IMG/VR virus record: IMGVR_UViG_3300021962_000056
Span: 1 to 64,000 of that record
Direction: 5' to 3' (one strand)
From: a virus
DNA: 64,000 bases
The translations under genes and the position numbers were made by a program. Position 1 is the stretch's first letter. Each line of letters starts with the position of its first letter. The notes beneath the pieces are model-generated. The model worked only from the letters and a program-made list of their open reading frames with translations, made no database searches and was not told the DNA's origin. Shown here in pieces: positions 1 to 64,000 of the stretch.

Positions 1-225
1 TTCGCTGGCTCTCTTGTCACGGTGAAGAAGGACGGACACAAGGACTGGTTCACAACGCTGACTTCGCTCCTCGCTGGAACGCTGTCGGCCAATTACCTCA
101 CCCCTGTGGTCGTTGACTTCTTCTCAATGAAAAACAGCAACACGCAGTACGCTGCGGCGTTCATCATGGGCTTCTTAGGACTCCACGGTGTCGAGTTCGT
201 CATAGATCGGTTCCGAAGGAAATGA
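1..225 (+). CDS. Small membrane protein, 5' partial (holin-like)
   Basis: The reading frame is open to the left edge, so the gene may begin outside the window; a GTG at 22 is the only internal start nearby. The visible 74 residues hold two hydrophobic stretches (around LTSLLAGTLSANYLTPVVV and AAFIMGFLGLHGVEFVI), a charged loop and a basic end (DRFRRK). That layout is typical of small phage holins. It opens a run of overlapping plus-strand genes that also encodes a lipoprotein, matching the lysis-type cluster of genome B near 56.5-57.2 kb. The holin role is inferred from size, topology and place. Confidence 0.6.
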   Translation, partial: FAGSLVTVKKDGHKDWFTTLTSLLAGTLSANYLTPVVVDFFSMKNSNTQYAAAFIMGFLGLHGVEFVIDRFRRK

Positions 226-581
226 AGCCCGAAACCATCATCAATGTCATCGCCAGCGGAGTCCTTGCCGCTGGCGTTTCTGCTTTCATGGTCATGCTCT
301 ATCGCACCGGAGGACTCGTCGAAAAGTTCCCCATGACCGGAAGCCTCGCGCTCCGCCTATCGCTCGCAGGAACAGCCGCAGGTTCACTCGGGAATTGCCT
401 CACGCTCTCAACCCCGAACGATTCCGAAATTCTGACCAACTGCGGTCTGGCCGGTATCTTCGTATGGGCCTGCATCTTCCACGCAAAACTCATAAAACAT
501 GGACCCACTTCTAAGCATCTCACAGGGACTGATGAAAGCAGCTCTGGACAAGGTTCTGGAGCAGAAGGACCAAACAAGTGA
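222..581 (+). CDS. Small membrane protein, possible second holin/antiholin
   Basis: It starts with an ATGA overlap on the preceding gene. The 119-aa product has an N-terminal membrane segment (VIASGVLAAGVSAFMVML), a middle hydrophobic region (LALRLSLAGTAAGSLG), a third one near residue 85 (GLAGIFVWACIF) and a hydrophilic Ser/Gly-rich tail. The last 80 bases overlap another ORF, and the stop codon overlaps the GTG of the lipoprotein gene. No family is recognised. A lysis-related role is inferred from the neighbours. Confidence 0.6.
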   Translation: MKPETIINVIASGVLAAGVSAFMVMLYRTGGLVEKFPMTGSLALRLSLAGTAAGSLGNCLTLSTPNDSEILTNCGLAGIFVWACIFHAKLIKHGPTSKHLTGTDESSSGQGSGAEGPNK

Positions 582-699
582 AGACGGAGCGAAAGACCAA
601 TCACTCGTTGCTCGCCTCAATTCTCGCATTGATGCTGCCGGGTTGCACCCCGACAAGGGTGGTGATGGTTCCTCCAGGGCAACCAGTCAGACTGGCTGA
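499..699 (+). CDS. Embedded overlapping ORF, conserved between A and B
   Basis: A 66-aa frame overlapping the end of the preceding membrane gene and more than half of the following lipoprotein gene in another frame. It would normally be dismissed as a shadow. An ORF in the same relative position and frame exists in genome B (56601-56771, minus), and the two share LMKAALDKVLE versus LVKAFLDWLRE, an ED-G stretch, and an ending of the form ARL/ARI-PD-GG-G-R. The shared helix lies upstream of the lipoprotein start, so it is not explained by lipoprotein conservation. The gene pair resembles embedded Rz/Rz1 arrangements, but no membrane anchor is evident. Confidence 0.45.
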   Translation: MDPLLSISQGLMKAALDKVLEQKDQTSEDGAKDQSLVARLNSRIDAAGLHPDKGGDGSSRATSQTG

Positions 700-805
700 A
701 TCAGTCAAAGCCCACGTTTGGGCCAAAGACTCCGAAGGCAAAATCATCAAGAGCCGAAACCGCGTGACAATCCACGAAGGATGGTACGCACTTCCCAAGG
801 AATGA
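578..805 (+). CDS. Lipoprotein, putative Rz1-like or lysis-associated
   Basis: It begins at GTG with a GTGA overlap on the preceding stop; AAGGA lies about 8 bases upstream. The 75-aa product has a positively charged start (MKTERKTNH), a hydrophobic core and a lipobox ending LPGC near residue 23, so it should be lipidated on that Cys. The mature part (RVVMVPPGQPVRLAE, then EGWYALPKE at the end) is clearly homologous to the B lipoprotein at 56477-56698. Its place next to holin-like genes suggests an outer-membrane spanin-type role. That assignment is inference; the protein is longer than lambda Rz1. Confidence 0.65.
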   Translation: MKTERKTNHSLLASILALMLPGCTPTRVVMVPPGQPVRLAESVKAHVWAKDSEGKIIKSRNRVTIHEGWYALPKE

Positions 806-960
806 AAAAGAACGTCCCAACGAACAAGTCGCTCTACAGCAAGATGAAGGCGGCGGCGAAAGCCAAGTTCGACGTTTATCCCAGCGCATACGCTAATGGC
901 TGGCTTGTTCGCGAGTACAAGCGGCGTGGCGGCAAATACAAGGTTGCCGATGTCAGGTAA
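802..960 (+). CDS. Small conserved phage protein (YPSAYANGW type)
   Basis: This 52-aa gene was located by direct translation. It starts by ATGA overlap with the lipoprotein stop. It carries KFDVYPSAYANGWLVREYK, a motif I know from small basic proteins of unknown function in many aquatic phages and large viruses. It is followed by a DUF5872-like gene, a pairing also common in such phages. No biochemical role is established to my knowledge. The product is very basic and could bind nucleic acid. Confidence 0.75.
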   Translation: MKKNVPTNKSLYSKMKAAAKAKFDVYPSAYANGWLVREYKRRGGKYKVADVR

Positions 961-1222
961 TAAGCCGCAGAGGGGAGGGCTTGGCCGATGGTTCGCCGAG
1001 AAATGGGTGGACATCAAAACCGGAAAGCCGTGCGGTCGTCAGGAGGGTGAGGAACGCGCCGGATATCCCGCCTGTAGGCCAACAAAGCGTATCAGCGAGA
1101 AGACTCCCAAGACTCTTGGCGAGATGAGCAGTGCGGAGAAGACTAGGTTCAAGCGCGAGAAAACCAGCTTCCAGAAGATCGGCTACCAGCATAGGATGCG
1201 GAAGAAGAAGGAAAAATTATGA
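950..1222 (+). CDS. DUF5872-like small protein
   Basis: The 90-aa product starts MSGNKPQRGG and contains KWVDIKTGKPCGRQEG followed by YPACRPTKR, the signature I associate with the phage/viral DUF5872 family. The start overlaps the previous gene by 11 bases; an upstream in-frame ATG at 896 lies wholly inside that gene and is not preferred. The end is rich in Lys and Arg. The conserved Cys residues may bind metal. Function unknown. Confidence 0.7.
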   Translation: MSGNKPQRGGLGRWFAEKWVDIKTGKPCGRQEGEERAGYPACRPTKRISEKTPKTLGEMSSAEKTRFKREKTSFQKIGYQHRMRKKKEKL

Positions 1223-1365
1223 GCAATAACGCACCGTACAAAGGTTCTCCGTCTGTATCCCGATCCGGCGGTAGCGGACCCTACAAACAGTCGCCGCCTC
1301 CCAAGCCTCCGGTAAGGCCGCAACCTAAGCCGGTTCCGAGCGGAAGCGGTCCGTATCGTAAGTGA
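1219..1365 (+). CDS. 48-aa Pro/Ser/Gly-rich small protein
   Basis: A short frame starting by ATGA overlap with the previous gene. It begins MSNNAPYKGSPSVSRSGG and ends in a Pro/Lys-rich segment with a repeated SGSGPY motif (SGGSGPYK and PSGSGPYRK). It is the last gene of the plus-strand block before a terminator hairpin. No family is recognised. The coupled start and the position just before the terminator favour a real gene. Confidence 0.5.
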   Translation: MSNNAPYKGSPSVSRSGGSGPYKQSPPPKPPVRPQPKPVPSGSGPYRK

Positions 1366-1377
1366 TTTGAAACGAAA

Positions 1378-1410
1378 AGCCCCCGGCGGTAATCGAAACC
1401 ATCGGGGGCT
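1378..1410. terminator. Bidirectional Rho-independent terminator
   Basis: AGCCCCCG at 1378-1385 pairs with CGGGGGCT at 1403-1410 (8 bp, GC-rich, 17-base loop). On the plus strand it is followed by AATTGTTT; on the minus strand by TTTTCGTTT. It lies between convergent genes ending at 1365 and 1431 and can end transcription from both sides. Confidence 0.8.
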
Positions 1411-1430
1411 AATTGTTTCGGCGTAGCGCG

Positions 1431-2630
1431 TCAGCGTCCTAACGATTTCATCACACTGGCAACGAAGTCTTCGCTCTTCGCAGAGTTTGTGCTTGCCGGT
1501 CGTGAGCCGCCGGTCGTCGCTTTCGAGGTAACTCCCGGCTCGCTGCCACGATACTTCGACAGTTCGGCTTGGAGACGCTTGTTCACCTCGACCTGAGCAT
1601 AGAGAAGCTCGCGGTATTTTGGCGCAGCAGCAGCCCAAAGAGCAGCCTTGGCGAGGTCTTCTTCGCTGTTCTCACCGTTGAAGATTTGCTGCGCGAGGTT
1701 CAGACGCTCGTTCAGCTCGCCATTCCATTCCTCATCGCCTTCACGCGGCTCAAAGATTTCAAGCGCGCGAGCATTCTCGCTGACCTTGGCCCAAGTCTTA
1801 CTGGCCGACTCCAATGCAGCCTTCGTACCCTCTTCGTTATCCTGCTGGTACTTCGAGATGATGGCGTCGTAATCGGACTTGGCTTCCGAAATCTCAGCGG
1901 AACGTTCGCCGTTAATCTCGTCGTACTTCACGATCAGCGCGCCGAGCTTTGCCTTCTTGGACGGAGAAAGACCCTCAACGATGTCGTCGATCTGCGAGTT
2001 GCGGTAATCGCTCTCGGGCGACTTGAGTAGGCCAACGAGCCGTTCGCCATCGCTGCCAACAAGACTTTTCACCGATTCAAATACGCCATTGATCTTGCCT
2101 TCGTACTTCTTGACGAACTCAGGATGACGTTCGACATCAAGAAGGCGGACACGCTCGGAAAGCGCATCACGCTCCTCCTGCAACGTCTTTAGCTGGGCTT
2201 CAAAGTTCGGATTGCTGGTTTTTCCAGCCTTCAATTCCTCAAGTTGTTTGGCCAACTGAGCCTTCTCTTCCTTGATCTTGCGAAACGCATCAGCGGCTTT
2301 AGTGGACTTGATCGTCTCGGGAATATCGGAATCAGCGTCCGTAGAAGTCGGAGCGGCCTCGGCTTCGGGCTGCTGCTTCTTCGTACCGAACATCCGCTCG
2401 ATGTCCATCTCAGCCTTGCTAAGTTTGGAGGCGTCTGCCGACTTCGTTTGCTTCGTAGGCTTCTGCTTCGCGGCTTTCGGCTCCTCAGTAACCTGCGATG
2501 CAACATTGGCCGACTCGTCAGCCGATGCGGCGTCATCAATGCCGTTAGCCTTGAAAGCATCGATGAACGAGCTTCCGAAGTCGGGAGGTTGCGCCGAGTT
2601 GACGAGAGGTGAGTTCAGTGGTTCTTCCAT
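1431..2630 (-). CDS. Putative capsid scaffolding protein (genome A)
   Basis: 399 aa, highly charged. Residues 1-115 are low-complexity (Ala, Glu, Lys, Pro). About 115-175 is a predicted coiled coil (KIKEEKAQLAKQLEELK and EERDALSERVRLLD). A long helical region follows, ending in a Ser/Thr-rich segment and a short basic C-terminus (VMKSLGR). It lies downstream of the portal in the same block, where podoviruses keep the scaffold, and matches the B protein at 54828-56081 in position, length and layout. No sequence motif proves scaffolding; a structural head protein is the alternative. Confidence 0.6.
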   Translation of the reverse strand: MEEPLNSPLVNSAQPPDFGSSFIDAFKANGIDDAASADESANVASQVTEEPKAAKQKPTKQTKSADASKLSKAEMDIERMFGTKKQQPEAEAAPTSTDADSDIPETIKSTKAADAFRKIKEEKAQLAKQLEELKAGKTSNPNFEAQLKTLQEERDALSERVRLLDVERHPEFVKKYEGKINGVFESVKSLVGSDGERLVGLLKSPESDYRNSQIDDIVEGLSPSKKAKLGALIVKYDEINGERSAEISEAKSDYDAIISKYQQDNEEGTKAALESASKTWAKVSENARALEIFEPREGDEEWNGELNERLNLAQQIFNGENSEEDLAKAALWAAAAPKYRELLYAQVEVNKRLQAELSKYRGSEPGVTSKATTGGSRPASTNSAKSEDFVASVMKSLGR

Positions 2631-2636
2631 AATCTA

Positions 2637-2960
2637 TTAGTATTGCTTATCGAATGTTGCTTCTGGTTCTTTCGCTGTTTCAGTTACTGCCAATTTACGA
2701 AGGTTTTCAAGACAATGCGCGTAGCCAGCGGTTACACCGGCTGCGAAAATGATGTCCGATTCCTTGCTTCCATGCGACGGCATTGGAACCGGCATTGACT
2801 CTGCAACGATGCGTAATGCCATGCGGAGGACAGGCATGTTCAGGATCTGCGCTAGTTCAGCCTGTTGGCCATCAGTCTGCCAATCGGACAGATTGATGTC
2901 AGGCAGATCCAGCAGGTTCTTCGGATTCTCCTTCTTCAAGCCTCTTAGCCAGTTGATCAT
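2637..2960 (-). CDS. Small head-region protein, unknown function
   Basis: A 107-aa protein directly upstream of the scaffold-like gene. It resembles the 87-aa B protein at 54568-54831, which sits in the same place between portal and scaffold; both have a charged Gln-containing helix followed by a PxLxxAL-type segment and a conserved C-terminal helix. The first 62 bases overlap the end of the GH130-like gene in another frame. A shorter start is possible, but ATG at 2960 is the only good upstream codon. Confidence 0.6.
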   Translation of the reverse strand: MINWLRGLKKENPKNLLDLPDINLSDWQTDGQQAELAQILNMPVLRMALRIVAESMPVPMPSHGSKESDIIFAAGVTAGYAHCLENLRKLAVTETAKEPEATFDKQY

Positions 2961-4245
2961 ATTTTGTTTTCTTGTTTCGTTTCAGTTTGTGCCTTTGCGG
3001 AATCGGATCGAGAACATCGTCGAGTTTGATTGGATTCTCCTTGTTGACGACATCGCGATTAGGTCTGATGACCTTTGTAATCTCCAGCAAATCAGATAAC
3101 GGCAACTTGATGTACCCGCAGTCAACATCGTTGATGCCGTACGAAACGACGAATTGATTCTTCGCGGAATCGTAGAATGCGCCGCACGGGAAGACGACTG
3201 CTGGAAGTCCCGGCCACCAGTCTTGCTGGTTGGTTCCGGTGAGGATCGGCAACGTCGTCATGCGCACAATGCGGAACGGGGCTTTTGCCTCAAATGCGTA
3301 CGCCCCCATGTAGTAGCGACGCTTCTTGTTTATCCACGGCAAAGAGCTGTGGAAGAAGGTCCAATACAAGCCATCCACCAGAATCGGATTTGACCCGCCG
3401 CGAACCTCGCCAAATTTCCAGAGCGGATTGAACTCCTCGGTGACGTATTCGGCATCCTTCTCAAGACGTCCATTAAGGCGCACAACAACATGGGGATTGG
3501 CCGAATACACCATGTGTGGCGCATTGTCGTGGACGAAGTAGACCCAGTTCTTTTCATGGCCATCGTTAATCATGGCCTGCGCGTTGTTGTTTCCGTAGAC
3601 CGTATCAAAACGTCCCACGTTTAAAAACTGGCTGTCCAAGAGAAACATCGCCTGATGCGCGTACGACTTGAGCGGAACAAACGTGCAGCAGCTCAGGCCG
3701 TACTTGTCTCCAAACTTAACGACGCGAGGATCTTCGAACTGCTCGTTTGGATATTGAAAAGTAAGCTGAACCAAAGCCTTTTTTATGGCTCTCAAATCTT
3801 TGCTCAACTCAAAGACAACGATGTCGTTTTTCTCGACATAGACATCCTCATCTTTTTCGCGTTTATTGCGGCATCGGCGAGCAAAGAGAAGGATTTTTCC
3901 ACTAGGCTCCTCTCGCGTAATGGCTGGGTTGAAGTAGTATGTTCCAGCTTCTTTAGGGAGAATTATTTTCCCGACCTCCCAGTCAACTTGATGAGCTAGT
4001 TTGGGTACGTCGTTTTTTGCGTAGCTCATTAGAAACTCGGCTGCGAATTTGATTTCGTCGTACAGAGCAAGCCAGTGGTCGCGTTCCTCACGGACCTCGG
4101 TCAGATGCTCCTCATGCTCCTTTGTCCTGACATCTATTGTATTTTGTAAATTTTCGATCTGCATCAGAAGATCGGCATGCCCGTCACCTCCATTTGCGAA
4201 TCGCTTGAGAGCTTTTATGGATAGGCTTCGAATGATGTCTTTCAT
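2899..4245 (-). CDS. GH130-like beta-propeller protein with coiled-coil N-terminus
   Basis: 448 aa. Residues about 20-70 form a charged helix (ENLQNTIDVRTKEHEEHL). From about 95 to 390 the sequence follows a five-bladed propeller pattern of GH130 mannoside phosphorylases and related proteins: FEDPRVVKFGDKYGL, GGSNPILVDGLYW, YYMGAYAFEAKAPFRIVR, TLPIL, then VVFPCGAFYD and FVVSYGINDVDCGYIKLPL. The last 50 residues are Lys/Glu-rich. Phosphorylase, hydrolase and glycan-binding roles cannot be told apart here. It is the last enzyme-like gene of a sugar-modification cassette absent from B at the same locus. Confidence 0.6.
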   Translation of the reverse strand: MKDIIRSLSIKALKRFANGGDGHADLLMQIENLQNTIDVRTKEHEEHLTEVREERDHWLALYDEIKFAAEFLMSYAKNDVPKLAHQVDWEVGKIILPKEAGTYYFNPAITREEPSGKILLFARRCRNKREKDEDVYVEKNDIVVFELSKDLRAIKKALVQLTFQYPNEQFEDPRVVKFGDKYGLSCCTFVPLKSYAHQAMFLLDSQFLNVGRFDTVYGNNNAQAMINDGHEKNWVYFVHDNAPHMVYSANPHVVVRLNGRLEKDAEYVTEEFNPLWKFGEVRGGSNPILVDGLYWTFFHSSLPWINKKRRYYMGAYAFEAKAPFRIVRMTTLPILTGTNQQDWWPGLPAVVFPCGAFYDSAKNQFVVSYGINDVDCGYIKLPLSDLLEITKVIRPNRDVVNKENPIKLDDVLDPIPQRHKLKRNKKTKYDQLAKRLEEGESEEPAGSA

Positions 4246-4875
4246 TCACGCATACAAATTTGAATTCTCCTGAGTGGCCAGTCTTGGAAGAATTCCGTAG
4301 AAGTTCATCCTGGGCATTGAATCGACCAGCATTTGGATGTCGATTGGACACCAAACTTTTTGATTTGTCTCAAGCAATTTGCATGCGCCTTCGTAGTTTA
4401 CGAGGTAGCAGTGCGTACACATTCCGCGAACGAGCTTGTAAAGGTTGGACGCGATGTGTCCATGATCCTCAATCGGATCAGCGCAGCAGCTTCCAATGTA
4501 AACGACATGCCAGTCATTTGGGAGATGATCGAGATTTTCTGACAACTTATCCTTCCAGTCAGCACATGTGAACTCAACATCATCTTCTACAACCAAGAAG
4601 GTGCGATGATCAGTTGTTTTCGATTCAACCATCCACTTGATGGCCGACCAAATTGAAAAGTGACTCAATCCAGCAACGATGGTTTTTACTTTTATTTTTT
4701 CTTTTTCAGTCGAGTGATAGTAATCGGTGGATATTCCGCAGTTGTCTGATCTAAATCCGTAAATTGGAACTGCATCGATTCCAAAAGTCTTCATGTACCG
4801 GATGCAGCGTCTTTCCTTTTTGTTTTCAGGTTTTGAAACTATGAAGCAAGGTGTATTCTCAAGTTTTATTTTCAT
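4246..4875 (-). CDS. Glycosyltransferase family 25 protein (copy 1)
   Basis: 209 aa. Features of GT25 (LPS beta-1,4-galactosyltransferase type): an N-terminal segment (CFIVSKPENKKERRC) with a following Gly-containing strand, a mid-protein acidic motif VVEDDVEF around residue 95 for metal/nucleotide-sugar binding, DWHVVYIGSCC, then GMCTHCYLVNYEGACKLLE and CPIDIQM. A second, related copy lies at 5467-6069. The gene joins directly to its neighbours (ATGA-type overlap at 4872). It probably transfers a hexose from a nucleotide sugar; the acceptor is unknown. The DNA here is richer in A/T runs than the portal gene. Confidence 0.75.
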   Translation of the reverse strand: MKIKLENTPCFIVSKPENKKERRCIRYMKTFGIDAVPIYGFRSDNCGISTDYYHSTEKEKIKVKTIVAGLSHFSIWSAIKWMVESKTTDHRTFLVVEDDVEFTCADWKDKLSENLDHLPNDWHVVYIGSCCADPIEDHGHIASNLYKLVRGMCTHCYLVNYEGACKLLETNQKVWCPIDIQMLVDSMPRMNFYGILPRLATQENSNLYA

Positions 4876-5462
4876 CGGTTCGGAAGGATGTAAATTATTC
4901 CCCGACGCGCTCCGGTAGATCGGCTTGGGTGGTTATAGTAAAAACTGTATCCGTATCTTTGTGTTTGTGTTTTTGCCCTGTAAATTGAGTCCAATTTCTG
5001 CTTGATGTATCCAAGGCAAATGTCGTGGCCTTTGTAACTGTCGTATCCGAGTTCCCCGGTTGGTTCCCTGCAATCGTGAATGGCGATTACCGGATGCAGA
5101 TCATAACGATTGATTGTCTCAAGCTCATCAAGCAGCGGAAGATAATCGTTCCAGTGAGCATCAAGAAAAAAAATTGTATCGTGTCCAACTCCGTGATGCG
5201 GAATGAACCAGTTCATGCAGGACTCGCTGCTTCCCTCAAACATTTCGACGTAGACATTCTCTCTCTTGAATCTTTCCTTGGCCTTCTCAACGCGATCATG
5301 GTCTAGCTCGCATGAAACGGTTTTGAGGAAGTTTTTTGCAAGCCAGATAGTTGTATCCCCTTTGTGAGTTCCAGTTTCAACGGCAGTTGTCAGCTCAAAG
5401 CGTTCTTTGAGATAAAGAAACTCCTGCTCGATAAATGTGTCCCCGTTGAAAGGTGAATCCAT
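4872..5462 (-). CDS. SAM-dependent methyltransferase-like protein
   Basis: 196 aa from ATG at 5462 (MDSPFNGDTF); an upstream in-frame start at 5501 would overlap the preceding gene. The Rossmann-type pattern is visible: TAVETGTHKGDTT (motif I-like, near residue 35), VSCELDHDRVEKA (motif II-like acidic residue), FEGSS, then DTIFFLDAHW and a C-terminal HDCREPTGE. It fits class I methyltransferases found in sugar-modification loci. It lies between two GT25 genes, so sugar or glycan O-methylation is a reasonable inference. Confidence 0.6.
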   Translation of the reverse strand: MDSPFNGDTFIEQEFLYLKERFELTTAVETGTHKGDTTIWLAKNFLKTVSCELDHDRVEKAKERFKRENVYVEMFEGSSESCMNWFIPHHGVGHDTIFFLDAHWNDYLPLLDELETINRYDLHPVIAIHDCREPTGELGYDSYKGHDICLGYIKQKLDSIYRAKTQTQRYGYSFYYNHPSRSTGARRGIIYILPNR

Positions 5463-5466
5463 AATT

Positions 5467-6069
5467 TTAATCAGATAAATGGCAGTCTTCTTGGTCGGCA
5501 ACTCGCGGAAAAATCGTGAAGCACCTCAGATGTTGCCTACTTTTGAAGTACATCTGCAAATCGATTGGTGCGAAAATTTCCTCGTTAGTGTCGATCAGTG
5601 TTTTTAGTGCCTTTTTCCGCACGATGTAGCAGTGGGTGCAAAGAGCCATACCCTCGAACAAATTTGAATCAAACTCCCTGCCCATTCTTCCGCTCGCGCA
5701 ACATGAACCGGGATACAGGATATCCCAATCATGTGGCAACTTTGTCAGGGCGAGTTCAACGGTTTCTCTCCAGTGCGGACGAAAAATGATGTCGTCTTCC
5801 AGAATCATCACCATGTCTGGAGTGGACGGCTCAAAATCGAGAGCATTCCAAAGCATCCAGTGGGACATGCTGCATCCAACATGTTTTGCCCCGATGAGAT
5901 ATCCAGAGCCTGGGTTGTCCACTTCGTACGGAATGCTTGCCTTGAGTCCAGACCTTGCCCCATTCAGCCCATAGAAAATGCGGTAGTCCGTGATTCCAGC
6001 GGAATCAAGATTGGTTTGCAAACGCGGGATGCGGGAGCTGCCACGCATCGTGATAACAACCGTATGCAC
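5467..6069 (-). CDS. Glycosyltransferase family 25 protein (copy 2)
   Basis: 200 aa, paralogous to the gene at 4246-4875: N-terminal TVVITMRGSSRIPRL, acidic motif MILEDDIIF near residue 95, HDWDILYPGSCC, ALCTHCYIVRKKALK and FAPIDLQMYFKS. The shared YxGSCC and CTHCY blocks show that the two copies are related by duplication or by repeated acquisition from the same family. Predicted nucleotide-sugar transferase acting in the cytoplasm. Confidence 0.75.
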   Translation of the reverse strand: MHTVVITMRGSSRIPRLQTNLDSAGITDYRIFYGLNGARSGLKASIPYEVDNPGSGYLIGAKHVGCSMSHWMLWNALDFEPSTPDMVMILEDDIIFRPHWRETVELALTKLPHDWDILYPGSCCASGRMGREFDSNLFEGMALCTHCYIVRKKALKTLIDTNEEIFAPIDLQMYFKSRQHLRCFTIFPRVADQEDCHLSD

Positions 6070-6073
6070 GGGG

Positions 6074-6691
6074 TTATTTCAGTTTTCGATAAATGGCGAA
6101 GCAGCTTTCGTTCAGGTCAAAGCGAGAGATAAATTCGCAACGCTTGAGAACGAACTTCAACGCGGTTTGCGTCGATTCCCAGTTCACATCATCCATGATG
6201 ATGTATCCGCCAACCTTGAGCTTTGGAAGCCAGTTGACGACATCGCTCGTAGACGGCCATTCGGCGTGATTTGCGTCGATATGAACCATGTCCATATCTG
6301 GCAGGAATCGCGATGCATCCCAAGACGACATACGGCAGAATTGGATGTGGCGAACAACCTGAGCGCGAACGCAGTGGCGCACAAAAGCCTCGTAGTGGTT
6401 GTCCAAATCGAGTTTTGACCACCACTCTTGGTTCGCGCTCACCTCGTCATCGATGCAGTCTTCTTTCTTCCAAGAGTCGATAGCATAGACGGTTCCGCTT
6501 CCGTTCAACTTGCATGCTTGCGCGAGAGCGAGCGTTGACTTGCCTTCAAAGACGCCAATTTCAGCGATTCGTTGCGGCTTTGTTTCAAGAACAAGTTTGG
6601 CAATTTCCAAACCTTTTCTCGGGTCGCACCAGCCAGCCATCTGGCGGAAGTTTTCTAGGATGAACTGAGCTATTTTTTCTTCGTTTTCCAT
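6074..6691 (-). CDS. Class I SAM methyltransferase (Methyltransf_24-like)
   Basis: 205 aa. Motif I is IAEIGVFEGKSTLALAQ around residue 42, followed by GTVYAIDSW (acidic residue for SAM ribose), then DMDMVHIDANHAEWPS and GGYIIMDDVNW, which match the TylF/MTF-24 small-molecule methyltransferases whose His/Asp cluster binds metal. It is the first gene after the portal and the start of the sugar cassette. The substrate is unknown; sugar hydroxyls are the usual target in the family. Confidence 0.7.
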   Translation of the reverse strand: MENEEKIAQFILENFRQMAGWCDPRKGLEIAKLVLETKPQRIAEIGVFEGKSTLALAQACKLNGSGTVYAIDSWKKEDCIDDEVSANQEWWSKLDLDNHYEAFVRHCVRAQVVRHIQFCRMSSWDASRFLPDMDMVHIDANHAEWPSTSDVVNWLPKLKVGGYIIMDDVNWESTQTALKFVLKRCEFISRFDLNESCFAIYRKLK

Positions 6692-6693
6692 AC

Positions 6694-8943
6694 TTATCCC
6701 TGACGCGCCAAGTTGGACTCGGCAGTTGCATTCGCTCGCTGAATATCAGCAGTTGTCTTTGCATTCCGGCGCGACAGATCAGCCATCGCCTTCGTGTTCT
6801 GACGCTGAATGTTGGCCATAGTCTCGGCGTTCTGGCGAGCGATTTTTGCCTGAACTTCAGCGTTGAGGACAGCGGTCTTCGGATCGACGCCCTGCTGAAT
6901 TGCCTGAGCCTGCTGCATCTGCATCTGGGCTTGCTGCTGTTCGGCCAACAAATCGCCAAGCTGCTGGATGGTGTCGGACAAAATCTGAAGCTGTTGGCGA
7001 TAGGCATCCGCCTGTTGGCGACGGGTCGGATCGGTCGATAGACGCAGCAGATGATCTTGAACATGCTGACCGATACCTTGAAGGAAGAGGACAATCTCCT
7101 GCGGATTGCCACCCTGCTGAAGCGACGCAGCAGCCTCGTTGGCAGCGGCTAGGTGCGTGTCGATGTGGACGATGTGATTCTGCGTGTCAGTGACGATTGC
7201 CATGTTCCCTTGGCGCAAGGACGAATGCTCCAGAACAGCCAGCGCGGTCTGATCTTGAACTCGCGAAGACTGGATCTGAGTCGGCAGATAACGATCCACC
7301 ATTTGTTGGCCAACCTGAGCGGCGATGTAGTCGCGCAACAAGCTGACTTTGCCACCCTCGGGCAGAGAGCCGAGTAGGCCAAGCAATGAGCCAAGAAGCT
7401 GCTGCTTCGCAAACTGAGAACCTTGGCCGACTGTGCGCGTCGCTTCCACGAAGTCGATATCAAGCATGGCTTGAACTGGAACGCCTCGTTCAGCGCAGCG
7501 ACGTTGGAATTCAATCGCGTCCTTATCCGACTTGGTAATCGGATTCAGGTTGGGATTGGAGGCTCGGTTGTACCGTTCTTCGAAGAAAGAATCGAGCTGG
7601 TTGTAATACCGACTCAGTTGGGTCTTACCGATGGCTGATTGCTGGGAGACAATCGCTTGGATTTCGGTGGCAGTGCGAGGGTTGCCAGACGGTTTGTTGA
7701 GCGATTGGCGATACTGAGAGAGATTGCCTTGAAGAACATTCTCAAGGTCCGCGTTGACCGCCATAGGAGCGTCCAGAACGCCAGCAATGTTCTGCTGAAT
7801 GACTTCGTAGTCTGGCGGGAGAATGGCATACGGTCCTTGTTGAACGACGCTGGTCTTGCTGAGAGCGTTCGGGTTGAGGGGGCGGAAGAGAATCTGGGTG
7901 CGAGCGAATGCGCTGTCCACCATCGAGCAGCGGAGACGGTTCTTCAGCTCCATCGCCTGAAGCATCTTGATTCCAAGACCCTTCACGCCGTGATGCTCGC
8001 CATCGCCACGGTCGTAGTACATCGGGTGGATGATCTGCTCCCACCGCTTGTACCGACGGAGCTTGCGATACATGAAGTCTTCACTGTCACGCTCATCGAT
8101 GATGGCATGGCTGATCTGACCATCGAACTCCTTGTAGAAGATGTGCGACATCAGCACTACCTCTGACCGCGCGCTGAACGTGATGTCGTTCGAGCGAAGC
8201 TGACGCTGGAAAAACTCCCAATCGTACTGAACACCGGAGCGATACGGCTCGGGCATGGCAGCGCGAATACGCTGGCGAACGTAGTCCACGTTCCAACCAG
8301 CAGCCCTTGCAGCTTCCTCGTCCTGAATCTTCTCAAACAGATCGTCAACGCCCATACGGGTGCGGACGCAGGCCACCTTCCAGTCGCTGACGTTTGATTT
8401 GGTGCCGTCTGGGACGAGAAGGTCGGTAGCCATGATGGCTTTGCATCGCCAGTTGGAACCGTCTTCGAAGATCAGCGGACCATCGCCAATGAGAACCATC
8501 TCTCGCTGCGAGAGCTGCATGATGTAGTCGAAGTCCTTGTCGAGCTTCTGGAGGCGGTCAAACTCTTCGGTGATGATCTTCGACCATTCCTCCCGCTTAT
8601 CCATGTCGTTGCCGTAAGCAGTACGGACATTCGCATAGGTCGGAACCTCGGCGAACACATCGTAGAAGGCAGACATGGCCAACGTCAGAAACGCCTCCGA
8701 CTCACGGAAGTTGACGTTGGTACGGAACGCTTGGTTGTTCCGGCGAAGTTCAGCGGGGTTGTACGGCGGATTGCCATCGACCAAGCCACGGAGCTTTGCG
8801 CGGGTGTTGTTACGAAGCTCGTCCGCAGAAATCAGCTTTTGGAAGATTTCGCGAGCCGATGCCGCGTCCGCAATCCGCGTCTCTGGAGGGGTTCCGTTTT
8901 CGTTGAGCGTCTCCAGCGGCAGTTGAGCTATGTTTCCGTACAT
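6694..8943 (-). CDS. Portal protein (genome A)
   Basis: 749 aa, the size of podovirus portals. The N-terminal third (LRGLVDGNPPYNPAELRRN, then TNVNFRESEAF) aligns with the B portal (SCFNGNPPYTQEEARDN, TNVNFLEG), and the middle (LQAMELKNRLRCSMVDSAF versus LQNRMRCKFTDSVF) is also conserved. Residues from about 640 are Gln-rich; the last 45 contain four tandem 11-residue repeats starting RQN/RRN/RAN, which should form a long right-handed helix in the portal barrel. It overlaps the zinc-ribbon gene by 16 bases and belongs to the terminase-portal-scaffold block. It forms the dodecameric DNA entry ring. Confidence 0.85.
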   Translation of the reverse strand: MYGNIAQLPLETLNENGTPPETRIADAASAREIFQKLISADELRNNTRAKLRGLVDGNPPYNPAELRRNNQAFRTNVNFRESEAFLTLAMSAFYDVFAEVPTYANVRTAYGNDMDKREEWSKIITEEFDRLQKLDKDFDYIMQLSQREMVLIGDGPLIFEDGSNWRCKAIMATDLLVPDGTKSNVSDWKVACVRTRMGVDDLFEKIQDEEAARAAGWNVDYVRQRIRAAMPEPYRSGVQYDWEFFQRQLRSNDITFSARSEVVLMSHIFYKEFDGQISHAIIDERDSEDFMYRKLRRYKRWEQIIHPMYYDRGDGEHHGVKGLGIKMLQAMELKNRLRCSMVDSAFARTQILFRPLNPNALSKTSVVQQGPYAILPPDYEVIQQNIAGVLDAPMAVNADLENVLQGNLSQYRQSLNKPSGNPRTATEIQAIVSQQSAIGKTQLSRYYNQLDSFFEERYNRASNPNLNPITKSDKDAIEFQRRCAERGVPVQAMLDIDFVEATRTVGQGSQFAKQQLLGSLLGLLGSLPEGGKVSLLRDYIAAQVGQQMVDRYLPTQIQSSRVQDQTALAVLEHSSLRQGNMAIVTDTQNHIVHIDTHLAAANEAAASLQQGGNPQEIVLFLQGIGQHVQDHLLRLSTDPTRRQQADAYRQQLQILSDTIQQLGDLLAEQQQAQMQMQQAQAIQQGVDPKTAVLNAEVQAKIARQNAETMANIQRQNTKAMADLSRRNAKTTADIQRANATAESNLARQG

Positions 8944-9563
8944 GGTCGTTTTTTCCAGCAGTGAGCCGGTAAGTTTTCGTTCTCTGTAGCGTCCGTGAAG
9001 CGGTGAAGTGTTTCAATGGGAAACCACACCATGCTTCTGATAAAGCAACCACAAAATTCACAGCTCTGAACCTGCTCATCGTATGGCGTACTGCCGTGCT
9101 GCGAGAAGGTTTTTACAGCTTCTTTGAGGACGCGAGCATTGCATCCGGTACATCCAAGTGGCTTGCGATTGAACCGGCAACCTGAGCAGATGTTTGCGCG
9201 GCGGTTGGCTTCTTCTTGGCTGACTTTGCCGCCTCCAACCGTCAGGCCATGAAGCAAACTCATGCTGAACCGGATAACGTCGCCAATCTGGAGCGACTTC
9301 CGGCCTGCTGGTTTTGGAATTTCAACGTCGTCGTAAGCGCAATCGGCACCATTTTTACAGATGTACTCCAGCATCAAGTCGTCCAAATTTGGCGGGACTT
9401 CAATGGCGTTGGCGGCGTAATGCCTCCTGACAAATTCGTGGAGTTGCGGCCATGATCCTGCGAAAACCTCGATTCCGGTTTCTGGAACGCGATAAATCCA
9501 ACCGCCTGGAAGCCCACGATGATCGTTTAACAGCTTGTATCCGGTATTTGATCCGTACGTCAT
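8928..9563 (-). CDS. Fused Cys-rich (zinc-ribbon-like) packaging-region protein
   Basis: 211 aa between terminase and portal. The N-terminal 95 residues include GGWIYRVPETGIEVFAG and resemble the separate 91-aa B protein (GGWQYYQPET). The C-terminal half holds CSGCRFN, GCTGCNARV, CEFCGCF and PAHCW, and resembles the separate 130-aa B protein (CNRC, CEVCGCY, PDNCW). A therefore carries as one gene what B carries as two. The Cys pairs likely bind zinc. The start is fixed by the ATGA overlap with the terminase stop. Function unknown; the position suggests a role in packaging or head completion. Confidence 0.65.
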   Translation of the reverse strand: MTYGSNTGYKLLNDHRGLPGGWIYRVPETGIEVFAGSWPQLHEFVRRHYAANAIEVPPNLDDLMLEYICKNGADCAYDDVEIPKPAGRKSLQIGDVIRFSMSLLHGLTVGGGKVSQEEANRRANICSGCRFNRKPLGCTGCNARVLKEAVKTFSQHGSTPYDEQVQSCEFCGCFIRSMVWFPIETLHRFTDATENENLPAHCWKKRPCTET

Positions 9564-11236
9564 AAATCGTCGTAGTAAATTGAATCGGCGTCTCGAACGA
9601 GCTTTTCCCAGACTTTATCCATCTTGGTTGCTCGCGGTTCAAGAACGGAAGTCTTTCGAACCAAATCAAGAAGGACAACAGCGGCATCGGCCAAGTCTGG
9701 CGATTTTCCGGTTCGTTGTTTCATCACGGTCTTGGATTCGACGGATATCTTCCGCTTTCCGTCATCGAACATGCGCGCGCAAAACTCTTGAAGCGTCTCG
9801 ATATCCATGCCCCCGATGCGCTCTTCGACGACCCACTTTCGCATTGAGAACCAGAGTTCAGTCACCTTGCGGTCGTAAGCCTCATTGCATGGCCGACTAT
9901 CCTCGTCACTGACCGGAATTGTCGATGGAGAGCCGCCGAACTCAACGCGATGAACAACTCCCCATTCGCGAGTCAGAATGTCCGCAAGACCGCCACCCTC
10001 ACCGCTTGAATCAAGGGCGAACTTGTCAGGCGGCACTCCCCGCTTGTTGCACTCTTCCTTGACTCGATTGGCTATCTGGTAGTGAACAGGCTCAGTTAGC
10101 TGTGCATTGGGCGAAATGTGGATGATATCGCCAAAAAGTATGCTAACTTTATCGTTAGCAGTGCCAACCTTGGCAAAGCGAAGGATACACCTGTCACCGC
10201 CGAATCCTGGGTCGAGAGCAGCCACAGTTTCGACGTTTGTACTAAACACCAACTTTTTTGTAGGTGTATGCGTATCAATGAGCGATTCGGACAGCACCGT
10301 CTTGACCATGCCGTCAGGACTCCAGAATCCGCGCGTGTACTTCCAGAAAGTAGGACTCTGCTCGCCCTCATGGCGCATCGCTGACAAGACCTGATCGTGG
10401 GTGATGAGGTATGGGTATTTTGTCCGACCCTCGCTGATGTTCGGACTCTTCATGCCGTCGAACCGTCGGCACATACCGCGTTCCGTCAGCCAATGTTGGT
10501 CTTCAATCGTGACGCTGCGCCATCCTTTGGCAGGAGTGCAGAATCGGCCATGAGGATCGAACTTGGATGCCGGATTGCCGATGACCAGCATCTTAAACTC
10601 GCGGCAACCCTTGCTGAGGTTGGTACATGCCTCGAATGCTGCTTCAGGGGTGTCCGTCGCTTCGTCGATGATGACCATCACCCGCTCGGCGTGAATACCC
10701 TGAATGTTGGCCACAGCCTTCGAAGTGTTGCCCTCGGCGACGGCAATGGCTGAAATCGAATGGCGGTCGTCACCTTTAATAGCCTGCAACGCCATCTTCG
10801 AATCGACCATGTTGCCGGGGAAACCGCGCGATTTCCGAACAAGATCCTGAAGATTAGCCCACATGCGCTTTCGGATCATCTTCGCGGTCGTCGATGTCAG
10901 GACAACCGTTGACTTGGCAGGGTTGGCCAGCCACCAGACTGTCGCGAAAAGCGTTGCGCCAAAGGTCTTTCCGCTCGCGCCGCACCCGGCCCACCCAACG
11001 TAGTCATGCTCGCAGAGGCTTTCGACTTGAGCTTCCAGCCACGGGTTCCAACTGAGCTTTGGCCATAGCATTTTCGTCGCATTCTGAAAATGTTCGAAAG
11101 TGCCTAATCCGCCCTCGTTTGGCTGAAGTCGGTTTCGGAATGCGTAAAGTTCCAGCTCTAGGTCAGGAATCTTGACCGGAGAACGAATTCCATACTTGTG
11201 CTGAATAAGTTGATGCTCAGACGCTTGCTCTGCCAT
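9560..11236 (-). CDS. terL: Terminase large subunit (genome A)
   Basis: 558 aa from ATG at 11236 (MAEQASEHQ; AAGG 7 bases upstream). ATPase motifs: GWAGCGASGKT near residue 88 (Walker A) and VMVIIDEATD near 190 (Walker B). RNase-H-like nuclease motifs: ALDPGFGGDRC near 345, ALDSSGEGGG near 410 and KSPDLADAAVV near 515, giving the acidic metal-binding residues. It cuts and pumps DNA into the prohead through the portal encoded next to it. It is divergent from the tail operon starting at 11291. It is homologous throughout to the B copy but strongly diverged. No small terminase subunit is recognised nearby. Confidence 0.93.
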   Translation of the reverse strand: MAEQASEHQLIQHKYGIRSPVKIPDLELELYAFRNRLQPNEGGLGTFEHFQNATKMLWPKLSWNPWLEAQVESLCEHDYVGWAGCGASGKTFGATLFATVWWLANPAKSTVVLTSTTAKMIRKRMWANLQDLVRKSRGFPGNMVDSKMALQAIKGDDRHSISAIAVAEGNTSKAVANIQGIHAERVMVIIDEATDTPEAAFEACTNLSKGCREFKMLVIGNPASKFDPHGRFCTPAKGWRSVTIEDQHWLTERGMCRRFDGMKSPNISEGRTKYPYLITHDQVLSAMRHEGEQSPTFWKYTRGFWSPDGMVKTVLSESLIDTHTPTKKLVFSTNVETVAALDPGFGGDRCILRFAKVGTANDKVSILFGDIIHISPNAQLTEPVHYQIANRVKEECNKRGVPPDKFALDSSGEGGGLADILTREWGVVHRVEFGGSPSTIPVSDEDSRPCNEAYDRKVTELWFSMRKWVVEERIGGMDIETLQEFCARMFDDGKRKISVESKTVMKQRTGKSPDLADAAVVLLDLVRKTSVLEPRATKMDKVWEKLVRDADSIYYDDL

Positions 11237-11290
11237 AGTTTGGCCTTGCAATAGTTCTCGCTGGACTTGACGTTCTGCGAAAGGAAAATT
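11237..11290. promoter_or_regulatory. Divergent promoter region, terminase/tail operons (A)
   Basis: 54 bases separate the terminase start (minus) from the adhesin start (plus). The plus-strand leader contains TTGCAA and TTGACG, either of which could be a -35-like box, and AAAGGAAAATT just before the ATG at 11291 as ribosome binding site. The same divergent layout occurs in B at 49429-49471. Exact promoter positions cannot be fixed by eye. Confidence 0.4.
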
Positions 11291-12496
11291 ATGCCGTCGC
11301 AACTTGTTTCTTCATCCGGCTGCTGCCAGCCTTGCGACTCCGAGCCGGTAGTCGTGAATATTCCCGGCCCTCAAGGGGCCGCTGGAATCAACGGCACCAA
11401 TGGCACGAACGGAATCGATTCGTTCACCTACACGACAGCCCAGTTTTTTGTTCCCGGCCTTGGCTCAACGGTCGTTGTTCCAGTCGATAATTCCGATTTT
11501 CTTCCCGAATCGGTTGCTGGTCAGTTTTTTGTCTCGATTCAGGGTGTTGGTTACATGCAGGTTCTGGATGTAACTGGGCTTCTTGTAACGCTAAAAAATC
11601 CTGCTACTGGGGTTCTTGGAATTGCCAATGCGGTTCCAGGGACAGCGATTCCGTCCGGTTCGCTCATCACGCTTGCTGGAGCAGTTGGACCTCAGGGTGC
11701 TTCCGGTGCTTCCGGCGGCGCGCCAGTTGGAGCTTCTTACGTTTGCCGCACATCGGACGGAACGCTAACAAACGAAACTGCCCTCGACTCGCTGTCAGCC
11801 GGTTACATGAAGACCGCCGGTTCTGGCGGTGCTGGCGTCGTCTCGACGGTTGCGACGGTTCCTGTGGCCGACATCAGTGGCACGTTGCCGATTGCAAATG
11901 GCGGCACGAATGTCACGACCGTTCCAACCAATGGTCAGCTTCTGATCGGCAATGGAACCGGATACACGGTGGCCAGCTTGACCGCTGGTTCAAACGTCAC
12001 GATTACACCCGGTGTTGGTTCGATTACAATCGCAGCAACGACTGCCACGCCGTTCAACTACGTCACGTTCACTCGAAGGCTGACCGGAAACAATCTGATT
12101 GCTTCTGGAGACACCAAAAATCCGTTTAATTCAACTTCATTTCCATCAGGATCTTGGACAACGCTTGACCCTTCGGCAGGATTTACTGCTGCAACAGGTC
12201 GATTCACAGTTCCGTACACCGGATACTACAAAATTAACGTTCTGCTCAATTTGCTTGGTAGTGCTGGCGTTTCGAGTGTCATCGTTTTTCTTCGTAAGAA
12301 TGGTTCAAACATTTTGCAGAGCTTGGAATTTAACGCCACAAACGCTTCTCCTCAGAGCCTTGTTCCGGTTTCACTTTCGTACATCGACCAAGCTGCCGCC
12401 ACAACCGATTACTACGACATATTGGTTCAGGCTTCCAATTTTGGAGTCAACGTTGCAGCCGGAAGCTCATTCTCTGTTCAACGCATTCAGGCTTAA
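11291..12496 (+). CDS. Tail fibre/adhesin with collagen-like and C1q-like parts
   Basis: 401 aa from ATG at 11291 (strong purine-rich ribosome site). The N-terminus has a Cys-rich patch (SSGCCQPCDS) followed by a collagen-type stretch (IPGPQGAAGINGTNGTNG). The middle has tail-fibre repeats (GTLPIANGGTN, NGTGYTVASL). The last 140 residues look like a C1q/TNF-type beta sandwich (GRFTVPYTGYYKINVLLN, IVFLRKNG). Such proteins trimerise and bind host surfaces. B has no gene here; its large adhesin sits two genes further into the operon. Confidence 0.65.
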   Translation: MPSQLVSSSGCCQPCDSEPVVVNIPGPQGAAGINGTNGTNGIDSFTYTTAQFFVPGLGSTVVVPVDNSDFLPESVAGQFFVSIQGVGYMQVLDVTGLLVTLKNPATGVLGIANAVPGTAIPSGSLITLAGAVGPQGASGASGGAPVGASYVCRTSDGTLTNETALDSLSAGYMKTAGSGGAGVVSTVATVPVADISGTLPIANGGTNVTTVPTNGQLLIGNGTGYTVASLTAGSNVTITPGVGSITIAATTATPFNYVTFTRRLTGNNLIASGDTKNPFNSTSFPSGSWTTLDPSAGFTAATGRFTVPYTGYYKINVLLNLLGSAGVSSVIVFLRKNGSNILQSLEFNATNASPQSLVPVSLSYIDQAAATTDYYDILVQASNFGVNVAAGSSFSVQRIQA

Positions 12497-12499
12497 ACC

Positions 12500-14350
12500 A
12501 TGAGCGAACGCGCACCACGGAGGTACACGGACGGATCTGTCACCTTTGAGGGTGGCATTGACTCCGGCGTTATGCCGTCTGAGGTGGACAAGAATCAGGT
12601 TGCGTTTGCCGTCAACGCCAACTTTCGCGAGGGCTTCATTTCTCCACGCCCCGGTTTCGTTCAGAAAGACTACGACATCTGTGTCACAGTCACTGCTGAC
12701 AATACCGAAATCACGGCTGACCAAACCAACGTAACCGCAGATGGGTGGTCAGAGGAATGCTACGGCCCTCAGGGACTAACCGGCACGTTCCAATGTGCGC
12801 TACCGTACATCTCGGATGATGGACGCACCTTCATCCTGATGCTGATCAGTGGTAAAGTGTGGCTTTACAACTGCGCTGAAAACAATGCCCAGAGCTTGTC
12901 GCTTTCTGCTGATTTGGAAAACCCTTCCAATCTGCTCGATGGTTGGATGGTTCAGGCGGAGAACTTTGTCGTCATTCAGGATGGATTCAGCAAGCCGCTG
13001 ATCTTCAACGGAACAAATCTGCGTCGCGCTGCTGATGACGAAATCAAGTGCGGCAGAGTGATGGCCTATGTCAACGGACGCATTTGGTATGCGCTTCCCG
13101 ATGGGTTTTCGTTCCGCGCCACAGACATTGTTTATGGAGATGGAACGCGAGCCAGTGTTCTCAAAGAAACCGAGAACACCTTCCTCAATGAGGGCGGCGA
13201 CTTTGCGGTTCCGTCGGATTCAGGAGGCATCACGGCAATGGCCGTCCCCGGCAATCCAGATACGTCGCTTGGCCAAGGACCGCTTCTCGTCTTCACCCCT
13301 CGCTACGTTTTCAGCGTTCAAGCTCCTGTAGACCGCGATGTCTGGAAGAACCTGAACTATCCGATTCAAGCCATCAGCCTGCTAACCAGTGGCGCACTTG
13401 GCGCACGGTCGGCTATTACCGTCAATGGCGACGTCTTCTACCGAGCTATCGACGGAATTCGCTCATTCATCATCGCTCGTCGCTCATTCAACGATTGGGG
13501 AAATACGCCTATCAGCGGTGAAATGACGCCGATTGTTGAGAATGATCAGTCGAATCTTTTGTGGGCCAGTTCTGCGGTTGTCTTCGATAATCGAGTGCTG
13601 ATGACGTCTCAGCCTCGCTTCAATTCCGAAGGTGTGATTCACAAGGCCATATCTGTCTTAGATATGGAGCTTGTCACATCGATGCGGAAGAAGGCTCCTC
13701 CAGCATGGTCTGGAATCTGGACTGGGTTGAATGTGTTACAGCTCGTCAAGACCGAGAACGCTTACGGGGACGCTTGCTTCGCCATTGCTCGCGGATCGGA
13801 CGGAACAATTCAAATTTGGGAAATCACCAAGTCAGACAAGTTCGACTCGAACGTTTCCGATCCTAAGAAAGAAATCGAGTGGCTGGTTCAAACTCGCGCT
13901 TACAATTTCGAACTTCCGTTCGGACTGAAGAAGCTCGATTCGGGCGACATCTTCATCGATTCCTTAAGCGGTTCGGCGGCGTTCAATGTTCAGTATCGCC
14001 CTGACCAATACCCCGGCTGGCTTGAGTGGACCGATTGGACTGAGTGCGCGATTGTCGATCAGTGTCTGACAGGGTTGTGTCCGATAACCAATTTTCAGCC
14101 TCAATACAGGCCGAAGATGCGGCTTCCGACTCCAAGCGATATCCCGTGCAATGAGTCGACCAGCACTCCGACTCGGAATTTGTACGAGGTTCAACTCAAC
14201 ATTGCGGTGTCTGGATATTGCCGCATCAAGAGTGTTCGAGTTCACGCTTACGACGTTCAAGAATCTCCTGTCGGTGAGTGCCGAACATACCAAGGATGCA
14301 AGGTCATTGATGCCTGCGACGTAAATCCGTTTACCTACACATCGGAATAG
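12500..14350 (+). CDS. Putative tail nozzle / tubular protein B-like (A)
   Basis: 616 aa, homologous to the 679-aa B protein at 47389-49428: shared starts (FEGGIDSGVMPSEVDKNQ versus AEGGVDSGFSPSLIQPNQ), AENFVVIQD, ENTFLNEGG, VDRDVWKNLNYPIQ and NTPISGEM blocks. Length and position (first large tail gene after the divergent terminase) fit the gp12/nozzle protein of T7-like tails, but no motif proves it. Many beta-rich segments and Cys residues occur near the C-terminus (CIVD-type clusters around residue 520-540). B carries an extra inserted module that A lacks. Confidence 0.6.
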   Translation: MSERAPRRYTDGSVTFEGGIDSGVMPSEVDKNQVAFAVNANFREGFISPRPGFVQKDYDICVTVTADNTEITADQTNVTADGWSEECYGPQGLTGTFQCALPYISDDGRTFILMLISGKVWLYNCAENNAQSLSLSADLENPSNLLDGWMVQAENFVVIQDGFSKPLIFNGTNLRRAADDEIKCGRVMAYVNGRIWYALPDGFSFRATDIVYGDGTRASVLKETENTFLNEGGDFAVPSDSGGITAMAVPGNPDTSLGQGPLLVFTPRYVFSVQAPVDRDVWKNLNYPIQAISLLTSGALGARSAITVNGDVFYRAIDGIRSFIIARRSFNDWGNTPISGEMTPIVENDQSNLLWASSAVVFDNRVLMTSQPRFNSEGVIHKAISVLDMELVTSMRKKAPPAWSGIWTGLNVLQLVKTENAYGDACFAIARGSDGTIQIWEITKSDKFDSNVSDPKKEIEWLVQTRAYNFELPFGLKKLDSGDIFIDSLSGSAAFNVQYRPDQYPGWLEWTDWTECAIVDQCLTGLCPITNFQPQYRPKMRLPTPSDIPCNESTSTPTRNLYEVQLNIAVSGYCRIKSVRVHAYDVQESPVGECRTYQGCKVIDACDVNPFTYTSE

Positions 14351-14351
14351 T

Positions 14352-15155
14352 ATGCCAAACCTAACGCTCATCACGCTTACCGCGCCAAATCTGCCGCTGA
14401 CTTACTGCCCGTCCAACTACCAGCAGTTGGCCAACGACATCATCAACGGCACTCAGGCAAATTTTAACAGCTCGATTGGGAATTCGTTCTTCAACTACGG
14501 ACCGACAACCCCTTCGCTGAACAATCAGATTTACCCGTGGCTGGACGAGAACGGTGAATGGTGGGTTCGCGTCAATGGATACTGGGCTAGGAAAAACCCT
14601 GTTGCTGCCAACGGCTCCGAGCGTCGCATTTTTGTTGGCACCGCTGCTGATGTTCTCAGCTACGATGGTGGTGACGGCACGGCGACTTCAACAAATGTGA
14701 CTTCTGGTCCGATGTGGGTTGTTGATACCGCGTTTGAGGCGCGGTTCCCGGTTGGAGTCGGAGCCTTTGCGGCAAGCGGAACAGTGAATGTCACCGGCAC
14801 CTCGACGAACACATCTGTTGCCGGTGAGGACAAGCACACGCTGATAGTCGCTGAAACCCCGTTCAACGAACACACGCACGGTGTGGCTCAGTTGGCGATT
14901 CCGAATAACGACGATTACTACCTTGTTGGAAAATCTTGGACCGGACTTGGATCGTATCCGACCAAGATCATTCAGGGTGCTGCTGGAACTGGTGGTGGCG
15001 GCGCAGGTCCAAGCATCACGACCGGCGAAGTTGGAACGACCAACGCCGACAAGACTGGAAACGACAGCCAGAACGCCATTGGCCATAACAACCTGCCGCC
15101 GTTCTACGGTGTTTACTTCATCAAGCGCAGCAGCCGAGTCTACTACACCAAATGA
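14352..15155 (+). CDS. Short tail fibre / tail tip protein
   Basis: 267 aa, starting one base after the previous stop. The Asn/Thr/Gly-rich beta sequence includes GEWWVRVNGYWARKN and a C-terminal ETPFNEHTHGVAQ; HxH motifs of this kind bind metal in trimeric phage fibre tips. The final part (GHNNLPPFYGVYFIKR) is typical of tail-collar-type proteins. Its position matches the 330-aa B gene at 43258-44250. Confidence 0.6.
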   Translation: MPNLTLITLTAPNLPLTYCPSNYQQLANDIINGTQANFNSSIGNSFFNYGPTTPSLNNQIYPWLDENGEWWVRVNGYWARKNPVAANGSERRIFVGTAADVLSYDGGDGTATSTNVTSGPMWVVDTAFEARFPVGVGAFAASGTVNVTGTSTNTSVAGEDKHTLIVAETPFNEHTHGVAQLAIPNNDDYYLVGKSWTGLGSYPTKIIQGAAGTGGGGAGPSITTGEVGTTNADKTGNDSQNAIGHNNLPPFYGVYFIKRSSRVYYTK

Positions 15156-16123
15156 AGCTAATCGTTCAGGACATTCGCTCCACAATCGCTCGGGTCATCG
15201 GTGTATGTGTCGATGATGCGCGCGTTTATGATTACATCAATCAGGCGTGTCGAAGGCTTCTGCACAAGGGGTTGTGGGCTGGCGCGTACGGACGCTTCAC
15301 GATTCATACCGTCGGCGGCTGCATCACTTGGCCGCGTCAAATCGAAACCATCGAAGCTGTAGCCGATTGCTGCGGAGTCGGGACGGTTCGCAACCAATGG
15401 TTCGAATTTCAGGAGACTGGCTATGGACTGCTCAACGGGAATCAGGTGTGCATCGGCAAGCAGCTTATTGACCGTGGCACTGTGGTTTCTTACCGCGACA
15501 TGTCTGGCGGTCTTAACAGCTATCTTCGAGTCTACCCTGGTGACGCTTCGGACGTTGGCAAAACCATCACGTTGCAGGGCGTCGATCAGAACGGTCAGTG
15601 GATTCGAACGCAGTCGGGTTTAACATGGATTGACGGAGAAAAGCTGACGCTCGCTTTGCCGTACGTTCAATCGACCAAGAAGTTCACCGAACTGACCGGC
15701 GTCATCCGCGAGGCAACGAACACGGTTAGCCGATTGTACGAGTACAATGCGACGACCGCGCTGGAATCGGATCTGGCAGTTTACGACCCTGATGAAACTT
15801 TGCCGCAGTATCGTCGTAGCTACCTTGCTGACCGATGTAGCGACGAGGCTGACAAGCCGGTGACGGTCATGGCCAAGATGCGCCACATCAACGCTACGAG
15901 CGTCAACGACTACCTCATTCCTCCGTGTCCTGACGCCATCAAGCTGATGGTCATGGCGATTCGCAAAGAAGAGAACGATTTGATTCAGGAAGCAGTGGCC
16001 TACGAAGCCAAAGCGGTTCAAGCTGTGCAGGAGCAGACGATGCAGTACCTAGGCGATGCGGTTGCTACCATTCGCATGGTGGGCGTCGGATTGAACGGCG
16101 GAGGATTCTCCCAATGGTTTTGA
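15152..16123 (+). CDS. Putative head-tail connector / tubular protein A-like (A)
   Basis: 323 aa, ATGA overlap with the previous gene. It is homologous to the 361-aa B gene at 42176-43261: GGCITWPRQIETIEA versus AGCITWPREVKTIEA, NQWFEFQ versus NQWYEFQ, and a shared C-terminal helical region (VMAIRKEENDLIQEA versus MKAIQKEDRNQYTEA). The N-terminal helices and beta middle would fit a podovirus adaptor (gp11-like), but the assignment rests on order and size. Confidence 0.6.
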   Translation: MKLIVQDIRSTIARVIGVCVDDARVYDYINQACRRLLHKGLWAGAYGRFTIHTVGGCITWPRQIETIEAVADCCGVGTVRNQWFEFQETGYGLLNGNQVCIGKQLIDRGTVVSYRDMSGGLNSYLRVYPGDASDVGKTITLQGVDQNGQWIRTQSGLTWIDGEKLTLALPYVQSTKKFTELTGVIREATNTVSRLYEYNATTALESDLAVYDPDETLPQYRRSYLADRCSDEADKPVTVMAKMRHINATSVNDYLIPPCPDAIKLMVMAIRKEENDLIQEAVAYEAKAVQAVQEQTMQYLGDAVATIRMVGVGLNGGGFSQWF

Positions 16124-16680
16124 ACCTGAACATTGATTTTGCGCTGGAAGAAGCGACGCCGGAGAAACTTCGGCTGCTTCAGGCTGTCTTGGACGCGCAT
16201 GACATGGCGGCGCGGAACAATCAGAATGCGAGTTCTGGTGCTGCGGTAAACGCTTTCTTTGGAAGCGCGCAGCTTACCAATGGAATCGCTTCAGCCATCC
16301 TGACGCTTGGCGATGCTCACGGTCCGATTGGTCCTGCTCGATTCGTTTACGAGCGATTCAACGAGATGGCGTTGAAGTCGGCCATTGAGTCCGGCATGAA
16401 GATTCCCGGCTTCGGCAATTCGTTCTTCAAGGATCGAATCGATCCGGCGTGGAGTCACGTTCGCGAGGTTATTGAGGCTGACTTTCCGAATGCGAATGCC
16501 CGTATCAATCAGCTTCATGGGTGGATGAAGGAGGCTGGAAAAGATGTTTATCCGAATGCGGCTCTTTACACCGCAGTAATTTGCAGCGAACTAGGAATGA
16601 TTCCCGGTTCTGAAGCGGCCATCTTCATCTTGGCGAGGACCGCTGCGTGGACATCGATGTGCGTAAAAAATGAAAGGTAA
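16114..16680 (+). CDS. Truncated citrate-synthase-like protein, probably non-catalytic
   Basis: 188 aa, about half the length of citrate synthases and citryl-CoA lyases. IPGFGNSFFKDRIDPAW matches the family block IPG(Y/F)GH..-DPR, and YPNAALYTAVICSELGM plus IFILARTAAW match the C-terminal PNVD...GV...ARTxG region. The first catalytic His may survive in GDAHGP, but the second is Asn (GFGN) and the catalytic Asp of PNVD is Ala (PNAA). The N-terminal part of the large domain is missing. It overlaps both neighbours by about 10 bases inside the virion operon. Likely a fold reused for binding or structure. Confidence 0.65.
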   Translation: MVLNLNIDFALEEATPEKLRLLQAVLDAHDMAARNNQNASSGAAVNAFFGSAQLTNGIASAILTLGDAHGPIGPARFVYERFNEMALKSAIESGMKIPGFGNSFFKDRIDPAWSHVREVIEADFPNANARINQLHGWMKEAGKDVYPNAALYTAVICSELGMIPGSEAAIFILARTAAWTSMCVKNER

Positions 16681-17215
16681 GCTCTTTCAAATCTGCGGAC
16701 TGCCCCGATTCGGATCGGCATTCATGTCGGTCCTTTTCTCGTTGGAGGCAGACTGCATTGGCTTACATGAGCAGGGTGCGACTGACCCGAACTGGAAACA
16801 GTCCATCGAGGAGTATCGGACGCGGTACAAGTACGTCGCCGATTGCTCTACTTACGGTTACCTTCCCAAAGCTGTCGTCAGCGACTCGGTGAAGGTGTAC
16901 GTCAAGAAGGATGCGGAAGCGTCGGCCAAGGAATGCACCGAGCGATTCGGATACGAGGTTCACTTGCCTTCGGTTCAGGCGTTGCGCGAATACGCTGATT
17001 CGTGGGCATCGCTTCATGGCGTGATGATCGTGGAGGAGAACGAGCTTTTTAAGTTGGATACTTTGCGTCGTGTGTGGGTTCATTGCTTCCAGAACGAGCG
17101 AGCATTCCCAGAGGAGAAGGCTGCGCGTCTGGTTACCATGAATATCCAACGTCACGAACCTGAGAAGGTGTTCTCGATTGAGAACGGCAATCGTCTTGTG
17201 AAGGAGGTTTTTTGA
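16670..17215 (+). CDS. Sulfotransferase-like protein
   Basis: 181 aa. The N-terminus QICGLPRFGSAFMSVLF resembles the phosphosulfate-binding loop of sulfotransferases (GxPRSGTT/S) in its PR-G-S pattern. Later, VADCSTYGYLP and SVKVYVKKDAEASAKEC fit the VxRDPxxxxxS strand-helix of the family. The classical C-terminal GxxGxWK motif is not seen. The start overlaps the citrate-synthase-like gene by 11 bases. If active it would transfer sulfate from PAPS to a surface or virion substrate. B has a cupin gene in this slot instead. Confidence 0.5.
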   Translation: MKGKLFQICGLPRFGSAFMSVLFSLEADCIGLHEQGATDPNWKQSIEEYRTRYKYVADCSTYGYLPKAVVSDSVKVYVKKDAEASAKECTERFGYEVHLPSVQALREYADSWASLHGVMIVEENELFKLDTLRRVWVHCFQNERAFPEEKAARLVTMNIQRHEPEKVFSIENGNRLVKEVF

Positions 17216-17218
17216 TTT

Positions 17219-18031
17219 ATGGGAGCTATTCTAGGTGGTGCAGCAATCATCGGCGGAACGAGCTTGCTTGGTGGCTTACTGGGCAAGGGCAGCAAGCCGA
17301 AGATTCCAGAGCTTAAGCCAATCGATTTCGCGGCAGAGCAGCGACAAGCGATTCAGCAGAACATCGCATCGCTCGAACCTGCCACCGAATTGGCGCAGAA
17401 GACGACCGCCGCTGAACAGTCTCAGCTTGAGGCGCAGCTTCGCCGCGCGATTCCCGGTTATGACCAGCTCGTTCAGCAAGCCAGCAAAAACATTGGTGCT
17501 TCGCTAAGGGGCGAGCTTCCTGCGGATGTGCAGCAGCAGATTCAGCGTTCGACCGCTGGACGCGCGCTTGCTGGTGGATTTGGCGGCGGAACTGGATTTG
17601 GCCGTGCGCTGACCGCTCGCGACTTGGGTCTGACGAGTTTGCAGCTTCAGAATCAAGGTCTTGCTCAAGCTCAGAACTTCATCCAACAGCAGCGCGCATT
17701 CGGCATGACTCAACCGTTCTCGGTGAGCAGTATGTTTATTACACCGGCACAACGTGTCGGCGTGATGCAACAGCAGCAGCAGGCGCAGTACAATCGCAAC
17801 CTGCAAGCCGCCCAGGTGGCCGCAATGCCCGATCCTACGATGGCTGCAATCGGAAGCGCGATTTCTCAGGCCGGTGGATTCGCTGGCGGCGCGTACACGC
17901 AGCGCGGGTTGATGCAGCAGATGCCGGGAGGATATTCTTCCGGTTCGTACAATCCGCAGAACGACCCTGAGATTTACTCTTTCCCGAGAACAAACATCGG
18001 CGGACCAGCCGATTCCGCTAACTGGGGTTAA
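17219..18031 (+). CDS. Internal virion/ejection protein, gp14-position (A)
   Basis: 270 aa with a strong ribosome site (GGAGG upstream). The N-terminus is a hydrophobic Gly/Ala segment (GGAAIIGGTSLLGGLLG), followed by Gln-rich helices. The conserved block LRGELPADVQQQIQRSTAGRAL, GFGRALTARDLGLTSLQ is shared with the 246-aa B protein at 40984-41724. A short membrane-active protein ahead of two larger helical proteins matches the order of T7 gp14-gp15-gp16, which leave the head first and build the ejection channel. Function by analogy. Confidence 0.6.
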   Translation: MGAILGGAAIIGGTSLLGGLLGKGSKPKIPELKPIDFAAEQRQAIQQNIASLEPATELAQKTTAAEQSQLEAQLRRAIPGYDQLVQQASKNIGASLRGELPADVQQQIQRSTAGRALAGGFGGGTGFGRALTARDLGLTSLQLQNQGLAQAQNFIQQQRAFGMTQPFSVSSMFITPAQRVGVMQQQQQAQYNRNLQAAQVAAMPDPTMAAIGSAISQAGGFAGGAYTQRGLMQQMPGGYSSGSYNPQNDPEIYSFPRTNIGGPADSANWG

Positions 18032-18036
18032 AATTT

Positions 18037-19410
18037 ATGGCTGACGAAACTCTTCAAGCATTTCAGCTCGGTGCTTCGCTGTTCGACCGCGCGCAGACGC
18101 AGAAGCGGATGATGGAGCAGATGCAGATGCAGACTGCCGATCAGTTGATGCGTCAGCGTCAGTACGATCTTCAGAACAAGATCCAGTCGAATGCTTACGC
18201 TCAGGCGTTGGAGGAGCAGGCGAATCAGGCTGCTGAGTATGATACTTTTCAGACGTTCAATCAGCAAGTGGCCGATTTCTTGAACAACTCAACTGAAGGT
18301 GGAGCAATGCCAGCTCTTCCTCGGTTCAAATCAAAGCAGTTCAATCAGCAAGCAACTCAGATCATCAATGGATTGGAGCCGTATTCTGCCCGTGCAAAAC
18401 TCATCAAAGAGCAGGCAAAGCTAGCATCGTTCACTGATCAGCTTGAAGCAGCAAGAATAGCTGAGGCTAGAAAGTACAATGCCCTGACGCGCACTTCTGA
18501 CGGGAAATATGTCATTGATGACGGTCTGATTGCACAGAAGAAATCTGAAGAAGAACAGCTTGGCAGGGCATCAAAACTTGGAAGCATTGGAAAACTTGGA
18601 ACATCAACCGTACAGAGAATGATTGATGTTGGCCAAATTCCTCAAGAAATAGCACCGCAAGCTCTTCTTGCCGCTGAAAGTTTTGAAAAGTCAAAACAAG
18701 GTGCTGTTGCTAAAAATACCGACTTGTTCATTGAAGCTGCAAAAGCAAAGGCAAAAGCATCAGGACAAGAGCTTTCTCCAGCTAAAGAAGCTGAGTTGAG
18801 ACAGACATTTATCGGCGGCGGCGGACGGCTTAAACCGCTTGAAGCCAAGACAGCGACAAAGCTGGAGGATGAATTTGCTGTCATGGAGACGATTGATTCT
18901 CTTCAAGATGGAATCGCAGAATTTGAGTCTCGTTATCCCGGCAAGAAGTTCACCGACTTTCTTGGCGCGATACCCACAACTGAAATCAAGATTCGCTCTC
19001 TTGTTCAGACCGAGAAAGATCCAATGAAACAAGACGCTCTGGAGTTGTTGGCCGATTTCATGGGCGTTGTAAATCGCACCGCAAGAACTACGTCTGGGCT
19101 GAATGTTACTGAAAGCGAAGGTAAACGAATTGCTCAGGAAATCGGTGGATCGTTCGACAAGAATTCCCTCATCAAACTCGATCAGTTTAGAAAGCGGATT
19201 GAGCGGAGTGCGCGCGGGACGATTGGTCGAAACATCGACAAATCTCTTCCGTCGTTCTACGAACGCTGGTCTACGACACCATTTGGAACTAGAACCACCG
19301 CTGCATATTCCGTTCCTGCGGTTCCGTTTCAGTCAAATGCTCAGTCCACAGAGTCGATGAGTCTTCAGGATATGCAGCGGTTAATCCAAGAGCTGGAAGC
19401 GAAGCAATAA
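18037..19410 (+). CDS. Internal virion/ejection protein, gp15-position (A)
   Basis: 457 aa, almost entirely helical and charged (Ala, Gln, Lys, Glu). The N-terminus (QKRMMEQMQMQTADQLMRQR) is a Gln/Met-rich coiled coil. The middle contains YEPFS-type helical pairs without recognisable catalytic motifs. It corresponds by order to the 475-aa B protein at 39552-40979, whose N-terminal Gln/Arg-rich coil is similar in style. Probably a structural component released into the cell on infection. Confidence 0.5.
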   Translation: MADETLQAFQLGASLFDRAQTQKRMMEQMQMQTADQLMRQRQYDLQNKIQSNAYAQALEEQANQAAEYDTFQTFNQQVADFLNNSTEGGAMPALPRFKSKQFNQQATQIINGLEPYSARAKLIKEQAKLASFTDQLEAARIAEARKYNALTRTSDGKYVIDDGLIAQKKSEEEQLGRASKLGSIGKLGTSTVQRMIDVGQIPQEIAPQALLAAESFEKSKQGAVAKNTDLFIEAAKAKAKASGQELSPAKEAELRQTFIGGGGRLKPLEAKTATKLEDEFAVMETIDSLQDGIAEFESRYPGKKFTDFLGAIPTTEIKIRSLVQTEKDPMKQDALELLADFMGVVNRTARTTSGLNVTESEGKRIAQEIGGSFDKNSLIKLDQFRKRIERSARGTIGRNIDKSLPSFYERWSTTPFGTRTTAAYSVPAVPFQSNAQSTESMSLQDMQRLIQELEAKQ

Positions 19411-19413
19411 TTT

Positions 19414-21849
19414 ATGCCACTTTCACAACAAGAATCTGAGCTTCTTCAGAGCCTTAAAGCCGAAGTCGCTCGGAGAATGGCGTCAAGCAATGCCACTCCT
19501 GCTCAGCCTTCTATCCCTCAATTCGAAACCGCTGCCGCTGTCGGATCGACCGCTCAGTTGAATCGGGCTGTACAACAGTCGGCCACTGTTGGCGAGATGC
19601 GTCGTCGCGAGGAGCAGGGCCTTGTTTCCGCGCTTAATCCAGAGCAGATCAGGCAAGCGACGATGAGTGACGCTGCTCGGATGGGCGAGGCAATGCAGCA
19701 AGAGGAGGCTCGTCTTGCTGCTGCTGGCGCACCGTCAATGTTTGATGAAACTGCACCTACCAAGGAAGAAGTTTCTCAAGGTGTAAGATATGGTGCAGGC
19801 CCATTGCTTCAGACAATGGGTGTTCCGTTTCCCGTTGGCCAAGCCATCGGTGAAACAGGTTATCAGTTGATGTCTGGAGAAACTAGCCCTCGAAAGATTG
19901 CGGCAGCAGCGGCAAAAGAAGCTGTCACATCTTTAGGTGGTGGGGCTGCAAAAATTTTGCCAGGGCCAATTAGAAGGAATCTTTTTGAAACTGGACAAAC
20001 ACTTCTCAGTGCTGCCGCAAAAGTTCCAATTCAAGGAGCGATGCGAGGTTTGGCCGGTGAGGCTACAAGAGCTTCAGTTGCTGGAGAAGAATGGAAGTTT
20101 GATAACTTTCTTGATGCAGCAAGAGATTACGCCGTTGGAGAAACTGCGGGAAGTCTTGCTGGTAACTTGATCGGTGCTGGATATCGCAAGTACAAAGGAG
20201 GCGGAGATTTTCTCGGTGAGTTGAGTCGTCCGTTTTACGATCAGTTTCAGAGGAACATTGCTGATAAGGAAGGGGAGCTTGCTGGTAAGCTGGCTAGGGC
20301 ATATCGAGCAGATCCAGATCAAGTGAAAAACGTTCTTGCTCAGTCTTTCAAGCAGAACTCAACCAAGTCTGGACAAGAGTTTGCCGATGCGGCTGTTGCT
20401 GATGTCGAAAAAGTATTCGGAAAACTCGACGAAGAGACGACAAACGCTTTCAGCAAGTTGGCCAACGATTACGACAAGATGGAGTCGTTGACGCTTGGTG
20501 AAGCTGTTGGAGTTGTTAAAAACACTGCACAGAGTGTTTACGACAGGAAGAATGAGGCTTTTGGAAAAGAGTTTGACACTTTTCGGGCAGACCCTCGCGT
20601 TCAATCAAAAGATTACGACAAGTCGGTTGCCAGAGGCGGTGAACTTTACGGTCCAGTTAGCGGAAAAAGTCTGAACGACCTTTGGAAAGAACAGCAGGAT
20701 GCCGCAAAAGCAATCAAGTGGGGCGAACCTGTCAAAGCTGGCACTGGCGATCAATGGGCCGCTTACAACCAAGCGAAGGCAAAGTTTGAAGATGCTCTTG
20801 GTCAGTTTGAAAAAAGGTTTCCCAAAGATCCTCTCATCCAAAATTTCAGAGACTTGAAGGATCGGTACTCTGGATTCATGGAGGACTACAATACCACTTT
20901 TTCAAAAGGAATTCTTAAGGACATCGGAGAGCAAGGTGGATCTTGGTCTTCGATCATCAAAACTCTTGGAGGTTCTGACGGCCCTGCAAAACTTCAGCAG
21001 TTGAAGAAAATTCTAGCTGAAGACTATGACGGAATTAAATCAAAGATTGGAAACACGATCTACAACGATCTAAACAAAGGAGGTCAGATCAAGTTTCTGG
21101 ATAATCTTGAAAACGCGCTTTCAAAAGGATGGAACGGACTTCAAAAAGAAGTTCTTGATGAGTTCTTTCCAAACGTAACTAGAGATGGAATCAAGCAAGC
21201 GAGAGCAGCTTTTGAAGTGTCGTCGAAAAGTTTTGCTGAAGATTTCAGGAAGGCTTCACTAGGAAAAGGTGAAGGTGTAATTGCATCTCCAGATGTTGTT
21301 CTTGAGTTCCTGAATAACTCAAAAGAGAACGTGACGAAGGTTAAAAACGCACTGAGTGCAGAGACTTTGGCTGACACTCAGAATGCGTTGCTATCTCAGA
21401 TTGTCAGCGAAGCAAGTAAGAAAGGTCCTATCACAGCTAGGTCGTTCACTCAGTCGGCGGAGTCATGGCAGAACGCTTTAGATGGAGTTTTTGGTCCTTC
21501 TGGAAAAACCAAAATCGATGAAATAGCGAAGGCACTTGAAATAGGCGAAAAGAACAAGACGTCGCTTATTTCAAAGTTACTTCCTGGGGTTGCAGGTGCA
21601 ACTGCATTTGCAAAAGGAACGACGGCTGCTGGGCCGTTTTTTGGAATTGCTGGAAGCGAAAGAGCCTATCGCTGGACTGAAAAACTTCAGTCGAAGATTG
21701 TCGGTTATCTCTTGGACAATCCGAACTATCGCGCTGCTGTCATCAAGCCATTTGACCAGCTAACGAACGCCGAGACTCGCATGCTCGACAACGACATCCC
21801 GATGATCATCCGAAATCTGACCGTCAAAACCGTCATGTCTGGCGAATGA
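19414..21849 (+). CDS. Large internal virion/ejection protein, gp16-position (A)
   Basis: 811 aa. The first 130 residues are helical and Ala/Gln-rich. Gly/Ala-rich hydrophobic stretches follow around 140-270 (AKEAVTSLGGGAAKIL, GETAGSLAGNLIGAG), then long amphipathic helices to about 720 and a second hydrophobic segment (SKLLPGVAGATAFAKG). No lysozyme or transglycosylase signature is seen. By position it pairs with the 2456-aa B protein at 32175-39545, so this slot differs threefold in length between A and B. Base use is noticeably richer in A/T than the terminase block. Confidence 0.5.
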   Translation: MPLSQQESELLQSLKAEVARRMASSNATPAQPSIPQFETAAAVGSTAQLNRAVQQSATVGEMRRREEQGLVSALNPEQIRQATMSDAARMGEAMQQEEARLAAAGAPSMFDETAPTKEEVSQGVRYGAGPLLQTMGVPFPVGQAIGETGYQLMSGETSPRKIAAAAAKEAVTSLGGGAAKILPGPIRRNLFETGQTLLSAAAKVPIQGAMRGLAGEATRASVAGEEWKFDNFLDAARDYAVGETAGSLAGNLIGAGYRKYKGGGDFLGELSRPFYDQFQRNIADKEGELAGKLARAYRADPDQVKNVLAQSFKQNSTKSGQEFADAAVADVEKVFGKLDEETTNAFSKLANDYDKMESLTLGEAVGVVKNTAQSVYDRKNEAFGKEFDTFRADPRVQSKDYDKSVARGGELYGPVSGKSLNDLWKEQQDAAKAIKWGEPVKAGTGDQWAAYNQAKAKFEDALGQFEKRFPKDPLIQNFRDLKDRYSGFMEDYNTTFSKGILKDIGEQGGSWSSIIKTLGGSDGPAKLQQLKKILAEDYDGIKSKIGNTIYNDLNKGGQIKFLDNLENALSKGWNGLQKEVLDEFFPNVTRDGIKQARAAFEVSSKSFAEDFRKASLGKGEGVIASPDVVLEFLNNSKENVTKVKNALSAETLADTQNALLSQIVSEASKKGPITARSFTQSAESWQNALDGVFGPSGKTKIDEIAKALEIGEKNKTSLISKLLPGVAGATAFAKGTTAAGPFFGIAGSERAYRWTEKLQSKIVGYLLDNPNYRAAVIKPFDQLTNAETRMLDNDIPMIIRNLTVKTVMSGE

Positions 21850-22133
21850 AAACCTCCCTCTCCAAGAAAGGTAATACTTGGCGTGGCCGAAATGTAACGC
21901 TCGACTCTCCTCGGAAGATCGAAGGCGTGACGCCGTATCCGAAAAAGAAGTCTGTCTTCGTGAAGAACGACAACGGCAGGGTAATTGTCCTTCATTTTGG
22001 TGACGTTCGATATTCCGATTTCACCAAGCACAAGAACCCGAAGCGTCGGGCCAATTTTCGCTCCCGTCACAACTGCGCGGAAGCGAAGGACAAAACAACG
22101 CCCAAATATTGGGCATGCAAAAACCTCTGGTAA
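21846..22133 (+). CDS. DUF5754-like small basic protein (A)
   Basis: 95 aa, ATGA overlap with the previous gene. Conserved pattern: KKSVFVKNDNGRVIVLHFGD, then KHKNPKRRANFRSRHNC and TPKYWACKNLW. This is the viral family I know as DUF5754. The B copy at 56235-56480 has VRLVRFGD, RKSFRARHGC and AKYWSCRAW. Role unknown; the Arg/Lys content suggests nucleic-acid contact. In B it follows the lipoprotein; in A it ends the tail operon. Confidence 0.75.
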   Translation: MKTSLSKKGNTWRGRNVTLDSPRKIEGVTPYPKKKSVFVKNDNGRVIVLHFGDVRYSDFTKHKNPKRRANFRSRHNCAEAKDKTTPKYWACKNLW

Positions 22134-22138
22134 CTATT

Positions 22139-22339
22139 ATGGACAAGATGCGACTTGGTGGTGGCGGACGTTTCGAGAAGCTGGTTGGCCAGCTTGAGAA
22201 GAAGGGCGTGAAAGATCCTGCGGCTTTGGCAAGCGCAATTGGACGCAAGCAGCTCGGCAAGGCGAAGTTCCAATCGCTTGCTGCGAAAGGTCGTCGCCGC
22301 GCGATGCGGGAGAAGGAGTCTAGCTCCTCTTACGCTTAA
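22139..22339 (+). CDS. Small basic phage protein (AxxIGRKxxG type, A)
   Basis: 66 aa from ATG at 22139. It carries KLVGQLEKKGVKDP, AALASAIGRKQLGKAKFQ and a basic AAKGRRRAM segment, a short motif found widely in aquatic phage proteins. The B homologue (56078-56230) has ALAAFIGRKKLGAEEFQ. It follows the DUF5754-like gene in both genomes. Its 3' end overlaps the convergent primase-helicase gene by 20 bases, and I see no terminator hairpin there. Confidence 0.7.
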   Translation: MDKMRLGGGGRFEKLVGQLEKKGVKDPAALASAIGRKQLGKAKFQSLAAKGRRRAMREKESSSSYA

Positions 22340-24128
22340 AGCCGTTCGACGGTTTCTTATCAACGACGAACTTCTCTGGCTCCGCATGAGTCCATGAGAT
22401 GGTTCCAACGCCGCGCTGGATGATGATCGAGCCGACCTTCTTGTCCTCCTTGTCTCTCAATCCAGCGCGGTCTGCCCTCTTGGCCATGCCGAGCATGAAG
22501 CGGCGAGGATGATTGAATCCAAGCTCTTTCATCACAATCACCTCTCTCGCCCAGTTGGTCAGGTCTGAGCTTCCGAATCCTGAGTAGGCCAAATCTGCCA
22601 CGCTCTCAGGTTTGTCGTCCTTTCCCTTCGGCTTCGGGAAGTGATGTACCAGCACCAGGACAACTCCCGTCTCCATCATAATCGGCTGGAGCAGATGTCG
22701 CGTGAAGTTGGCGCAGACCTCGATGTCCGCAGGATTGCCGCCCATGTAGGAGAGCAGCGGATCGATGTAGACGATATCCGCCTTCGTCTTCCGAACCAGC
22801 CTACGCAGCATCGTGGCGAAATCCGCACCCGTCCGCACCGTCTCGCGGAAGAATAGCATGCCAGCTTGGCGAAGACCTTCCTGCCATCCATGTTGGCCAA
22901 AGACCGACATTGCTGCGCCTTTGAGACTGTCGTGTTGATCGGCGATGTCGTTCTCAGCTTGGATGTACGCTATCTTGAGCGGTCGTACCGGCTGCACTCC
23001 GAACCAAGCCGCCCCTCTGGCCCAGCACAGACCCTGATAGAAAGCCATCGAGCTTTTGCCGCATCCGCTCTGCCCAACGAATAGAAGCGACGATCCGCGA
23101 CGTAGCCACCTGTCTCCGATCAGATTGTCAGGATCATTCTCAGGGTCGTAGTCGATGATGCTCTGGAGCGTGAACTCCTGAGGCATGTCCTGAGACTCCA
23201 GATAGTCCGTGAACGCTTCCCAATTCACCGACCCGACATTGATGGCCAACAGCTTCTGCTCCTTGCCATCGCGCATCACACCGGCCAAGCGGCTGAACCT
23301 GCTTGCGTTCTTGTTCTTCGGATCGATGCCGAGAGCCTCTAGCTGGCGATAGACGACATCTCTCCGCTCGCCCCACTCCTCCTTGTTCGCCGCATCGACT
23401 CGCACCCATCCATGCAGACTCTTGCCGCCGGAATCGATGACGACGGAAAGCGGCAGCTTTGACTCCTTGAGAATCGTCCACTGCTCGTCCTTCGTCTTCT
23501 CATCCATCTCGACAAGGACATGTCGGAATGATGCTACGCCGGAATCTGATCCGCTTTCATCGAGACATGGATTGACTCTGACATACGCGCCACGGCTATC
23601 AGGACTGTTCCACATGGAACTAATCGGCGGCGTGAAATGATGCTTTATCCAATCATCGCGCTTGAGGAATGTACCCTTGGAAGCTGGCCTACATCTGCCA
23701 TCCTCGTCGCTTACGATATCATTGCAGATACAGACAACCTCGTCCGGTTCGAAGCATGCCTTGAGAAAATCGATGGTTGAAAATCTGAATTCCGGTTGCG
23801 GAATTGCTTGAATCTTTTGCACGACGAACTTGCCGGTAGTCGAGACTGGCGTTCCACTCTGCGCCGACAGAAGCCAGCCCTTCGGCTTGTCGTGCGCCAC
23901 GTTCATCGCCTGATTCACCTTGTGGGCCAGTTCATTGGCATTCCACGGTGGAACGCATTTCTCGTTGTACTCGGCGAGCAGTGCTTCAGCCGATCCTCGC
24001 GACAGCTCAAAGCCATGCACCAGAGCGGTGGCTACTGCGAAGGTTGCGTTATGACCGCCCTGTCCGCTGATGGCACCGGGGGTGTTACGAAGCCATGCTC
24101 GCGCACGGTCGATATTTGAATTGCTCAT
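22320..24128 (-). CDS. Primase-polymerase/RepA-like helicase fusion
   Basis: 602 aa. Residues 1-75 form a small helical domain seen in phage replicases (SGQGGHNATFAVATAL). About 95-290 looks like an archaeo-eukaryotic primase: RHVLVEMDEK near 206 and SGGKSLHGWVRVD near 235. From 330 a RecA/RepA-type ATPase follows: LLFVGQSGCGKSS near 355 (Walker A), ADIVYIDPLLSYMGG near 455 (Walker B), VLVLVHHFPKPKG near 495. It should both prime and unwind at the A replication fork. The start overlaps the previous gene by ATGA. Confidence 0.8.
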   Translation of the reverse strand: MSNSNIDRARAWLRNTPGAISGQGGHNATFAVATALVHGFELSRGSAEALLAEYNEKCVPPWNANELAHKVNQAMNVAHDKPKGWLLSAQSGTPVSTTGKFVVQKIQAIPQPEFRFSTIDFLKACFEPDEVVCICNDIVSDEDGRCRPASKGTFLKRDDWIKHHFTPPISSMWNSPDSRGAYVRVNPCLDESGSDSGVASFRHVLVEMDEKTKDEQWTILKESKLPLSVVIDSGGKSLHGWVRVDAANKEEWGERRDVVYRQLEALGIDPKNKNASRFSRLAGVMRDGKEQKLLAINVGSVNWEAFTDYLESQDMPQEFTLQSIIDYDPENDPDNLIGDRWLRRGSSLLFVGQSGCGKSSMAFYQGLCWARGAAWFGVQPVRPLKIAYIQAENDIADQHDSLKGAAMSVFGQHGWQEGLRQAGMLFFRETVRTGADFATMLRRLVRKTKADIVYIDPLLSYMGGNPADIEVCANFTRHLLQPIMMETGVVLVLVHHFPKPKGKDDKPESVADLAYSGFGSSDLTNWAREVIVMKELGFNHPRRFMLGMAKRADRAGLRDKEDKKVGSIIIQRGVGTISWTHAEPEKFVVDKKPSNGFKRKRS

Positions 24129-24349
24129 TGGATTCCAAGTTGTTTACGCGCTAGTTCTCCAGACTTGCCAAGATCGGTCTTGGCGATTTCCTGAAGAACA
24201 GAATTTGATTTCTCTAACTTTCTGAAAAGGAGAGCCAGCTCTTTGGGCGTCATCAGGTACTTGCTCCAATGCTGGATGGCTATGGAGCGAGACTGGAACT
24301 TCGCAAAGAGCTGCTCTTGTGCGGCGATGTAATGATCAGGGCTTCGCAT
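24125..24349 (-). CDS. Small helical protein, unknown
   Basis: 74 aa, predicted all-helical and charged (QSRSIAIQHWSKYL, KELALLFRKLEKSN, LARKQLGIQ). It overlaps the previous gene by 14 bases and the primase-helicase by ATGA, so it is translated with the replication genes. No family is recognised; a replication accessory is possible by location only. Confidence 0.55.
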   Translation of the reverse strand: MRSPDHYIAAQEQLFAKFQSRSIAIQHWSKYLMTPKELALLFRKLEKSNSVLQEIAKTDLGKSGELARKQLGIQ

Positions 24350-24521
24350 CTATCAGCACGAACTTGGCCTTGAATTCGGCTTTGGTTCGAACGTAGAGCT
24401 TTCGCTTACCTTCCCGCATGTAAACCACGCCGGACCATTTAGTTTCTCCGATCCGTATTTCTACGTCGTCGGAGAGGAGTTCAACCTCCACCGAGCTGTT
24501 TCCTGAGTTCTTGTATTTCAT
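24336..24521 (-). CDS. Small beta-rich protein, unknown
   Basis: 61 aa from ATG at 24521 (MKYKNSGN); starts at 24533 and 24578 are also in frame but lie deeper in the preceding gene. The sequence alternates polar and hydrophobic residues (VEVELLSDDVEIRIGE, GVVYMREGKRKLYVRTK), suggesting a compact beta fold. No family recognised. It is coupled to both neighbours by overlaps. Confidence 0.5.
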   Translation of the reverse strand: MKYKNSGNSSVEVELLSDDVEIRIGETKWSGVVYMREGKRKLYVRTKAEFKAKFVLIDAKP

Positions 24522-24687
24522 CTTCGGAAGCATCGTCGAGATGGCCCACCCCAGCCGACTGCCATCCGCTGTCCGCATTGCGTTTTGGCTTTGCCGGTCT
24601 GGTCATCCACCCGCGAAGAATCGCATAGTCGATGAGGCGCGGAGCTTCCTTCAAGAGTTGTTCTCTGGAGATTTCAGATGCTTTCAT
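24481..24687 (-). CDS. Small charged protein, unknown
   Basis: 68 aa from ATG at 24687 (MKASEISREQLLK). It has an N-terminal helix, DYAILRGWMTRP, then an acidic end (DDASEDEIQELRK) finishing in QLGGG. The frame stays open upstream to 24849 and an ATGA start at 24843 would give 120 aa, but codons there (AGA, AGG, TTA, ACA) are unlike the neighbours while the other frame looks coding, so the short form is preferred. Confidence 0.5.
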   Translation of the reverse strand: MKASEISREQLLKEAPRLIDYAILRGWMTRPAKPKRNADSGWQSAGVGHLDDASEDEIQELRKQLGGG

Positions 24688-24886
24688 CGGAGCTGCTGTT
24701 TCGTTTGATGGCACGACCGCGACGGCTGTTGGAGCGTCGCATTCCGAGTTCGGTTTGGTCTTCGCTGGCGAATCCACGGCGGATAAGCCACTCCTTGTAC
24801 TTCTTGTCGATGTACGCGAAGTCGATACGCGGGGTTGATTCATCGGCATCGGCGATTCTTACTATCTTGCTCGTATTTAGACTCAT
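24674..24886 (-). CDS. Small basic protein, unknown
   Basis: 70 aa starting MSLNTSKIVRIADAD. Core IDFAYIDKKYKEWLIRRGF followed by a basic RRSNSRRGRAIKRN tail. Codons in this frame (mostly C/G at third position) match neighbouring genes, supporting it over the competing frame. It overlaps the preceding gene by 47 bases and lacks a clear ribosome site, so the exact start is uncertain. Confidence 0.5.
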   Translation of the reverse strand: MSLNTSKIVRIADADESTPRIDFAYIDKKYKEWLIRRGFASEDQTELGMRRSNSRRGRAIKRNSSSDESI

Positions 24887-25058
24887 AGGTTTTTAGTAGT
24901 GTTTTGTATGCTTTCTGTGTGTCGGTGCAGTCGATGCACAGGTCGAAGTCTCCACCAATCGTGCATCCGCAGCCAAGGGCTTTCGCTAGTTCCTTGGAAA
25001 TCCATCTGAAATCGACCAGCTCATTCTTGAGGTCTTCTATCTCCTCGCTGTCGCTCAT
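24840..25058 (-). CDS. Small Cys-containing protein, unknown
   Basis: 72 aa from ATG at 25058, set by ATGA overlap with the micro-gene upstream. Acidic N-terminus (MSDSEEIEDLKNELVDF), then ELAKALGCGCTIGGDFDLC with CxC and a following CxxC-like DLCIDC, which could hold a metal. The end is basic. No family recognised. Confidence 0.55.
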   Translation of the reverse strand: MSDSEEIEDLKNELVDFRWISKELAKALGCGCTIGGDFDLCIDCTDTQKAYKTLLKTYESKYEQDSKNRRCR

Positions 25059-25174
25059 TTGATGACGAATAGGATGAAGTACGCGCTGGTGATGACGACG
25101 CCCATCGCGAACGCGGCGATGAGCATTTGCTTCAGCTCCTCCGGCGACGGTGGCCGATTCATCCTGCGGATCAT
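25055..25174 (-). CDS. 39-aa single-pass membrane microprotein
   Basis: Found by direct translation. It starts at ATG 25174 with GGAGG upstream (inside the RuvC-like gene end) and an ATGA overlap, and ends by ATGA overlap at 25055. It has a charged N-terminus (MIRRMNRPPSPEELKQ) and one membrane segment (MLIAAFAMGVVITSAYFIL). The precise coupling on both sides makes it a likely gene. Function unknown. Confidence 0.6.
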   Translation of the reverse strand: MIRRMNRPPSPEELKQMLIAAFAMGVVITSAYFILFVIK

Positions 25175-25632
25175 CTGCCGCCTCCTTGAGCGTAATGGAG
25201 AATGAGCAGGGCGTCACAGTTCTTAAGCGTTACGTCTAGGTGAGGATACAACTCTTGCGCCTTGGCCTTGAGCTTGCGCTTCCACTCCGAATAATCCTTA
25301 CACGATGCTTTCCCGCCTAAGCCTAGAGGAGCCTGCCACACTTTGGGAGCAACTCTGTGAAGAGCGTATCCGTAAGCATAGGCAGCAGCTTCAACTCGAC
25401 CGAGGTTTCTGTGAAGTACGGCCATCGACGAGCTTTTCGTCATGGGAGACACAAAGTTCGGAAGCTCCTCAATCCATAACTCTGAGTTGGCCACCTTGAG
25501 CTGATTGATCAGCGCGCAGATGTCCGGCAATGATTCCGGCATCTTGAACAGGACGATTCCGTCCGGTGTATTGACTGCGAATCCGCCTCCGACACCAGGA
25601 TCAACGGCTATGATTGATTTAGTTTTGTTCAT
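25171..25632 (-). CDS. RuvC-like Holliday-junction nuclease
   Basis: 153 aa from ATG at 25632 (MNKTKS). IIAVDPGVGGGFAV is the first RNase-H-fold acidic motif of RuvC-like resolvases, LWIEELPNF supplies the second acidic strand, and the C-terminal NCDALLILHY supplies the third. The frame is open to 25734; no start has a good ribosome site, so the N-terminus is uncertain. It would resolve branched DNA before packaging and sits among the A replication genes. Confidence 0.7.
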   Translation of the reverse strand: MNKTKSIIAVDPGVGGGFAVNTPDGIVLFKMPESLPDICALINQLKVANSELWIEELPNFVSPMTKSSSMAVLHRNLGRVEAAAYAYGYALHRVAPKVWQAPLGLGGKASCKDYSEWKRKLKAKAQELYPHLDVTLKNCDALLILHYAQGGGR

Positions 25633-25705
25633 GTTTGTAGACTGATAGATTTCTTCGACACTCATCTTGCAAAGCGTGAATGCTCGTTTTCTTGGGTAGT
25701 AGATG

Positions 25706-26530
25706 TCAGAGAGCGCATCCACCTTCGCACTCAAAGTTGAAGGCTGATTGACCGCGCTCTCCGTCGGTCAGTTGAACCTCTTTCAGCGGGCGACAGCTCT
25801 TGTGGATGTAGAGCTTGTCGTTGGAATGTTTTGAATTGCTTACAACAACTCCTTCAACTCGAAGGGCATCGTCGATTTCAACAGCTCTAGCCCATCCATC
25901 CGAATCTGATTCTCTAAGTTGTAACCATTCATGGTCTGACTTGTACGGACAGAATACACAGGCAGAACGCGGAACCTGATGCGGGATTCCAAACGCTTCT
26001 AACCACTTCACGCAATCCGCTCTGGTCATCATCTTGTCGCAGAGCGGGAACTCGGGTTCAGACCAGTGCGGACTATTGCCTTTGATGCGTGTGGCTCGAC
26101 CTGCTTCATCGAGGCTGATTCCAAAAAGCTGTGTCAGCTTGGTTTTGATGCGCTGACCTTTTTCAAGCCCTAGAAGCTCTCTGCGAATGAATCGTTCGAT
26201 TGGAAGAATCTTGTACTCACTTGTACATTGTCTTCGTGTTATTCCAAGAGGCTCTCCCTCTTTTTGGGCTGTGAAAGCTGGTATTGCTGTAAATCTTTGA
26301 CCAGTTGAATTGACTCCATGAATCAGGTCGTTTCCAAGAATTCCAGCAGACACAACATGGATGATTGGCCCACCCAGACTCTTGAGCCACTCCATGTGGG
26401 CGTAGACTGACTTTGGCTCTTCTCCAAGATCAGCAAAGATGGCGCAATCAATCGGCGCAATCTCGCCTTTGATAGCCATGAGGTAGAGCGTCGTGGATTG
26501 TACGCCACCTCCGAGGTTCAGGATTCTCAT
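25706..26530 (-). CDS. PAPS-reductase-like PP-loop protein
   Basis: 274 aa from ATG at 26530, fixed by ATGA overlap with the HTH microgene. The PP-loop is LNLGGGVQSTTL near residue 5, followed by IFADLGEEPKSVYAH. Later blocks RRQCTSEYKI and ACVFCPYKSDHEW carry Cys residues typical of phage members of the phosphoadenosine-phosphosulfate reductase superfamily. Such phage proteins have been linked to sulfur transfer or nucleic-acid modification rather than assimilation. The substrate here is unknown. Confidence 0.75.
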   Translation of the reverse strand: MRILNLGGGVQSTTLYLMAIKGEIAPIDCAIFADLGEEPKSVYAHMEWLKSLGGPIIHVVSAGILGNDLIHGVNSTGQRFTAIPAFTAQKEGEPLGITRRQCTSEYKILPIERFIRRELLGLEKGQRIKTKLTQLFGISLDEAGRATRIKGNSPHWSEPEFPLCDKMMTRADCVKWLEAFGIPHQVPRSACVFCPYKSDHEWLQLRESDSDGWARAVEIDDALRVEGVVVSNSKHSNDKLYIHKSCRPLKEVQLTDGERGQSAFNFECEGGCAL

Positions 26531-26706
26531 TTGCTGTAATCCCTTATTTCGCCGCGTTTCACCTTTGAAATCCATCCAAGGCTGACCGCGTAGTCTTCCT
26601 TGATCTGCCGGTATCGTTTGCCCGACTTGATATCCTGAAGAACCTCGGAAACAACCGCTTGGGGTATGTGTCCGTTCAATGGGACGTAATTGCTAATCGT
26701 TCTCAT
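26527..26706 (-). CDS. 59-aa helix-turn-helix protein
   Basis: Found by direct translation; it fills the gap between SSB and the PAPS-reductase-like gene and ends in an ATGA overlap. KRYRQIKEDYAVSLGWISKV reads as a recognition helix-turn-helix and resembles the two small HTH proteins at 29921-30130 and 30127-30354. It may be a DNA-binding regulator or recombination accessory. Confidence 0.6.
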   Translation of the reverse strand: MRTISNYVPLNGHIPQAVVSEVLQDIKSGKRYRQIKEDYAVSLGWISKVKRGEIRDYSK

Positions 26707-26707
26707 T

Positions 26708-27067
26708 TTAGTAGCAAAGGACCGTTATTTGTTCGGCAGCGATTCTAACTGCGCTCTTGGTTTCGCCGCCATCACTCCACTTCTCAACCTTCACTCGGCC
26801 TTTGACACGCACCAGCGCGCCATTGCCGACTTCCATGATCTTTTCGGCAACCTGCCCCCATGAAGACAGCTCGAATTCATCGTAATCTTCGTGAAATCTG
26901 CCGTCCGCATCCGTCCAATGGCGAGCGATTGAAATGACGCGGCGCACCATAAGCGCGCCTGTCTTGGTTTCGGTTTGACGGCTGATTCCTCGTAGTTCGC
27001 CGATCAGATAAACCACATTCTCTGTGGGCGTGGCTGTTTCGTTTGTTGTTGTAATTGATGCACTCAT
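26708..27067 (-). CDS. ssb: Single-stranded DNA-binding protein (A)
   Basis: 119 aa from ATG at 27067 (ATGA overlap with the helicase stop). OB-fold pattern: VVYLIGELRGISRQTE, GALMVRRVISIARHW, DEFELSSWGQVAEKI, GALVRVKGRVKVEKW. The C-terminus ends AAEQITVLCY, so the usual acidic Phe-ending tip that recruits partner proteins is missing, unlike the B SSB. It likely coats single strands for the A primase-helicase. Confidence 0.75.
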   Translation of the reverse strand: MSASITTTNETATPTENVVYLIGELRGISRQTETKTGALMVRRVISIARHWTDADGRFHEDYDEFELSSWGQVAEKIMEVGNGALVRVKGRVKVEKWSDGGETKSAVRIAAEQITVLCY

Positions 27068-28146
27068 TGAAATACGCAACCTAGTTCTCGGTAGCACTTC
27101 ATCCGCTTCTTCGCGTGGAACGCTCCGATGGGATGAAACTTGTCCGAAAAATCAACGATTGTCGCACAGTTTTTGGTTTCTGTTTTTCGCAATGCGCGAC
27201 TCGCCCTCTGAATCGTCTTCTGCGACGACCGACCGCCGCTCACCATGATGAGCAGTTCGACATTGGGCAGATCAAGTCCTTCGTCGGCCAAACTTGTGGC
27301 AATCATCGTTCGCAGGTTTCCAGCCTTGAATTCCTCCATGTAGGCGCGCCTGTCCTTCTTCCCAATCTTGGAATGAACGAGCCGAGAATTCGGAATCCAG
27401 CTCTCGTACTCTTCTCCCAGCGTGATGCGCGGGATGAGGATGAGCGTCTGCATGTCGAGGTGTTCCAGCGCGTAGTTGATGGCGTATTGGTTTCGCTCAC
27501 GGTTCTGGCAGATGCCGATGTCCACAAGTGATTCCCAAGCGCACATGCGCTTCAGCTCTTCGTCGGTTATCCGCATGTACTTCCTGCGCGTCGTGAAAAG
27601 CCGGTCGATGTTGTCGTCAATCTTCTGCTGAAGATTCAGGTCGGTTGCGTCGCTGATTTCGAGGTATGCGTCGGCCAATGAATCCCCGATGTCGCTGCGC
27701 TTGATTTCGTAGGTGCGGTTGAAGAACAGCATTCGCGTCACCGCATTCCGCTCATCATCGTCGCACCAGGGAGTCGCATCGAATCCGTACCTAAATCCTT
27801 TGCAGGACTCGATGATGCGACGCCATCCGACAGCAGGGCTGTGCTTCGCTTCGTCAACGATCAGCAGACCCATTCCGCTGAAATCGACTGACTCATGCGG
27901 ACATCGTATCTGAACCAAATCGTCAGGAATTCCAGCAACTCGAAGTGCGGTGCGCGCTTGCTGGCAAGTCTCGCGGGTAGGAGCGAGCCAACCGCATCCG
28001 AATTTGAAATCCCATCCGATTGATTCGTAATGCTTGATGATGCTCGCGGCAATCCATGTCTTGCCGCTTCCAGCCGGTGCGATAATCAGGCCGTCGCTAG
28101 TTTTGGCCCACTCTACTGCGTTCTTTTGGTAGTATCTCAGATTCAT
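27064..28146 (-). CDS. SF2 DNA helicase (A)
   Basis: 360 aa. Motif I LIIAPAGSGKT near residue 25, motif II LLIVDEAKHSP near 112, motif III-like YGFDATPW, and motif VI QRASRALRK near 322. The order and size fit compact phage SF2 helicases (UvsW/RadD-like). An 81-base gap upstream separates it from the RHH gene; I see no strong ribosome site or hairpin there. It overlaps SSB by ATGA. It probably remodels recombination or replication intermediates. Confidence 0.8.
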   Translation of the reverse strand: MNLRYYQKNAVEWAKTSDGLIIAPAGSGKTWIAASIIKHYESIGWDFKFGCGWLAPTRETCQQARTALRVAGIPDDLVQIRCPHESVDFSGMGLLIVDEAKHSPAVGWRRIIESCKGFRYGFDATPWCDDDERNAVTRMLFFNRTYEIKRSDIGDSLADAYLEISDATDLNLQQKIDDNIDRLFTTRRKYMRITDEELKRMCAWESLVDIGICQNRERNQYAINYALEHLDMQTLILIPRITLGEEYESWIPNSRLVHSKIGKKDRRAYMEEFKAGNLRTMIATSLADEGLDLPNVELLIMVSGGRSSQKTIQRASRALRKTETKNCATIVDFSDKFHPIGAFHAKKRMKCYRELGCVFQ

Positions 28147-28227
28147 AGTTTTAGGAAATTTGCCCCTCCGCCTACTGCTTCATAGCGAGCGAAGGGGATT
28201 GTGCCGCCCACACGGGAGGCTCCGCTA

Positions 28228-28419
28228 TCATTCGTTAGCTGCTGGCGGTAGGGAAGGTACGTTCGATTGCGTCGTGGCGTACTTTCCGTCCAGCAGCTTT
28301 CGCAACGCCTGAGTAGCGAGAAAGCCGATCTTCAATCCATTCTGCTCGCAGTATCTGCGAAGCTCTTCATGGAGTGCTGAGTCGATGGTGATTACGTTAG
28401 ATTTCTTCTTTGGTTTCAT
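28228..28419 (-). CDS. Ribbon-helix-helix-type regulator (A)
   Basis: 63 aa. KKKSNVITIDSALHEELRRY (basic strand then helix) followed by NGLKIGFLATQALRKLLDG matches a small RHH DNA-binding fold; the tail is Ser/Pro-rich. It overlaps the preceding gene by ATGA. It could control the early operon; no operator can be assigned. Confidence 0.55.
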   Translation of the reverse strand: MKPKKKSNVITIDSALHEELRRYCEQNGLKIGFLATQALRKLLDGKYATTQSNVPSLPPAANE

Positions 28420-28637
28420 GGTTTCTCGCTTAGCTCTTTGATGATCTTGGTCCTAGCTCGACCCTTCGCTTTGACGATGAGTTGCAGGATGATGATGGGA
28501 TTCACGGTTGAAACGTGCTGCCAGTATGGTCTGGCTGCGTCGAGTTCCCGTGCGCGGTCGATGTCCACCACAAGCACTTCGCTGGTCATCTTGTGCTTGT
28601 AGACGAACGCGACTGACAGGTTTGAGGGCATGTTCAC
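28416..28637 (-). CDS. Small protein, unknown
   Basis: 73 aa from GTG at 28637 (GTGA overlap; AAGGAGG 7 bases upstream inside the previous gene). An ATG two codons later is the alternative. Core: LSVAFVYKHKMTSEVLVVDI, then a polar stretch and a basic helix (LIVKAKGRARTKIIKEL). No family recognised. Confidence 0.55.
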   Translation of the reverse strand: MNMPSNLSVAFVYKHKMTSEVLVVDIDRARELDAARPYWQHVSTVNPIIILQLIVKAKGRARTKIIKELSEKP

Positions 28638-28852
28638 AGCTTGGCCTCCTTCTTGGCCTGTTTCCATTCACGCAAAGCGGAATCGACATCCATGCCACCC
28701 ATGTGGCTTCTGTTGAACATCATCCAAACCAGAATGCTGTCCCCAGCGTCCTCGATTCGTTCAATGCGCTTCTTCAACGCTTCGTTCTCTGCTCGCAGTT
28801 TGTCGCGTTCCTCAAATAGGTCGACGACCAGCTTGTTGTTGAAGTCACTCAC
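28634..28852 (-). CDS. Coiled-coil small protein, paralog 1 (ends EAKL)
   Basis: 72 aa from GTG at 28852. MSDFNNKLV, then a heptad-like helix (RDKLRAENEALKKRIERIED) followed by AGDSIL, and a C-terminal REWKQAKKEAKL. The RI-RLE/D-AGD-block plus W-xAK-EAKP ending recurs in the genes at 28849 and 29470. The final codons contain the AAGGAGG of the next gene. Confidence 0.6.
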   Translation of the reverse strand: MSDFNNKLVVDLFEERDKLRAENEALKKRIERIEDAGDSILVWMMFNRSHMGGMDVDSALREWKQAKKEAKL

Positions 28853-29082
28853 GGCTTGGCCTCCTTGGCCTGTCTCCAGTTGATTCGCACCGTGACTGGT
28901 GTTTCTCGGCCTAGCCATGAGTCCAAGTCGTCTCCAGCCTTCTTTAGCTTCTTGATCCGGTCCTGCAGGTACTCGACCAGCTCTTTCAGCTCGTTCACAT
29001 CGGATTGAAGCTCGCGGATCTTTGTGGCCTGTGGGTCGATTGTAGTCACCGTATTCGACGTTGGTATTGTGTAGTCGCTCAT
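28849..29082 (-). CDS. Coiled-coil small protein, paralog 2 (ends EAKP)
   Basis: 77 aa from ATG at 29082. After a Thr-rich start it has a long helix (LKELVEYLQDRIKKLKKAGD) and ends INWRQAKEAKP. It is translated by coupling: AAGGAG for this gene lies in the last codons (WKECK) of the upstream membrane gene. Likely a paralog of its neighbours; function unknown. Confidence 0.6.
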   Translation of the reverse strand: MSDYTIPTSNTVTTIDPQATKIRELQSDVNELKELVEYLQDRIKKLKKAGDDLDSWLGRETPVTVRINWRQAKEAKP

Positions 29083-29270
29083 TTGCACTCCTTCCATTTG
29101 AATTGATTTTTACCCGCGCAATCGACCACCCACTCAGCGTGGCCTTTCCTCACGGCTTCTTCGCGCATCATGCTCTTGCCAAGCTGATCGCCCCACAGGA
29201 TTGCTAAGGACAGAAAACAACCTGCTACAAGTCCGTACATGCATTGTTCTAAAAGTGAAATTCTACTCAC
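29079..29270 (-). CDS. Small membrane protein
   Basis: 63 aa from GTG at 29270 (GTGA overlap, AGGAGG upstream). One membrane segment (CMYGLVAGCFLSLAILWG) near residues 10-27, then a charged domain with two Cys (VVDCAGK, KWKECK). It is the only membrane protein inside the coiled-coil gene array. Function unknown. Confidence 0.55.
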   Translation of the reverse strand: MSRISLLEQCMYGLVAGCFLSLAILWGDQLGKSMMREEAVRKGHAEWVVDCAGKNQFKWKECK

Positions 29271-29473
29271 GGCTTGGCCTCCTGCTCACGCCACAACAAC
29301 AGATCCGCTCGCATAGCATCGTTCTCCTGCTCTAGTTGGGCGATGCGCATATGCTGCTCCGCTAGTCGCTCCGCTGCTTCAGCGACTGCCGCGTTGGCCG
29401 CGCCATCGTCGGATTGAATATCCTGAGACAATATCCGCATGGCTGCGATTAGTGTTTCGGTTGAGGTTTTCAC
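29267..29473 (-). CDS. Coiled-coil small protein, paralog 3 (ends EAKP)
   Basis: 68 aa from GTG at 29473 (GTGA overlap, AAGGAA upstream). All-helical and Ala/Glu-rich (AANAAVAEAAERLAEQHMR, IAQLEQENDAMRADLLLW), ending REQEAKP. The ending and helix resemble the other coiled-coil genes of the array, though the AGD block is absent. Confidence 0.55.
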   Translation of the reverse strand: MKTSTETLIAAMRILSQDIQSDDGAANAAVAEAAERLAEQHMRIAQLEQENDAMRADLLLWREQEAKP

Positions 29474-29739
29474 GGCTTGGCTTCCTTGGCTTTGTTCCAT
29501 TGCTTGATTGCTTCGTATTCTTCATCGTCGTTATTTGCGTTCAGTATCGCATCCCCCGCCTCCTCCAGCCGACGAATCCGATCAGTCAGATTGAGGGTGT
29601 GAATATTCAGTTTACTGAACATCTCATTGGCCGCGTTGAGTTCGCGTTCGAGTTGGCGGCAGAAGTCGGCATCACAAACCTGATACATTGATTCATGCGG
29701 AAAGAATGCTTCGAGATTCGCCCTCGGTGTATCGCTCAC
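29470..29739 (-). CDS. Coiled-coil small protein, paralog 4 (ends EAKP)
   Basis: 89 aa from GTG at 29739 (GTGA overlap; GGAGG 7 bases upstream). Middle helix LERELNAANEMFSKLN, then DRIRRLEEAGDAIL, an acidic patch (NNDDEEYEA) and QWNKAKEAKP. The RIRRLEEAGDAIL block aligns directly with RIERIEDAGDSIL of paralog 1 and RIKKLKKAGDDL of paralog 2. Confidence 0.6.
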   Translation of the reverse strand: MSDTPRANLEAFFPHESMYQVCDADFCRQLERELNAANEMFSKLNIHTLNLTDRIRRLEEAGDAILNANNDDEEYEAIKQWNKAKEAKP

Positions 29740-29924
29740 GGCTCGTCCTCCACTTTCACCATCGGAACAAAGTCCAGCGTGTTCTCTTCGTTGATTGCAA
29801 TTCCCCAGCCGTTGCGACGGCAGAAAAGCTCGGTTGCATTGTAGACCTCCATCATCGTCTTTTTAGGCAGATAGAGAGATAGAAGCCCTTGGAACGTGAT
29901 GCGGATTGTGTCTTCGTCGCTCAC
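29736..29924 (-). CDS. Small acidic protein, unknown
   Basis: 62 aa from GTG at 29924 (GTGA overlap; AAGGAGG upstream). MSDEDTIRITFQGLLSLYLP, a middle helix (MEVYNATELFCRRNG) and an acidic end (VKVEDEP). No family recognised. It belongs to the same coupled array. Confidence 0.55.
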   Translation of the reverse strand: MSDEDTIRITFQGLLSLYLPKKTMMEVYNATELFCRRNGWGIAINEENTLDFVPMVKVEDEP

Positions 29925-30130
29925 GGCCGTCCCTCCTTAATGATCGCCCAAACGGCTCGCTTCTTCACGCCGATAGCCTTCGCCACGTAGGCCAAGCTCT
30001 GACCTTCGTTCCACAATTTCCAGGCGCGTCTGGCATTGAATACCGGAACCGGTGCCCGTGCTGGCACCGCAACTGGATCGGGGAAACTGATCCACCCACG
30101 GGCGACTGCGTTTGAGATGAGTGCGTTCAC
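29921..30130 (-). CDS. Small helix-turn-helix protein
   Basis: 69 aa from GTG at 30130 (GTGA overlap, GGAGG upstream). The C-terminal half NEGQSLAYVAKAIGVKKRAV followed by WAIIKEG is a clear helix-turn-helix; the first half is Pro/Ala-rich. Related in pattern to the HTH genes at 26527 and 30127. Possible operon regulator. Confidence 0.6.
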   Translation of the reverse strand: MNALISNAVARGWISFPDPVAVPARAPVPVFNARRAWKLWNEGQSLAYVAKAIGVKKRAVWAIIKEGRP

Positions 30131-30354
30131 GATTTACCTCCATTGATTACGTTCCAGATTACACTGTGCGACCGTTTGAATTTCTTCGCTAACTCACGAT
30201 AGGTGTACGTCGGATTCTTGCGCTTGGCCTCGATGATCGCTTTGCATTCGGCATCGGTCATCTGTCTCCAGGTGCCGCTGGGTTGCTCTTCGATAATCGG
30301 AACCGGTGGCTGCTTCCCGATCACACGTTCGATGGCTTCACGGGAGAGTTTCAT
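30127..30354 (-). CDS. Small helix-turn-helix protein at the A/B border
   Basis: 75 aa from ATG at 30354 (MKLSREAIERVIGK). C-terminal TYRELAKKFKRSHSVIWNVI is an HTH unit like its downstream neighbour. Its start overlaps the end of the exonuclease gene by 17 bases, and unlike the other junctions of this operon it has no embedded GGAGG or GTGA coupling. This is where composition changes from A-like to B-like. Confidence 0.6.
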   Translation of the reverse strand: MKLSREAIERVIGKQPPVPIIEEQPSGTWRQMTDAECKAIIEAKRKNPTYTYRELAKKFKRSHSVIWNVINGGKS

Positions 30355-31132
30355 CTTTGAGGATCCAGGTTGGGGATTGAATGATCTGGATGGAATCGCC
30401 GTTGTACCCAGGCCAGCTGTCGGTGTCTTCGCAGACCATCCACTGGCGGATCCACGACTGCCACGTGCTGGACCCCTTGTCCAAGGATTCGGTGTCCAGC
30501 TGGTACACAGCGACCGCGTAGGGCGCTTGGTCTTCGACGCAGATCCACTGCCATGCGCGTGTCTCGCCGGTGATGTCCCGGTACAGGTCACGGTAGTAGG
30601 CAGCCTGCACGTCATAGCGCAGCTGGCCAATCTGGCGCCGGAACCCGGCCTTGCTAGCATCGCGGCATTTCTTCAGGTCCACGATTACCGGGGTCGTGTT
30701 GGGCAACCAGTCGATCAGGCCCTTGCGTTCGCAGGACTCGAACTCACCGAACATCCCGACCTGCGCTTTGCCCGGTTCCGCAAACAGGCGTCCCGCAACC
30801 GGGTGTTCGCGAACGGCCTCGACCATGCGCTCGACGGTTTCGATTGCGTCCTGCTTGAACACGGTGACGCCTCGGGCCTCCTGCTCGTCTCTCCAGCTGC
30901 GTGCCTCCTTGGTCCGGTAGTCATCGAATGGCGACGTGGTCCAGAGGTACGGCGTGCCGAGGACTTTGTGATCCAGCAGGGAGCCGATAGCCATGGCCTC
31001 GGACGGTTCGCGCTCTTCCTCAAAGCCGACCATGGCGTGCGCCGGTGACCGCGAGAAGGCCTTAAGGCTGGAGATGTTAATCGCCGGGTGTTGGCGATAC
31101 GTGTGTACGTCGATGGGGTGGACTAACTTCAC
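30338..31132 (-). CDS. RecE-like PD-(D/E)XK exonuclease (DUF3799-type)
   Basis: 264 aa from GTG at 31132 (GTGA overlap with the RecT stop, GGAGG upstream). N-terminal INISSLKAFSRSPAHAM is the usual HxAY/S-type opening; VGMFGEFESCERKGLIDWLP, VIVDLKKC and QLRYDVQAAYYRDLYRD give the acidic metal ligands, the Lys and the conserved Gln-YY helix. It would resect double-stranded ends to feed RecT. The C-terminus (WPGYNG..SPTW) looks complete. The first GCTAGC of the B-type series lies in it. Confidence 0.8.
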   Translation of the reverse strand: MKLVHPIDVHTYRQHPAINISSLKAFSRSPAHAMVGFEEEREPSEAMAIGSLLDHKVLGTPYLWTTSPFDDYRTKEARSWRDEQEARGVTVFKQDAIETVERMVEAVREHPVAGRLFAEPGKAQVGMFGEFESCERKGLIDWLPNTTPVIVDLKKCRDASKAGFRRQIGQLRYDVQAAYYRDLYRDITGETRAWQWICVEDQAPYAVAVYQLDTESLDKGSSTWQSWIRQWMVCEDTDSWPGYNGDSIQIIQSPTWILKDETLP

Positions 31133-32130
31133 AGCGCACCTCCAGCCTTCATCATTGCCCGACCAATGCCGCGCTTGTTGCGGATCACCCACTTCTTCAG
31201 GTCTTCAGTCAGATCATTCGCCGTCGGGTACGCCTCGGGCGTCGGCCACCAGTTCAGTTCGGTGGCGAGTTTCACCAGCTGCTCGTAGGTCGCACCAACC
31301 GAGGCCAGCGTGGACTCGACGGTTTCTTCAACCAACTCGGGCAGCGGTGCCGGGGTGGCAGGAGCCTCGACCGGTGCGGGCTCAGGCTCGGGAGCCGGCG
31401 CAGGTTCAGGTTCAGGCACAGGCACAGGCTCAGCGACCGCGATGGCTTCGGGCTCGACCTTCTTCTTGCGCGGCTTGGGCTCAGGCGGATTCGGGGTCAC
31501 GTCCACAACGGAACTGGTCACGGTGGTAGCGACAGACGGCTGCACGACCTGTTGGGCTACCTGAGTGTCGTGGATCTCTTCCGAGGTGTGCATACCCAGC
31601 GCGATCTCCGGCGCATAGGCGCGGCACCAGAACGCAGCTGCGCGGTACTGAAGCATCTGCTCCGGCATGGTCTTCCATTTACTGCCAGACTTGCCATACC
31701 AACCCTCGGCCTTGGCCATGGCGATGGTAACCAAGGCGCCGACCAGTTCGAGATTGCCCTCGCGCTCGACAGCGAAAGCGCGGCAGCCCCAGTCATCCGT
31801 CCCCTCTTTTCCGACCCAACGGAAACGCATCGGGGAGAACCGGCCACAGGAGTTGACGGTGGCGATCAGGAACGAGGCAGACCACGTGGGCTTGCCGTGG
31901 ATTGGAACCATCGACTGCATCACGGCCATGACAGAGGCGCCGATGCGCTGACTGAGTTCGAGCGCGATGATGCAGTTGCCGAGGTTGGCTTCGCCCCGAT
32001 ACGAATCAGGAACGAGCGTGCTAGACGCAAGGGCCTTCGCCATGCGTTGCACTGAGACGAACGCGTTCTCCGAAGAGAAGGCGCTCAGGGGTTGCGATTG
32101 CTGTGTTGTTGCGACTTGTAGGTTGCTCAT
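31129..32130 (-). CDS. recT: RecT-family single-strand annealing protein
   Basis: 333 aa. The RecT core covers residues about 20-190: NCIIALELSQRIGASVMAVM, GKPTWSASFLIATVNSCGRF, and KTMPEQMLQYRAAAFWCRAY followed by EIALGMHTSEEI. A Pro/Glu/Ala linker (VPVPEPEPAPAPEPEP) at about 235-270 leads to a small C-terminal helical domain. The linker style matches Pro/Ala linkers in other B proteins. An inverted repeat overlaps its leader. It anneals strands in recombination with the downstream exonuclease. Confidence 0.85.
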   Translation of the reverse strand: MSNLQVATTQQSQPLSAFSSENAFVSVQRMAKALASSTLVPDSYRGEANLGNCIIALELSQRIGASVMAVMQSMVPIHGKPTWSASFLIATVNSCGRFSPMRFRWVGKEGTDDWGCRAFAVEREGNLELVGALVTIAMAKAEGWYGKSGSKWKTMPEQMLQYRAAAFWCRAYAPEIALGMHTSEEIHDTQVAQQVVQPSVATTVTSSVVDVTPNPPEPKPRKKKVEPEAIAVAEPVPVPEPEPAPAPEPEPAPVEAPATPAPLPELVEETVESTLASVGATYEQLVKLATELNWWPTPEAYPTANDLTEDLKKWVIRNKRGIGRAMMKAGGAL

Positions 32131-32158
32131 ACGTCAGTCACCGTATAGCAACTGACGT
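32131..32158. promoter_or_regulatory. Inverted repeat over the recT leader (operator or SD-sequestering hairpin)
   Basis: ACGTCAGT at 32131-32138 and ACTGACGT at 32151-32158 form a perfect 8-bp inverted repeat with a 12-base spacer, directly before the recT start. On the minus strand the spacer holds TATACGGTGA: a -10-like box and the likely ribosome site. Either a dimeric repressor or an mRNA hairpin could switch recT off. Confidence 0.55.
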
Positions 32159-32174
32159 CACGTGTCTAGCGTAA

Positions 32175-35100
32175 TCAGAACGAATTTTTCAGATTTGTTC
32201 GGGCATTTCTGCGAATGCGGTCTGCGTTCTTGTCGATGAAGTCCGCTGCTTCGGCAGGCGGGAGTGCCAGCAGACGCTTGGAATTCTGCTCAATGAACTT
32301 GCGATAACCCTGACCAACGGCCCGTTGGTAGGCGTATTTCTCTTCGCGGGTCATCTCGCGGCGAGTGCCGTTCTCGTTGACCTTCACGGTGATAGCAGGC
32401 GTCGGCATAAACACGCCACGACTGGCGAGTTTGCCGAGAGTGCCCCAAGCTAGATCATCTTCGCGCTCCTTGGCCCATCGACTCCACGGATACCGCTCAA
32501 CCTTAACCGGCTCACCCAGCACGTTCAGGATAGGCCCCGGCCCAATCTCGCGACGGCCGAACGGCACCTGCTGGAGGAAGTATTCGTATCCGAAGTTGCC
32601 AGCCTCAGTCTTAAAGATCGACGGATCAGACCACGCATCGACTTCTTTCAAGATGTTGGGAACCAAAGACCCTGCTAGGCGCGAAACGTAGCGCGGGAAT
32701 GACTTCTCGATGAACTCGTCGGTGTCGTACTTGTAGGCGTTGGCAAAGCCTAGAAGCTCGGTCAGACCAGAGATCGCAGTCGAATCCTTGACGATGAACA
32801 TTCCAGCTGCGGCGCCATCTAGGATTTTTTCAACGATGTTTTCCTGGGACCACTTATCCGGTGAGAACAACTGGCGATCTCGGAGTTCACCAATAGTTGC
32901 AAGCACACCACCGAAGCCCAGCTGGCGGTAGGACACGTAGGTATTGCCAAACCGAATGGAATACGGCTGCCGACCTTCCGCTAGCAGCTGTTTGCGCTTG
33001 TTTGGATCGAGGGACTTAAACGAACCGGTAATGTCGATGTTGCGATCCTCTTCCTTGTCATCATCACCGAGAAACAGAGCGCCAGCATAGATGCCAAGCG
33101 CAGTTCCAAATGCTGCCTTCGCCAAGAGAAGGTCGCGGCGCGACTCGGAAAACTTCAGACCGTATTCGCCTTCTGACCTTCCAGGTGCGGATTGGTAGTA
33201 CCGAATAAACGCAACTGGGAAAGCGAAGTTCAGAATTTCGTTTGCAGAGTTTGCTGCGAACCGCAGGAAGTTTGTTCCCGACAGGACCTTGTAAAGCGTC
33301 TTGCCCTGAGCCGCTTGATCGAGACCACGGTACAAACTCCCAAGGATTCCCTGAGGCGTTTCAGTAAACGTGGTCATCTCGCGAATATCTTTCGCGGTCA
33401 GCAAGATTTCGACGGGCAGTTTCTCTTGGATGATTTCGCGGGTGCGCTTGTTGACGAGTTCAGGACGGGTGCCTTCGGCGATGGCTCGCGCTCGCGCCGC
33501 AGCGACCGCCTCTTTCGACGGAGTGAGATATCGACGCGCAACCTCGGGGCCGTACAACTTGCGTAACGCGTATGCCTTGGCGGTTGAGTCAGACATCAGC
33601 GCAGTCATGTGATCAAGCGCGTTGATGAGTCGGCCAACGTACTTGAACTGACTGATTCCCTTGGCAAACAAATTGCGAGACTGACCTAGTCCTTCAAGTG
33701 CGCTTCCCGGCTGGTCAGGGTTGAAGTTGACAGAGCGGTAAAGCTCGCCACGCCAGAGCATGGGCCAGAAGTCGCGGATGCCTTCATCGAGACCCTTAAG
33801 CGCGGAGTAGGCTACAAAGCCGGCATCCTTCTTTGCCATGCCAGCAAACATGGCTGTGTTAAGAAATCCGTTCCACACGTTTGCCCAGTTGTCCACCTGC
33901 GTGCGAACGCCTGATAGCACGGCAGCGTACCAGTAATCGCGGAGTGCATCAGAGAACCGCACACCGCCTTCGCGGGCCATGAGGCGGAACATCTGCTGGA
34001 TGATCTCGTTGCGGTTGACTCCGCCTTGAGCCTGTGCCTTCTGGGCCAGGTCGGTGATCTTGCGGGCCGTGGCGCCGTTTAATTCAGCGACACCAAACTC
34101 AGGCGCCACTGCATCGCGGAACGCCTGTTCCCATAGCAGGAAGGTATCGGGACCATCCTGAATCGAGAAGCTGCCCGGGGTGGCTCTCGCAATGTTGGCG
34201 TACTTCAGGATGCGGGGGAGAGATCGGAAGAGCTTCTCGCGAACATCAGGTTTTACGTTCGGCAGCGGCACCTTCTTCTGGAACTCAGCCCGGAAGATTT
34301 GGTTCCGCTTCGTTTCCCAGGCTTTGGTCAGGAGGTTGGTGATCTCCGCAATGCCAGCAGGGCTCAGGTTGCGCAGGCGGGGGTCAGCCAGGATAACCTG
34401 AAGCATCTTCTGCCGCACGGAGCCCTGGGTATCCAGAGCCTGAGTAAGGATGTCCTGCCACTTGATCTCGATGGGAGGGCCGTCAGGCTCGCCGGGGACC
34501 TGCTTGATCTTGCGGAACTCGCGGGCGAACACGTTGTCCGCCTTCTTCATGGCCTCGCGAATCTGGTTTACCGCCTCGCGGCCAGATTCGGTAAGCCATT
34601 TCCGCACCTGCTCAGACTCAATCTTCGAGAACGGAATCAACTCATCCTGACGCTTGCGAATCAGGTTGCGAAGGATCATCGCCGGCTGCGCCCACCAGAA
34701 GCGTTCCTGGGCGAGCTTGCGAGCGGCCATCGCCTTAGCAGTGACAGCACCAAGCGACTTCGCTGACTCCGCCAGTCGCTTCTCAAGGTTCAACGCTCGC
34801 AGTAGTTCGACGTCGTTCTTGGCTCGAGCGATGTCCAACTGGTTGCGTTGGATGATTTCCCCAAGGATGTATTCCTTGAATGCGTTGTCGATGTCTTCAC
34901 CTAGCACGACCTGATAGGCGCGCTCCAAATTGCCATTGAAGAAATCAACCCACTTTCTTGCCTCGGATGCCCAGTTCTCATCGGTATCCTTGCTGATGTC
35001 TCCGAGGAATAGGCCGCGAGAAGGAACGCGCACATCCGGCGACGGCGGCTGCGGACGCTCAGGTGTGCCAGCAGGGATCTCCTGATTCGGGAAAGCCTTG

Positions 35101-38100
35101 ATGTGCTCCTCGAAGTTTGCAGCGGTCTCCGGCTCGTTCTGCAACTGGACGTGGGACTTGATGTAGTCCATGCCGGCATTGCGAGCGGCCACCCATGACT
35201 TCGTGGACTGATAGATGCGCAGCGCGATCTTCGAGGCTTGGAAAACGACGAAGTTCGACAACGCGGCGACGGCCTCGAAGGCCTTGCCCCGGGGATCGGT
35301 TGCGGCGATTACCTTCTGGAGGGCGGCCTCGACCCGGTCGGGGCGTTGATTGCGCTCAGCCTCAGCCTCAGCGGCCCGTTGTTTCCGCAGCTGGACTAGG
35401 CGACGGGCTGCTCGCTCTTCGGCATTTCTGAGAGTTTGCGAAGCAGCCGCAGCTGCTTGGCTTTCAGATCGCGCCTGTCCTGCTCCTCGAAGTTCAGCAC
35501 TTCGTCGAGCAAGCTGCTCAACTTGGTTTCCGTAACCAGCTTCGGCGAGGATGCGGCGATATTCTCCATCGGCAAGAAGCGTAGCAAAGTCGGGAGTGCC
35601 CGCAATAGCTTCCTCGGTAAGCTCGCCAGCCCGCAGGATTTCAAGAGCGTTGCGGGTTTCTCCGCGCCTATCTTGAAGTTCGTATAGCGTCTTGGCCCAA
35701 CTCCAGACGGTTTCCTGAACCTCCGCTGGAGTCCATTGGTCGCCGGTAAGCTCGGTAAGATACTCCGCAGTGGCGCGCACCTTTGCTGACATGGCAAGGT
35801 AACCAGTCCCTTTTCCGGGATCAGTACCTGCGGCGTTCAGGCTTCCGCTAAACATAGCCTGATCGACTAGGGCAAAGTTTGCCATCCACGCGTCGTTGGT
35901 CACCTCGTTGACCACACCACGCAGGTTCAACATGAACGAGTTGACCTTAGGTCCACTCAGAGTAACTGAGGTTGGATCTTCCGAACTAAGAGCGCGAACC
36001 GAGTTGTTGATCCACGCATCAAGAACGCTCTCTTCACCTTTGTTCCCCTGCACCGAACGACCCATTACCGAAACGATTGCGGCGCGATCAGTTGGGCGCC
36101 CAGCTAGGTTCCAGTTTTTCCAAACATTGAGTGCGTTTATCAGGTTGCTCTCAACGCTGGTTTGCGGGCTAAGACCTGCTAGCAACGCAGCAAATCGAGG
36201 AGCATCGACTCCAAAGACGTCGATAAGTGCTTCAGCCGATTTGCGATACCAACCCCGTTTAACTGCTCCACCAAGGGCAGCCGCAGCAAACTCAGAGACA
36301 GACGGCAGTTTGTTAAACAGATCAACAAACCGTTTCTTTGTATCCGACCGCAACTTGCGGCGTTCCTCTGGAATAAGGTGACGAGCTTTCTGCTTGTACC
36401 CGCTGAGTTTTCCGTCATCAACAATCTCTGAAGCTGAACGACCCAGAACAAGATCGGTTTCAAACTGATTCCGCACGGCCTCAAGATTAACCTTGGCAGC
36501 CTGTTTCTCGTTTAGGTTAGTGCGAATGTATTCGATTGCTGCGTCGATTGCTTGCGTGACCGCCCTGCCAGCCCGTAGCGCGTTTTGGGCGGTGATCAAC
36601 GCACCATTCCAGACGAGCGCAGGAATCCCAAGGACGGCATCGAATGTTCCGCCGGTATCAACTTTGAGGTTTTCCAGCTTGGCGATTGCTTTGTCTACCT
36701 TACCGACTGGAGCAGGTGTAGGCGCCGCCGCCGGAGCCTTCCGCCGCTTATCCAACTCCATGCTCAGGTAACCAGCAAACTCGCTGAAGGCATCAGTCGT
36801 GTCCTCGGCGCTTCCCATGGACTTCTGAACGCTGGCGATCTCAGCGGCATCTCTGGCTGTGATGTAACCGGCAGCAACGGCCTTTTTGACCATCGCACGC
36901 AGCTTGGCCGGAGATTCGAGATTCGTAATCGCGCCATCTACATCTTCGATGAATGCGGCGAGCTTCTCGTTGGGATCGGCTTGGGGTGCGGGGGTGGGCT
37001 TGGCCGGAGTGGGCGCCGGCGCGGGCGCAGGTGCAGGTGCCGGACGCTCCGCTGCGGCAATCGGCTGCGGTGCCAGCACGATAACAGCGGGCTTCTTCTG
37101 AGTTCCACCGGTGCTAGTGCGAGCCAATTCCTTAAGCTGGGCACGCACGGTCTTGCCATGTGCCCGAATCTTTTCGGGCGACATACCGGAGACCTCTACC
37201 GCCCAATCCATGAATTGCTGATCAGCCTCTGACGGTTTCTCCTGAGCAAGGATGTAAGCGGCTCGATCGAAGTCACTGCCTAACGTCGGCAGAAACACAT
37301 TGCTGCCAAAGTTGTACCGGGGAGTTGACCTCGCGAGTTCCTTCGGGAGCTTGGCAGAGTGGATTTGATCCGCAGGTGAAACGCCCTGAGCGGCAGCAGC
37401 AGGTCGCACACCTCGTTTCGCCGCCCGCATTTCAGCCTGTTTCTCTGCGGCTGACTTCCGGACTGCCGGCGCCATGTATCCTTCAGGAAGCGCCTGCGGA
37501 TATTGTTTCCGGAGAAAATCAATGCGCGCTTCTGGCAGCCGATCGAGTGTTTCAGCCTTCAGCTGCTTTCCGCTTTCGGCAGCACTACGAATCATCAACC
37601 AGTATTCCAGGTTTGAGTCTTCCTGAGAAAACTGAGCGCGAACCTCGGCCTCGGTGAGATCATTGGCCTTGGCGATTTCTTTGACCCGCTTGGTGTAGTA
37701 TTGCTTTTCGGTGAGTTCTTCGTCGGGCTTGATTGCAGGTGAAGGGGCAGGAGTCGGAGCAGGCGCAGGCGCCGGAGCAACCTCCGCCTTTACTTGCTGT
37801 ACTTCTTCCGGGGTGACTTCGGCTTCGGCCCCTCCGACTTCGGCAGGCCGCCCTCCTTGATCCATTTGTCGCAATCCCACTTCGACTGGGGGTTGCGGTT
37901 CTTCTCGGCGTAGCACGCCTTCATCTGGGCCTTGTTTTTGAACGGCACTGGGTGCGGGGGTTGTGGGTTGTGTTGCAGCCGGCTCGGTACCCAATCGGGC
38001 GCGATAGGCTGCAAGAGTGATAGCACCTTCCTCGCTGAGTGTGCCGGCATCTTCGGCCGTGATCAGTTCATCGAGTTCATCCTGCTCATCGGCGGTCAGG

Positions 38101-39545
38101 CCGGTCTCGGTATCGACAGGTGCGGCGGGTGCGGGGGCAGGCGCAGGGGCAGGAGCCTTCCCGACAACCGGAGCCGGAATGCCCATCTTCTGGTGCATCA
38201 ACGTTAGCTCCGCAAGCTCATCTGGATTGATCGTGCCAGCGTCGGCTTTTAGTCGCAGCTGGTCCAAACGGATAACATCAACTTCAGGCGCGGGTTTGGG
38301 CTTAGGCGTCGGCGTCTGTGTAACAACCTCATTCTGGCCAGTAACCCCAGTCTCCTGGGACATCTTGAGAACATCTTCGGCAGTAATCTCGGCTTCACCC
38401 TCTTGCTGCGTATCTTCAATCCCGGCCACGGTGGCGTTAGCACGCGGCAATGGGTTTGCGGGATCGCCTCCCAACGATTCAGCCGCAGCATCACCCAAGT
38501 TGGCATTTCGGCGTGAACCAACCAGACCACCAACAGCACCTCCAGATATGGATCCAATGAATCCGGCCTGTGCAACACCATCAAGCCACCCTCGTTCGGG
38601 ATCATACACCGCAGCGGCAGCAATGTTTCCTCCAAGCTGCTCAGCCGATTCTTGGACACCTTCAGTTGCCAGCGCCTCGACAGCGCCACGGACACGTTCA
38701 GCACCCGTGACTCCAAGGAACTTTCTTTGGAACTTGGCAGACTTGGGAACCAACCTCTCGGCAAGCCGTGCTCCAATGCCTCCGATTTCGCCAGTAGCAA
38801 AGCGTTGAACAACTTTAGGTGCTGCTCCCAGCAATCCCTCGGTGACAGCTCCAATGGGTGCGGTTGTAACAAACGCCCCATATTTCATCTGTTCGCGGCG
38901 ATCTTGAAGATCCGCAGCGACATCATACTGCTGGTTGGCTAGAGCCTGAGCAATACGACGGTTGATCGTAGTGTCAGCCTCATCAAGCGCCGATTCACCT
39001 GCTTGCAGTCCGTATGCGATACCTCCGGTTAGAGCACCAGCCGGACCAGCGATTGCCGCAGCTGGAAGGACAGAGACCGTGCTTCCGATGCCACCCATGA
39101 TTTGAGCGGGTACGGACTCTCGCACGCCGGGTAGGCCTGGGTAGGTTTCCTGCCCGAACTCTTGGACAGCTTGACCGGCCTTAAAAATCGGGCTTTGAGT
39201 GGCTGAGCGTTGTTGTTGCTCGAATGGGGTCTCCGTAAACGGATCGCCAGCCTCAAAGGTTCTGGCAAATGCTTTCGCGGTTTGGCCCAGTCCTTCGAGC
39301 GCCCCACGCGGCAACTCGGAAAGAGTGTTGAGCGCAGTCTCGACTGTGCCGTACTGCCCAAGTTGAAACTTGGCTTTCTCTTCGCGCTCAGTCTCTGCTG
39401 CTAGCTCTTCCTGCCGCTGCTCTATCAAACTTTTTCGGATCGCTTGATAGTTATCGCGGACGTACTGCTGGGCCTGCTCCTCTGAAACATCGTCCGGGAA
39501 TGCAACGGCGCCCAAATCACGTCCAAAGTCGATCTCGATTGCCAT
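32175..39545 (-). CDS. Giant internal virion/ejection polyprotein-like gene (B)
   Basis: 2456 aa, one uninterrupted frame. N-terminal 1-130 helical; Gly/Ala hydrophobic segments near 150-190 and 340; several Pro/Ala linkers (near 465, 595, 840, 940) divide it into domains. A conserved domain at about 1080-1230 includes KRGWYRKSAEALIDVFG, LLAGLSPQTSVESNL and NDAWMANFALVDQAMF, a block I have seen in large phage proteins without known activity. Near 2148 a membrane segment (FGTALGIYAGALFLG) is followed by DDDKEED. It is last in the virion block, the T7 gp16 position. No transglycosylase motif recognised. Confidence 0.65.
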   Translation of the reverse strand: MAIEIDFGRDLGAVAFPDDVSEEQAQQYVRDNYQAIRKSLIEQRQEELAAETEREEKAKFQLGQYGTVETALNTLSELPRGALEGLGQTAKAFARTFEAGDPFTETPFEQQQRSATQSPIFKAGQAVQEFGQETYPGLPGVRESVPAQIMGGIGSTVSVLPAAAIAGPAGALTGGIAYGLQAGESALDEADTTINRRIAQALANQQYDVAADLQDRREQMKYGAFVTTAPIGAVTEGLLGAAPKVVQRFATGEIGGIGARLAERLVPKSAKFQRKFLGVTGAERVRGAVEALATEGVQESAEQLGGNIAAAAVYDPERGWLDGVAQAGFIGSISGGAVGGLVGSRRNANLGDAAAESLGGDPANPLPRANATVAGIEDTQQEGEAEITAEDVLKMSQETGVTGQNEVVTQTPTPKPKPAPEVDVIRLDQLRLKADAGTINPDELAELTLMHQKMGIPAPVVGKAPAPAPAPAPAAPVDTETGLTADEQDELDELITAEDAGTLSEEGAITLAAYRARLGTEPAATQPTTPAPSAVQKQGPDEGVLRREEPQPPVEVGLRQMDQGGRPAEVGGAEAEVTPEEVQQVKAEVAPAPAPAPTPAPSPAIKPDEELTEKQYYTKRVKEIAKANDLTEAEVRAQFSQEDSNLEYWLMIRSAAESGKQLKAETLDRLPEARIDFLRKQYPQALPEGYMAPAVRKSAAEKQAEMRAAKRGVRPAAAAQGVSPADQIHSAKLPKELARSTPRYNFGSNVFLPTLGSDFDRAAYILAQEKPSEADQQFMDWAVEVSGMSPEKIRAHGKTVRAQLKELARTSTGGTQKKPAVIVLAPQPIAAAERPAPAPAPAPAPTPAKPTPAPQADPNEKLAAFIEDVDGAITNLESPAKLRAMVKKAVAAGYITARDAAEIASVQKSMGSAEDTTDAFSEFAGYLSMELDKRRKAPAAAPTPAPVGKVDKAIAKLENLKVDTGGTFDAVLGIPALVWNGALITAQNALRAGRAVTQAIDAAIEYIRTNLNEKQAAKVNLEAVRNQFETDLVLGRSASEIVDDGKLSGYKQKARHLIPEERRKLRSDTKKRFVDLFNKLPSVSEFAAAALGGAVKRGWYRKSAEALIDVFGVDAPRFAALLAGLSPQTSVESNLINALNVWKNWNLAGRPTDRAAIVSVMGRSVQGNKGEESVLDAWINNSVRALSSEDPTSVTLSGPKVNSFMLNLRGVVNEVTNDAWMANFALVDQAMFSGSLNAAGTDPGKGTGYLAMSAKVRATAEYLTELTGDQWTPAEVQETVWSWAKTLYELQDRRGETRNALEILRAGELTEEAIAGTPDFATLLADGEYRRILAEAGYGNQVEQLARRSAELRGAGQARSESQAAAAASQTLRNAEERAARRLVQLRKQRAAEAEAERNQRPDRVEAALQKVIAATDPRGKAFEAVAALSNFVVFQASKIALRIYQSTKSWVAARNAGMDYIKSHVQLQNEPETAANFEEHIKAFPNQEIPAGTPERPQPPSPDVRVPSRGLFLGDISKDTDENWASEARKWVDFFNGNLERAYQVVLGEDIDNAFKEYILGEIIQRNQLDIARAKNDVELLRALNLEKRLAESAKSLGAVTAKAMAARKLAQERFWWAQPAMILRNLIRKRQDELIPFSKIESEQVRKWLTESGREAVNQIREAMKKADNVFAREFRKIKQVPGEPDGPPIEIKWQDILTQALDTQGSVRQKMLQVILADPRLRNLSPAGIAEITNLLTKAWETKRNQIFRAEFQKKVPLPNVKPDVREKLFRSLPRILKYANIARATPGSFSIQDGPDTFLLWEQAFRDAVAPEFGVAELNGATARKITDLAQKAQAQGGVNRNEIIQQMFRLMAREGGVRFSDALRDYWYAAVLSGVRTQVDNWANVWNGFLNTAMFAGMAKKDAGFVAYSALKGLDEGIRDFWPMLWRGELYRSVNFNPDQPGSALEGLGQSRNLFAKGISQFKYVGRLINALDHMTALMSDSTAKAYALRKLYGPEVARRYLTPSKEAVAAARARAIAEGTRPELVNKRTREIIQEKLPVEILLTAKDIREMTTFTETPQGILGSLYRGLDQAAQGKTLYKVLSGTNFLRFAANSANEILNFAFPVAFIRYYQSAPGRSEGEYGLKFSESRRDLLLAKAAFGTALGIYAGALFLGDDDKEEDRNIDITGSFKSLDPNKRKQLLAEGRQPYSIRFGNTYVSYRQLGFGGVLATIGELRDRQLFSPDKWSQENIVEKILDGAAAGMFIVKDSTAISGLTELLGFANAYKYDTDEFIEKSFPRYVSRLAGSLVPNILKEVDAWSDPSIFKTEAGNFGYEYFLQQVPFGRREIGPGPILNVLGEPVKVERYPWSRWAKEREDDLAWGTLGKLASRGVFMPTPAITVKVNENGTRREMTREEKYAYQRAVGQGYRKFIEQNSKRLLALPPAEAADFIDKNADRIRRNARTNLKNSF

Positions 39546-39551
39546 GGTAGG

Positions 39552-40979
39552 TTAAAGTTCCACGGGCGCACGGCCACGCGGCAAACTCAGAATTGCGTCA
39601 AACTGTTCTTGAGACAATCCCAATGGCAAGGAGTTGGTTCCAGCTGGTGTTGGAACTCCGGCCTGATTTAGAGCTTGCCGCAACTGAAGGCCAAGAACTG
39701 CGGGGTCAACACCCCTAGACTGAGCCTCAATCATTGCCTGTCGGAGTTCTTCTGGATCCAGTTCAGAAAGCGACTCGCTTGAATTTGTGGTCGCAGGCTG
39801 AAGCGAATTCACCGCCATTCTTGGTGCAGCAACCATAGGAGCGTTGGTGGATGCTGTCCCCGGTCCGCGTGAGGTTATCGGCGGCACGTTTCGGAGGGCG
39901 CTGCTAGGTATAATACGACGGGCGCGTGAAGCTGCTTCTGCGCGGTTTTTTGGAGCAGGTTCAGAAGAAGTGATGCCTAGTGCTTCCCTTCGATCCTTGC
40001 GTTTCACTTCTAACTGCGCTTTTGCTTCGTCGATCGTGTATCCGTAGCTTTCGCCAAAGTATCCCGTCTGATCCTTGCGTACCTTGACGTTCCCTTGATC
40101 GTCTTCGTAGACGTTGACATCTACGTTTTTGCCGCGACTAGCAAGACGCTTGAGTTCCTTTTCTGCTTCGTCGATGTCGCCGAATGGATCGGGCTCTTTA
40201 TCGGGAGACGCAAGGCGTTTGGCTTGTTCCTCGAGGGCCATTTCTGGCGTGAGGTAAAGTTCAACCTCCTCACCGCTGGGACGCGTATATTTTATACTCC
40301 CCGCCTTCTCCGCCTTCTTAGGCGTAGGCGTAGGAGCAATCCACTGTCTCCCACCGAACGACATTCGTTGGCCACCACCCATGGGCGCGCCTAGACGGGT
40401 GGGCGCAGCAGTGACAGGGACATTGCCAGAGAAAATGTCAGGAGTAGAAATGTCTTCGATTTGGTTTCTGACTTCGTCTGGAAGTTCGCGGTCCTGCTCT
40501 TGATCGGCAGGGATAAACCCGCGCCGGATCATGGCCGCAGTAAGATCCTTCTCCTGGGCCATTCGCTTTGCTGTCCCGCGAAGGCGCCCAGTCTGATAGG
40601 CTGGACTGCCAATGACCTCCGGTGACAACGGCGCCTGAGTTCCATACAGAGCGCCAAGCTCTCCCTCTGCGCCGGCTATTTGTTCCTCTTGTAATCGACG
40701 ATCCCGCTTCAACGCAGAGGCCGCGTAATCAGGTTCACCGTTTGCTAGCACCAGATCCTGACCAAACTGTCCCGCTGCTGCATCGAGACGAGCTTTGATT
40801 CGCTCATCGAGTGCAGCCCTTCGTTCGATACCCAGCTGGTTGTAATAGTCCTGCCGGATCCGCGCCTCTTCCTGGCGCTGCGCCATCGCCTCCTCACGCG
40901 CCTGGCGCTGATTCGCCAGCTGCACGCCTTGAAGGTACGACTGCCCGATGTTTTCGAGTCCTGAGAAGGGGTTTGCCAT
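39552..40979 (-). CDS. Internal virion/ejection protein, gp15-position (B)
   Basis: 475 aa from ATG at 40979 with GGAGG upstream. The N-terminus (QLANQRQAREEAMAQRQEEA) is a Gln/Arg coiled coil. The middle contains a beta-like stretch (GSIKYTRPSGEEVELYL) and a charged helix (DIDEAEKELKRLASRGK). The C-terminal 100 residues are Ser/Pro/Asn-rich, ending in a helix with LSQEQFDAILSL. Paired by order with the A gene at 18037-19410. Structural role by position. Confidence 0.5.
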   Translation of the reverse strand: MANPFSGLENIGQSYLQGVQLANQRQAREEAMAQRQEEARIRQDYYNQLGIERRAALDERIKARLDAAAGQFGQDLVLANGEPDYAASALKRDRRLQEEQIAGAEGELGALYGTQAPLSPEVIGSPAYQTGRLRGTAKRMAQEKDLTAAMIRRGFIPADQEQDRELPDEVRNQIEDISTPDIFSGNVPVTAAPTRLGAPMGGGQRMSFGGRQWIAPTPTPKKAEKAGSIKYTRPSGEEVELYLTPEMALEEQAKRLASPDKEPDPFGDIDEAEKELKRLASRGKNVDVNVYEDDQGNVKVRKDQTGYFGESYGYTIDEAKAQLEVKRKDRREALGITSSEPAPKNRAEAASRARRIIPSSALRNVPPITSRGPGTASTNAPMVAAPRMAVNSLQPATTNSSESLSELDPEELRQAMIEAQSRGVDPAVLGLQLRQALNQAGVPTPAGTNSLPLGLSQEQFDAILSLPRGRAPVEL

Positions 40980-40983
40980 AAAA

Positions 40984-41724
40984 TTAGCCTCCCATGAGTT
41001 TGCGTTGAGTGGAGACCAGATCGCTTTCGCCGCCGGTGCCGGCGCGACTCTGCGCTCCCAGCTGCGCGAATCCAAGATTGGTCAATCCAGATCCGAGTGA
41101 TCCAAACGCTTGACCGACCGCTCCAGTTGCACTCGGCATACCGGCAACACCAAGGAGCGCCTGCTGTTGTGCGCTGCGCTCGCCGCCGCGCAATGCGGCA
41201 ATCTGCTGTGGCGTAAACTCGTAGTTCGCCAACGGAGCCAGCGGTGTGGTTCCAAGGATGTTGGCGAACTGTTGGTTGCCGAGGTTTGCGAAGTCCAAGC
41301 TGGTTCGTCCGAGGTCTCGGGCAACGAGGTTTCTTCCAGCTGCGCTTCCGGCGTACCCACCCTGAAGAGCTTGGCCGGCTGCTCTGCGTTGAACCTGCGC
41401 CGCGACATCAGGCGGGAGTTCACCGCGAAGGAGTGCTAGCGCGTTCTGAGTGCGTTGCGCTTGGCCTTCTTGATAACCAGGAATCTGGATGCCAAGCGAC
41501 TCCAGCAGCTGGGCTCGGTTGAACGCGTTGCGCTCGGTCTCCATTTCTCGGGCGCGGGGAGCGTTGAGAGCGGACTCTCCCATTACCGCACCAACATCAA
41601 GCCCAGGAATGTTTGCAGCGTCACGGGCCTGCCGGCGCGCCGCGCTAGCGGACGACGCTGACAATGCTGCGCCTGTTCCAGACCCGACAAGCCCAACTCC
41701 TATTGCTGTTCCTACCCAAGACAT
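40984..41724 (-). CDS. Internal virion/ejection protein, gp14-position (B)
   Basis: 246 aa. Gly/Ala/Ser hydrophobic N-terminus (AIGVGLVGSGTGAALSAS), then helices. The block LLRGELPPDVAAQVQRRAAG, ALQGGYAGSAAGRNLVARDL, GRTSLDFANLG matches the A protein at 17219-18031 almost position by position. It overlaps the cupin gene by 13 bases. A membrane-active component of the ejection apparatus is the likely role by analogy. Confidence 0.6.
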   Translation of the reverse strand: MSWVGTAIGVGLVGSGTGAALSASSASAARRQARDAANIPGLDVGAVMGESALNAPRAREMETERNAFNRAQLLESLGIQIPGYQEGQAQRTQNALALLRGELPPDVAAQVQRRAAGQALQGGYAGSAAGRNLVARDLGRTSLDFANLGNQQFANILGTTPLAPLANYEFTPQQIAALRGGERSAQQQALLGVAGMPSATGAVGQAFGSLGSGLTNLGFAQLGAQSRAGTGGESDLVSTQRKLMGG

Positions 41725-42176
41725 AGTAAGTATTTGTTATCCCTCACGTAAGTGAGGTCGTTGCGTATCTCTTCGTGATTTTTTTTGTTCAGCGGGTTGG
41801 GGTGAACAGTCACCCAAACCGTGTCCTCTTGAATCAAAATCGCCCTTCGCGTCTGCGGCAGGGTAATTCCGTACATCGGCGCCGTGTAGGTCACCAGTCC
41901 CTCGGTTTCGCTGATTACCGTCAGCTTGCCCTGAAGCAGAAAGAACGGGTGATCGAACTTATGGATCCGACTGGTGATGATTGATCCAGCTGGCGCAAAT
42001 ATTTCCCGCACGTACAACCCCTCTGGATAAGTATGGTTGAGCGGGCACTCGATCTGCGGCTTGTCCGAGACAAACGCTTCCCAACGATCCAGTCGATCGT
42101 CGAGCGGAACGTCTGCGTCGGTCAGAAATTCCAACCACGTCACCGGCTGCACTACAACTGGAAGCTCTTCGGTCAT
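41712..42176 (-). CDS. Cupin-like protein
   Basis: 154 aa. The C-terminal two thirds shows the cupin pattern: YVREIFAPAGSIITSRIHKF, DHPFFLLQGKLTVISETE, YGITLPQTRRAILIQED, VWVTVHPN, with His residues placed to bind a metal. The N-terminal helix (VTWLEFLTDADVPLDDRLDR) is extra. It occupies the slot where A has citrate-synthase-like and sulfotransferase-like genes. Whether it is an enzyme or a virion part is unknown. Confidence 0.65.
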   Translation of the reverse strand: MTEELPVVVQPVTWLEFLTDADVPLDDRLDRWEAFVSDKPQIECPLNHTYPEGLYVREIFAPAGSIITSRIHKFDHPFFLLQGKLTVISETEGLVTYTAPMYGITLPQTRRAILIQEDTVWVTVHPNPLNKKNHEEIRNDLTYVRDNKYLLCLG

Positions 42177-43261
42177 CAGATGAAGCCACCAAAGATGAAC
42201 TGGGTCTTGGCCGATCCGAACGGCTGCACGTTAATCACGCTGCGCTCGTTCGGGCTGTAGGCTTCGAGTTCATTGCGCAGACTGCGAAGCGCCAGCTGGA
42301 TCTCACGTTCAGCCTCGGTGTACTGATTCCGGTCCTCCTTCTGGATGGCCTTCATCATGTGCTTGATCGCCTGGAGATTGCCGATGAACAGCCAATCGGA
42401 GTCAACGATGGCCGGGATGAACTCCAGACGCACGATCGCCTCGACTACCGTGTTGGTACATTCCTCATCTGGAGGCACGCACCCGTCGCCGTGGTCGATG
42501 CAGTCGTTCTGAGCTTCCGCGTTGCACCCGGAGGTTCCGCCGCAAACCTCGGGCATCCCGATCAGGTACGTGCGACGGTACTCAGGGTTTTCTTCGCTGG
42601 GACCCCAGAGTGCGACTTCCGTGGTCACAGTACCGTTGTAGGTCGAAATGCGCAGCCTTCCCTGCGTCAACGGCTTCTGGGCGCCGGTGAGTCCAGGCTT
42701 CTTGAACTGCTTCGTTGTCTGGACAAACGGAGTGATGTTTGGGTTTGGCAGAGTGACGTATTCACCCCAGACATACTCTCCGGAAACCGTATCGTAGGTG
42801 CGAATGGCTTCATTGGTAATCGGATCAATCCCTTGAAGCAGGACACGTTTGCCGGCATCAGCTGCTAGCTCTGGTGCCACCTGAAAATAGCAGGTCTCGA
42901 TCGAATCCCGATACTGCGTGACCATACCGCGATCCAGCAGCTGTTCCTGCTCGCATCCCTCACGGCCGCATCCGGTGCGCGGTGCGCGTTCATCCGTCTG
43001 GAACTCGTACCACTGGTTCTGGATCGGGATGTTGTACCCGCAGAGGTTCATCGCCTCGATCGTCTTGACCTCGCGAGGCCAAGTGATGCAGCCGGCAGTG
43101 ACGCAGATGCGCAACTTCTTGTATGTGCCCCACCACTTGCCCATGTCGGCAAGCCGCGCCTGAGCCTCGTTGAGCAGCTGGACGAAACGCTCGTCACAGG
43201 TGGCCAGTCCGACTGCCTGCGCGATCGTGGAGTTCTTGGCCTGTGCGAGGGTTTTTCTCAT
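42176..43261 (-). CDS. Putative head-tail connector / tubular protein A-like (B)
   Basis: 361 aa, homologous to the A gene at 15152-16123 (AGCITWPREVKTIEAMNLCG, NQWYEFQ). N-terminal helices (FVQLLNEAQARLADMGKWWG), beta middle, and a Cys-rich insertion near residue 255-285 (CGGTSGCNAEAQNDC, then DGCVPPDEECTN) that A lacks. Helical end (AIQKEDRNQYTEAEREIQLA). Predicted adaptor between portal and nozzle, by order. Confidence 0.6.
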   Translation of the reverse strand: MRKTLAQAKNSTIAQAVGLATCDERFVQLLNEAQARLADMGKWWGTYKKLRICVTAGCITWPREVKTIEAMNLCGYNIPIQNQWYEFQTDERAPRTGCGREGCEQEQLLDRGMVTQYRDSIETCYFQVAPELAADAGKRVLLQGIDPITNEAIRTYDTVSGEYVWGEYVTLPNPNITPFVQTTKQFKKPGLTGAQKPLTQGRLRISTYNGTVTTEVALWGPSEENPEYRRTYLIGMPEVCGGTSGCNAEAQNDCIDHGDGCVPPDEECTNTVVEAIVRLEFIPAIVDSDWLFIGNLQAIKHMMKAIQKEDRNQYTEAEREIQLALRSLRNELEAYSPNERSVINVQPFGSAKTQFIFGGFI

Positions 43262-44250
43262 GGCGGGGTGTAGAGGGGGTTGAGCGCGGTCGCGTAGACT
43301 TTCATCTGATAATCAGTGGCTGAGCTTGCAGGTCCAAGCGCCGGAGTCATAAACGGAAAGATAATCCCGTTTTGCCAAATCGGATAAACGTGAATTTGAT
43401 CAAAGTCAGCCGTGTACTTGAACGCTGGCATATCGGCAGCAGGCCCGTCCGCTAGCAAGTTCAAGCAGTCAACTTCTTGACCCGAATACCAGGTTAATGT
43501 CGCGTTTGGAATCGTGCTCGCATCTGTAAATGTCTGTGTTCCTACGGCAATCCTTTGCAAAACCACCCGGACCATGAACGGCATGATTTTCGATCCGGTC
43601 AATGGATTCACGAATCCATGAGTGAAATTTTCTGGCGCAGCAGAAACCGATGGAATAACTCGCAATGTAGACTCATACGTCAAAAACTGACGTAAACTCT
43701 GCCGCGTCAGGTCCCGCTTCTGCGTGATCAGCTGGAAATTTACCCCGTCGTACAAGACGGACACAACCTGACCAATCAGGATGTCGTTTGCGGAAAGGGC
43801 GGTCGTGCCATCCTTCGTGATCGTCTTGGCACCGCGTCCATCCACATTCAGCGTGCAAGCGCCAGCATTGGTGTGGTTTGCGAGGAAGGTGTAAATCTGA
43901 CCAGTCCGGTAGGCCGAAGCAGCATTGGGGTAAGCCGGCGAATTGGTGACCGCATAGTTTCCACCTGCACCTGTTGCCGTGCCCGCAAACACCACTTCGC
44001 TGCTGGATCGAATCCACGCCAGATCGGTGGGATTTCCAGACCACTTCATCACGTCGATCGGTCGATCAGACGAATCGGTACGCAGCCAATAGAGTGCAGT
44101 GTTTCCGGGTGCGGTTTGCGATGTCACCCATTCCGCGCCGGTATTCAGGTTTCCAATCAGCGCGGCCGCGTAAGCGTCCAGGCGATCCTGTTCGCTCGCG
44201 TAGCATTGGGGAGGGGGAAGCTCTCCAGCTGTGATGTCAATCGTTGGCAT
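43258..44250 (-). CDS. Short tail fibre protein (B)
   Basis: 330 aa, ATGA overlap with the connector gene. The N-terminus (LDAYAAALIGNLNTGAEWVT, ALYWLRTDSSDRPIDVMKWS) resembles attachment parts of tail fibres. The middle (FLANHTNAGACTLNVDGRGA, DILIGQVVSVLYDGVNFQL) is a motif common in phage fibres. C-terminal region beta-rich and unique. Positional partner of A 14352-15155. Confidence 0.6.
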   Translation of the reverse strand: MPTIDITAGELPPPQCYASEQDRLDAYAAALIGNLNTGAEWVTSQTAPGNTALYWLRTDSSDRPIDVMKWSGNPTDLAWIRSSSEVVFAGTATGAGGNYAVTNSPAYPNAASAYRTGQIYTFLANHTNAGACTLNVDGRGAKTITKDGTTALSANDILIGQVVSVLYDGVNFQLITQKRDLTRQSLRQFLTYESTLRVIPSVSAAPENFTHGFVNPLTGSKIMPFMVRVVLQRIAVGTQTFTDASTIPNATLTWYSGQEVDCLNLLADGPAADMPAFKYTADFDQIHVYPIWQNGIIFPFMTPALGPASSATDYQMKVYATALNPLYTPP

Positions 44251-44252
44251 GG

Positions 44253-47200
44253 CTAGATTCGGTAGCTGTAATCGTCTGGCTTACACGGGCCGGGGTCGCA
44301 TTGAAGATCGAGACACCCTCCCGGGCAATCGAAATAGAAAAATTGATCCAGCGGCGCAACGCACCGGTCTGGCCGTCCAGCCAGGAACGATGCTCCAAAC
44401 CGTCCGCCGTTGTTGCGGACAAGATCTTGCCCGCTCAAACGACGAACAGTGTTGCACGTGATCTGGACGTTGCTGACGTACCGGAAAAAGCTGCCGGTTG
44501 CCGATGTAAACGCCACGTCTGGGCCGACATTCGCGCAGGTGAAGGTGGTTGGAGTAGGCGTTCCAGTGACGATGTTTTCGTCGTTGAAGCTGGTGTTGAT
44601 GAAACCCTCGGTCGTCACGTGATCCCCGATGGACAGGTGATGCGCCTTGTTCGTGGTGAACGTCGCGACGTTTGATGTCCGCTGGTAGGCGATGGGCAGC
44701 ATTTCCCAGGGGAATTTCACCGGGAGGTTGATGCCAACGAAGCCTCCGCTGGAAGAAACGATGGCGCCGGGATTGGTAACCGTGAACTGATTTGCAGCTG
44801 GTACGGTAAGAACCGTGAAAACGCCATTGAATGTTCCGTCAGCAACTCCAACCACGGAAACCTCCATTCCAACCTGAAGCTCATGCGCTGACACCGTTGT
44901 AAATGTCGAGATACCGCTGCCGTCTCTCGATGCGCCATCCGGAGACGCCGACGGGGGGTTGATCGGAATCTGGTAGTCCGTCGGGTAGTACCATTTGCTG
45001 CGATCGACGTCGTGATTCAGGACGATAAACGCAGCATCGAGCGGATCGAAAGCCGTCTGGTAATACCAAGTTCCCGGCCCTTGAAGTAACACGTCATTGT
45101 TTTCAACAACCATGTCGCGGTGTGCTGAAATCAATGTGGAATACGGATTCGGATTCGCTGTCAACGGCCCGATCAACTCATACCAATCCTGCACGTTTAA
45201 CGCTATGAACGCACAAATATCCAACGCTGAGTTGTTGTGGATGCGCGTTCCAAAGTGCTGGTACGAATCAACGTAGAAACAGGTTCCAGTAAACCCGTCG
45301 AAATTGTTGTAGCGGACCTCGGCGTTTAACGTCTCTCGAACGGTGATAGCATGAACCGGGCTCTGTTGGTTGACCTTGTTTGGTCCGCCGCGAACCTCGT
45401 TGTACTCGAAGGTGCAATCCTTCGCCAGGATCCGCTGGCTGCGAAGCATTTCGACGCTTCCGTCGAGGTACAAACCGGGAATGATGTTGGGTCCAGGTGC
45501 GTTCACTGTGAACTTGAACGCGTCCGGAACGCTTAACACCGTCGAATTTACGTAAAGATTTACGTTCGCAGCAACTGGTGGGAATGCGTTTGGAAGGGCT
45601 TGGGCAACAGTAAAATTAAAATCGTCTACAATCGAGGCAACCGTCCAAGTTCCATTGAATGAAGGATCAGTGAGAATGCCTTGAATTTTGACCGTTGATC
45701 CAACATTGGCGAAATGCCTTCCGTAGGTGGTGTACGTCGCTACGCCAGCATTACGTTGAACGACTTGAACTGCCGTCATCGTCACCGGCACCACGTCCCC
45801 AACCCGCAGCGTGTGCTTCATGACGCAGGTGTACGTCGCCACGCCAGCGGATCTGGAAACCACGTTGATCGGGTTCACAAGGCTCGAAAAGCCGCCGATC
45901 GCGCACTGGGTGTTGGCCTCTGCGTTGCCGGGATAGAGAACGCTTTGAATCGAGTTTCGGCCTTGGTATCCGAACTTGTTGTTGATGATCCGCGCACCTG
46001 GCGTCTTGTTGTCCACCGTCATCGGTAGGAACGAGAGGGCGATGAACGTCTCAGCGTCTGCGATACCAACGCCGAAATCGTAAAACTGGTTGTCGCGGAA
46101 CACCGCGTTTTCACCGCGATGATTGATTCCTGCGACCGTGTAGGACGAGTTGACTCCTGCGGTCGTTTGAGCGGTGGCAAGAACGTCAGGGTAGTAGGTC
46201 GGAGAGTAGACGCGGCCGTTTTGAGCAGGCAGTGTTATCGGAGCGGTAACGCGAGAACAATAAAACTCCTGACCGCCAGGAAGGAATCCAGCCACGGTTT
46301 TTGTGCCATTGAAGGCTGGGTCTGTCATCCCGGTAATGACAACGCTATCACCGATCGTGAAACCAAAGTTCCAGTCTGGATGCTTTGTGTAAATGTCAGC
46401 AAAACCGTTGTTTCTACCGCCAATGATTACAGCACGAATATCGCGCTGGAAAGTGGACTGGGTTATGTTCTGAACATTTCCATACCCAGTGAATGACCCA
46501 TCTGCAACACCGCCTGTTTTTACGTTTACAATGTACTGATTGATTTCGCTTACATTGGTGTATGGAGGCGGGACTATTGGCGGAGAATACGATGGAGTTG
46601 CCACCGCAGTTATGAAATGCGGGTATGCGGTCGTGTACGTGTTTACTCCAGCGGTCCTTGAAACGGATGAAATCGCGATATCTGCAACCGAGTTGTTCGT
46701 GTAGTTGCCGTCGAACGTGATGCCTTGAATCAGCGTGTTCTTGCAATTCGTCGCATCCACAGGGCGGCCCGGATATGCTCCAGCACCTCCAACCGCGCCG
46801 CTGCCGGCATAATTGCCCAGCGTCTTGATCATCTGGATGTTGAATCCATAGGTATCGAGTCGCTTGGTTGACGTATGGTTTGCGAACTTCAGCGTCGTTT
46901 GCCCGATGCCTTTTCCGACAAACTCGACGTTGTCGATCGCAAGTCCGTAGCCGAGAACCAACGAAGATGTGTATCCGCCGCCGATTAGGTTGATCCAGCC
47001 GTTCTCTGCTGCCAGCGGAGTGTTTGCTCCTGGCATCAACACCTGAAATGAAGTTGGGCTGTAAATCGCAGTTACCTGAAATCCAAATTGGCCTGGACCG
47101 AGATTGCTCGGCAATGTTGTTGCCGGGTCGATGTAAACCACCGAAATGCCGTACAACGTGATTTTTTCTCCAAGAACAAGACCGTGCGGGGTAGCAGTTG

Positions 47201-47387
47201 TAAAGGTTGTGTAGCCACCAGTCCTCTGGCTCTGAGTGATCTTCGCCCCCGGACTCGACCCCAGTAGAAACGTGCCTGCCGGGAAATCGCATCGACCAGC
47301 TGTGAGCAAGCATTCGTTGATCGCCCACGCGCTGTTTCGTAGCCCGCAGGGATCCGCTCCGTAATCAACTGGGTTTGAAGAGGGCAT
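44253..47387 (-). CDS. Tailspike with beta-helix and repeated modules (B)
   Basis: 1044 aa from ATG at 47387, just after the nozzle-like stop. It begins NPVDYGADPCGLRNSAWAIN with CDFPAGTFLLG, the usual pectate-lyase-like opening, and has right-handed beta-helix stretches (GKGIGQTTLKFAN, LIQGITFDGNY, EVRYNNFDGFTG, VVENNDVLLQG). Interspersed are modules of the form AGVATYTT-H-VGD-V-FNGT-TV-FTV, about six or seven copies. Probably a trimeric spike that binds or degrades host surface glycan. Catalytic residues cannot be named. Confidence 0.7.
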   Translation of the reverse strand: MPSSNPVDYGADPCGLRNSAWAINECLLTAGRCDFPAGTFLLGSSPGAKITQSQRTGGYTTFTTATPHGLVLGEKITLYGISVVYIDPATTLPSNLGPGQFGFQVTAIYSPTSFQVLMPGANTPLAAENGWINLIGGGYTSSLVLGYGLAIDNVEFVGKGIGQTTLKFANHTSTKRLDTYGFNIQMIKTLGNYAGSGAVGGAGAYPGRPVDATNCKNTLIQGITFDGNYTNNSVADIAISSVSRTAGVNTYTTAYPHFITAVATPSYSPPIVPPPYTNVSEINQYIVNVKTGGVADGSFTGYGNVQNITQSTFQRDIRAVIIGGRNNGFADIYTKHPDWNFGFTIGDSVVITGMTDPAFNGTKTVAGFLPGGQEFYCSRVTAPITLPAQNGRVYSPTYYPDVLATAQTTAGVNSSYTVAGINHRGENAVFRDNQFYDFGVGIADAETFIALSFLPMTVDNKTPGARIINNKFGYQGRNSIQSVLYPGNAEANTQCAIGGFSSLVNPINVVSRSAGVATYTCVMKHTLRVGDVVPVTMTAVQVVQRNAGVATYTTYGRHFANVGSTVKIQGILTDPSFNGTWTVASIVDDFNFTVAQALPNAFPPVAANVNLYVNSTVLSVPDAFKFTVNAPGPNIIPGLYLDGSVEMLRSQRILAKDCTFEYNEVRGGPNKVNQQSPVHAITVRETLNAEVRYNNFDGFTGTCFYVDSYQHFGTRIHNNSALDICAFIALNVQDWYELIGPLTANPNPYSTLISAHRDMVVENNDVLLQGPGTWYYQTAFDPLDAAFIVLNHDVDRSKWYYPTDYQIPINPPSASPDGASRDGSGISTFTTVSAHELQVGMEVSVVGVADGTFNGVFTVLTVPAANQFTVTNPGAIVSSSGGFVGINLPVKFPWEMLPIAYQRTSNVATFTTNKAHHLSIGDHVTTEGFINTSFNDENIVTGTPTPTTFTCANVGPDVAFTSATGSFFRYVSNVQITCNTVRRLSGQDLVRNNGGRFGASFLAGRPDRCVAPLDQFFYFDCPGGCLDLQCDPGPCKPDDYSYRI

Positions 47388-47388
47388 A

Positions 47389-49428
47389 CTAGGCAGAGAG
47401 TAACGGGCAGGCCACTCGGCTGAGATCGCCGTATATGTCCTCCTGGAGACGTTGGGCAACCATGGCAATTCGCTTCAAGCGAAACCTGCCGGTGTTCACA
47501 TAACGCAGCTGGAATTCGTAGCCATCGCGAGTGAAACCGCCGGTCTGCACGTCGCACTTGTCGGGCGGTTGTGGCAGGGCAATGCGCGATCGGGCGGGCG
47601 GCTGGTAGTATTTGACCTCTTGGCAGTTGATTACCGCCGGCGGGCACGAAACCTCACCGGGCTCGCAGTTGCGGTACTTGGCGCAGTCTTTGATCTCGGC
47701 CCATGGATGCCAGCACTCGCCCTCGTTGGCCTTGAAGTAGACCTTGGCCTCGATGTTGCCCATGACCTGATCGTACCACTGTTCGGCGCTCATCAGGCGC
47801 TTCTTGTTGGCAGGCTCGGCAAACGTGAGTGAGCGTGTTTCAACGATCCACTCGATCGGCGAATCATCGAACCCATCGAAATCAAACTGGCCAGTACGGG
47901 TGATCTCGTAGAGGCCGATCTTTCCCTGATCCAATCCAAAGAGAAAACAACGGTCAGAATTCTGAACTCGAACCGTCAGCATTTGGAGAATGTCAGCGCC
48001 CGTCCAGACACCCTCCCAAGCAGGAGGGAGCTTGCGGCCCATTCCGGAAACCAAGTCGAAATCCATGACCACCAGCCCTCGATGCACAACACCGCGACCG
48101 TTCACCTTCTGCGGCTGGATGGTCATCAGCATCCGGTTGTCGAAGTTCACGGAGCTAGCAGCCTTCAGGTAAAACTCCGTGTCGTAGGCCAAGGCCCGCA
48201 CAACCTGCCGGCTGATAGGGGTGTTGCCCCATTCGGTGAAATCGCGCCTGGCGTAGATCAACGACCGAATGCCGTCCTGCGCACGAAATATCAGATCACC
48301 GTTCATGGGAACGATGGATTCGTGATTGAACGAACCAAAGTTCAGCAATGCGAATCGCTGGATCGGATAGCTGAGATCCTTCCAAACGTCGCGGTCCACT
48401 GGGGCTGCGAACGCGTAGGTCGCGGTCGGCGTGAATACCAGCAGGTCGCCATCTCCCAGCGACGTGTCCAAGTTGGCGCCAAACGCCAGTCCGGTGATCG
48501 GGCCATTGGAGACGGCGAAGGCACCGCCCTCATTGAGGAATGTGTTCTCGGTGAATCGAATGACGGAGTTGCGGCCGTAAGCTGGATCTCCATAGACCAA
48601 GTCGCCACCGTAGTATTCTGATCCACTGGCTACCCAGAGACGCCCCTTGCCGTAGGCCATCGGTCCTCCAACTGGAACTTCTTCACCAGTGGCGCGCCGA
48701 AACGTCGTTCCATCAAACAGGTACGGGGCATTCAGCTGGTCTTGAACAATCAGCCAGTTTTCCGCCTGTTGGAAGAATACGTGATCCGCGTTTGGGTTGT
48801 TGGCTTGCAACCAGTATCCAGTGAAACTCGGTCCCAGCAATGGTCCTGCATCAACGCCAGGGCTGTACGTTGTGAACGTCGTTGGCGTCGGCGTGTTTTG
48901 AATCACGAAGTCACCGAAAAAACCTTCAGGAAACGAAGCGCCAACGCGCTCAGGCAGCCGCACAACCATTCCCGGAAACAAACCATGTGGAACGGAGCAG
49001 GTGTAGGTTGCGATGTTGGCAACGCGCCCTCGAGTATCAACCGTGAATGTGCCACCTTGAGGTGTTTGGTCTGAGACGAGGAAATTATTTTCGATGTCGA
49101 TGCGGAACATTTTTCCGCTGATCGAAGCGAACAGATACGGCGTGCCATCATCGTTCACATAGGCGCCGCAGCCTTGGAAATACCCAGTCTTGAATGCGTC
49201 TTGAACGGCCGCGTTGTAGTAGCCTGAGTCGGTGACAACAGTCGGATCCGGGAACGTCAACCCTTTCAACCAGATCCCTGGCCGCGCCTTGGGAAAACCT
49301 CCACGGACAGTCGTGTTCACCGCCCAAGCCAGTTGGTTGGGTTGAATCAATGACGGAGAGAACCCGCTATCTACACCGCCTTCTGCGGTGAGCAGGCCGT
49401 CAACCAAACGATTCTTTTCGGCGACCAT
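47389..49428 (-). CDS. Putative tail nozzle / tubular protein B-like (B)
   Basis: 679 aa from ATG at 49428 (MVAEKNRLVDG), chosen by alignment with the A homologue; starts at 49470 and 49443 overlap the divergent promoter. Shared blocks with A: AEGGVDSGFSPS, AENWLIVQDQ, ENTFLNEGGAFAV, VDRDVWKDLSYPIQ, NTPISRQV. Near residues 125-195 it has an insertion (GRVANIATYTCSVPHGL to TPTTFTTYSPGVD) absent from A and similar to tailspike modules. Cys pairs occur near the C-terminus. Confidence 0.6.
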   Translation of the reverse strand: MVAEKNRLVDGLLTAEGGVDSGFSPSLIQPNQLAWAVNTTVRGGFPKARPGIWLKGLTFPDPTVVTDSGYYNAAVQDAFKTGYFQGCGAYVNDDGTPYLFASISGKMFRIDIENNFLVSDQTPQGGTFTVDTRGRVANIATYTCSVPHGLFPGMVVRLPERVGASFPEGFFGDFVIQNTPTPTTFTTYSPGVDAGPLLGPSFTGYWLQANNPNADHVFFQQAENWLIVQDQLNAPYLFDGTTFRRATGEEVPVGGPMAYGKGRLWVASGSEYYGGDLVYGDPAYGRNSVIRFTENTFLNEGGAFAVSNGPITGLAFGANLDTSLGDGDLLVFTPTATYAFAAPVDRDVWKDLSYPIQRFALLNFGSFNHESIVPMNGDLIFRAQDGIRSLIYARRDFTEWGNTPISRQVVRALAYDTEFYLKAASSVNFDNRMLMTIQPQKVNGRGVVHRGLVVMDFDLVSGMGRKLPPAWEGVWTGADILQMLTVRVQNSDRCFLFGLDQGKIGLYEITRTGQFDFDGFDDSPIEWIVETRSLTFAEPANKKRLMSAEQWYDQVMGNIEAKVYFKANEGECWHPWAEIKDCAKYRNCEPGEVSCPPAVINCQEVKYYQPPARSRIALPQPPDKCDVQTGGFTRDGYEFQLRYVNTGRFRLKRIAMVAQRLQEDIYGDLSRVACPLLSA

Positions 49429-49471
49429 GACGCTTGAACCCATTGAAAGGCCATCGCAAGATTCCCGCAAG
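49429..49471. promoter_or_regulatory. Divergent promoter region, terminase/tail operons (B)
   Basis: 43 bases separate the minus-strand nozzle-like start from the plus-strand terminase start, the same layout as 11237-11290 in A. No convincing -10/-35 pair or ribosome site can be picked by eye; GCAAG just before the terminase ATG is weak. Confidence 0.3.
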
Positions 49472-51244
49472 ATGAATGAAAGCCCCGATTACTTGTCCAT
49501 ACCGTGGCGTACAAAAGACCGCTTCTTGATCGAGGCTGAGATGGTGCGTCGTGGCGGGTACATTCACAACGCCGGCGTGAAGTACGGTCAGGGCAAGTAT
49601 TACCACTTCCGCGCTGCCATGACGGCGCTGTGGCCGCACTTCGACTGGCATGAATGGTCGGAGCTTCTGATCCAAGCATTCGTCGAGAACCAAGAGGTCG
49701 GCATCATGGGGCCGGGTTCATCTGGCAAGACGTACAACTCCGCAGCGTTTGGGCTGTGCTCGTTCTACATCTGGCCGAAGGGCACCTCGATCATCATGTC
49801 GTCAACGACGCGTGAGGGTCTCCAGCTGCGAATCTGGGGCTCGATCAAGGAGCTTCACAACAAAGCCAAGGAACGTCGCGAGTGGCTCCCGGGCCGCGTG
49901 ATTGAAAGCCGGTTCATCCTGACCAGTTCGGATGAAGATGCCGAAGCGCAGGACTTTCGAGACGGCATCATCGGTGTAGCGTGCAAGGTGGGCGGCACCT
50001 TTGTCGGCCTCTCGAACTACGTCGGATTGAAAAACGATCGCGTGATGTTGATCGCGGACGAAGCCTCGCTGATGGGGCGCGGTTTCTTGGATTCGGTGGC
50101 TAACCTTCGCAAGAACCCCGAGTTCAAGCTGATCGCGATGGGCAACCCCAAGGACCGCAATGATGCGCTTGGCGTAGTGTGCGAACCGCATCCGACATTC
50201 GGCGGCTGGGAGGGTCTCGAATACTTGGAGAAAACGCGCACCTGGAGAACGCGGGCGCCCGGTGGGTTGGCTGTCCAGCTGTGTGGATACGACACGCCGA
50301 ATGCGAAATTCCCCAAGGGCACGAATCCGTATCGAGGCATCATCACGCCTGAGCAGATTCAGGCGGACCTCGATTACTACGGCCGGGACTCGTTGCAGTT
50401 CTCGATGATGAACCTCGGTCTGTTGCCTCGGGACGGTGGCACCAGGCGCGTGGTTACGATGTCGCTGTGCGAGCAGAACCAGGCGTTTGACGATGTGGTG
50501 TGGGACCGCGCTGACAAGATCATCCGGATCATCGGCATCGACGCTGCGTACTCAGGCGTCGGCGGTGACCGATGCGTTATGACGGACCTCAAGTTTGGAC
50601 CAGATGCGTCCGGCCGCACGGTGCTAGCATTCGCAGAACCGCCCATCGTGATTCCGGTCACAGCCGTCAAAGCCCAGCAGGCCGAGGAGCAGATTGCCGA
50701 GTACGTGTTGCTCTACTGCAAGCAGCGCAACATCAACCCTGAGCAGGTGGGATTCGACTCCACTGGACGCGGTACGCTGATGTCGGCGTTCGCTCGCTTG
50801 TGGTCTCCGCAGGTGGTGCCAATCGAGTTCGGCGGCAAGCCGCTGGATCGCCCGGTGCGCCAGGGAGATCCTAAGACTGAGCGCGAGGCTTACGGCAAGA
50901 TGGTGACTGCACTCTGGTATTCGTCCCGCCTACTCATCGAGTCCAAGCAGTTGCGGAAACTGCCCCGTGAAGTCGCCGAGGAAGGTTCGATGCGCGAATG
51001 GGGTATCGCCCGTACTGGATTGATCGACGTGGAGCCGAAGCACAAGACCAAGGAACGCATGGGCCGATCGCCTGACTTGTGGGATTCGTTCGTGGTTGCG
51101 CTCGAAATGGCGCGCCGAAACGGTTTTGAGATTGCAGGCGGCCACGGTGTTGGTATTGTCAAGCGACAGACACCAAAGTGGCTGACGCGTATGTCTGACA
51201 AGCGCCGGTCAGTGGAGTCTCAACATTCATTAACTTACTCCTGA
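49472..51244 (+). CDS. terL: Terminase large subunit (genome B)
   Basis: 590 aa from ATG at 49472 (MNESPDYLSI); ATGs at 49388 and 49427 are in frame but would overlap the divergent gene. Walker A GIMGPGSSGKT near 83, Walker B VMLIADEAS near 195, nuclease motifs GIDAAYSGVGGDRC near 357, GFDSTGRGT near 428 and RSPDLWDSFVV near 533. ATP-driven packaging motor and nuclease. Clear but distant relative of the A copy. It is followed by SSB two bases later, unlike A. Confidence 0.93.
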   Translation: MNESPDYLSIPWRTKDRFLIEAEMVRRGGYIHNAGVKYGQGKYYHFRAAMTALWPHFDWHEWSELLIQAFVENQEVGIMGPGSSGKTYNSAAFGLCSFYIWPKGTSIIMSSTTREGLQLRIWGSIKELHNKAKERREWLPGRVIESRFILTSSDEDAEAQDFRDGIIGVACKVGGTFVGLSNYVGLKNDRVMLIADEASLMGRGFLDSVANLRKNPEFKLIAMGNPKDRNDALGVVCEPHPTFGGWEGLEYLEKTRTWRTRAPGGLAVQLCGYDTPNAKFPKGTNPYRGIITPEQIQADLDYYGRDSLQFSMMNLGLLPRDGGTRRVVTMSLCEQNQAFDDVVWDRADKIIRIIGIDAAYSGVGGDRCVMTDLKFGPDASGRTVLAFAEPPIVIPVTAVKAQQAEEQIAEYVLLYCKQRNINPEQVGFDSTGRGTLMSAFARLWSPQVVPIEFGGKPLDRPVRQGDPKTEREAYGKMVTALWYSSRLLIESKQLRKLPREVAEEGSMREWGIARTGLIDVEPKHKTKERMGRSPDLWDSFVVALEMARRNGFEIAGGHGVGIVKRQTPKWLTRMSDKRRSVESQHSLTYS

Positions 51245-51245
51245 T

Positions 51246-51656
51246 ATGGCCTCATTCAATCAAGTCATCCTGATCGGAAACCTTACCAAAGACCCCGAAG
51301 TCAAAACGCTGCCCAAGGGAAGCACCGTTTGTGGTTTCAGTCTGGCAGCCAATCGCCGCTGGAAGAGCGAGTCCGGTGAGGACAAGGAGGAGGTCTTCTT
51401 TGCCAACTGCAAAGCGTTCGGGAAGTCTGCTGACTCGATTGGTAAGTACGTCAAGAAGGGTGATCCGCTGATGGTTACCGGCCGCCTGACCACTGAGAAG
51501 TGGACCGCCAAGGACGGTCAGGAAAAGTCTTCGACCCGCATCGTGGTCGAGCAGTTCCAGTTTCTGAAGAGTCGGGATGCTTCAGCACCCGCAGCTAAGC
51601 CTGCCGCTGCCGCTCCCAAGCCTGATCTGGACGATTCAGACGATCTTCCGTTTTAA
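51246..51656 (+). CDS. ssb: Single-stranded DNA-binding protein (B)
   Basis: 136 aa. Classical SSB: FNQVILIGNLTKDPEVKTLP, VCGFSLAANRRWK, FFANCKAFGKSADSI, DPLMVTGRLTTEKW, then a Pro/Ala linker and acidic tip DDSDDLPF that docks partner enzymes. It lies in the packaging block between terminase and the Cys-rich genes, an unusual place; A keeps SSB in the replication operon. Confidence 0.9.
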   Translation: MASFNQVILIGNLTKDPEVKTLPKGSTVCGFSLAANRRWKSESGEDKEEVFFANCKAFGKSADSIGKYVKKGDPLMVTGRLTTEKWTAKDGQEKSSTRIVVEQFQFLKSRDASAPAAKPAAAAPKPDLDDSDDLPF

Positions 51657-51665
51657 TGCTGCCGT

Positions 51666-51941
51666 ATGAGCAACATGAATCTGACTTCGTTCCCCAACGG
51701 TGGATGGCAGTATTACCAGCCCGAAACCAAGTGGAATAAACCCAACCCGATGAACGATGATTTCTACGAAACAGCCAGAATCATCGCGCAGCATCGGGCC
51801 GCCAACGGTCTGCCAGCTTCACTCGAGAAGGCCCAACTGGACCTAGAGAACTACACCAAGGCCCGCTTTCCGTCCACGTACTCAACACCAGGATCCAATG
51901 TACAACCAAGGGTTTCAGGCTGTCGCACGTGCGGTCGCTAA
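51666..51941 (+). CDS. Small protein matching the N-terminal half of the A fused gene
   Basis: 91 aa. FPNGGWQYYQPETKWNKPNP resembles GGWIYRVPETGIEV of the A protein at 8928-9563, followed by a helix (ARIIAQHRAANGLPASLEKA) and a C-terminal Cys pair (SGCRTCGR). It overlaps the next gene by 44 bases in another frame. Together the two genes equal the single A gene. Confidence 0.6.
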   Translation: MSNMNLTSFPNGGWQYYQPETKWNKPNPMNDDFYETARIIAQHRAANGLPASLEKAQLDLENYTKARFPSTYSTPGSNVQPRVSGCRTCGR

Positions 51942-52290
51942 ATTGCGCCAGACGGCTCAAGGAGCGCGCATCCTGGCCGAATGGCTTGGTGATGGTGGAA
52001 CACCTGTCGATCGCCGTCAGGCGCAGGATCGCATTGATACCTGCAACCGCTGTATTCACAACAAACCCACGGATGCACGGTCGGTTACCAAGACTGTGGC
52101 CGAGGCTATTCTTGAGCAGGAACAGGCGCGCAATGACATGGCGATGTTTCTGCAAGGGGAGGGGCTTGCTGGCACCTGCGAAGTCTGCGGGTGCTATCTC
52201 AAGTTGAAGGCTTGGGTCCCTCTTTCGTATCTTGGCAAGACCGAAATGCCCGATAATTGCTGGATTTCGCACGAACGGAAAGCAATCTGA
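51898..52290 (+). CDS. Cys-rich (zinc-ribbon-like) protein, C-terminal half homologue
   Basis: 130 aa. N-terminal helix (FQAVARAVAKLRQTAQGARI), then RIDTCNRCIHN, a helical insert, and TCEVCGCYLKLKAWVPLSYL with MPDNCW. The Cys spacing matches the C-terminal half of the A gene at 8928-9563. Zinc binding is likely. It lies just before the portal as in A. Confidence 0.65.
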   Translation: MYNQGFQAVARAVAKLRQTAQGARILAEWLGDGGTPVDRRQAQDRIDTCNRCIHNKPTDARSVTKTVAEAILEQEQARNDMAMFLQGEGLAGTCEVCGCYLKLKAWVPLSYLGKTEMPDNCWISHERKAI

Positions 52291-52297
52291 CACCGAT

Positions 52298-54571
52298 ATG
52301 AGCTTCAAGGAACCCAGCAGAGTCTGGAACGTCGTTAGCGCCATGCTCGAAGCGGAACAGCCGCGCTCCCGCAACCGAGCGCGCATCAACTCCTGCTTCA
52401 ACGGCAACCCTCCATACACCCAGGAGGAAGCACGCGACAACCGCATCCAGACGAACGTCAACTTCCTGGAAGGCACCCGGATCATCCATGCCTCTCGCCA
52501 GCAGTTCACGAACGCCTTCTTGAAGCCGCAGAATTACTTCTCGGTTGGTCTCGACATCGGACCCCGCGACAAGCGCACCCAGTGGGGCAACATCATCACG
52601 AAGCAGCTGAACCGCGTGATGAAGCGGTCTCCGAAATACTCTACGGTCTTGGAGTCTCAGTTTGCGGCCACGGTGCTTCACGGCATCGGGCCAGTCACTT
52701 GGCTTCGTGATCGCGACTGGTGCCCATCGGCTCGCGGCACTGAGGACATCTTGGTCCCGACCAACACGTTGACTACGATGGAGAACCTGTCGCACTTCGC
52801 GATCTACACGTCCTTTACGGCTCAGGACCTGATCCGTATGACCCGTGGTGAGAACGTGGACCCCGGCTGGAATCTGACGCTGGTGAACCAGCTGCTGGCA
52901 GCGATGATCGAACGCGAGGCTACCAGCCTCCAGGTCAACGACTGGTCTGGCCAATACTTCCCTGAGAAGATTGAGGAAGATTTCAAGGAGAACTCCGGCT
53001 ACTGGGGTTCCGACGCGACACCGGTGCTGCGTTGCTACGACTTCTACTTCCTGGACACGACCAGTGACGACCCCTCCTGGCGCCGCCGTATCATCGTTGA
53101 CCAGTACAACAGCGGCATCGGCAATATGCAGACCGCTGGACAGTGGCTCTTCGATGCGGGAGATCGGTGTTACGGCCGCGACATCTTTGAACTGATGCAC
53201 GTCCAGTTTGCCGACGGCGCTGTAGTGCCTCCGTTCCGGTGGCATTCCGTGCGGTCACTCGGATACCTGCTGTACTCTGTCTGCCATCTCCAGAATCGGA
53301 TGCGCTGCAAATTCACCGACTCGGTGTTCGAGCAGATGCTGTGGCTCTTCCGCAACGTCGCGGACGGCGACATGGAGCGCATGGAGAAGATCGACCTGTT
53401 CAACATGGGCGTGATCCCCGAAGGACTCTCATGGGTTCCGCAGTCCGAACGTCACGTGCTGGACTACCCGATGCTCTCGGGCGCCATGGCCATGCACCGA
53501 CAGATCATGGCCGAGTCCAGTGCGGCCTACACGCAAGACGTGAACGACGGTTCATCGAAGGAACTCACAGCGACCGAGGTGATGGCCCGCGTGAACAACG
53601 CCAATGCGCTCATGGGCTCGATGCTCACCCGCGCCTACACTCAGCAGACCTTCCAGTACCGCGAGATCGCTCGCCGGTTCTGCACGATCGACCATCCCGA
53701 CTGCGTTCAGTTCCGTCGCAAGTGCGAAGCCGAAGGCGTCGATCCATCCGTGTTCAACAACCTCGACAGCTGGGACATCATGCCTGAGCGCGTCATGGGC
53801 TCCGGCAACAAGATGCTCGAGATCGCGCAGGCTGACCGACTCATGGCCATCCGGCCGTTGCTAGCACCGGATTCCCAAGCCGAGGTGGTTCATATGTACG
53901 TCGAGGCCAACACTGACGATCCCCTCCTGGCGAATCGTCTCGCACCGGTGGACAACAAACCCGTCTCGCCGGCCGTCGAGCGCGCTACGATGGCGTGGGG
54001 AACGCTCATCGACGGTCAGCCGGTGGTTATCGCGACTTCGATCAATCGGCCCGAGTACATCCAGACGCTTCTCCAGATGCTTGGTGGCGCTATCGGGCGC
54101 ATCGAGAAGGAGCAGAACGGTATGCCGACCATGGAACGCGTGCTTGGCTTGGCCAACGTCATTCAGCACATCCAGGAGCAGATGCAGTTGATCGCTCAGG
54201 ACCCCGGCCAGGAGCAGAACATGAAGCTCTACAACGACGGCATCGCTCAGGCCTCGAACTACATCAAGGGCTACGTGCAGCGTCTTCAGCAGCAAGCTCA
54301 GGCTCAGGCCGAAGCAGGCGCAGCTGGAAATGGAATGGATGCCGAGACCGCTGCGAAGATCCAGTCGATGCTCATCACCGCGCAGTCCAAGGCTCAGATC
54401 GCTGCCGCGAACTCCGAGCAGAAGCGCGTCCAGAAGCAGGTGGCATTCGAGCAAGACCAACAGCGCAAGAACGCCAACACGATCGCCGAGGCTCAGCGCA
54501 AGGGCGCACTCACTCGGGCGGACATTGCCGCCATGGATCTCAAGACTCAGGCCGACATCCTTAACCAATGA
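52298..54571 (+). CDS. Portal protein (genome B)
   Basis: 757 aa from ATG at 52298; the in-frame ATG at 52232 is inside the previous gene. Conserved with A: FNGNPPYTQEEARDN, TNVNFLEG, LQNRMRCKFTDSVFEQMLWL. C-terminal region from about 640 is Gln/Ala-rich helix (VQRLQQQAQAQAEAGAAG, then ANTIAEAQRKGALTRADI), less regular than the A hendecads. Dodecameric DNA gate of the head. Confidence 0.85.
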   Translation: MSFKEPSRVWNVVSAMLEAEQPRSRNRARINSCFNGNPPYTQEEARDNRIQTNVNFLEGTRIIHASRQQFTNAFLKPQNYFSVGLDIGPRDKRTQWGNIITKQLNRVMKRSPKYSTVLESQFAATVLHGIGPVTWLRDRDWCPSARGTEDILVPTNTLTTMENLSHFAIYTSFTAQDLIRMTRGENVDPGWNLTLVNQLLAAMIEREATSLQVNDWSGQYFPEKIEEDFKENSGYWGSDATPVLRCYDFYFLDTTSDDPSWRRRIIVDQYNSGIGNMQTAGQWLFDAGDRCYGRDIFELMHVQFADGAVVPPFRWHSVRSLGYLLYSVCHLQNRMRCKFTDSVFEQMLWLFRNVADGDMERMEKIDLFNMGVIPEGLSWVPQSERHVLDYPMLSGAMAMHRQIMAESSAAYTQDVNDGSSKELTATEVMARVNNANALMGSMLTRAYTQQTFQYREIARRFCTIDHPDCVQFRRKCEAEGVDPSVFNNLDSWDIMPERVMGSGNKMLEIAQADRLMAIRPLLAPDSQAEVVHMYVEANTDDPLLANRLAPVDNKPVSPAVERATMAWGTLIDGQPVVIATSINRPEYIQTLLQMLGGAIGRIEKEQNGMPTMERVLGLANVIQHIQEQMQLIAQDPGQEQNMKLYNDGIAQASNYIKGYVQRLQQQAQAQAEAGAAGNGMDAETAAKIQSMLITAQSKAQIAAANSEQKRVQKQVAFEQDQQRKNANTIAEAQRKGALTRADIAAMDLKTQADILNQ

Positions 54572-54831
54572 TACAATCCCCCAAGCAAGAGTTTCAGCGC
54601 GACAAGCAGCGCCTCCAATCAGTCGAGCGAATGCTCGAAACGCCCGAACTCCAAGCCGCGCTCTTGGCGGCCTTCAATAATTTCTGCTGGAACCTTCCGC
54701 CCTCGGAGAACCCGCAGCATGGCTGGAATGCCAACTGCAAGCGCGCCGGTGCGCGTGCGTTCATCGAGGAACTGAATGGTCTGGTGGAAATGCGAAAAGA
54801 AAAAACGACTCTTAATCAGAACCTCGAATGA
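54568..54831 (+). CDS. Small head-region protein (B)
   Basis: 87 aa, ATGA overlaps on both sides. QEFQRDKQRLQSVERMLETP and a C-terminal helix (RAGARAFIEELNGLVEMRKE) with conserved Trp residues in the middle (FCWNLP). Same slot and similar pattern as the A gene at 2637-2960. Function unknown. Confidence 0.6.
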   Translation: MIQSPKQEFQRDKQRLQSVERMLETPELQAALLAAFNNFCWNLPPSENPQHGWNANCKRAGARAFIEELNGLVEMRKEKTTLNQNLE

Positions 54832-56081
54832 ACCCGCTGCTATCACCAGATGCCCCAACCGAACGGGGCGCAGATTATTCCGAAGCATTTTCCGGCATCG
54901 ACGCTATCGAAGGGCAAGGTCTGGACAACCCGATGGGTTCAGCGATGCCTGCGCCTGTCGCTGCACCAACTCCCGCTCCCGCTCCTGAGCCGGCCCCAGT
55001 TGCTGCCACCACCACCCCGGCTGCCGAAGCTCCGAAGCCGAAGGTTGAAGACCTGTTCAACCTGGATCGGTTCACTCCGAAGAAGGAAGATCCCGCACCT
55101 GCTGCGAAGACGGAACCCGCCAAGCCGGAACCGACCTCGATCAAGCAGTTCCGCGAGCAGTACGAGATGACCAAGAAGGAGCGCGATGATTTCGCGGCCA
55201 AGGTCTCCGAACTCGAACGCGCCAAGTCCGAGGGCACTCGCAAGGAAGTCGAAGAAGCCACCAAGGCCCTGAAGGCTGAGATGGATTCGATCCGCAAAAA
55301 CGCCGAGGAACTGGACACTGAAGTCCGGTATCTCAACTACACGCGATCTGGCGAGTACAAGCAGAAGTACGAATCGCCGCTGCGTGAAGCGTGGCAGACG
55401 GCTCTCGGAGACATCGACGGTATCCGCGTCACTGATGAAGACGGCACCGAGCGCGATGCCAATCATCAAGACATCATGACTCTCTTGAACGTGCCGGTAG
55501 CCAAGGCTGCTATCATCGCCCAGGAGACGTTCGGCCCAGCTGCGCCCGAGATGATGGCCCACCGCCGTAAGATCCTTGAACTCACTCAGTCTCGAGACAA
55601 GTCCATCGCCGAGTGGAAAGAGAAGGGCGCCCAACGCGAGATCGAGAAGTCCAAGCTCGTTGAGACCCGCCAGTCCCGGTCACGCGAGTTGTTTGAGTCG
55701 CAGTTTGCCGACTACGAGAAGACCCACGCTCAGCTGTTCGGCCGAGAGGAAGGCGATGAAGATGGAAACCGTCTGCTGGATGAAAGTGATCGCCTGATCA
55801 AGATCGCTCTGAAGGGCGAAGGCGTCGATGCTGACATGGGCTACGACGACAAGGTGGACCTGATCACCAAGGCTCAGGCTCAGGTGGCGCTACGTGCGCG
55901 GGCCTACGGGCGCGAGCGCCTGCGGGTAATCCGGCTCCAGCAGAAGGTGGCCGAACTCGAGAAGAAGGTTGGCAAGGTCCGGTCGTCTGAACCCGGCCAA
56001 GGTGAAGGCACCTCGACCGCTACCCGGGTGGCACCGAAGAACGCGGAGGACGCGATCGACGAACTTCCGTCAGCGTACTAA
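54828..56081 (+). CDS. Putative capsid scaffolding protein (genome B)
   Basis: 417 aa. Low-complexity Pro/Ala N-terminal part (APTPAPAPEPAPVAATTTP), coiled coil at about 110-170 (MTKKERDDFAAKVSELERAK, EEATKALKAEMDSIRKNAEE), long charged helices, and an ending ARVAP-type linker with DAIDELPSAY. Pairs with A 1431-2630 by place and layout. Its stop overlaps the convergent gene stop by 4 bases. Scaffold role is inferred. Confidence 0.6.
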   Translation: MNPLLSPDAPTERGADYSEAFSGIDAIEGQGLDNPMGSAMPAPVAAPTPAPAPEPAPVAATTTPAAEAPKPKVEDLFNLDRFTPKKEDPAPAAKTEPAKPEPTSIKQFREQYEMTKKERDDFAAKVSELERAKSEGTRKEVEEATKALKAEMDSIRKNAEELDTEVRYLNYTRSGEYKQKYESPLREAWQTALGDIDGIRVTDEDGTERDANHQDIMTLLNVPVAKAAIIAQETFGPAAPEMMAHRRKILELTQSRDKSIAEWKEKGAQREIEKSKLVETRQSRSRELFESQFADYEKTHAQLFGREEGDEDGNRLLDESDRLIKIALKGEGVDADMGYDDKVDLITKAQAQVALRARAYGRERLRVIRLQQKVAELEKKVGKVRSSEPGQGEGTSTATRVAPKNAEDAIDELPSAY

Positions 56082-56230
56082 CGGGCGGCCTTGCGCCTAC
56101 CAGCAGCGGCTCGGCGTTGGAACTCTTCCGCGCCGAGCTTTTTTCTGCCTATGAATGCCGCGAGAGCGCGAGGATCGTCCGCACCTTGATTCTTCAGCTT
56201 GCGGACCAGTTTGGCGTATTTGGTTTGCAT
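56078..56230 (-). CDS. Small basic phage protein (AxxIGRKxxG type, B)
   Basis: 50 aa from ATG at 56230. YAKLVRKLKNQGADDPR, ALAAFIGRKKLGAEEFQ, AAAGRRKAAR; homologue of the A gene at 22139-22339. Last gene of the minus-strand block; it meets the scaffold gene with interlocking stop codons and no terminator hairpin. Confidence 0.7.
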   Translation of the reverse strand: MQTKYAKLVRKLKNQGADDPRALAAFIGRKKLGAEEFQRRAAAGRRKAAR

Positions 56231-56234
56231 AGAG

Positions 56235-56480
56235 TCACCAGGCCCGACATGACCAATACTTGGCAGACAGCTTCGTTCCCGGGGTATCGCAACCATGCCG
56301 CGCACGGAAGCTCTTCCGGTTTTTCGCGATGTGCTTCTTGATCGGCATCTTGGGATCACCGAAGCGCACCAAGCGCACCTTGCCATCTTCCTTGGCCAGC
56401 ACGGCAGACTTCTTGGACGCACCCGGCGTAGCCTTGGGCTTGTTGTAGCCGGCGAACTTCTGGCCTCGGTAGGTGATCAT
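56235..56480 (-). CDS. DUF5754-like small basic protein (B)
   Basis: 81 aa from ATG at 56480, fixed by ATGA overlap with the lipoprotein stop. KKSAVLAKEDGKVRLVRFGD, KKHIAKNRKSFRARHGC, AKYWSCRAW. Same family as A 21846-22133 and followed by the same partner gene. Function unknown. Confidence 0.75.
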   Translation of the reverse strand: MITYRGQKFAGYNKPKATPGASKKSAVLAKEDGKVRLVRFGDPKMPIKKHIAKNRKSFRARHGCDTPGTKLSAKYWSCRAW

Positions 56481-56698
56481 TTGGTCTTGGGCAGAGCGTA
56501 CCACCCAGCTGGAATCTTCACAGTCGAAGGGCCGACCAGCTTACCGTCGCGGTCAAACGCGTACACGCTAGCCCGCGTCGGCTCTGCTAGCATGATCGGA
56601 TCACCGGAAGGGACCAGGACCACCTTCGTCCGGCAGCCCAGGCAAATCGGCAATACGAGCAGCCAGATCGTTCTTGAGAGGTTTGGGTGCATTTCCAT
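56477..56698 (-). CDS. Lipoprotein, putative Rz1-like or lysis-associated (B)
   Basis: 73 aa from ATG at 56698; TTG at 56704 and ATG at 56692 are alternatives. Hydrophobic signal (TIWLLVLPICLGC) with the lipid-accepting Cys in CLGC. Mature part KVVLVPSGDPIMLAEPTRAS and end GWYALPKTK match the A lipoprotein. It lies after holin-like genes, so an envelope-disruption role is inferred. Confidence 0.65.
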   Translation of the reverse strand: MEMHPNLSRTIWLLVLPICLGCRTKVVLVPSGDPIMLAEPTRASVYAFDRDGKLVGPSTVKIPAGWYALPKTK

Positions 56699-56771
56699 CT
56701 TCAACCGTTGGCGCAGGCGTTTCCCGGAGCCAGTCCAGGAACGCCTTCACCAGTTGGTAGATCCAGTTCAC
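56601..56771 (-). CDS. Embedded overlapping ORF (B counterpart)
   Basis: 56 aa from GTG at 56771, found by direct translation. VNWIYQLVKAFLDWLRETPA forms an amphipathic helix upstream of the lipoprotein start, then the frame runs inside the lipoprotein gene, ending DLPGLPDEGGPGPFR. It aligns with the A ORF at 499-699 in the same relative position and frame. Ribosome site weak; start uncertain. Confidence 0.4.
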   Translation of the reverse strand: MNWIYQLVKAFLDWLRETPAPTVEDGNAPKPLKNDLAARIADLPGLPDEGGPGPFR

Positions 56772-56782
56772 TGGTTAGTCAC

Positions 56783-56977
56783 TCACGCAGCTGGAGCAGC
56801 AGGCGGAGTCGGAGGAGTCTTGCGATTCTTCCAGACAGACCAGCCAACACCCAAGACCGTGATAAAAGCGCCGGCAAGCTCGTTCGCCTGGTCAACGGTG
56901 ACGAGGCCCTTGGCGACAAGGAACCCGCCTCCGAATGAGAGGCCGTGGCGGACGATAGACTTGATTGAGTCGTTCAT
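56783..56977 (-). CDS. Holin (Pam3-gp28-like)
   Basis: 64 aa. One or two membrane segments (VRHGLSFGGGFLVAKGLV and LAGAFITVLGVGWSVWKN) and a Pro/Ala tail. The pattern VRHxLxxxGGxLVAxG, then ELAGAxxTxxGVxWSxxK is typical of the Pam3-gp28 family of putative phage holins. ATGA overlap with the gene upstream. It would permeabilise the inner membrane at lysis. Confidence 0.75.
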   Translation of the reverse strand: MNDSIKSIVRHGLSFGGGFLVAKGLVTVDQANELAGAFITVLGVGWSVWKNRKTPPTPPAAPAA

Positions 56978-57180
56978 TTCAGAGTCATCCTACCAATCAA
57001 CTGGGCCAGCACAACCAAAACCCCAAGGCCGCCAAACAGCTTCCATTGAAACTGCTTGAGGCCTTCGAGGGTGGCTTTGATTCCGTGGATGTCGGAGACC
57101 ATACCGGCGTCTTTGTCACCGATGATGGTCTCCAGTCTCACGATACGTACCTCAAGGTTGTGAAGGTTCTCCTCCGGCAT
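56974..57180 (-). CDS. XhlA-like small membrane-anchored protein
   Basis: 68 aa. Helix with heptads (NLEVRIVRLETIIGDKDAG, GIKATLEGLKQFQWK) followed by one C-terminal membrane segment (LFGGLGVLVVLAQLIG). This resembles haemolysin XhlA/holin-accessory proteins. Its start overlaps the previous gene by 29 bases. Probably works with the adjoining holin. Confidence 0.6.
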   Translation of the reverse strand: MPEENLHNLEVRIVRLETIIGDKDAGMVSDIHGIKATLEGLKQFQWKLFGGLGVLVVLAQLIGRMTLK

Positions 57181-57337
57181 TGGTGGGCGCGGTTTGGGAT
57201 GCTGCTAGCAGAATCTTGTCTTGAAGCGGGATTCCAACGCGACCGTTTTGGCTTCCGCCGGCACGGATGGCAATCTCGATCAGTTGGACGAGATTCTGGG
57301 CTTCGGTTTGGTTGATTGTCAGCGTGATTTCGTTCAT
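57152..57337 (-). CDS. Small soluble phage protein
   Basis: 61 aa. LTINQTEAQNLVQLIEIAIR then AGGSQNGRVGIPLQDKIL, a short pattern I recognise from small proteins near phage lysis genes, without known function. The Gln/Pro end overlaps the next start. Confidence 0.55.
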   Translation of the reverse strand: MNEITLTINQTEAQNLVQLIEIAIRAGGSQNGRVGIPLQDKILLAASQTAPTNAGGEPSQP

Positions 57338-57359
57338 GCGGCGTCAGCGTATGTCAGCG

Positions 57360-57785
57360 TCAAGCAGCTGGCAACTCTGAGGAAGAGGTATCAACACCTC
57401 CGACAGGAGTTTCCGCATTGACGAGCGGCGGCTCCACCTGCGGCAGCATCGGAGGCACGATCATCACCGGAGTCACCCACGGCAGCGGCGGAGCGATGAT
57501 CGGAGGGTTGATCTGGTTCTCGATCTGCTGAGTGACGTTCGCTTCGATGGCGGTCTTGTCCACGCCATTGGCATAGCACCAGCCGAGAACCTGATCCTGC
57601 GTGAGCTGATCGTACGGCGTGAAGTTCTCAGTCGGCGGAGCGAACGACGCGCTGCCGTAGCAAGTGCCGCTGTACTGATCCTGCGAGCCGTTGCAACGCC
57701 AGTCGGCGGTGATGACGACATCGGTGAGCGAGCCTTCGGTCGGGCGGACAAGAAGGCGTTCGATGATCCAGTTGATGGTAATCAT
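57360..57785 (-). CDS. Tail-fibre-associated protein (DUF7936-like)
   Basis: 141 aa. GSLTDVVITADWRCNGSQDQ, YGSASFAPPTENFTPYDQLT and VLGWCYANGVDKTAIEANV match small phage proteins often found after tail fibres; I believe the family is DUF7936 but cannot verify. The C-terminal 45 residues are Pro/Val-rich. Possibly a fibre chaperone or virion part. Confidence 0.5.
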   Translation of the reverse strand: MITINWIIERLLVRPTEGSLTDVVITADWRCNGSQDQYSGTCYGSASFAPPTENFTPYDQLTQDQVLGWCYANGVDKTAIEANVTQQIENQINPPIIAPPLPWVTPVMIVPPMLPQVEPPLVNAETPVGGVDTSSSELPAA

Positions 57786-57791
57786 GGGATA

Positions 57792-59570
57792 TTAGGCTTC
57801 CAGAGCGGCAACACGGGCGGTGAGTTCCTGAATGGCTTTCACCAGCACAGGAATGAGGTCTTGGCGAACGGACTTGTAGGGAGTTTCGCCTTCGGGGGCG
57901 TTGTCCTTCCACTCGTCGATAAGGTTCGGGAACACCTGCTCAAACTCCTGAGCGATGAAACCCCTGTCACCTTTGATGTTCTTACCCTTACCTTCCTTCC
58001 AATCGAACTTGCGAGGCTTGAGGGCGAGAATCGCACCGAGGCCAACGTCGATGTCTTGGACGTTTTCCTTCAGTCGAGCATCGGAGATGGCCGAGATGGT
58101 CGTGTTAGTGGCGTAGACGGTTCCGCCCATTCCAACGTAGAAACGGTACGCAGCAGCACCGGATGAATAAGCGTGAAAAGTTGTAGCAACGTTGTTTGAA
58201 GAACTTTGTGTCGCAAACACTTCTCCGTTAGCCTTAAGTTCATGACCAACTGTTCCAAGTGAACCAGCCGTAGACTTCGCCACCAACAGATTCCCACTCG
58301 CATCCAGCGTCATCGCTTGGGTGAAGGCTATTGTTCCAGTATTAGCGGCAGCGGTGTACCAAGCGTGCTGTCCTGTTGCGGACTGTTCGTAAAGAGTGGC
58401 TTCGTCGTTTACGATGTAAGTAAAGTTACCAGCCGCGCTTTCGTAGACATTACGTCCGATGCAGGTAGAACCAGCGCTTGCAGCGGACGAGAAGTAGGTT
58501 CCAACCGCGCCGATCTGCAACGCTCGCTGAGTATTGCGCCACGCACTCGGCGTAACCCCCACGCCCACGTTTTGCGAAGCATCAATCGTAAGCGCTTCCG
58601 TCAGATTCGTTCGGAAAACAATCGACGTCGAATTGGGTGTGCCGATGACAAACTTAGTTCCATCGGTAAACAACTGACCCTGATAGGTGCCATTGATCGC
58701 AAATGTCTGCTGTGCAGTTCCAGCCGCAGGACAATCAATTCGGAATTGTCCAATTGTTGAAACATTTGATCCATAAGCATACAGCTTCGAAGCCGGACTT
58801 CCCCCCACGCCCAGCCCCGTGCTGTTGAGGGTCATGGCGGTGCCAGCGAATCCGCCGACGTTCTGGAACGTAAATACCCCCGTGGAGTCGATTGCAAAGC
58901 GAGTAGAAGCAGCCGTTTCGTCACTAATGGTAAGCTGCCCAGACGAATTTGAATTTACGGCAAATCTTCGCCCAGATCCACCGCTTGAGTTTAATTGAAG
59001 CTGTGCGCTATTTCCGCTGGATGCTTGAATGAACACCATTCCGAATCCAGACGCACCTTCAACTTGAATTCGTCCGTTTGTAGATCCATTGACTTGAAGA
59101 TCGTAACTCGGACTCGCCGTCCCAATACCAACACCAGTAGTCGTAGTGGCAAGTCGATTCGTCCGCACCGTCAGATCGCCGGTGATGGTGGCGGAGGCGA
59201 GGGTGGCGGTGCCGTCCACATACAACGTATCAGTAGCCTTGTCGTATGTGAAATCTTTGTCGGTTGCTAGTACTCCGTTATCATTGAAGATAACTCGCTT
59301 GTTACCAGCTACGCCATTCGGAGCCGGCGGAGCGTACAGGAACTTCATCAACTGGTTGGTGATGATCGACTCGATGTCGCTCTCGGGCTGGCGAACGATC
59401 AGGTAGAACTCGTCCCACAGTTGTTGCGTGGTCAGGTTCGGGTTAAGCGGCGTTCCGACGTTTGCGTTGGCAAGCGCGGCGGCCATTGTTGACCGAACCT
59501 CGGACAACGAGTTGAGGTTCAGGACCTGCTGAGCATCCGACAGCAGGGTTTGAATTGCGGGGGTAGCCAT
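57792..59570 (-). CDS. Tail fibre with S74 intramolecular chaperone
   Basis: 592 aa. The N-terminal 110 residues are helical and probably attach to the virion. The middle is beta-rich with fibre-type repeats (TLYVDGTATLASATITGDLT, GVGIGTASPSYDLQVNGS). From about 493 the S74 chaperone domain follows: ISDARLKENV, LKPRKFDWKEG, DRGFIAQEFEQVFP and a C-terminal coiled coil (LVKAIQELTARVAALEA). The domain trimerises the fibre and then cleaves itself off at the Ser of the SDARLKENV site. Host-binding role likely. Confidence 0.85.
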   Translation of the reverse strand: MATPAIQTLLSDAQQVLNLNSLSEVRSTMAAALANANVGTPLNPNLTTQQLWDEFYLIVRQPESDIESIITNQLMKFLYAPPAPNGVAGNKRVIFNDNGVLATDKDFTYDKATDTLYVDGTATLASATITGDLTVRTNRLATTTTGVGIGTASPSYDLQVNGSTNGRIQVEGASGFGMVFIQASSGNSAQLQLNSSGGSGRRFAVNSNSSGQLTISDETAASTRFAIDSTGVFTFQNVGGFAGTAMTLNSTGLGVGGSPASKLYAYGSNVSTIGQFRIDCPAAGTAQQTFAINGTYQGQLFTDGTKFVIGTPNSTSIVFRTNLTEALTIDASQNVGVGVTPSAWRNTQRALQIGAVGTYFSSAASAGSTCIGRNVYESAAGNFTYIVNDEATLYEQSATGQHAWYTAAANTGTIAFTQAMTLDASGNLLVAKSTAGSLGTVGHELKANGEVFATQSSSNNVATTFHAYSSGAAAYRFYVGMGGTVYATNTTISAISDARLKENVQDIDVGLGAILALKPRKFDWKEGKGKNIKGDRGFIAQEFEQVFPNLIDEWKDNAPEGETPYKSVRQDLIPVLVKAIQELTARVAALEA

Positions 59571-59573
59571 AGG

Positions 59574-59978
59574 TCAGACAAATTCAGCGAACGTGTAGGA
59601 GGGGGAGCCGGTGGCCGCAGCGACGCTGATTGCGCCGATGTATCCGTCCAGCATCAAAGGGTCAGAGTGCTTAGAACCAGGGTTGTGTGGCGCAAGCGCA
59701 ATGTGGTAATCCAAGGTGCTAGCCCCGGTTCCGAACTTCACATACAACTCTTCGTTCTTCTGGTTCTGGAGCGTGAATTTCTTCCGCGCCGGGTTGGCAG
59801 CAGATGTAGCGGTTACAGTCCGCAGCCCACCCAGGCTGGTCGTGGTTAGAGGGGCACCTGGCGAAGCGGCCTGAATCTGCTGAAGCAGCGTGATGATCAT
59901 CGTCTGCTGCAAGCCAGGCTCCATGCAGTCAAAGCAGCCACCGAGCGTGGCCAATTCTTGAGGCGTCAATGCAGGCAT
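59574..59978 (-). CDS. Virion-associated protein, unknown
   Basis: 134 aa from ATG at 59978 (MPALTPQELATLGGC). N-terminal helix with Cys residues, then beta-rich ARKKFTLQNQKNEELYVKFG and TLDYHIALAPHNPGS, a pattern seen in small phage head or fibre proteins. It lies between capsid and tail fibre. Function unknown. Confidence 0.5.
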   Translation of the reverse strand: MPALTPQELATLGGCFDCMEPGLQQTMIITLLQQIQAASPGAPLTTTSLGGLRTVTATSAANPARKKFTLQNQKNEELYVKFGTGASTLDYHIALAPHNPGSKHSDPLMLDGYIGAISVAAATGSPSYTFAEFV

Positions 59979-59979
59979 A

Positions 59980-60243
59980 TCAGGCTTCCTCCTCCATATC
60001 CATGGATTCACCCTCAGCAGTATCCTCTTCCATGTCCTGCTTACCGGTCTCACCAAGCGTGATGCCGTCGAATCCGATGATCTCAACGGTGCCACGCGGC
60101 GTAACGCGCCAATCAACCATGGCGGTGCCGGAGTCGCCTTCGAGCTTCAGTTCTTTGGGCGGAGTAAACTCGACCGTTTCGACTTCAGATTCCATGCGGC
60201 CCATGCCGTCCATTTTTCGCTTCCGCATCATTTGTCCGTACAT
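59980..60243 (-). CDS. Small acidic-tailed protein, unknown
   Basis: 87 aa from ATG at 60243, with AAGGAAAGGA upstream. Met/Arg-rich start (MYGQMMRKRKMDGMGR), beta middle (TAMVDWRVTPRGTVEIIGFD), and an acidic end (QDMEEDTAEGESMDMEEEA). It is first after the capsid terminator, so read-through or its own promoter must express it. Confidence 0.55.
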   Translation of the reverse strand: MYGQMMRKRKMDGMGRMESEVETVEFTPPKELKLEGDSGTAMVDWRVTPRGTVEIIGFDGITLGETGKQDMEEDTAEGESMDMEEEA

Positions 60244-60267
60244 CGTAAAATCCTTTCCTTGGTGAGA

Positions 60268-60306
60268 GGCTGCCAGCATCCCGGACGCTCCGGGCGGCTG
60301 CCAGCA
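60268..60306. repeat. 11-bp direct repeat flanking a hairpin
   Basis: GGCTGCCAGCA occurs at 60268-60278 and 60296-60306. Between them CCCGGA (60280-60285) pairs with TCCGGG (60289-60294) around a 3-base loop. It lies in the 110-base gap downstream of the capsid gene, next to a terminator. It could affect mRNA stability or be a binding site. Confidence 0.5.
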
Positions 60307-60314
60307 CCTCAAAA

Positions 60315-60340
60315 GGGGACCCTCCCGAAGGAGAGTCCCC
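60315..60340 (-). terminator. Rho-independent terminator after the capsid gene
   Basis: GGGGAC-C-CTCC pairs with GGAG-A-GTCCCC around a CGAA loop (one mismatch). On the minus strand the stem is followed by TTTT. It stands directly after the major capsid stop, so it can set capsid mRNA apart from the lower-expressed tail genes behind it. Confidence 0.75.
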
Positions 60341-60353
60341 GTTGATTGATTGG

Positions 60354-61973
60354 TTAGATCGAGAACTCCAACGTAACGTTGGTGCAAGGCACAACCTCGG
60401 TGGTCGTACCGAACGCGCTGCTAGCCAGCTGGATGACGTTGCCAGAGACAACGCTCCAAGTACCAGCAGCGGAGCCGAACTCGGCATCCCAGACAGTCTG
60501 CAAGGCGACAACAAGAGCAGCCACGTTGGCGGCGTTGATAGCCGCGCTGGTGATGTAGTTGTCGTTGCACAGGATGCTCTCATTCGCGTTCAACACGAAG
60601 TTCGTTCCACCGGTGACCGGAGTCGCCGTGAACTGAATCGTCGGATTGCAGACAGCGTTCGTGGAGTTGTAGTCCTGGGCAGGATCGCCCGGATCAGCAG
60701 CGCAGCCAGCGATAATCACAGGGCAGGCACCATTGACCTTGTGGAAGATCGCTTCAAGCCATTCCGGATGCTCAGGCTTCACGGCCAACTGGAAGTCAGC
60801 GATGAACTTGCCCTTGTTTCCACGGCTGTTGTCGATCGGTCGGCCGGAGCAGTCCGCGCCCAAGTCGTTGGTCGCGAACTTCCAACGCCCACCGTAATCC
60901 CGAACCATGAACGGCATATTCGGGTTCACGGCCTCGGGGCGGAACGGCAACACACGCAGAGCGCGGGGGTTGTTGATGTAGCTGATCTGGTACTGAGCCC
61001 GATCGTAATCACCGTTGAATTCAGAACGGATGCCTTCGCTCGCGGCGACGTTCTTGTACGGCAGGACCAAGGTGTAGTTGCCCGGGGTCGCCGTCGCGTT
61101 AAAACGCAGCGGGAATTGCAGCACCTTCACCATGAAGTCGCCGACGAAGCCCATGAAACCGAACTTGTAGAACTCCTTGGCAGCGGGAGCGAACTCACCG
61201 AAGCGCCAGGAGTCAGTCAGCTGGCTGTTGGACTTGGCGAGGTAACGGAAGGTTTCCTTGTCGGTGTGCAGCTGGAGGCTGTCGTAACCTTCCTTACCGG
61301 CCTGGATAGCACCCAGGAAGTACTGGCGGGTCACGCGACTGCGGAGAATGTCCGGAGTCAACAAGCCCAAGCTAGCAGCCGTAACAGGCGCGCTGGCGCT
61401 GTCGAGAACGCGCAGGGTGGTGTAACCAGCGCCAACCCAGGAGAACGAAATCGCCGGGAGACCCGCCTTACAAGCAAAAGCGCCGCCGCTGATGCCGGTA
61501 GGGGTGTAACCAGACAATTCCATCGCCTTGCGCTGGAGGTAGTAGGTGGTGATCCAGTTCGTCGCAGGGCGAAGAACGTCGTCGATGATCTGACGGAAGT
61601 GCTCCTTGGCCTTCGTCTTCGTCATGATCTGGTCGAAGCACAGAATGTCCGAGCCCCACGCCTGCTTTTCAAGCGAGTAGGTGCTGCGGGTGTAGCCCCA
61701 ACCGATCTTGTTTTCGGACGGGTCGCACGGCTGACCAACGCAACTGTCGCCAGTCGAGTTTTCCCAGGCGCCAGTCACGTTCGGGAACACGCTGTTGAAG
61801 CGGTCGAAACGATGGGTGGTGCCGGAGTACGCGTCGAACGATCCGGTGTTGTAGTATCCGATCAATCCGTCAAACGGACGGACATCTTTGAGAACTTCCT
61901 TGTCATACACAGGTTCCTGCGAGACGAGGAAGGAAGCGAACTGCTTACAGCTGATTACATTTCCACTGGCCAT
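60354..61973 (-). CDS. Putative major capsid protein (B)
   Basis: 539 aa with a good ribosome site (GGAGAGCC before ATG). Beta/alpha mix with several Cys residues (GDSCVGQPCD, GACPVIIAGCAADPGD). Regions such as TKETFRYLAKSNSQ-like DKETFRYLAKSNSQLTDS and PFMVRDYGGRWKF fit capsid proteins of podoviruses, but no signature is decisive. Support comes from size, own leader of about 200 bases, terminator directly behind and place near the fibre genes. A's counterpart should lie left of the window. Confidence 0.6.
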   Translation of the reverse strand: MASGNVISCKQFASFLVSQEPVYDKEVLKDVRPFDGLIGYYNTGSFDAYSGTTHRFDRFNSVFPNVTGAWENSTGDSCVGQPCDPSENKIGWGYTRSTYSLEKQAWGSDILCFDQIMTKTKAKEHFRQIIDDVLRPATNWITTYYLQRKAMELSGYTPTGISGGAFACKAGLPAISFSWVGAGYTTLRVLDSASAPVTAASLGLLTPDILRSRVTRQYFLGAIQAGKEGYDSLQLHTDKETFRYLAKSNSQLTDSWRFGEFAPAAKEFYKFGFMGFVGDFMVKVLQFPLRFNATATPGNYTLVLPYKNVAASEGIRSEFNGDYDRAQYQISYINNPRALRVLPFRPEAVNPNMPFMVRDYGGRWKFATNDLGADCSGRPIDNSRGNKGKFIADFQLAVKPEHPEWLEAIFHKVNGACPVIIAGCAADPGDPAQDYNSTNAVCNPTIQFTATPVTGGTNFVLNANESILCNDNYITSAAINAANVAALVVALQTVWDAEFGSAAGTWSVVSGNVIQLASSAFGTTTEVVPCTNVTLEFSI

Positions 61974-62184
61974 ATTGGCTCTCCTGCCCCGGGGGTTTTC
62001 TTCACCTACCCCTCCGAGACAACGAGGCAGATTGCAGGTCTGTTAAGACCATCAATCCAACCTCGGTGGCGAGCCCGAGCCGTGGAACCGGCGAACGCCC
62101 TTCGGCGCTCTTTGCCAACTGGAATAACGCGCCCAGTTCGCGCTTGGTTGACGAAACCAAGCTATGCGTCGTGGCGGAATGCTG
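61974..62184. promoter_or_regulatory. Capsid leader region with inverted repeat
   Basis: 211 bases without a credible gene. It should hold the capsid promoter (minus strand). GCTTGGTT (62142-62149) and AACCAAGC (62155-62162) form a perfect 8-bp inverted repeat with a 5-base loop, just behind the RHH gene; no T-run follows, so it may be an operator or weak terminator. GGAGAGCC near 61978 is the capsid ribosome site. Confidence 0.45.
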
Positions 62185-62376
62185 CTAGCGCGCCTTCCGA
62201 GTGTCAACGGGTTTCTTGATCACCTCTGGAAGATCGTCTTCGCCCCGCAGGACATGATCCTCAATCGCAATGATCAACACCGCCGTCTTCGTGCGCCGGG
62301 ATCGAATTGCCTCATCTTCCAGCATCTGGGCGACCTCAATCGGCAGCCGGTAACTCACTCGAATTGTGTTACTCAT
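62185..62376 (-). CDS. Ribbon-helix-helix regulator (B)
   Basis: 63 aa from ATG at 62376 (MSNTIRVSYRLP). IRVSYRLPIEVAQMLEDEAI is the RHH strand plus first helix, and SRRTKTAVLIIAIEDHVL the second helix. Charged tail (KKPVDTRKAR). It is divergent from the helicase; a palindrome in the gap is a likely binding site, suggesting control of both genes. Confidence 0.7.
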   Translation of the reverse strand: MSNTIRVSYRLPIEVAQMLEDEAIRSRRTKTAVLIIAIEDHVLRGEDDLPEVIKKPVDTRKAR

Positions 62377-62397
62377 GCCGGCGAGTGTGCAGCTTGT

Positions 62398-62413
62398 GCT
62401 TGACACGTCAAGC
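62398..62413. promoter_or_regulatory. Palindromic operator between RHH gene and helicase
   Basis: GCTTGACACGTCAAGC is a near-perfect palindrome (7-base arms, AC centre) in the 62-base divergent gap. RHH dimers commonly bind such sites next to their own gene. The core TGACACGTCA shares GACACGT and GTCA elements with the recT leader repeat. Confidence 0.55.
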
Positions 62414-62438
62414 CGCAGAACGCAGCCTACGGCTCACG

Positions 62439-63803
62439 ATGGAACTCCGCCCCTACCAAAACCAGCTTGCTCAGGACATCCGTTCTGCATTCGGGTCCGG
62501 CGCCAAGCGGCCGCTGGCGGTCAGCCCCACTGGATCCGGCAAGACGGTTCTCTTCAGCTACATCACCAGCCAGGTCCTCAAACGCGGATCCCGGGTGATC
62601 ATCGTGGCGCATCGGAAGGAAATCCTTGAGCAGATCAGCGCGACTTTGAAACGCGTCAACGTGCCGCACGGATTTATCCAGTCTGGTAAATTCATGGCTC
62701 AACAATCTGCCATGGTCGCCTCGATTCAGACCCTTGCGCGCCGGCTGGATACGGTCACTCCTCCAGACCTCGTTATCATCGACGAAGCGCATCACTCGGT
62801 CTCCAAGTCCTACGTCCAGATGTTCGCCGCATGGCCGAAAGCCAAGTTCATCGGCGTCACGGCCACCCCTGAACGACTCGATGGCAAGGGCCTCGGCGTC
62901 ATGTTCGACCGCATGGTCATGGGGCCGTCGGTCCAGTGGCTCATCGACAACGGATTCCTGGCCAAGCCGGTCTACTACGCACCTCGCGAAGCTGTGGATC
63001 TCAGCCAAGTCCACACGATCGCCGGCGACTTCGACCGCTCCGAGGCCGAGGAAGTCGTGAACACGCCGCGCATCACTGGCGATGCCGTCACCCATTACGT
63101 CCGGTTCTGCAATCGGCAGCGCGCAGTGGCGTTCTGCATCTCAGTGGCGCACGCGCAGCAGGTCGCCGATACGTTCAACTCCTGCGGGATTCCGGCTGCT
63201 AGCATCGACGGAACACTGGAACCCGAGGTTCGCAAGCAGCGCGTCGATGATCTCACAGCTGGTAAGATTCTTGTCCTGACCTCCTGCGAACTGATCTCCG
63301 AGGGCTTCGATCTGCCGACAGTCAACGCGGCGATTCTTCTCCGGCCTACGCAGTCGCTGTCAATGCACCTGCAACAGGTCGGGCGCGCTCTTCGGCCGTA
63401 CCCAGGCAAGACCCACGCGGTCATCCTTGATCACGTCGGGAACTGCCTGCGCCATGGGCTGGCTGAGCAGGAACGCGAGTGGGACCTCGAAGGCCGCGAG
63501 AAGCGCAAGGCCAAGTCACGCCCCGTTGAAACCAAGCAGTGCTCGAAGTGCTTCGCGATCTTCGCCGGAACCGCCTGCCCGCAGTGCGGATCCGCACGGG
63601 AGATCGCCCCTCGGGAGATCGAAGAAGTCGATGGCGAACTCCAGCGACTGTCCATCGAGGACATCCAAAAGAAACGAGATGAACGCCGCGAAGAAGGAAA
63701 GTGCAAAACCTTGGACGATTTTCGTTCCCTCGCCGCAAAACGTGGCTACAAACCGGGATGGGCTTACTTCCGCTGGAAGGCCCGCCAACGTACATCTCTA
63801 TGA
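62439..63803 (+). CDS. SF2 DEAD/DEAH-type helicase with zinc ribbon (B)
   Basis: 454 aa from ATG at 62439 (MELRPYQNQ). LRPYQ opening, motif I LAVSPTGSGKT near 30, motif Ia VIIVAHRKEIL, motif II LVIIDEAHHS near 113, motif III GVTATPERLDG near 138, motif V/VI SEGFDLPTVNAAILLRPT and QQVGRALRPYPGK near 312. C-terminal zinc ribbon CSKCFAIF-CPQCG near 370 and a basic tail. RadD/SSL2-like; likely works with the overlapping nuclease in replication or repair. Confidence 0.85.
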   Translation: MELRPYQNQLAQDIRSAFGSGAKRPLAVSPTGSGKTVLFSYITSQVLKRGSRVIIVAHRKEILEQISATLKRVNVPHGFIQSGKFMAQQSAMVASIQTLARRLDTVTPPDLVIIDEAHHSVSKSYVQMFAAWPKAKFIGVTATPERLDGKGLGVMFDRMVMGPSVQWLIDNGFLAKPVYYAPREAVDLSQVHTIAGDFDRSEAEEVVNTPRITGDAVTHYVRFCNRQRAVAFCISVAHAQQVADTFNSCGIPAASIDGTLEPEVRKQRVDDLTAGKILVLTSCELISEGFDLPTVNAAILLRPTQSLSMHLQQVGRALRPYPGKTHAVILDHVGNCLRHGLAEQEREWDLEGREKRKAKSRPVETKQCSKCFAIFAGTACPQCGSAREIAPREIEEVDGELQRLSIEDIQKKRDERREEGKCKTLDDFRSLAAKRGYKPGWAYFRWKARQRTSL

Positions 63804-64000
63804 CCGAATCCGAACTCCAAGCCCTGATCCTCCGCGCAGCTGGATCGAAATCCCACGTCCGCGTCTTCCGCAACCAAGTCGGGGAGGGCTACGTCGGCAA
63901 GGCTCTCCGCGATCCTGAAGGCGTCTTCCTGCACGACGCCCGCCACGTTCGCATGGGATTATTCCCGGGCTCTGGTGACCTGATCGGCTGGCGCACGGTT
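63800..64000 (+). CDS. VRR-NUC-type nuclease, 3' partial
   Basis: 67 residues visible from ATG at 63800 (ATGA overlap with the helicase); the gene runs off the right edge. VRVFRNQVGEGYVGKALRDP and MGLFPGSGDLIGWRTV fit the VRR-NUC fold (FRNxxG and G-SDLIG blocks with the acidic metal ligand). Helicase plus VRR-NUC is a common phage pair for processing replication forks. Confidence 0.7.
   Translation, partial: MTESELQALILRAAGSKSHVRVFRNQVGEGYVGKALRDPEGVFLHDARHVRMGLFPGSGDLIGWRTV

Follow-up and report, generated by a model that had tools for sequence, protein, structure and literature searches.

A half-length homologue of citrate synthase and citryl-CoA lyase, paired with a sulfotransferase-like gene in an optional slot of a phage late operon

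The window, that is, the whole stretch of viral DNA analysed here, comprises bases 1-64000 of the 92,531-base record G000. It contains an ORF of 188 codons with an ATG at 16114 and a stop codon ending at 16680, the start of which overlaps the last codons of the upstream gene. The genes at this locus are as follows:

15152..16123 (+), conserved late gene at the left edge of the slot, with 384 relatives in viral contigs, labelled 'tail connector' in the first-pass annotation
16114..16680 (+), half-citrate-synthase protein, 188 aa, recognized by PF00285, a fold match and constant length
16670..17215 (+), putative sulfotransferase-like partner, 181 aa, sharing its first 11 bases with the end of the half-citrate-synthase gene
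17219..18031 (+), conserved gene at the right edge of the slot, adjoining the upstream gene in empty-slot loci

PF00285 (Citrate_synt) was the sole Pfam family found by hmmscan at E<=10 for the 188-aa ORF (37.4 bits, E 2.1e-9; curated cut-off 27 bits), with protein positions 16-184 aligned to positions 164-345 of the 357-position profile. The cut-off was also passed by the family members L317, L299, L247 and L385, whereas L396 remained below it (19 bits). In the phmmer search of the PDB, the best match was the citrate synthase 2p2w (E 1.9e-8), followed by Thermus citrate synthase and Hydrogenobacter citryl-CoA lyase. Moreover, a profile of 30 phage members matched 45 PDB sequences at E<=0.01 (best 1.1e-14), and every one of them was named citrate synthase, (2-)methylcitrate synthase or citryl-CoA lyase. 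Based on the Pfam, phmmer and family profile matches, the resemblance to citrate synthase is one of homology. Judged from its sequence and its structural model, the ORF product is homologous to the C-terminal half of citrate synthase/citryl-CoA lyase; the N-terminal part of the enzyme, before profile position 164, is absent.

An AlphaFold2 run with only 14 close relatives gave a pLDDT of 53, and that model was discarded. The model used was built on a 30-sequence alignment covering six clusters and two remote members (pLDDT 89.3, pTM 0.87). The top solved match in Foldseek was the citryl-CoA lyase 6hxp (E 3e-7, TM 0.79 by query); 157 chains were found at E<=0.001, and the best 50 of these were all citrate synthases, methylcitrate synthases, a citryl-CoA lyase or ATP-citrate lyase. 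VIA-align placed 185 residues of the model on 6hxp at 2.5 A (Z 18.6) and gave a Z of 17.3 for 2p2w. Identity was 12-25% in the fold-based alignments with solved cellular enzymes. The encoded fold is thus predicted to be a minimal citryl-CoA-lyase/citrate-synthase fold, consisting of the mobile 'small' domain and the flanking large-domain helices. The first-pass annotation had recognized a half-length, citrate-synthase-like protein from its motifs; with the profile, family and fold scores above, this likeness extends beyond chance motif matches, and the half length corresponds to the C-terminal half of the profile.

According to PMC8455617, His274, His320 and Asp375 are active-site residues of pig citrate synthase, and Arg46, Arg164 and Lys366 contact acetyl-CoA; the small domain comprises residues 275-385 according to PMC4524684. 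The corresponding motifs in the phage protein are as follows:

16318..16326 (+), H69-G-P, retaining the His274 position, opposite the catalytic His of 2p2w, 6s6f and 6hxp in the alignments and found in 83 of 83 sequences
16405..16419 (+), P98-G-F-G-N102, by alignment the loop of His320 in citrate synthase, with Asn here in 81 of 83
16540..16563 (+), K143-D-V-Y-P-N-A-A150, by alignment the motif ending in the catalytic Asp375 of citrate synthase, with Ala here in 82 of 83

Specifically, the His of GDAH69GP aligns to pig His274 and is kept, the last residue of IPGFGN102 aligns to His320 and is Asn, and the last residue of YPNAA150 aligns to Asp375 and is Ala, so that the phage PNAA equals the PNAD of 6s6f. 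Additionally, DPA112 aligns to the Arg of the DPR motif (pig Arg329), which is lost, and AR175T aligns to the Arg of the AR/SR motif (pig Arg401), which is kept. The loss of two of three catalytic residues, read from the motifs in the first-pass annotation, was therefore recovered by alignment.

Collapsing 335 ORF records, with only rows spanning at least about 140 profile positions kept, gave 83 unique family sequences. H69, K143 and N148 were present in all 83, R175 in 82 with one gap, and A112 in 79. The counts for N102 (81, with Ser in L385 and Gly in L396, the two remote members) and A150 (82) are biased, because Asn102 was contained in several search patterns and PNAA in others, so the invariance at both positions is partly built in. 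The lone Asp bearer was L287/L354 (contig IMGVR_UViG_3300037488_001799), which has PNAD instead of PNAA and belongs to the main cluster; its Asp could reflect a back mutation or a sequencing error, or else indicate that the position tolerates Asp.

Considering the loss of the Asp base, the second His and the oxaloacetate Arg together with the retention of the first His, the PGFG loop, Lys143, Asn148 and Arg175, the residues speak against citrate formation or cleavage, and their pattern would fit a ligand-binding or altered role. The idea of a CoA/carboxylate binder in the first-pass annotation is weakened on its carboxylate side, with the His320, Arg329 and Asp375 positions lost and the Arg401 position kept. 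CoA binding by the 188-aa protein is not assured either, since the equivalents of Arg46 and Arg164 precede the part present here.

Among known enzymes, the citryl-CoA lyases (Hydrogenobacter thermophilus 6hxp, the ATP-citrate lyase module and NF004869) are similar in offering the closest fold, a short form and the first catalytic His. The first-ranked NCBIfam subfamily was indeed citryl-CoA lyase NF004869 (PRK06224 group), but with 33.1 bits against a curated cut-off of 212; moreover, the phage protein has 188 aa compared with 256 residues in the 6hxp structure, shows 20% identity to it, and has the catalytic Asp and second His replaced. With citrate synthase and 2-methylcitrate synthase (PF00285; 2p2w, 6s6f), it shares the C-terminal-half homology, the Lys and Asn that precede the catalytic Asp, and the residue equivalent to Arg401, whereas the N-terminal part and the equivalents of His320, Arg329 and Asp375 are missing.

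The protein might still be an active enzyme with altered chemistry, a Claisen-type or retro-Claisen lyase acting on an unspecified acyl-CoA, with His69 and other residues replacing the Asp base. Such a lyase would account for the conservation of His69, Lys143, Asn148 and Arg175, for citryl-CoA lyases being the nearest fold and NCBIfam subfamily, and for the strong purifying selection and the remote homologues among nucleotide-metabolism genes described below. It is harder to reconcile with Ala in place of Asp in 82 of 83 sequences, with a second His replaced by Asn, Ser or Gly, and with the PDB titles of the ATP-citrate lyase D1026A entries, which name forms holding substrates or products; D1026 is presumably the equivalent Asp and the D1026A mutant presumably inactive. 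We consider altered chemistry doubtful, though worth keeping in view.

The late-operon family fell into six clusters at 80% identity, with 73, 2, 1, 2, 1 and 1 unique sequences; members of the other five clusters were 38-54% identical to the window protein and had the same key residues. The start and length were identical in 79 of the 80 relatives kept, the other contig beginning inside the gene. Median pairwise dN/dS (Nei-Gojobori, up to 2000 pairs drawn per gene and used if dS was 0.05-1.5) was 0.08 for the half-citrate-synthase gene (88 distinct gap-free sequences), compared with 0.057 for the gene before it (77 sequences) and 0.10 for the 181-aa partner (87 sequences). The value of 0.08 indicates purifying selection rather than decay and, together with the constant start and length, a functional protein. 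It also disfavours the view that the gene is a functionless, decaying remnant of a captured host gene, for which the half length and the lost catalytic residues could be cited; equal length in 79 of 80 relatives and the same key residues in six clusters point the same way, and a remnant is hardly credible.

As judged from sequence searches, the family is common in uncultured viral contigs and strongly conserved. No close relative of either the half-citrate-synthase gene or the upstream gene was found in genome contigs with a pattern method that finds close relatives, and the plasmid collection yielded one weak match (E 9e-4). Among 50,697 GenBank phage records, there was no relative at E<=1 except the citrate synthase and 2-methylcitrate synthase genes of four 'Acinetobacter phage MD-2021a' records (E 0.3-0.4), which are apparently bacterial enzymes. 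The upstream gene had no relative in GenBank phages at E<=1e-3, and L385 and L396 had none at E<=0.1. In addition, the 188-aa model had no match in the viral fold library at E<=0.001, and a PHROGs scan of 30 members gave no convincing family, the stray matches, in one member each, being to an unnamed family (E 0.0059) and a 'cytolethal distending toxin B subunit' family (E 0.0099).

The 181-aa gene is a near-constant neighbour that was absent from the first-pass annotation. Over all 421 loci, it came next in 339 of the 343 gene-bearing loci (redundant) with room for it, defined as at least 150 bases, and 7 more ended too soon; the four exceptions are two remote contigs (L385 and L396), each counted twice. 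The 11-base overlap recurred in 326 of 336 loci (redundant) in which both genes matched the window proteins. The partner followed the half-citrate-synthase gene in all six late-operon clusters and in 92 of 92 distinct upstream-plus-downstream sequences bearing that gene, and by reading of the ORFs it was kept in L324, although the upstream gene differs there. The pairing is not universal, since the partner stands alone in 7 of 80 loci and the remote homologues lack a detectable sulfotransferase homologue.

The window partner itself (16670-17215) had no Pfam, PHROGs or NCBIfam match. It is 41% identical to L317:3879-4424, and this homologue passed PF13469 (Sulfotransfer_3) with 28.1 bits against a cut-off of 27 (E 3e-6); the partner in L299 matched Sulfotransfer_4 below the cut-off (E 0.003). 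A profile of the partner family matched tyrosylprotein sulfotransferase only over the 5' loop (E 0.045). Like sulfotransferases (PF13469; tyrosylprotein sulfotransferase), the partner has a GxPRxGT-type 5' loop; unlike them, it has only about 180 aa, and PF13469 was matched at E<=1 by 4 of 7 members, the window member not among them. We regard the 181-aa gene as sulfotransferase-like, with a putative activity.

The two remote members were found with a pattern that did not require N102, and none of their kind was found beyond the L385 and L396 contigs. L385 matched PF00285 with an E of 3.2e-9 and L396 with 7.8e-4, below the cut-off. According to Pfam, a phage-type RNA polymerase lies near the half-citrate-synthase gene in both contigs, with ThyX near the homologue in L385, and dUTPase and ribonucleotide reductase near that in L396. 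No sulfotransferase homologue was found in the two records, which have 19,081 and 62,311 bases and are possibly incomplete. The half-citrate-synthase gene is accordingly a phage accessory gene in two settings, and the sulfotransferase pairing is confined to the late-operon setting. A small neighbour gene without a Pfam match is common to both contigs (L385:6631-7008 and L396:13328-13819, both on the minus strand; 38% identity, E 4e-26 in one comparison).

A survey of viral contigs queried with the upstream gene alone matched 389 stretches and gave 384 relatives. In the best 80 of these, 94-100% identical, the half-citrate-synthase gene was present in 35 (in 34 with the next gene seen, and in one with the contig ending first), and 34 were empty, having neither this gene nor the 181-aa gene but retaining the downstream conserved gene. 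The 181-aa gene stood alone in 7, and 4 contigs ended too soon to tell. The half-citrate-synthase gene was thus missing from 41 of 76 tellable loci, about half of these closely related operons. In empty slots, the gap between the upstream and downstream genes was 29-101 bases (30 loci measured). A set of 122 distinct upstream-plus-downstream sequences, enriched for filled slots, contained 92 with both genes, 25 empty, 5 partner-only and none with the half-citrate-synthase gene alone. A tree was built from 110 distinct upstream genes (again enriched for filled slots), of which 84 came from filled, 21 from empty and 5 from partner-only loci. Parsimony required 16 presence/absence changes on it, whereas 500 shuffles averaged 23.6 changes and never gave fewer than 17; filled and empty states are interleaved and only somewhat clustered.

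The main idea of the first-pass annotation had been a structural or ejected virion protein derived from a metabolic fold, as the position between conserved same-strand genes and the start codon overlapping the upstream gene might suggest. A component this dispensable is unlikely to be structural. The absence from 41 of 76 loci and the remote homologues among nucleotide-metabolism genes, in an RNA polymerase/ThyX/RNR region, leave the virion reading unsupported, and the sulfotransferase-like nature of the partner also argues against it; we judge it very improbable. The supposition of a fixed place in the virion operon was rejected on the 34 empty and 7 partner-only loci among the 80.

The optional presence in phage genomes would also suit an inactive decoy or modulator. 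Such a protein would bind host citrate synthase or citryl-CoA lyase and alter its assembly or activity during infection, and a fold as in the host enzyme with a changed active site would suit it. However, the identity to solved cellular enzymes aligned by fold is only 12-25%, the N-terminal part is missing, and the near-constant sulfotransferase-like neighbour is left unexplained; a decoy seems unlikely to us.

The record contains a second, distantly related structural module, with the terminase 29%, the portal 25%, a hub-like protein 41% and the upstream gene 32% identical between the two. In this second module, the same slot is occupied by a different gene of 154 aa at 41712-42176 (-). It matches two PHROGs families, one named 'short tail fiber protein' (6.8e-27) and the other 'tail fiber adhesin' (1e-20), so this position may accept insertions in general. 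The module boundary in the window lies between 1-28427 and 28428-64000, and GC rises from mostly 0.49-0.54 before 28 kb to mostly 0.54-0.59 beyond it. A separate contig of 34,202 bases ends at window position 28427; its initial 5.5 kb are 99.98% identical to the far end of G000, and stretches of the contig are 99.97-100% identical to window 8438-28427 and 99.8% identical to window 1-6225. Through the match to window 8438-28427, the half-citrate-synthase region is independently supported. G000 is probably either an assembly artefact that joins two phages or a genome of composite origin. Elsewhere in the window, 57474-58114 shows 84% DNA identity to a stretch of the other phage's contig (L418 = G006 4705-5340), a possible recombination or misassembly point, and 32175-39545 (-), in the second module, is a single ORF of 2456 aa in which only DUF7178 (E 2.4e-8) passed the cut-off.

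Among the module genes scanned, terminase was the sole clear PHROGs match (phrog_2, 1.8e-23). The upstream gene had no convincing Pfam or PHROGs match, and its label as a tail connector was not confirmed. The same applies to the genes at 17219-18031, 18037-19410 and 19414-21849, taken for ejection proteins in the first-pass annotation, for which no convincing Pfam match was found; the first two of these had no convincing PHROGs match. A further group of genes lies on the opposite strand:

2899-6691 (-), likely glycan-modifying gene run, with a glycoside phosphorylase family 130 gene, two glycosyltransferase-25-like genes (one just under the cut-off) and two methyltransferase-like genes (one under the cut-off)

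The glycosyltransferase-25-, methyltransferase- and glycoside-phosphorylase-like genes of this phage make modification of a surface or glycan a plausible setting. Of the filled records, 6 of 7 had a glycosyltransferase-25 homologue, as did 5 of 7 with an empty slot and 2 of 2 with the partner only. That these genes track the cassette was therefore rejected, and their occurrence in all three kinds of record provides no specific link to it.

We read the two genes as a mobile, optional cassette in which a small citryl-CoA-lyase fold without Claisen chemistry binds CoA or 3'-phosphoadenosine in partnership with a sulfotransferase-like enzyme, and we give this reading as a whole a probability of roughly 0.4. 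It builds on what the data support directly, namely, the homology and predicted fold, the replaced Asp, second His and one oxaloacetate Arg, the purifying selection, the optionality and the near-constant pairing; from these we infer the ligand and the partnership. The cassette would occupy the late-operon insertion slot in uncultured phages that together form a large, probably podovirus-like group. The 188-aa protein would no longer make or split citrate, and its retained pocket (first His, PGFG loop, Lys143, Asn148 and Arg175) may bind a CoA-type ligand or another 3'-phosphoadenosine nucleotide. It might then act as a substrate-handling or regulatory partner of the product of the overlapping sulfotransferase-like gene, and their joint chemistry, for example, late-infection modification of a surface or glycan, could help on some hosts and be dispensable on others.

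The sulfotransferase-like type of the partner suggests PAPS chemistry. CoA and PAPS have 3'-phosphoadenosine in common, and it is on this basis that a nucleotide-handling role is proposed. In a more specific version, which we consider improbable as it stands, the citrate-synthase small domain would bind 3'-phosphoadenosine and feed, sense or relieve product inhibition of a miniature sulfotransferase in phage-driven sulfation.

The fold and the superfamily of the half-citrate-synthase protein are already known. Among the titles and abstract openings listed for phage citrate synthase, auxiliary metabolic genes, sulfotransferases and pseudoenzymes, no description of the protein was found. In Lake Baikal viromes, PMC8066274 reports a viral gltA, carried by an abundant scaffold, among the auxiliary metabolic genes. 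That gene resembles the present one in being a citrate synthase annotation on a viral scaffold; unlike the phage family described here, it was assigned there to a Pelagibacter phage HTVC008M virotype. In PMC11256456, citrate synthase is a host typing gene.

The half-citrate-synthase genes represent a strongly selected phage family in which a fold of central metabolism has its hallmark residues consistently replaced. A gene labelled 'viral gltA' can thus encode a protein that is probably unable to make citrate, and this bears on claims that viruses reprogram the Krebs cycle. The two-gene system is small enough for direct testing, and, if the sulfation reading is true, a metabolic fold would have been recruited as a nucleotide-handling subunit for phage-driven sulfation.
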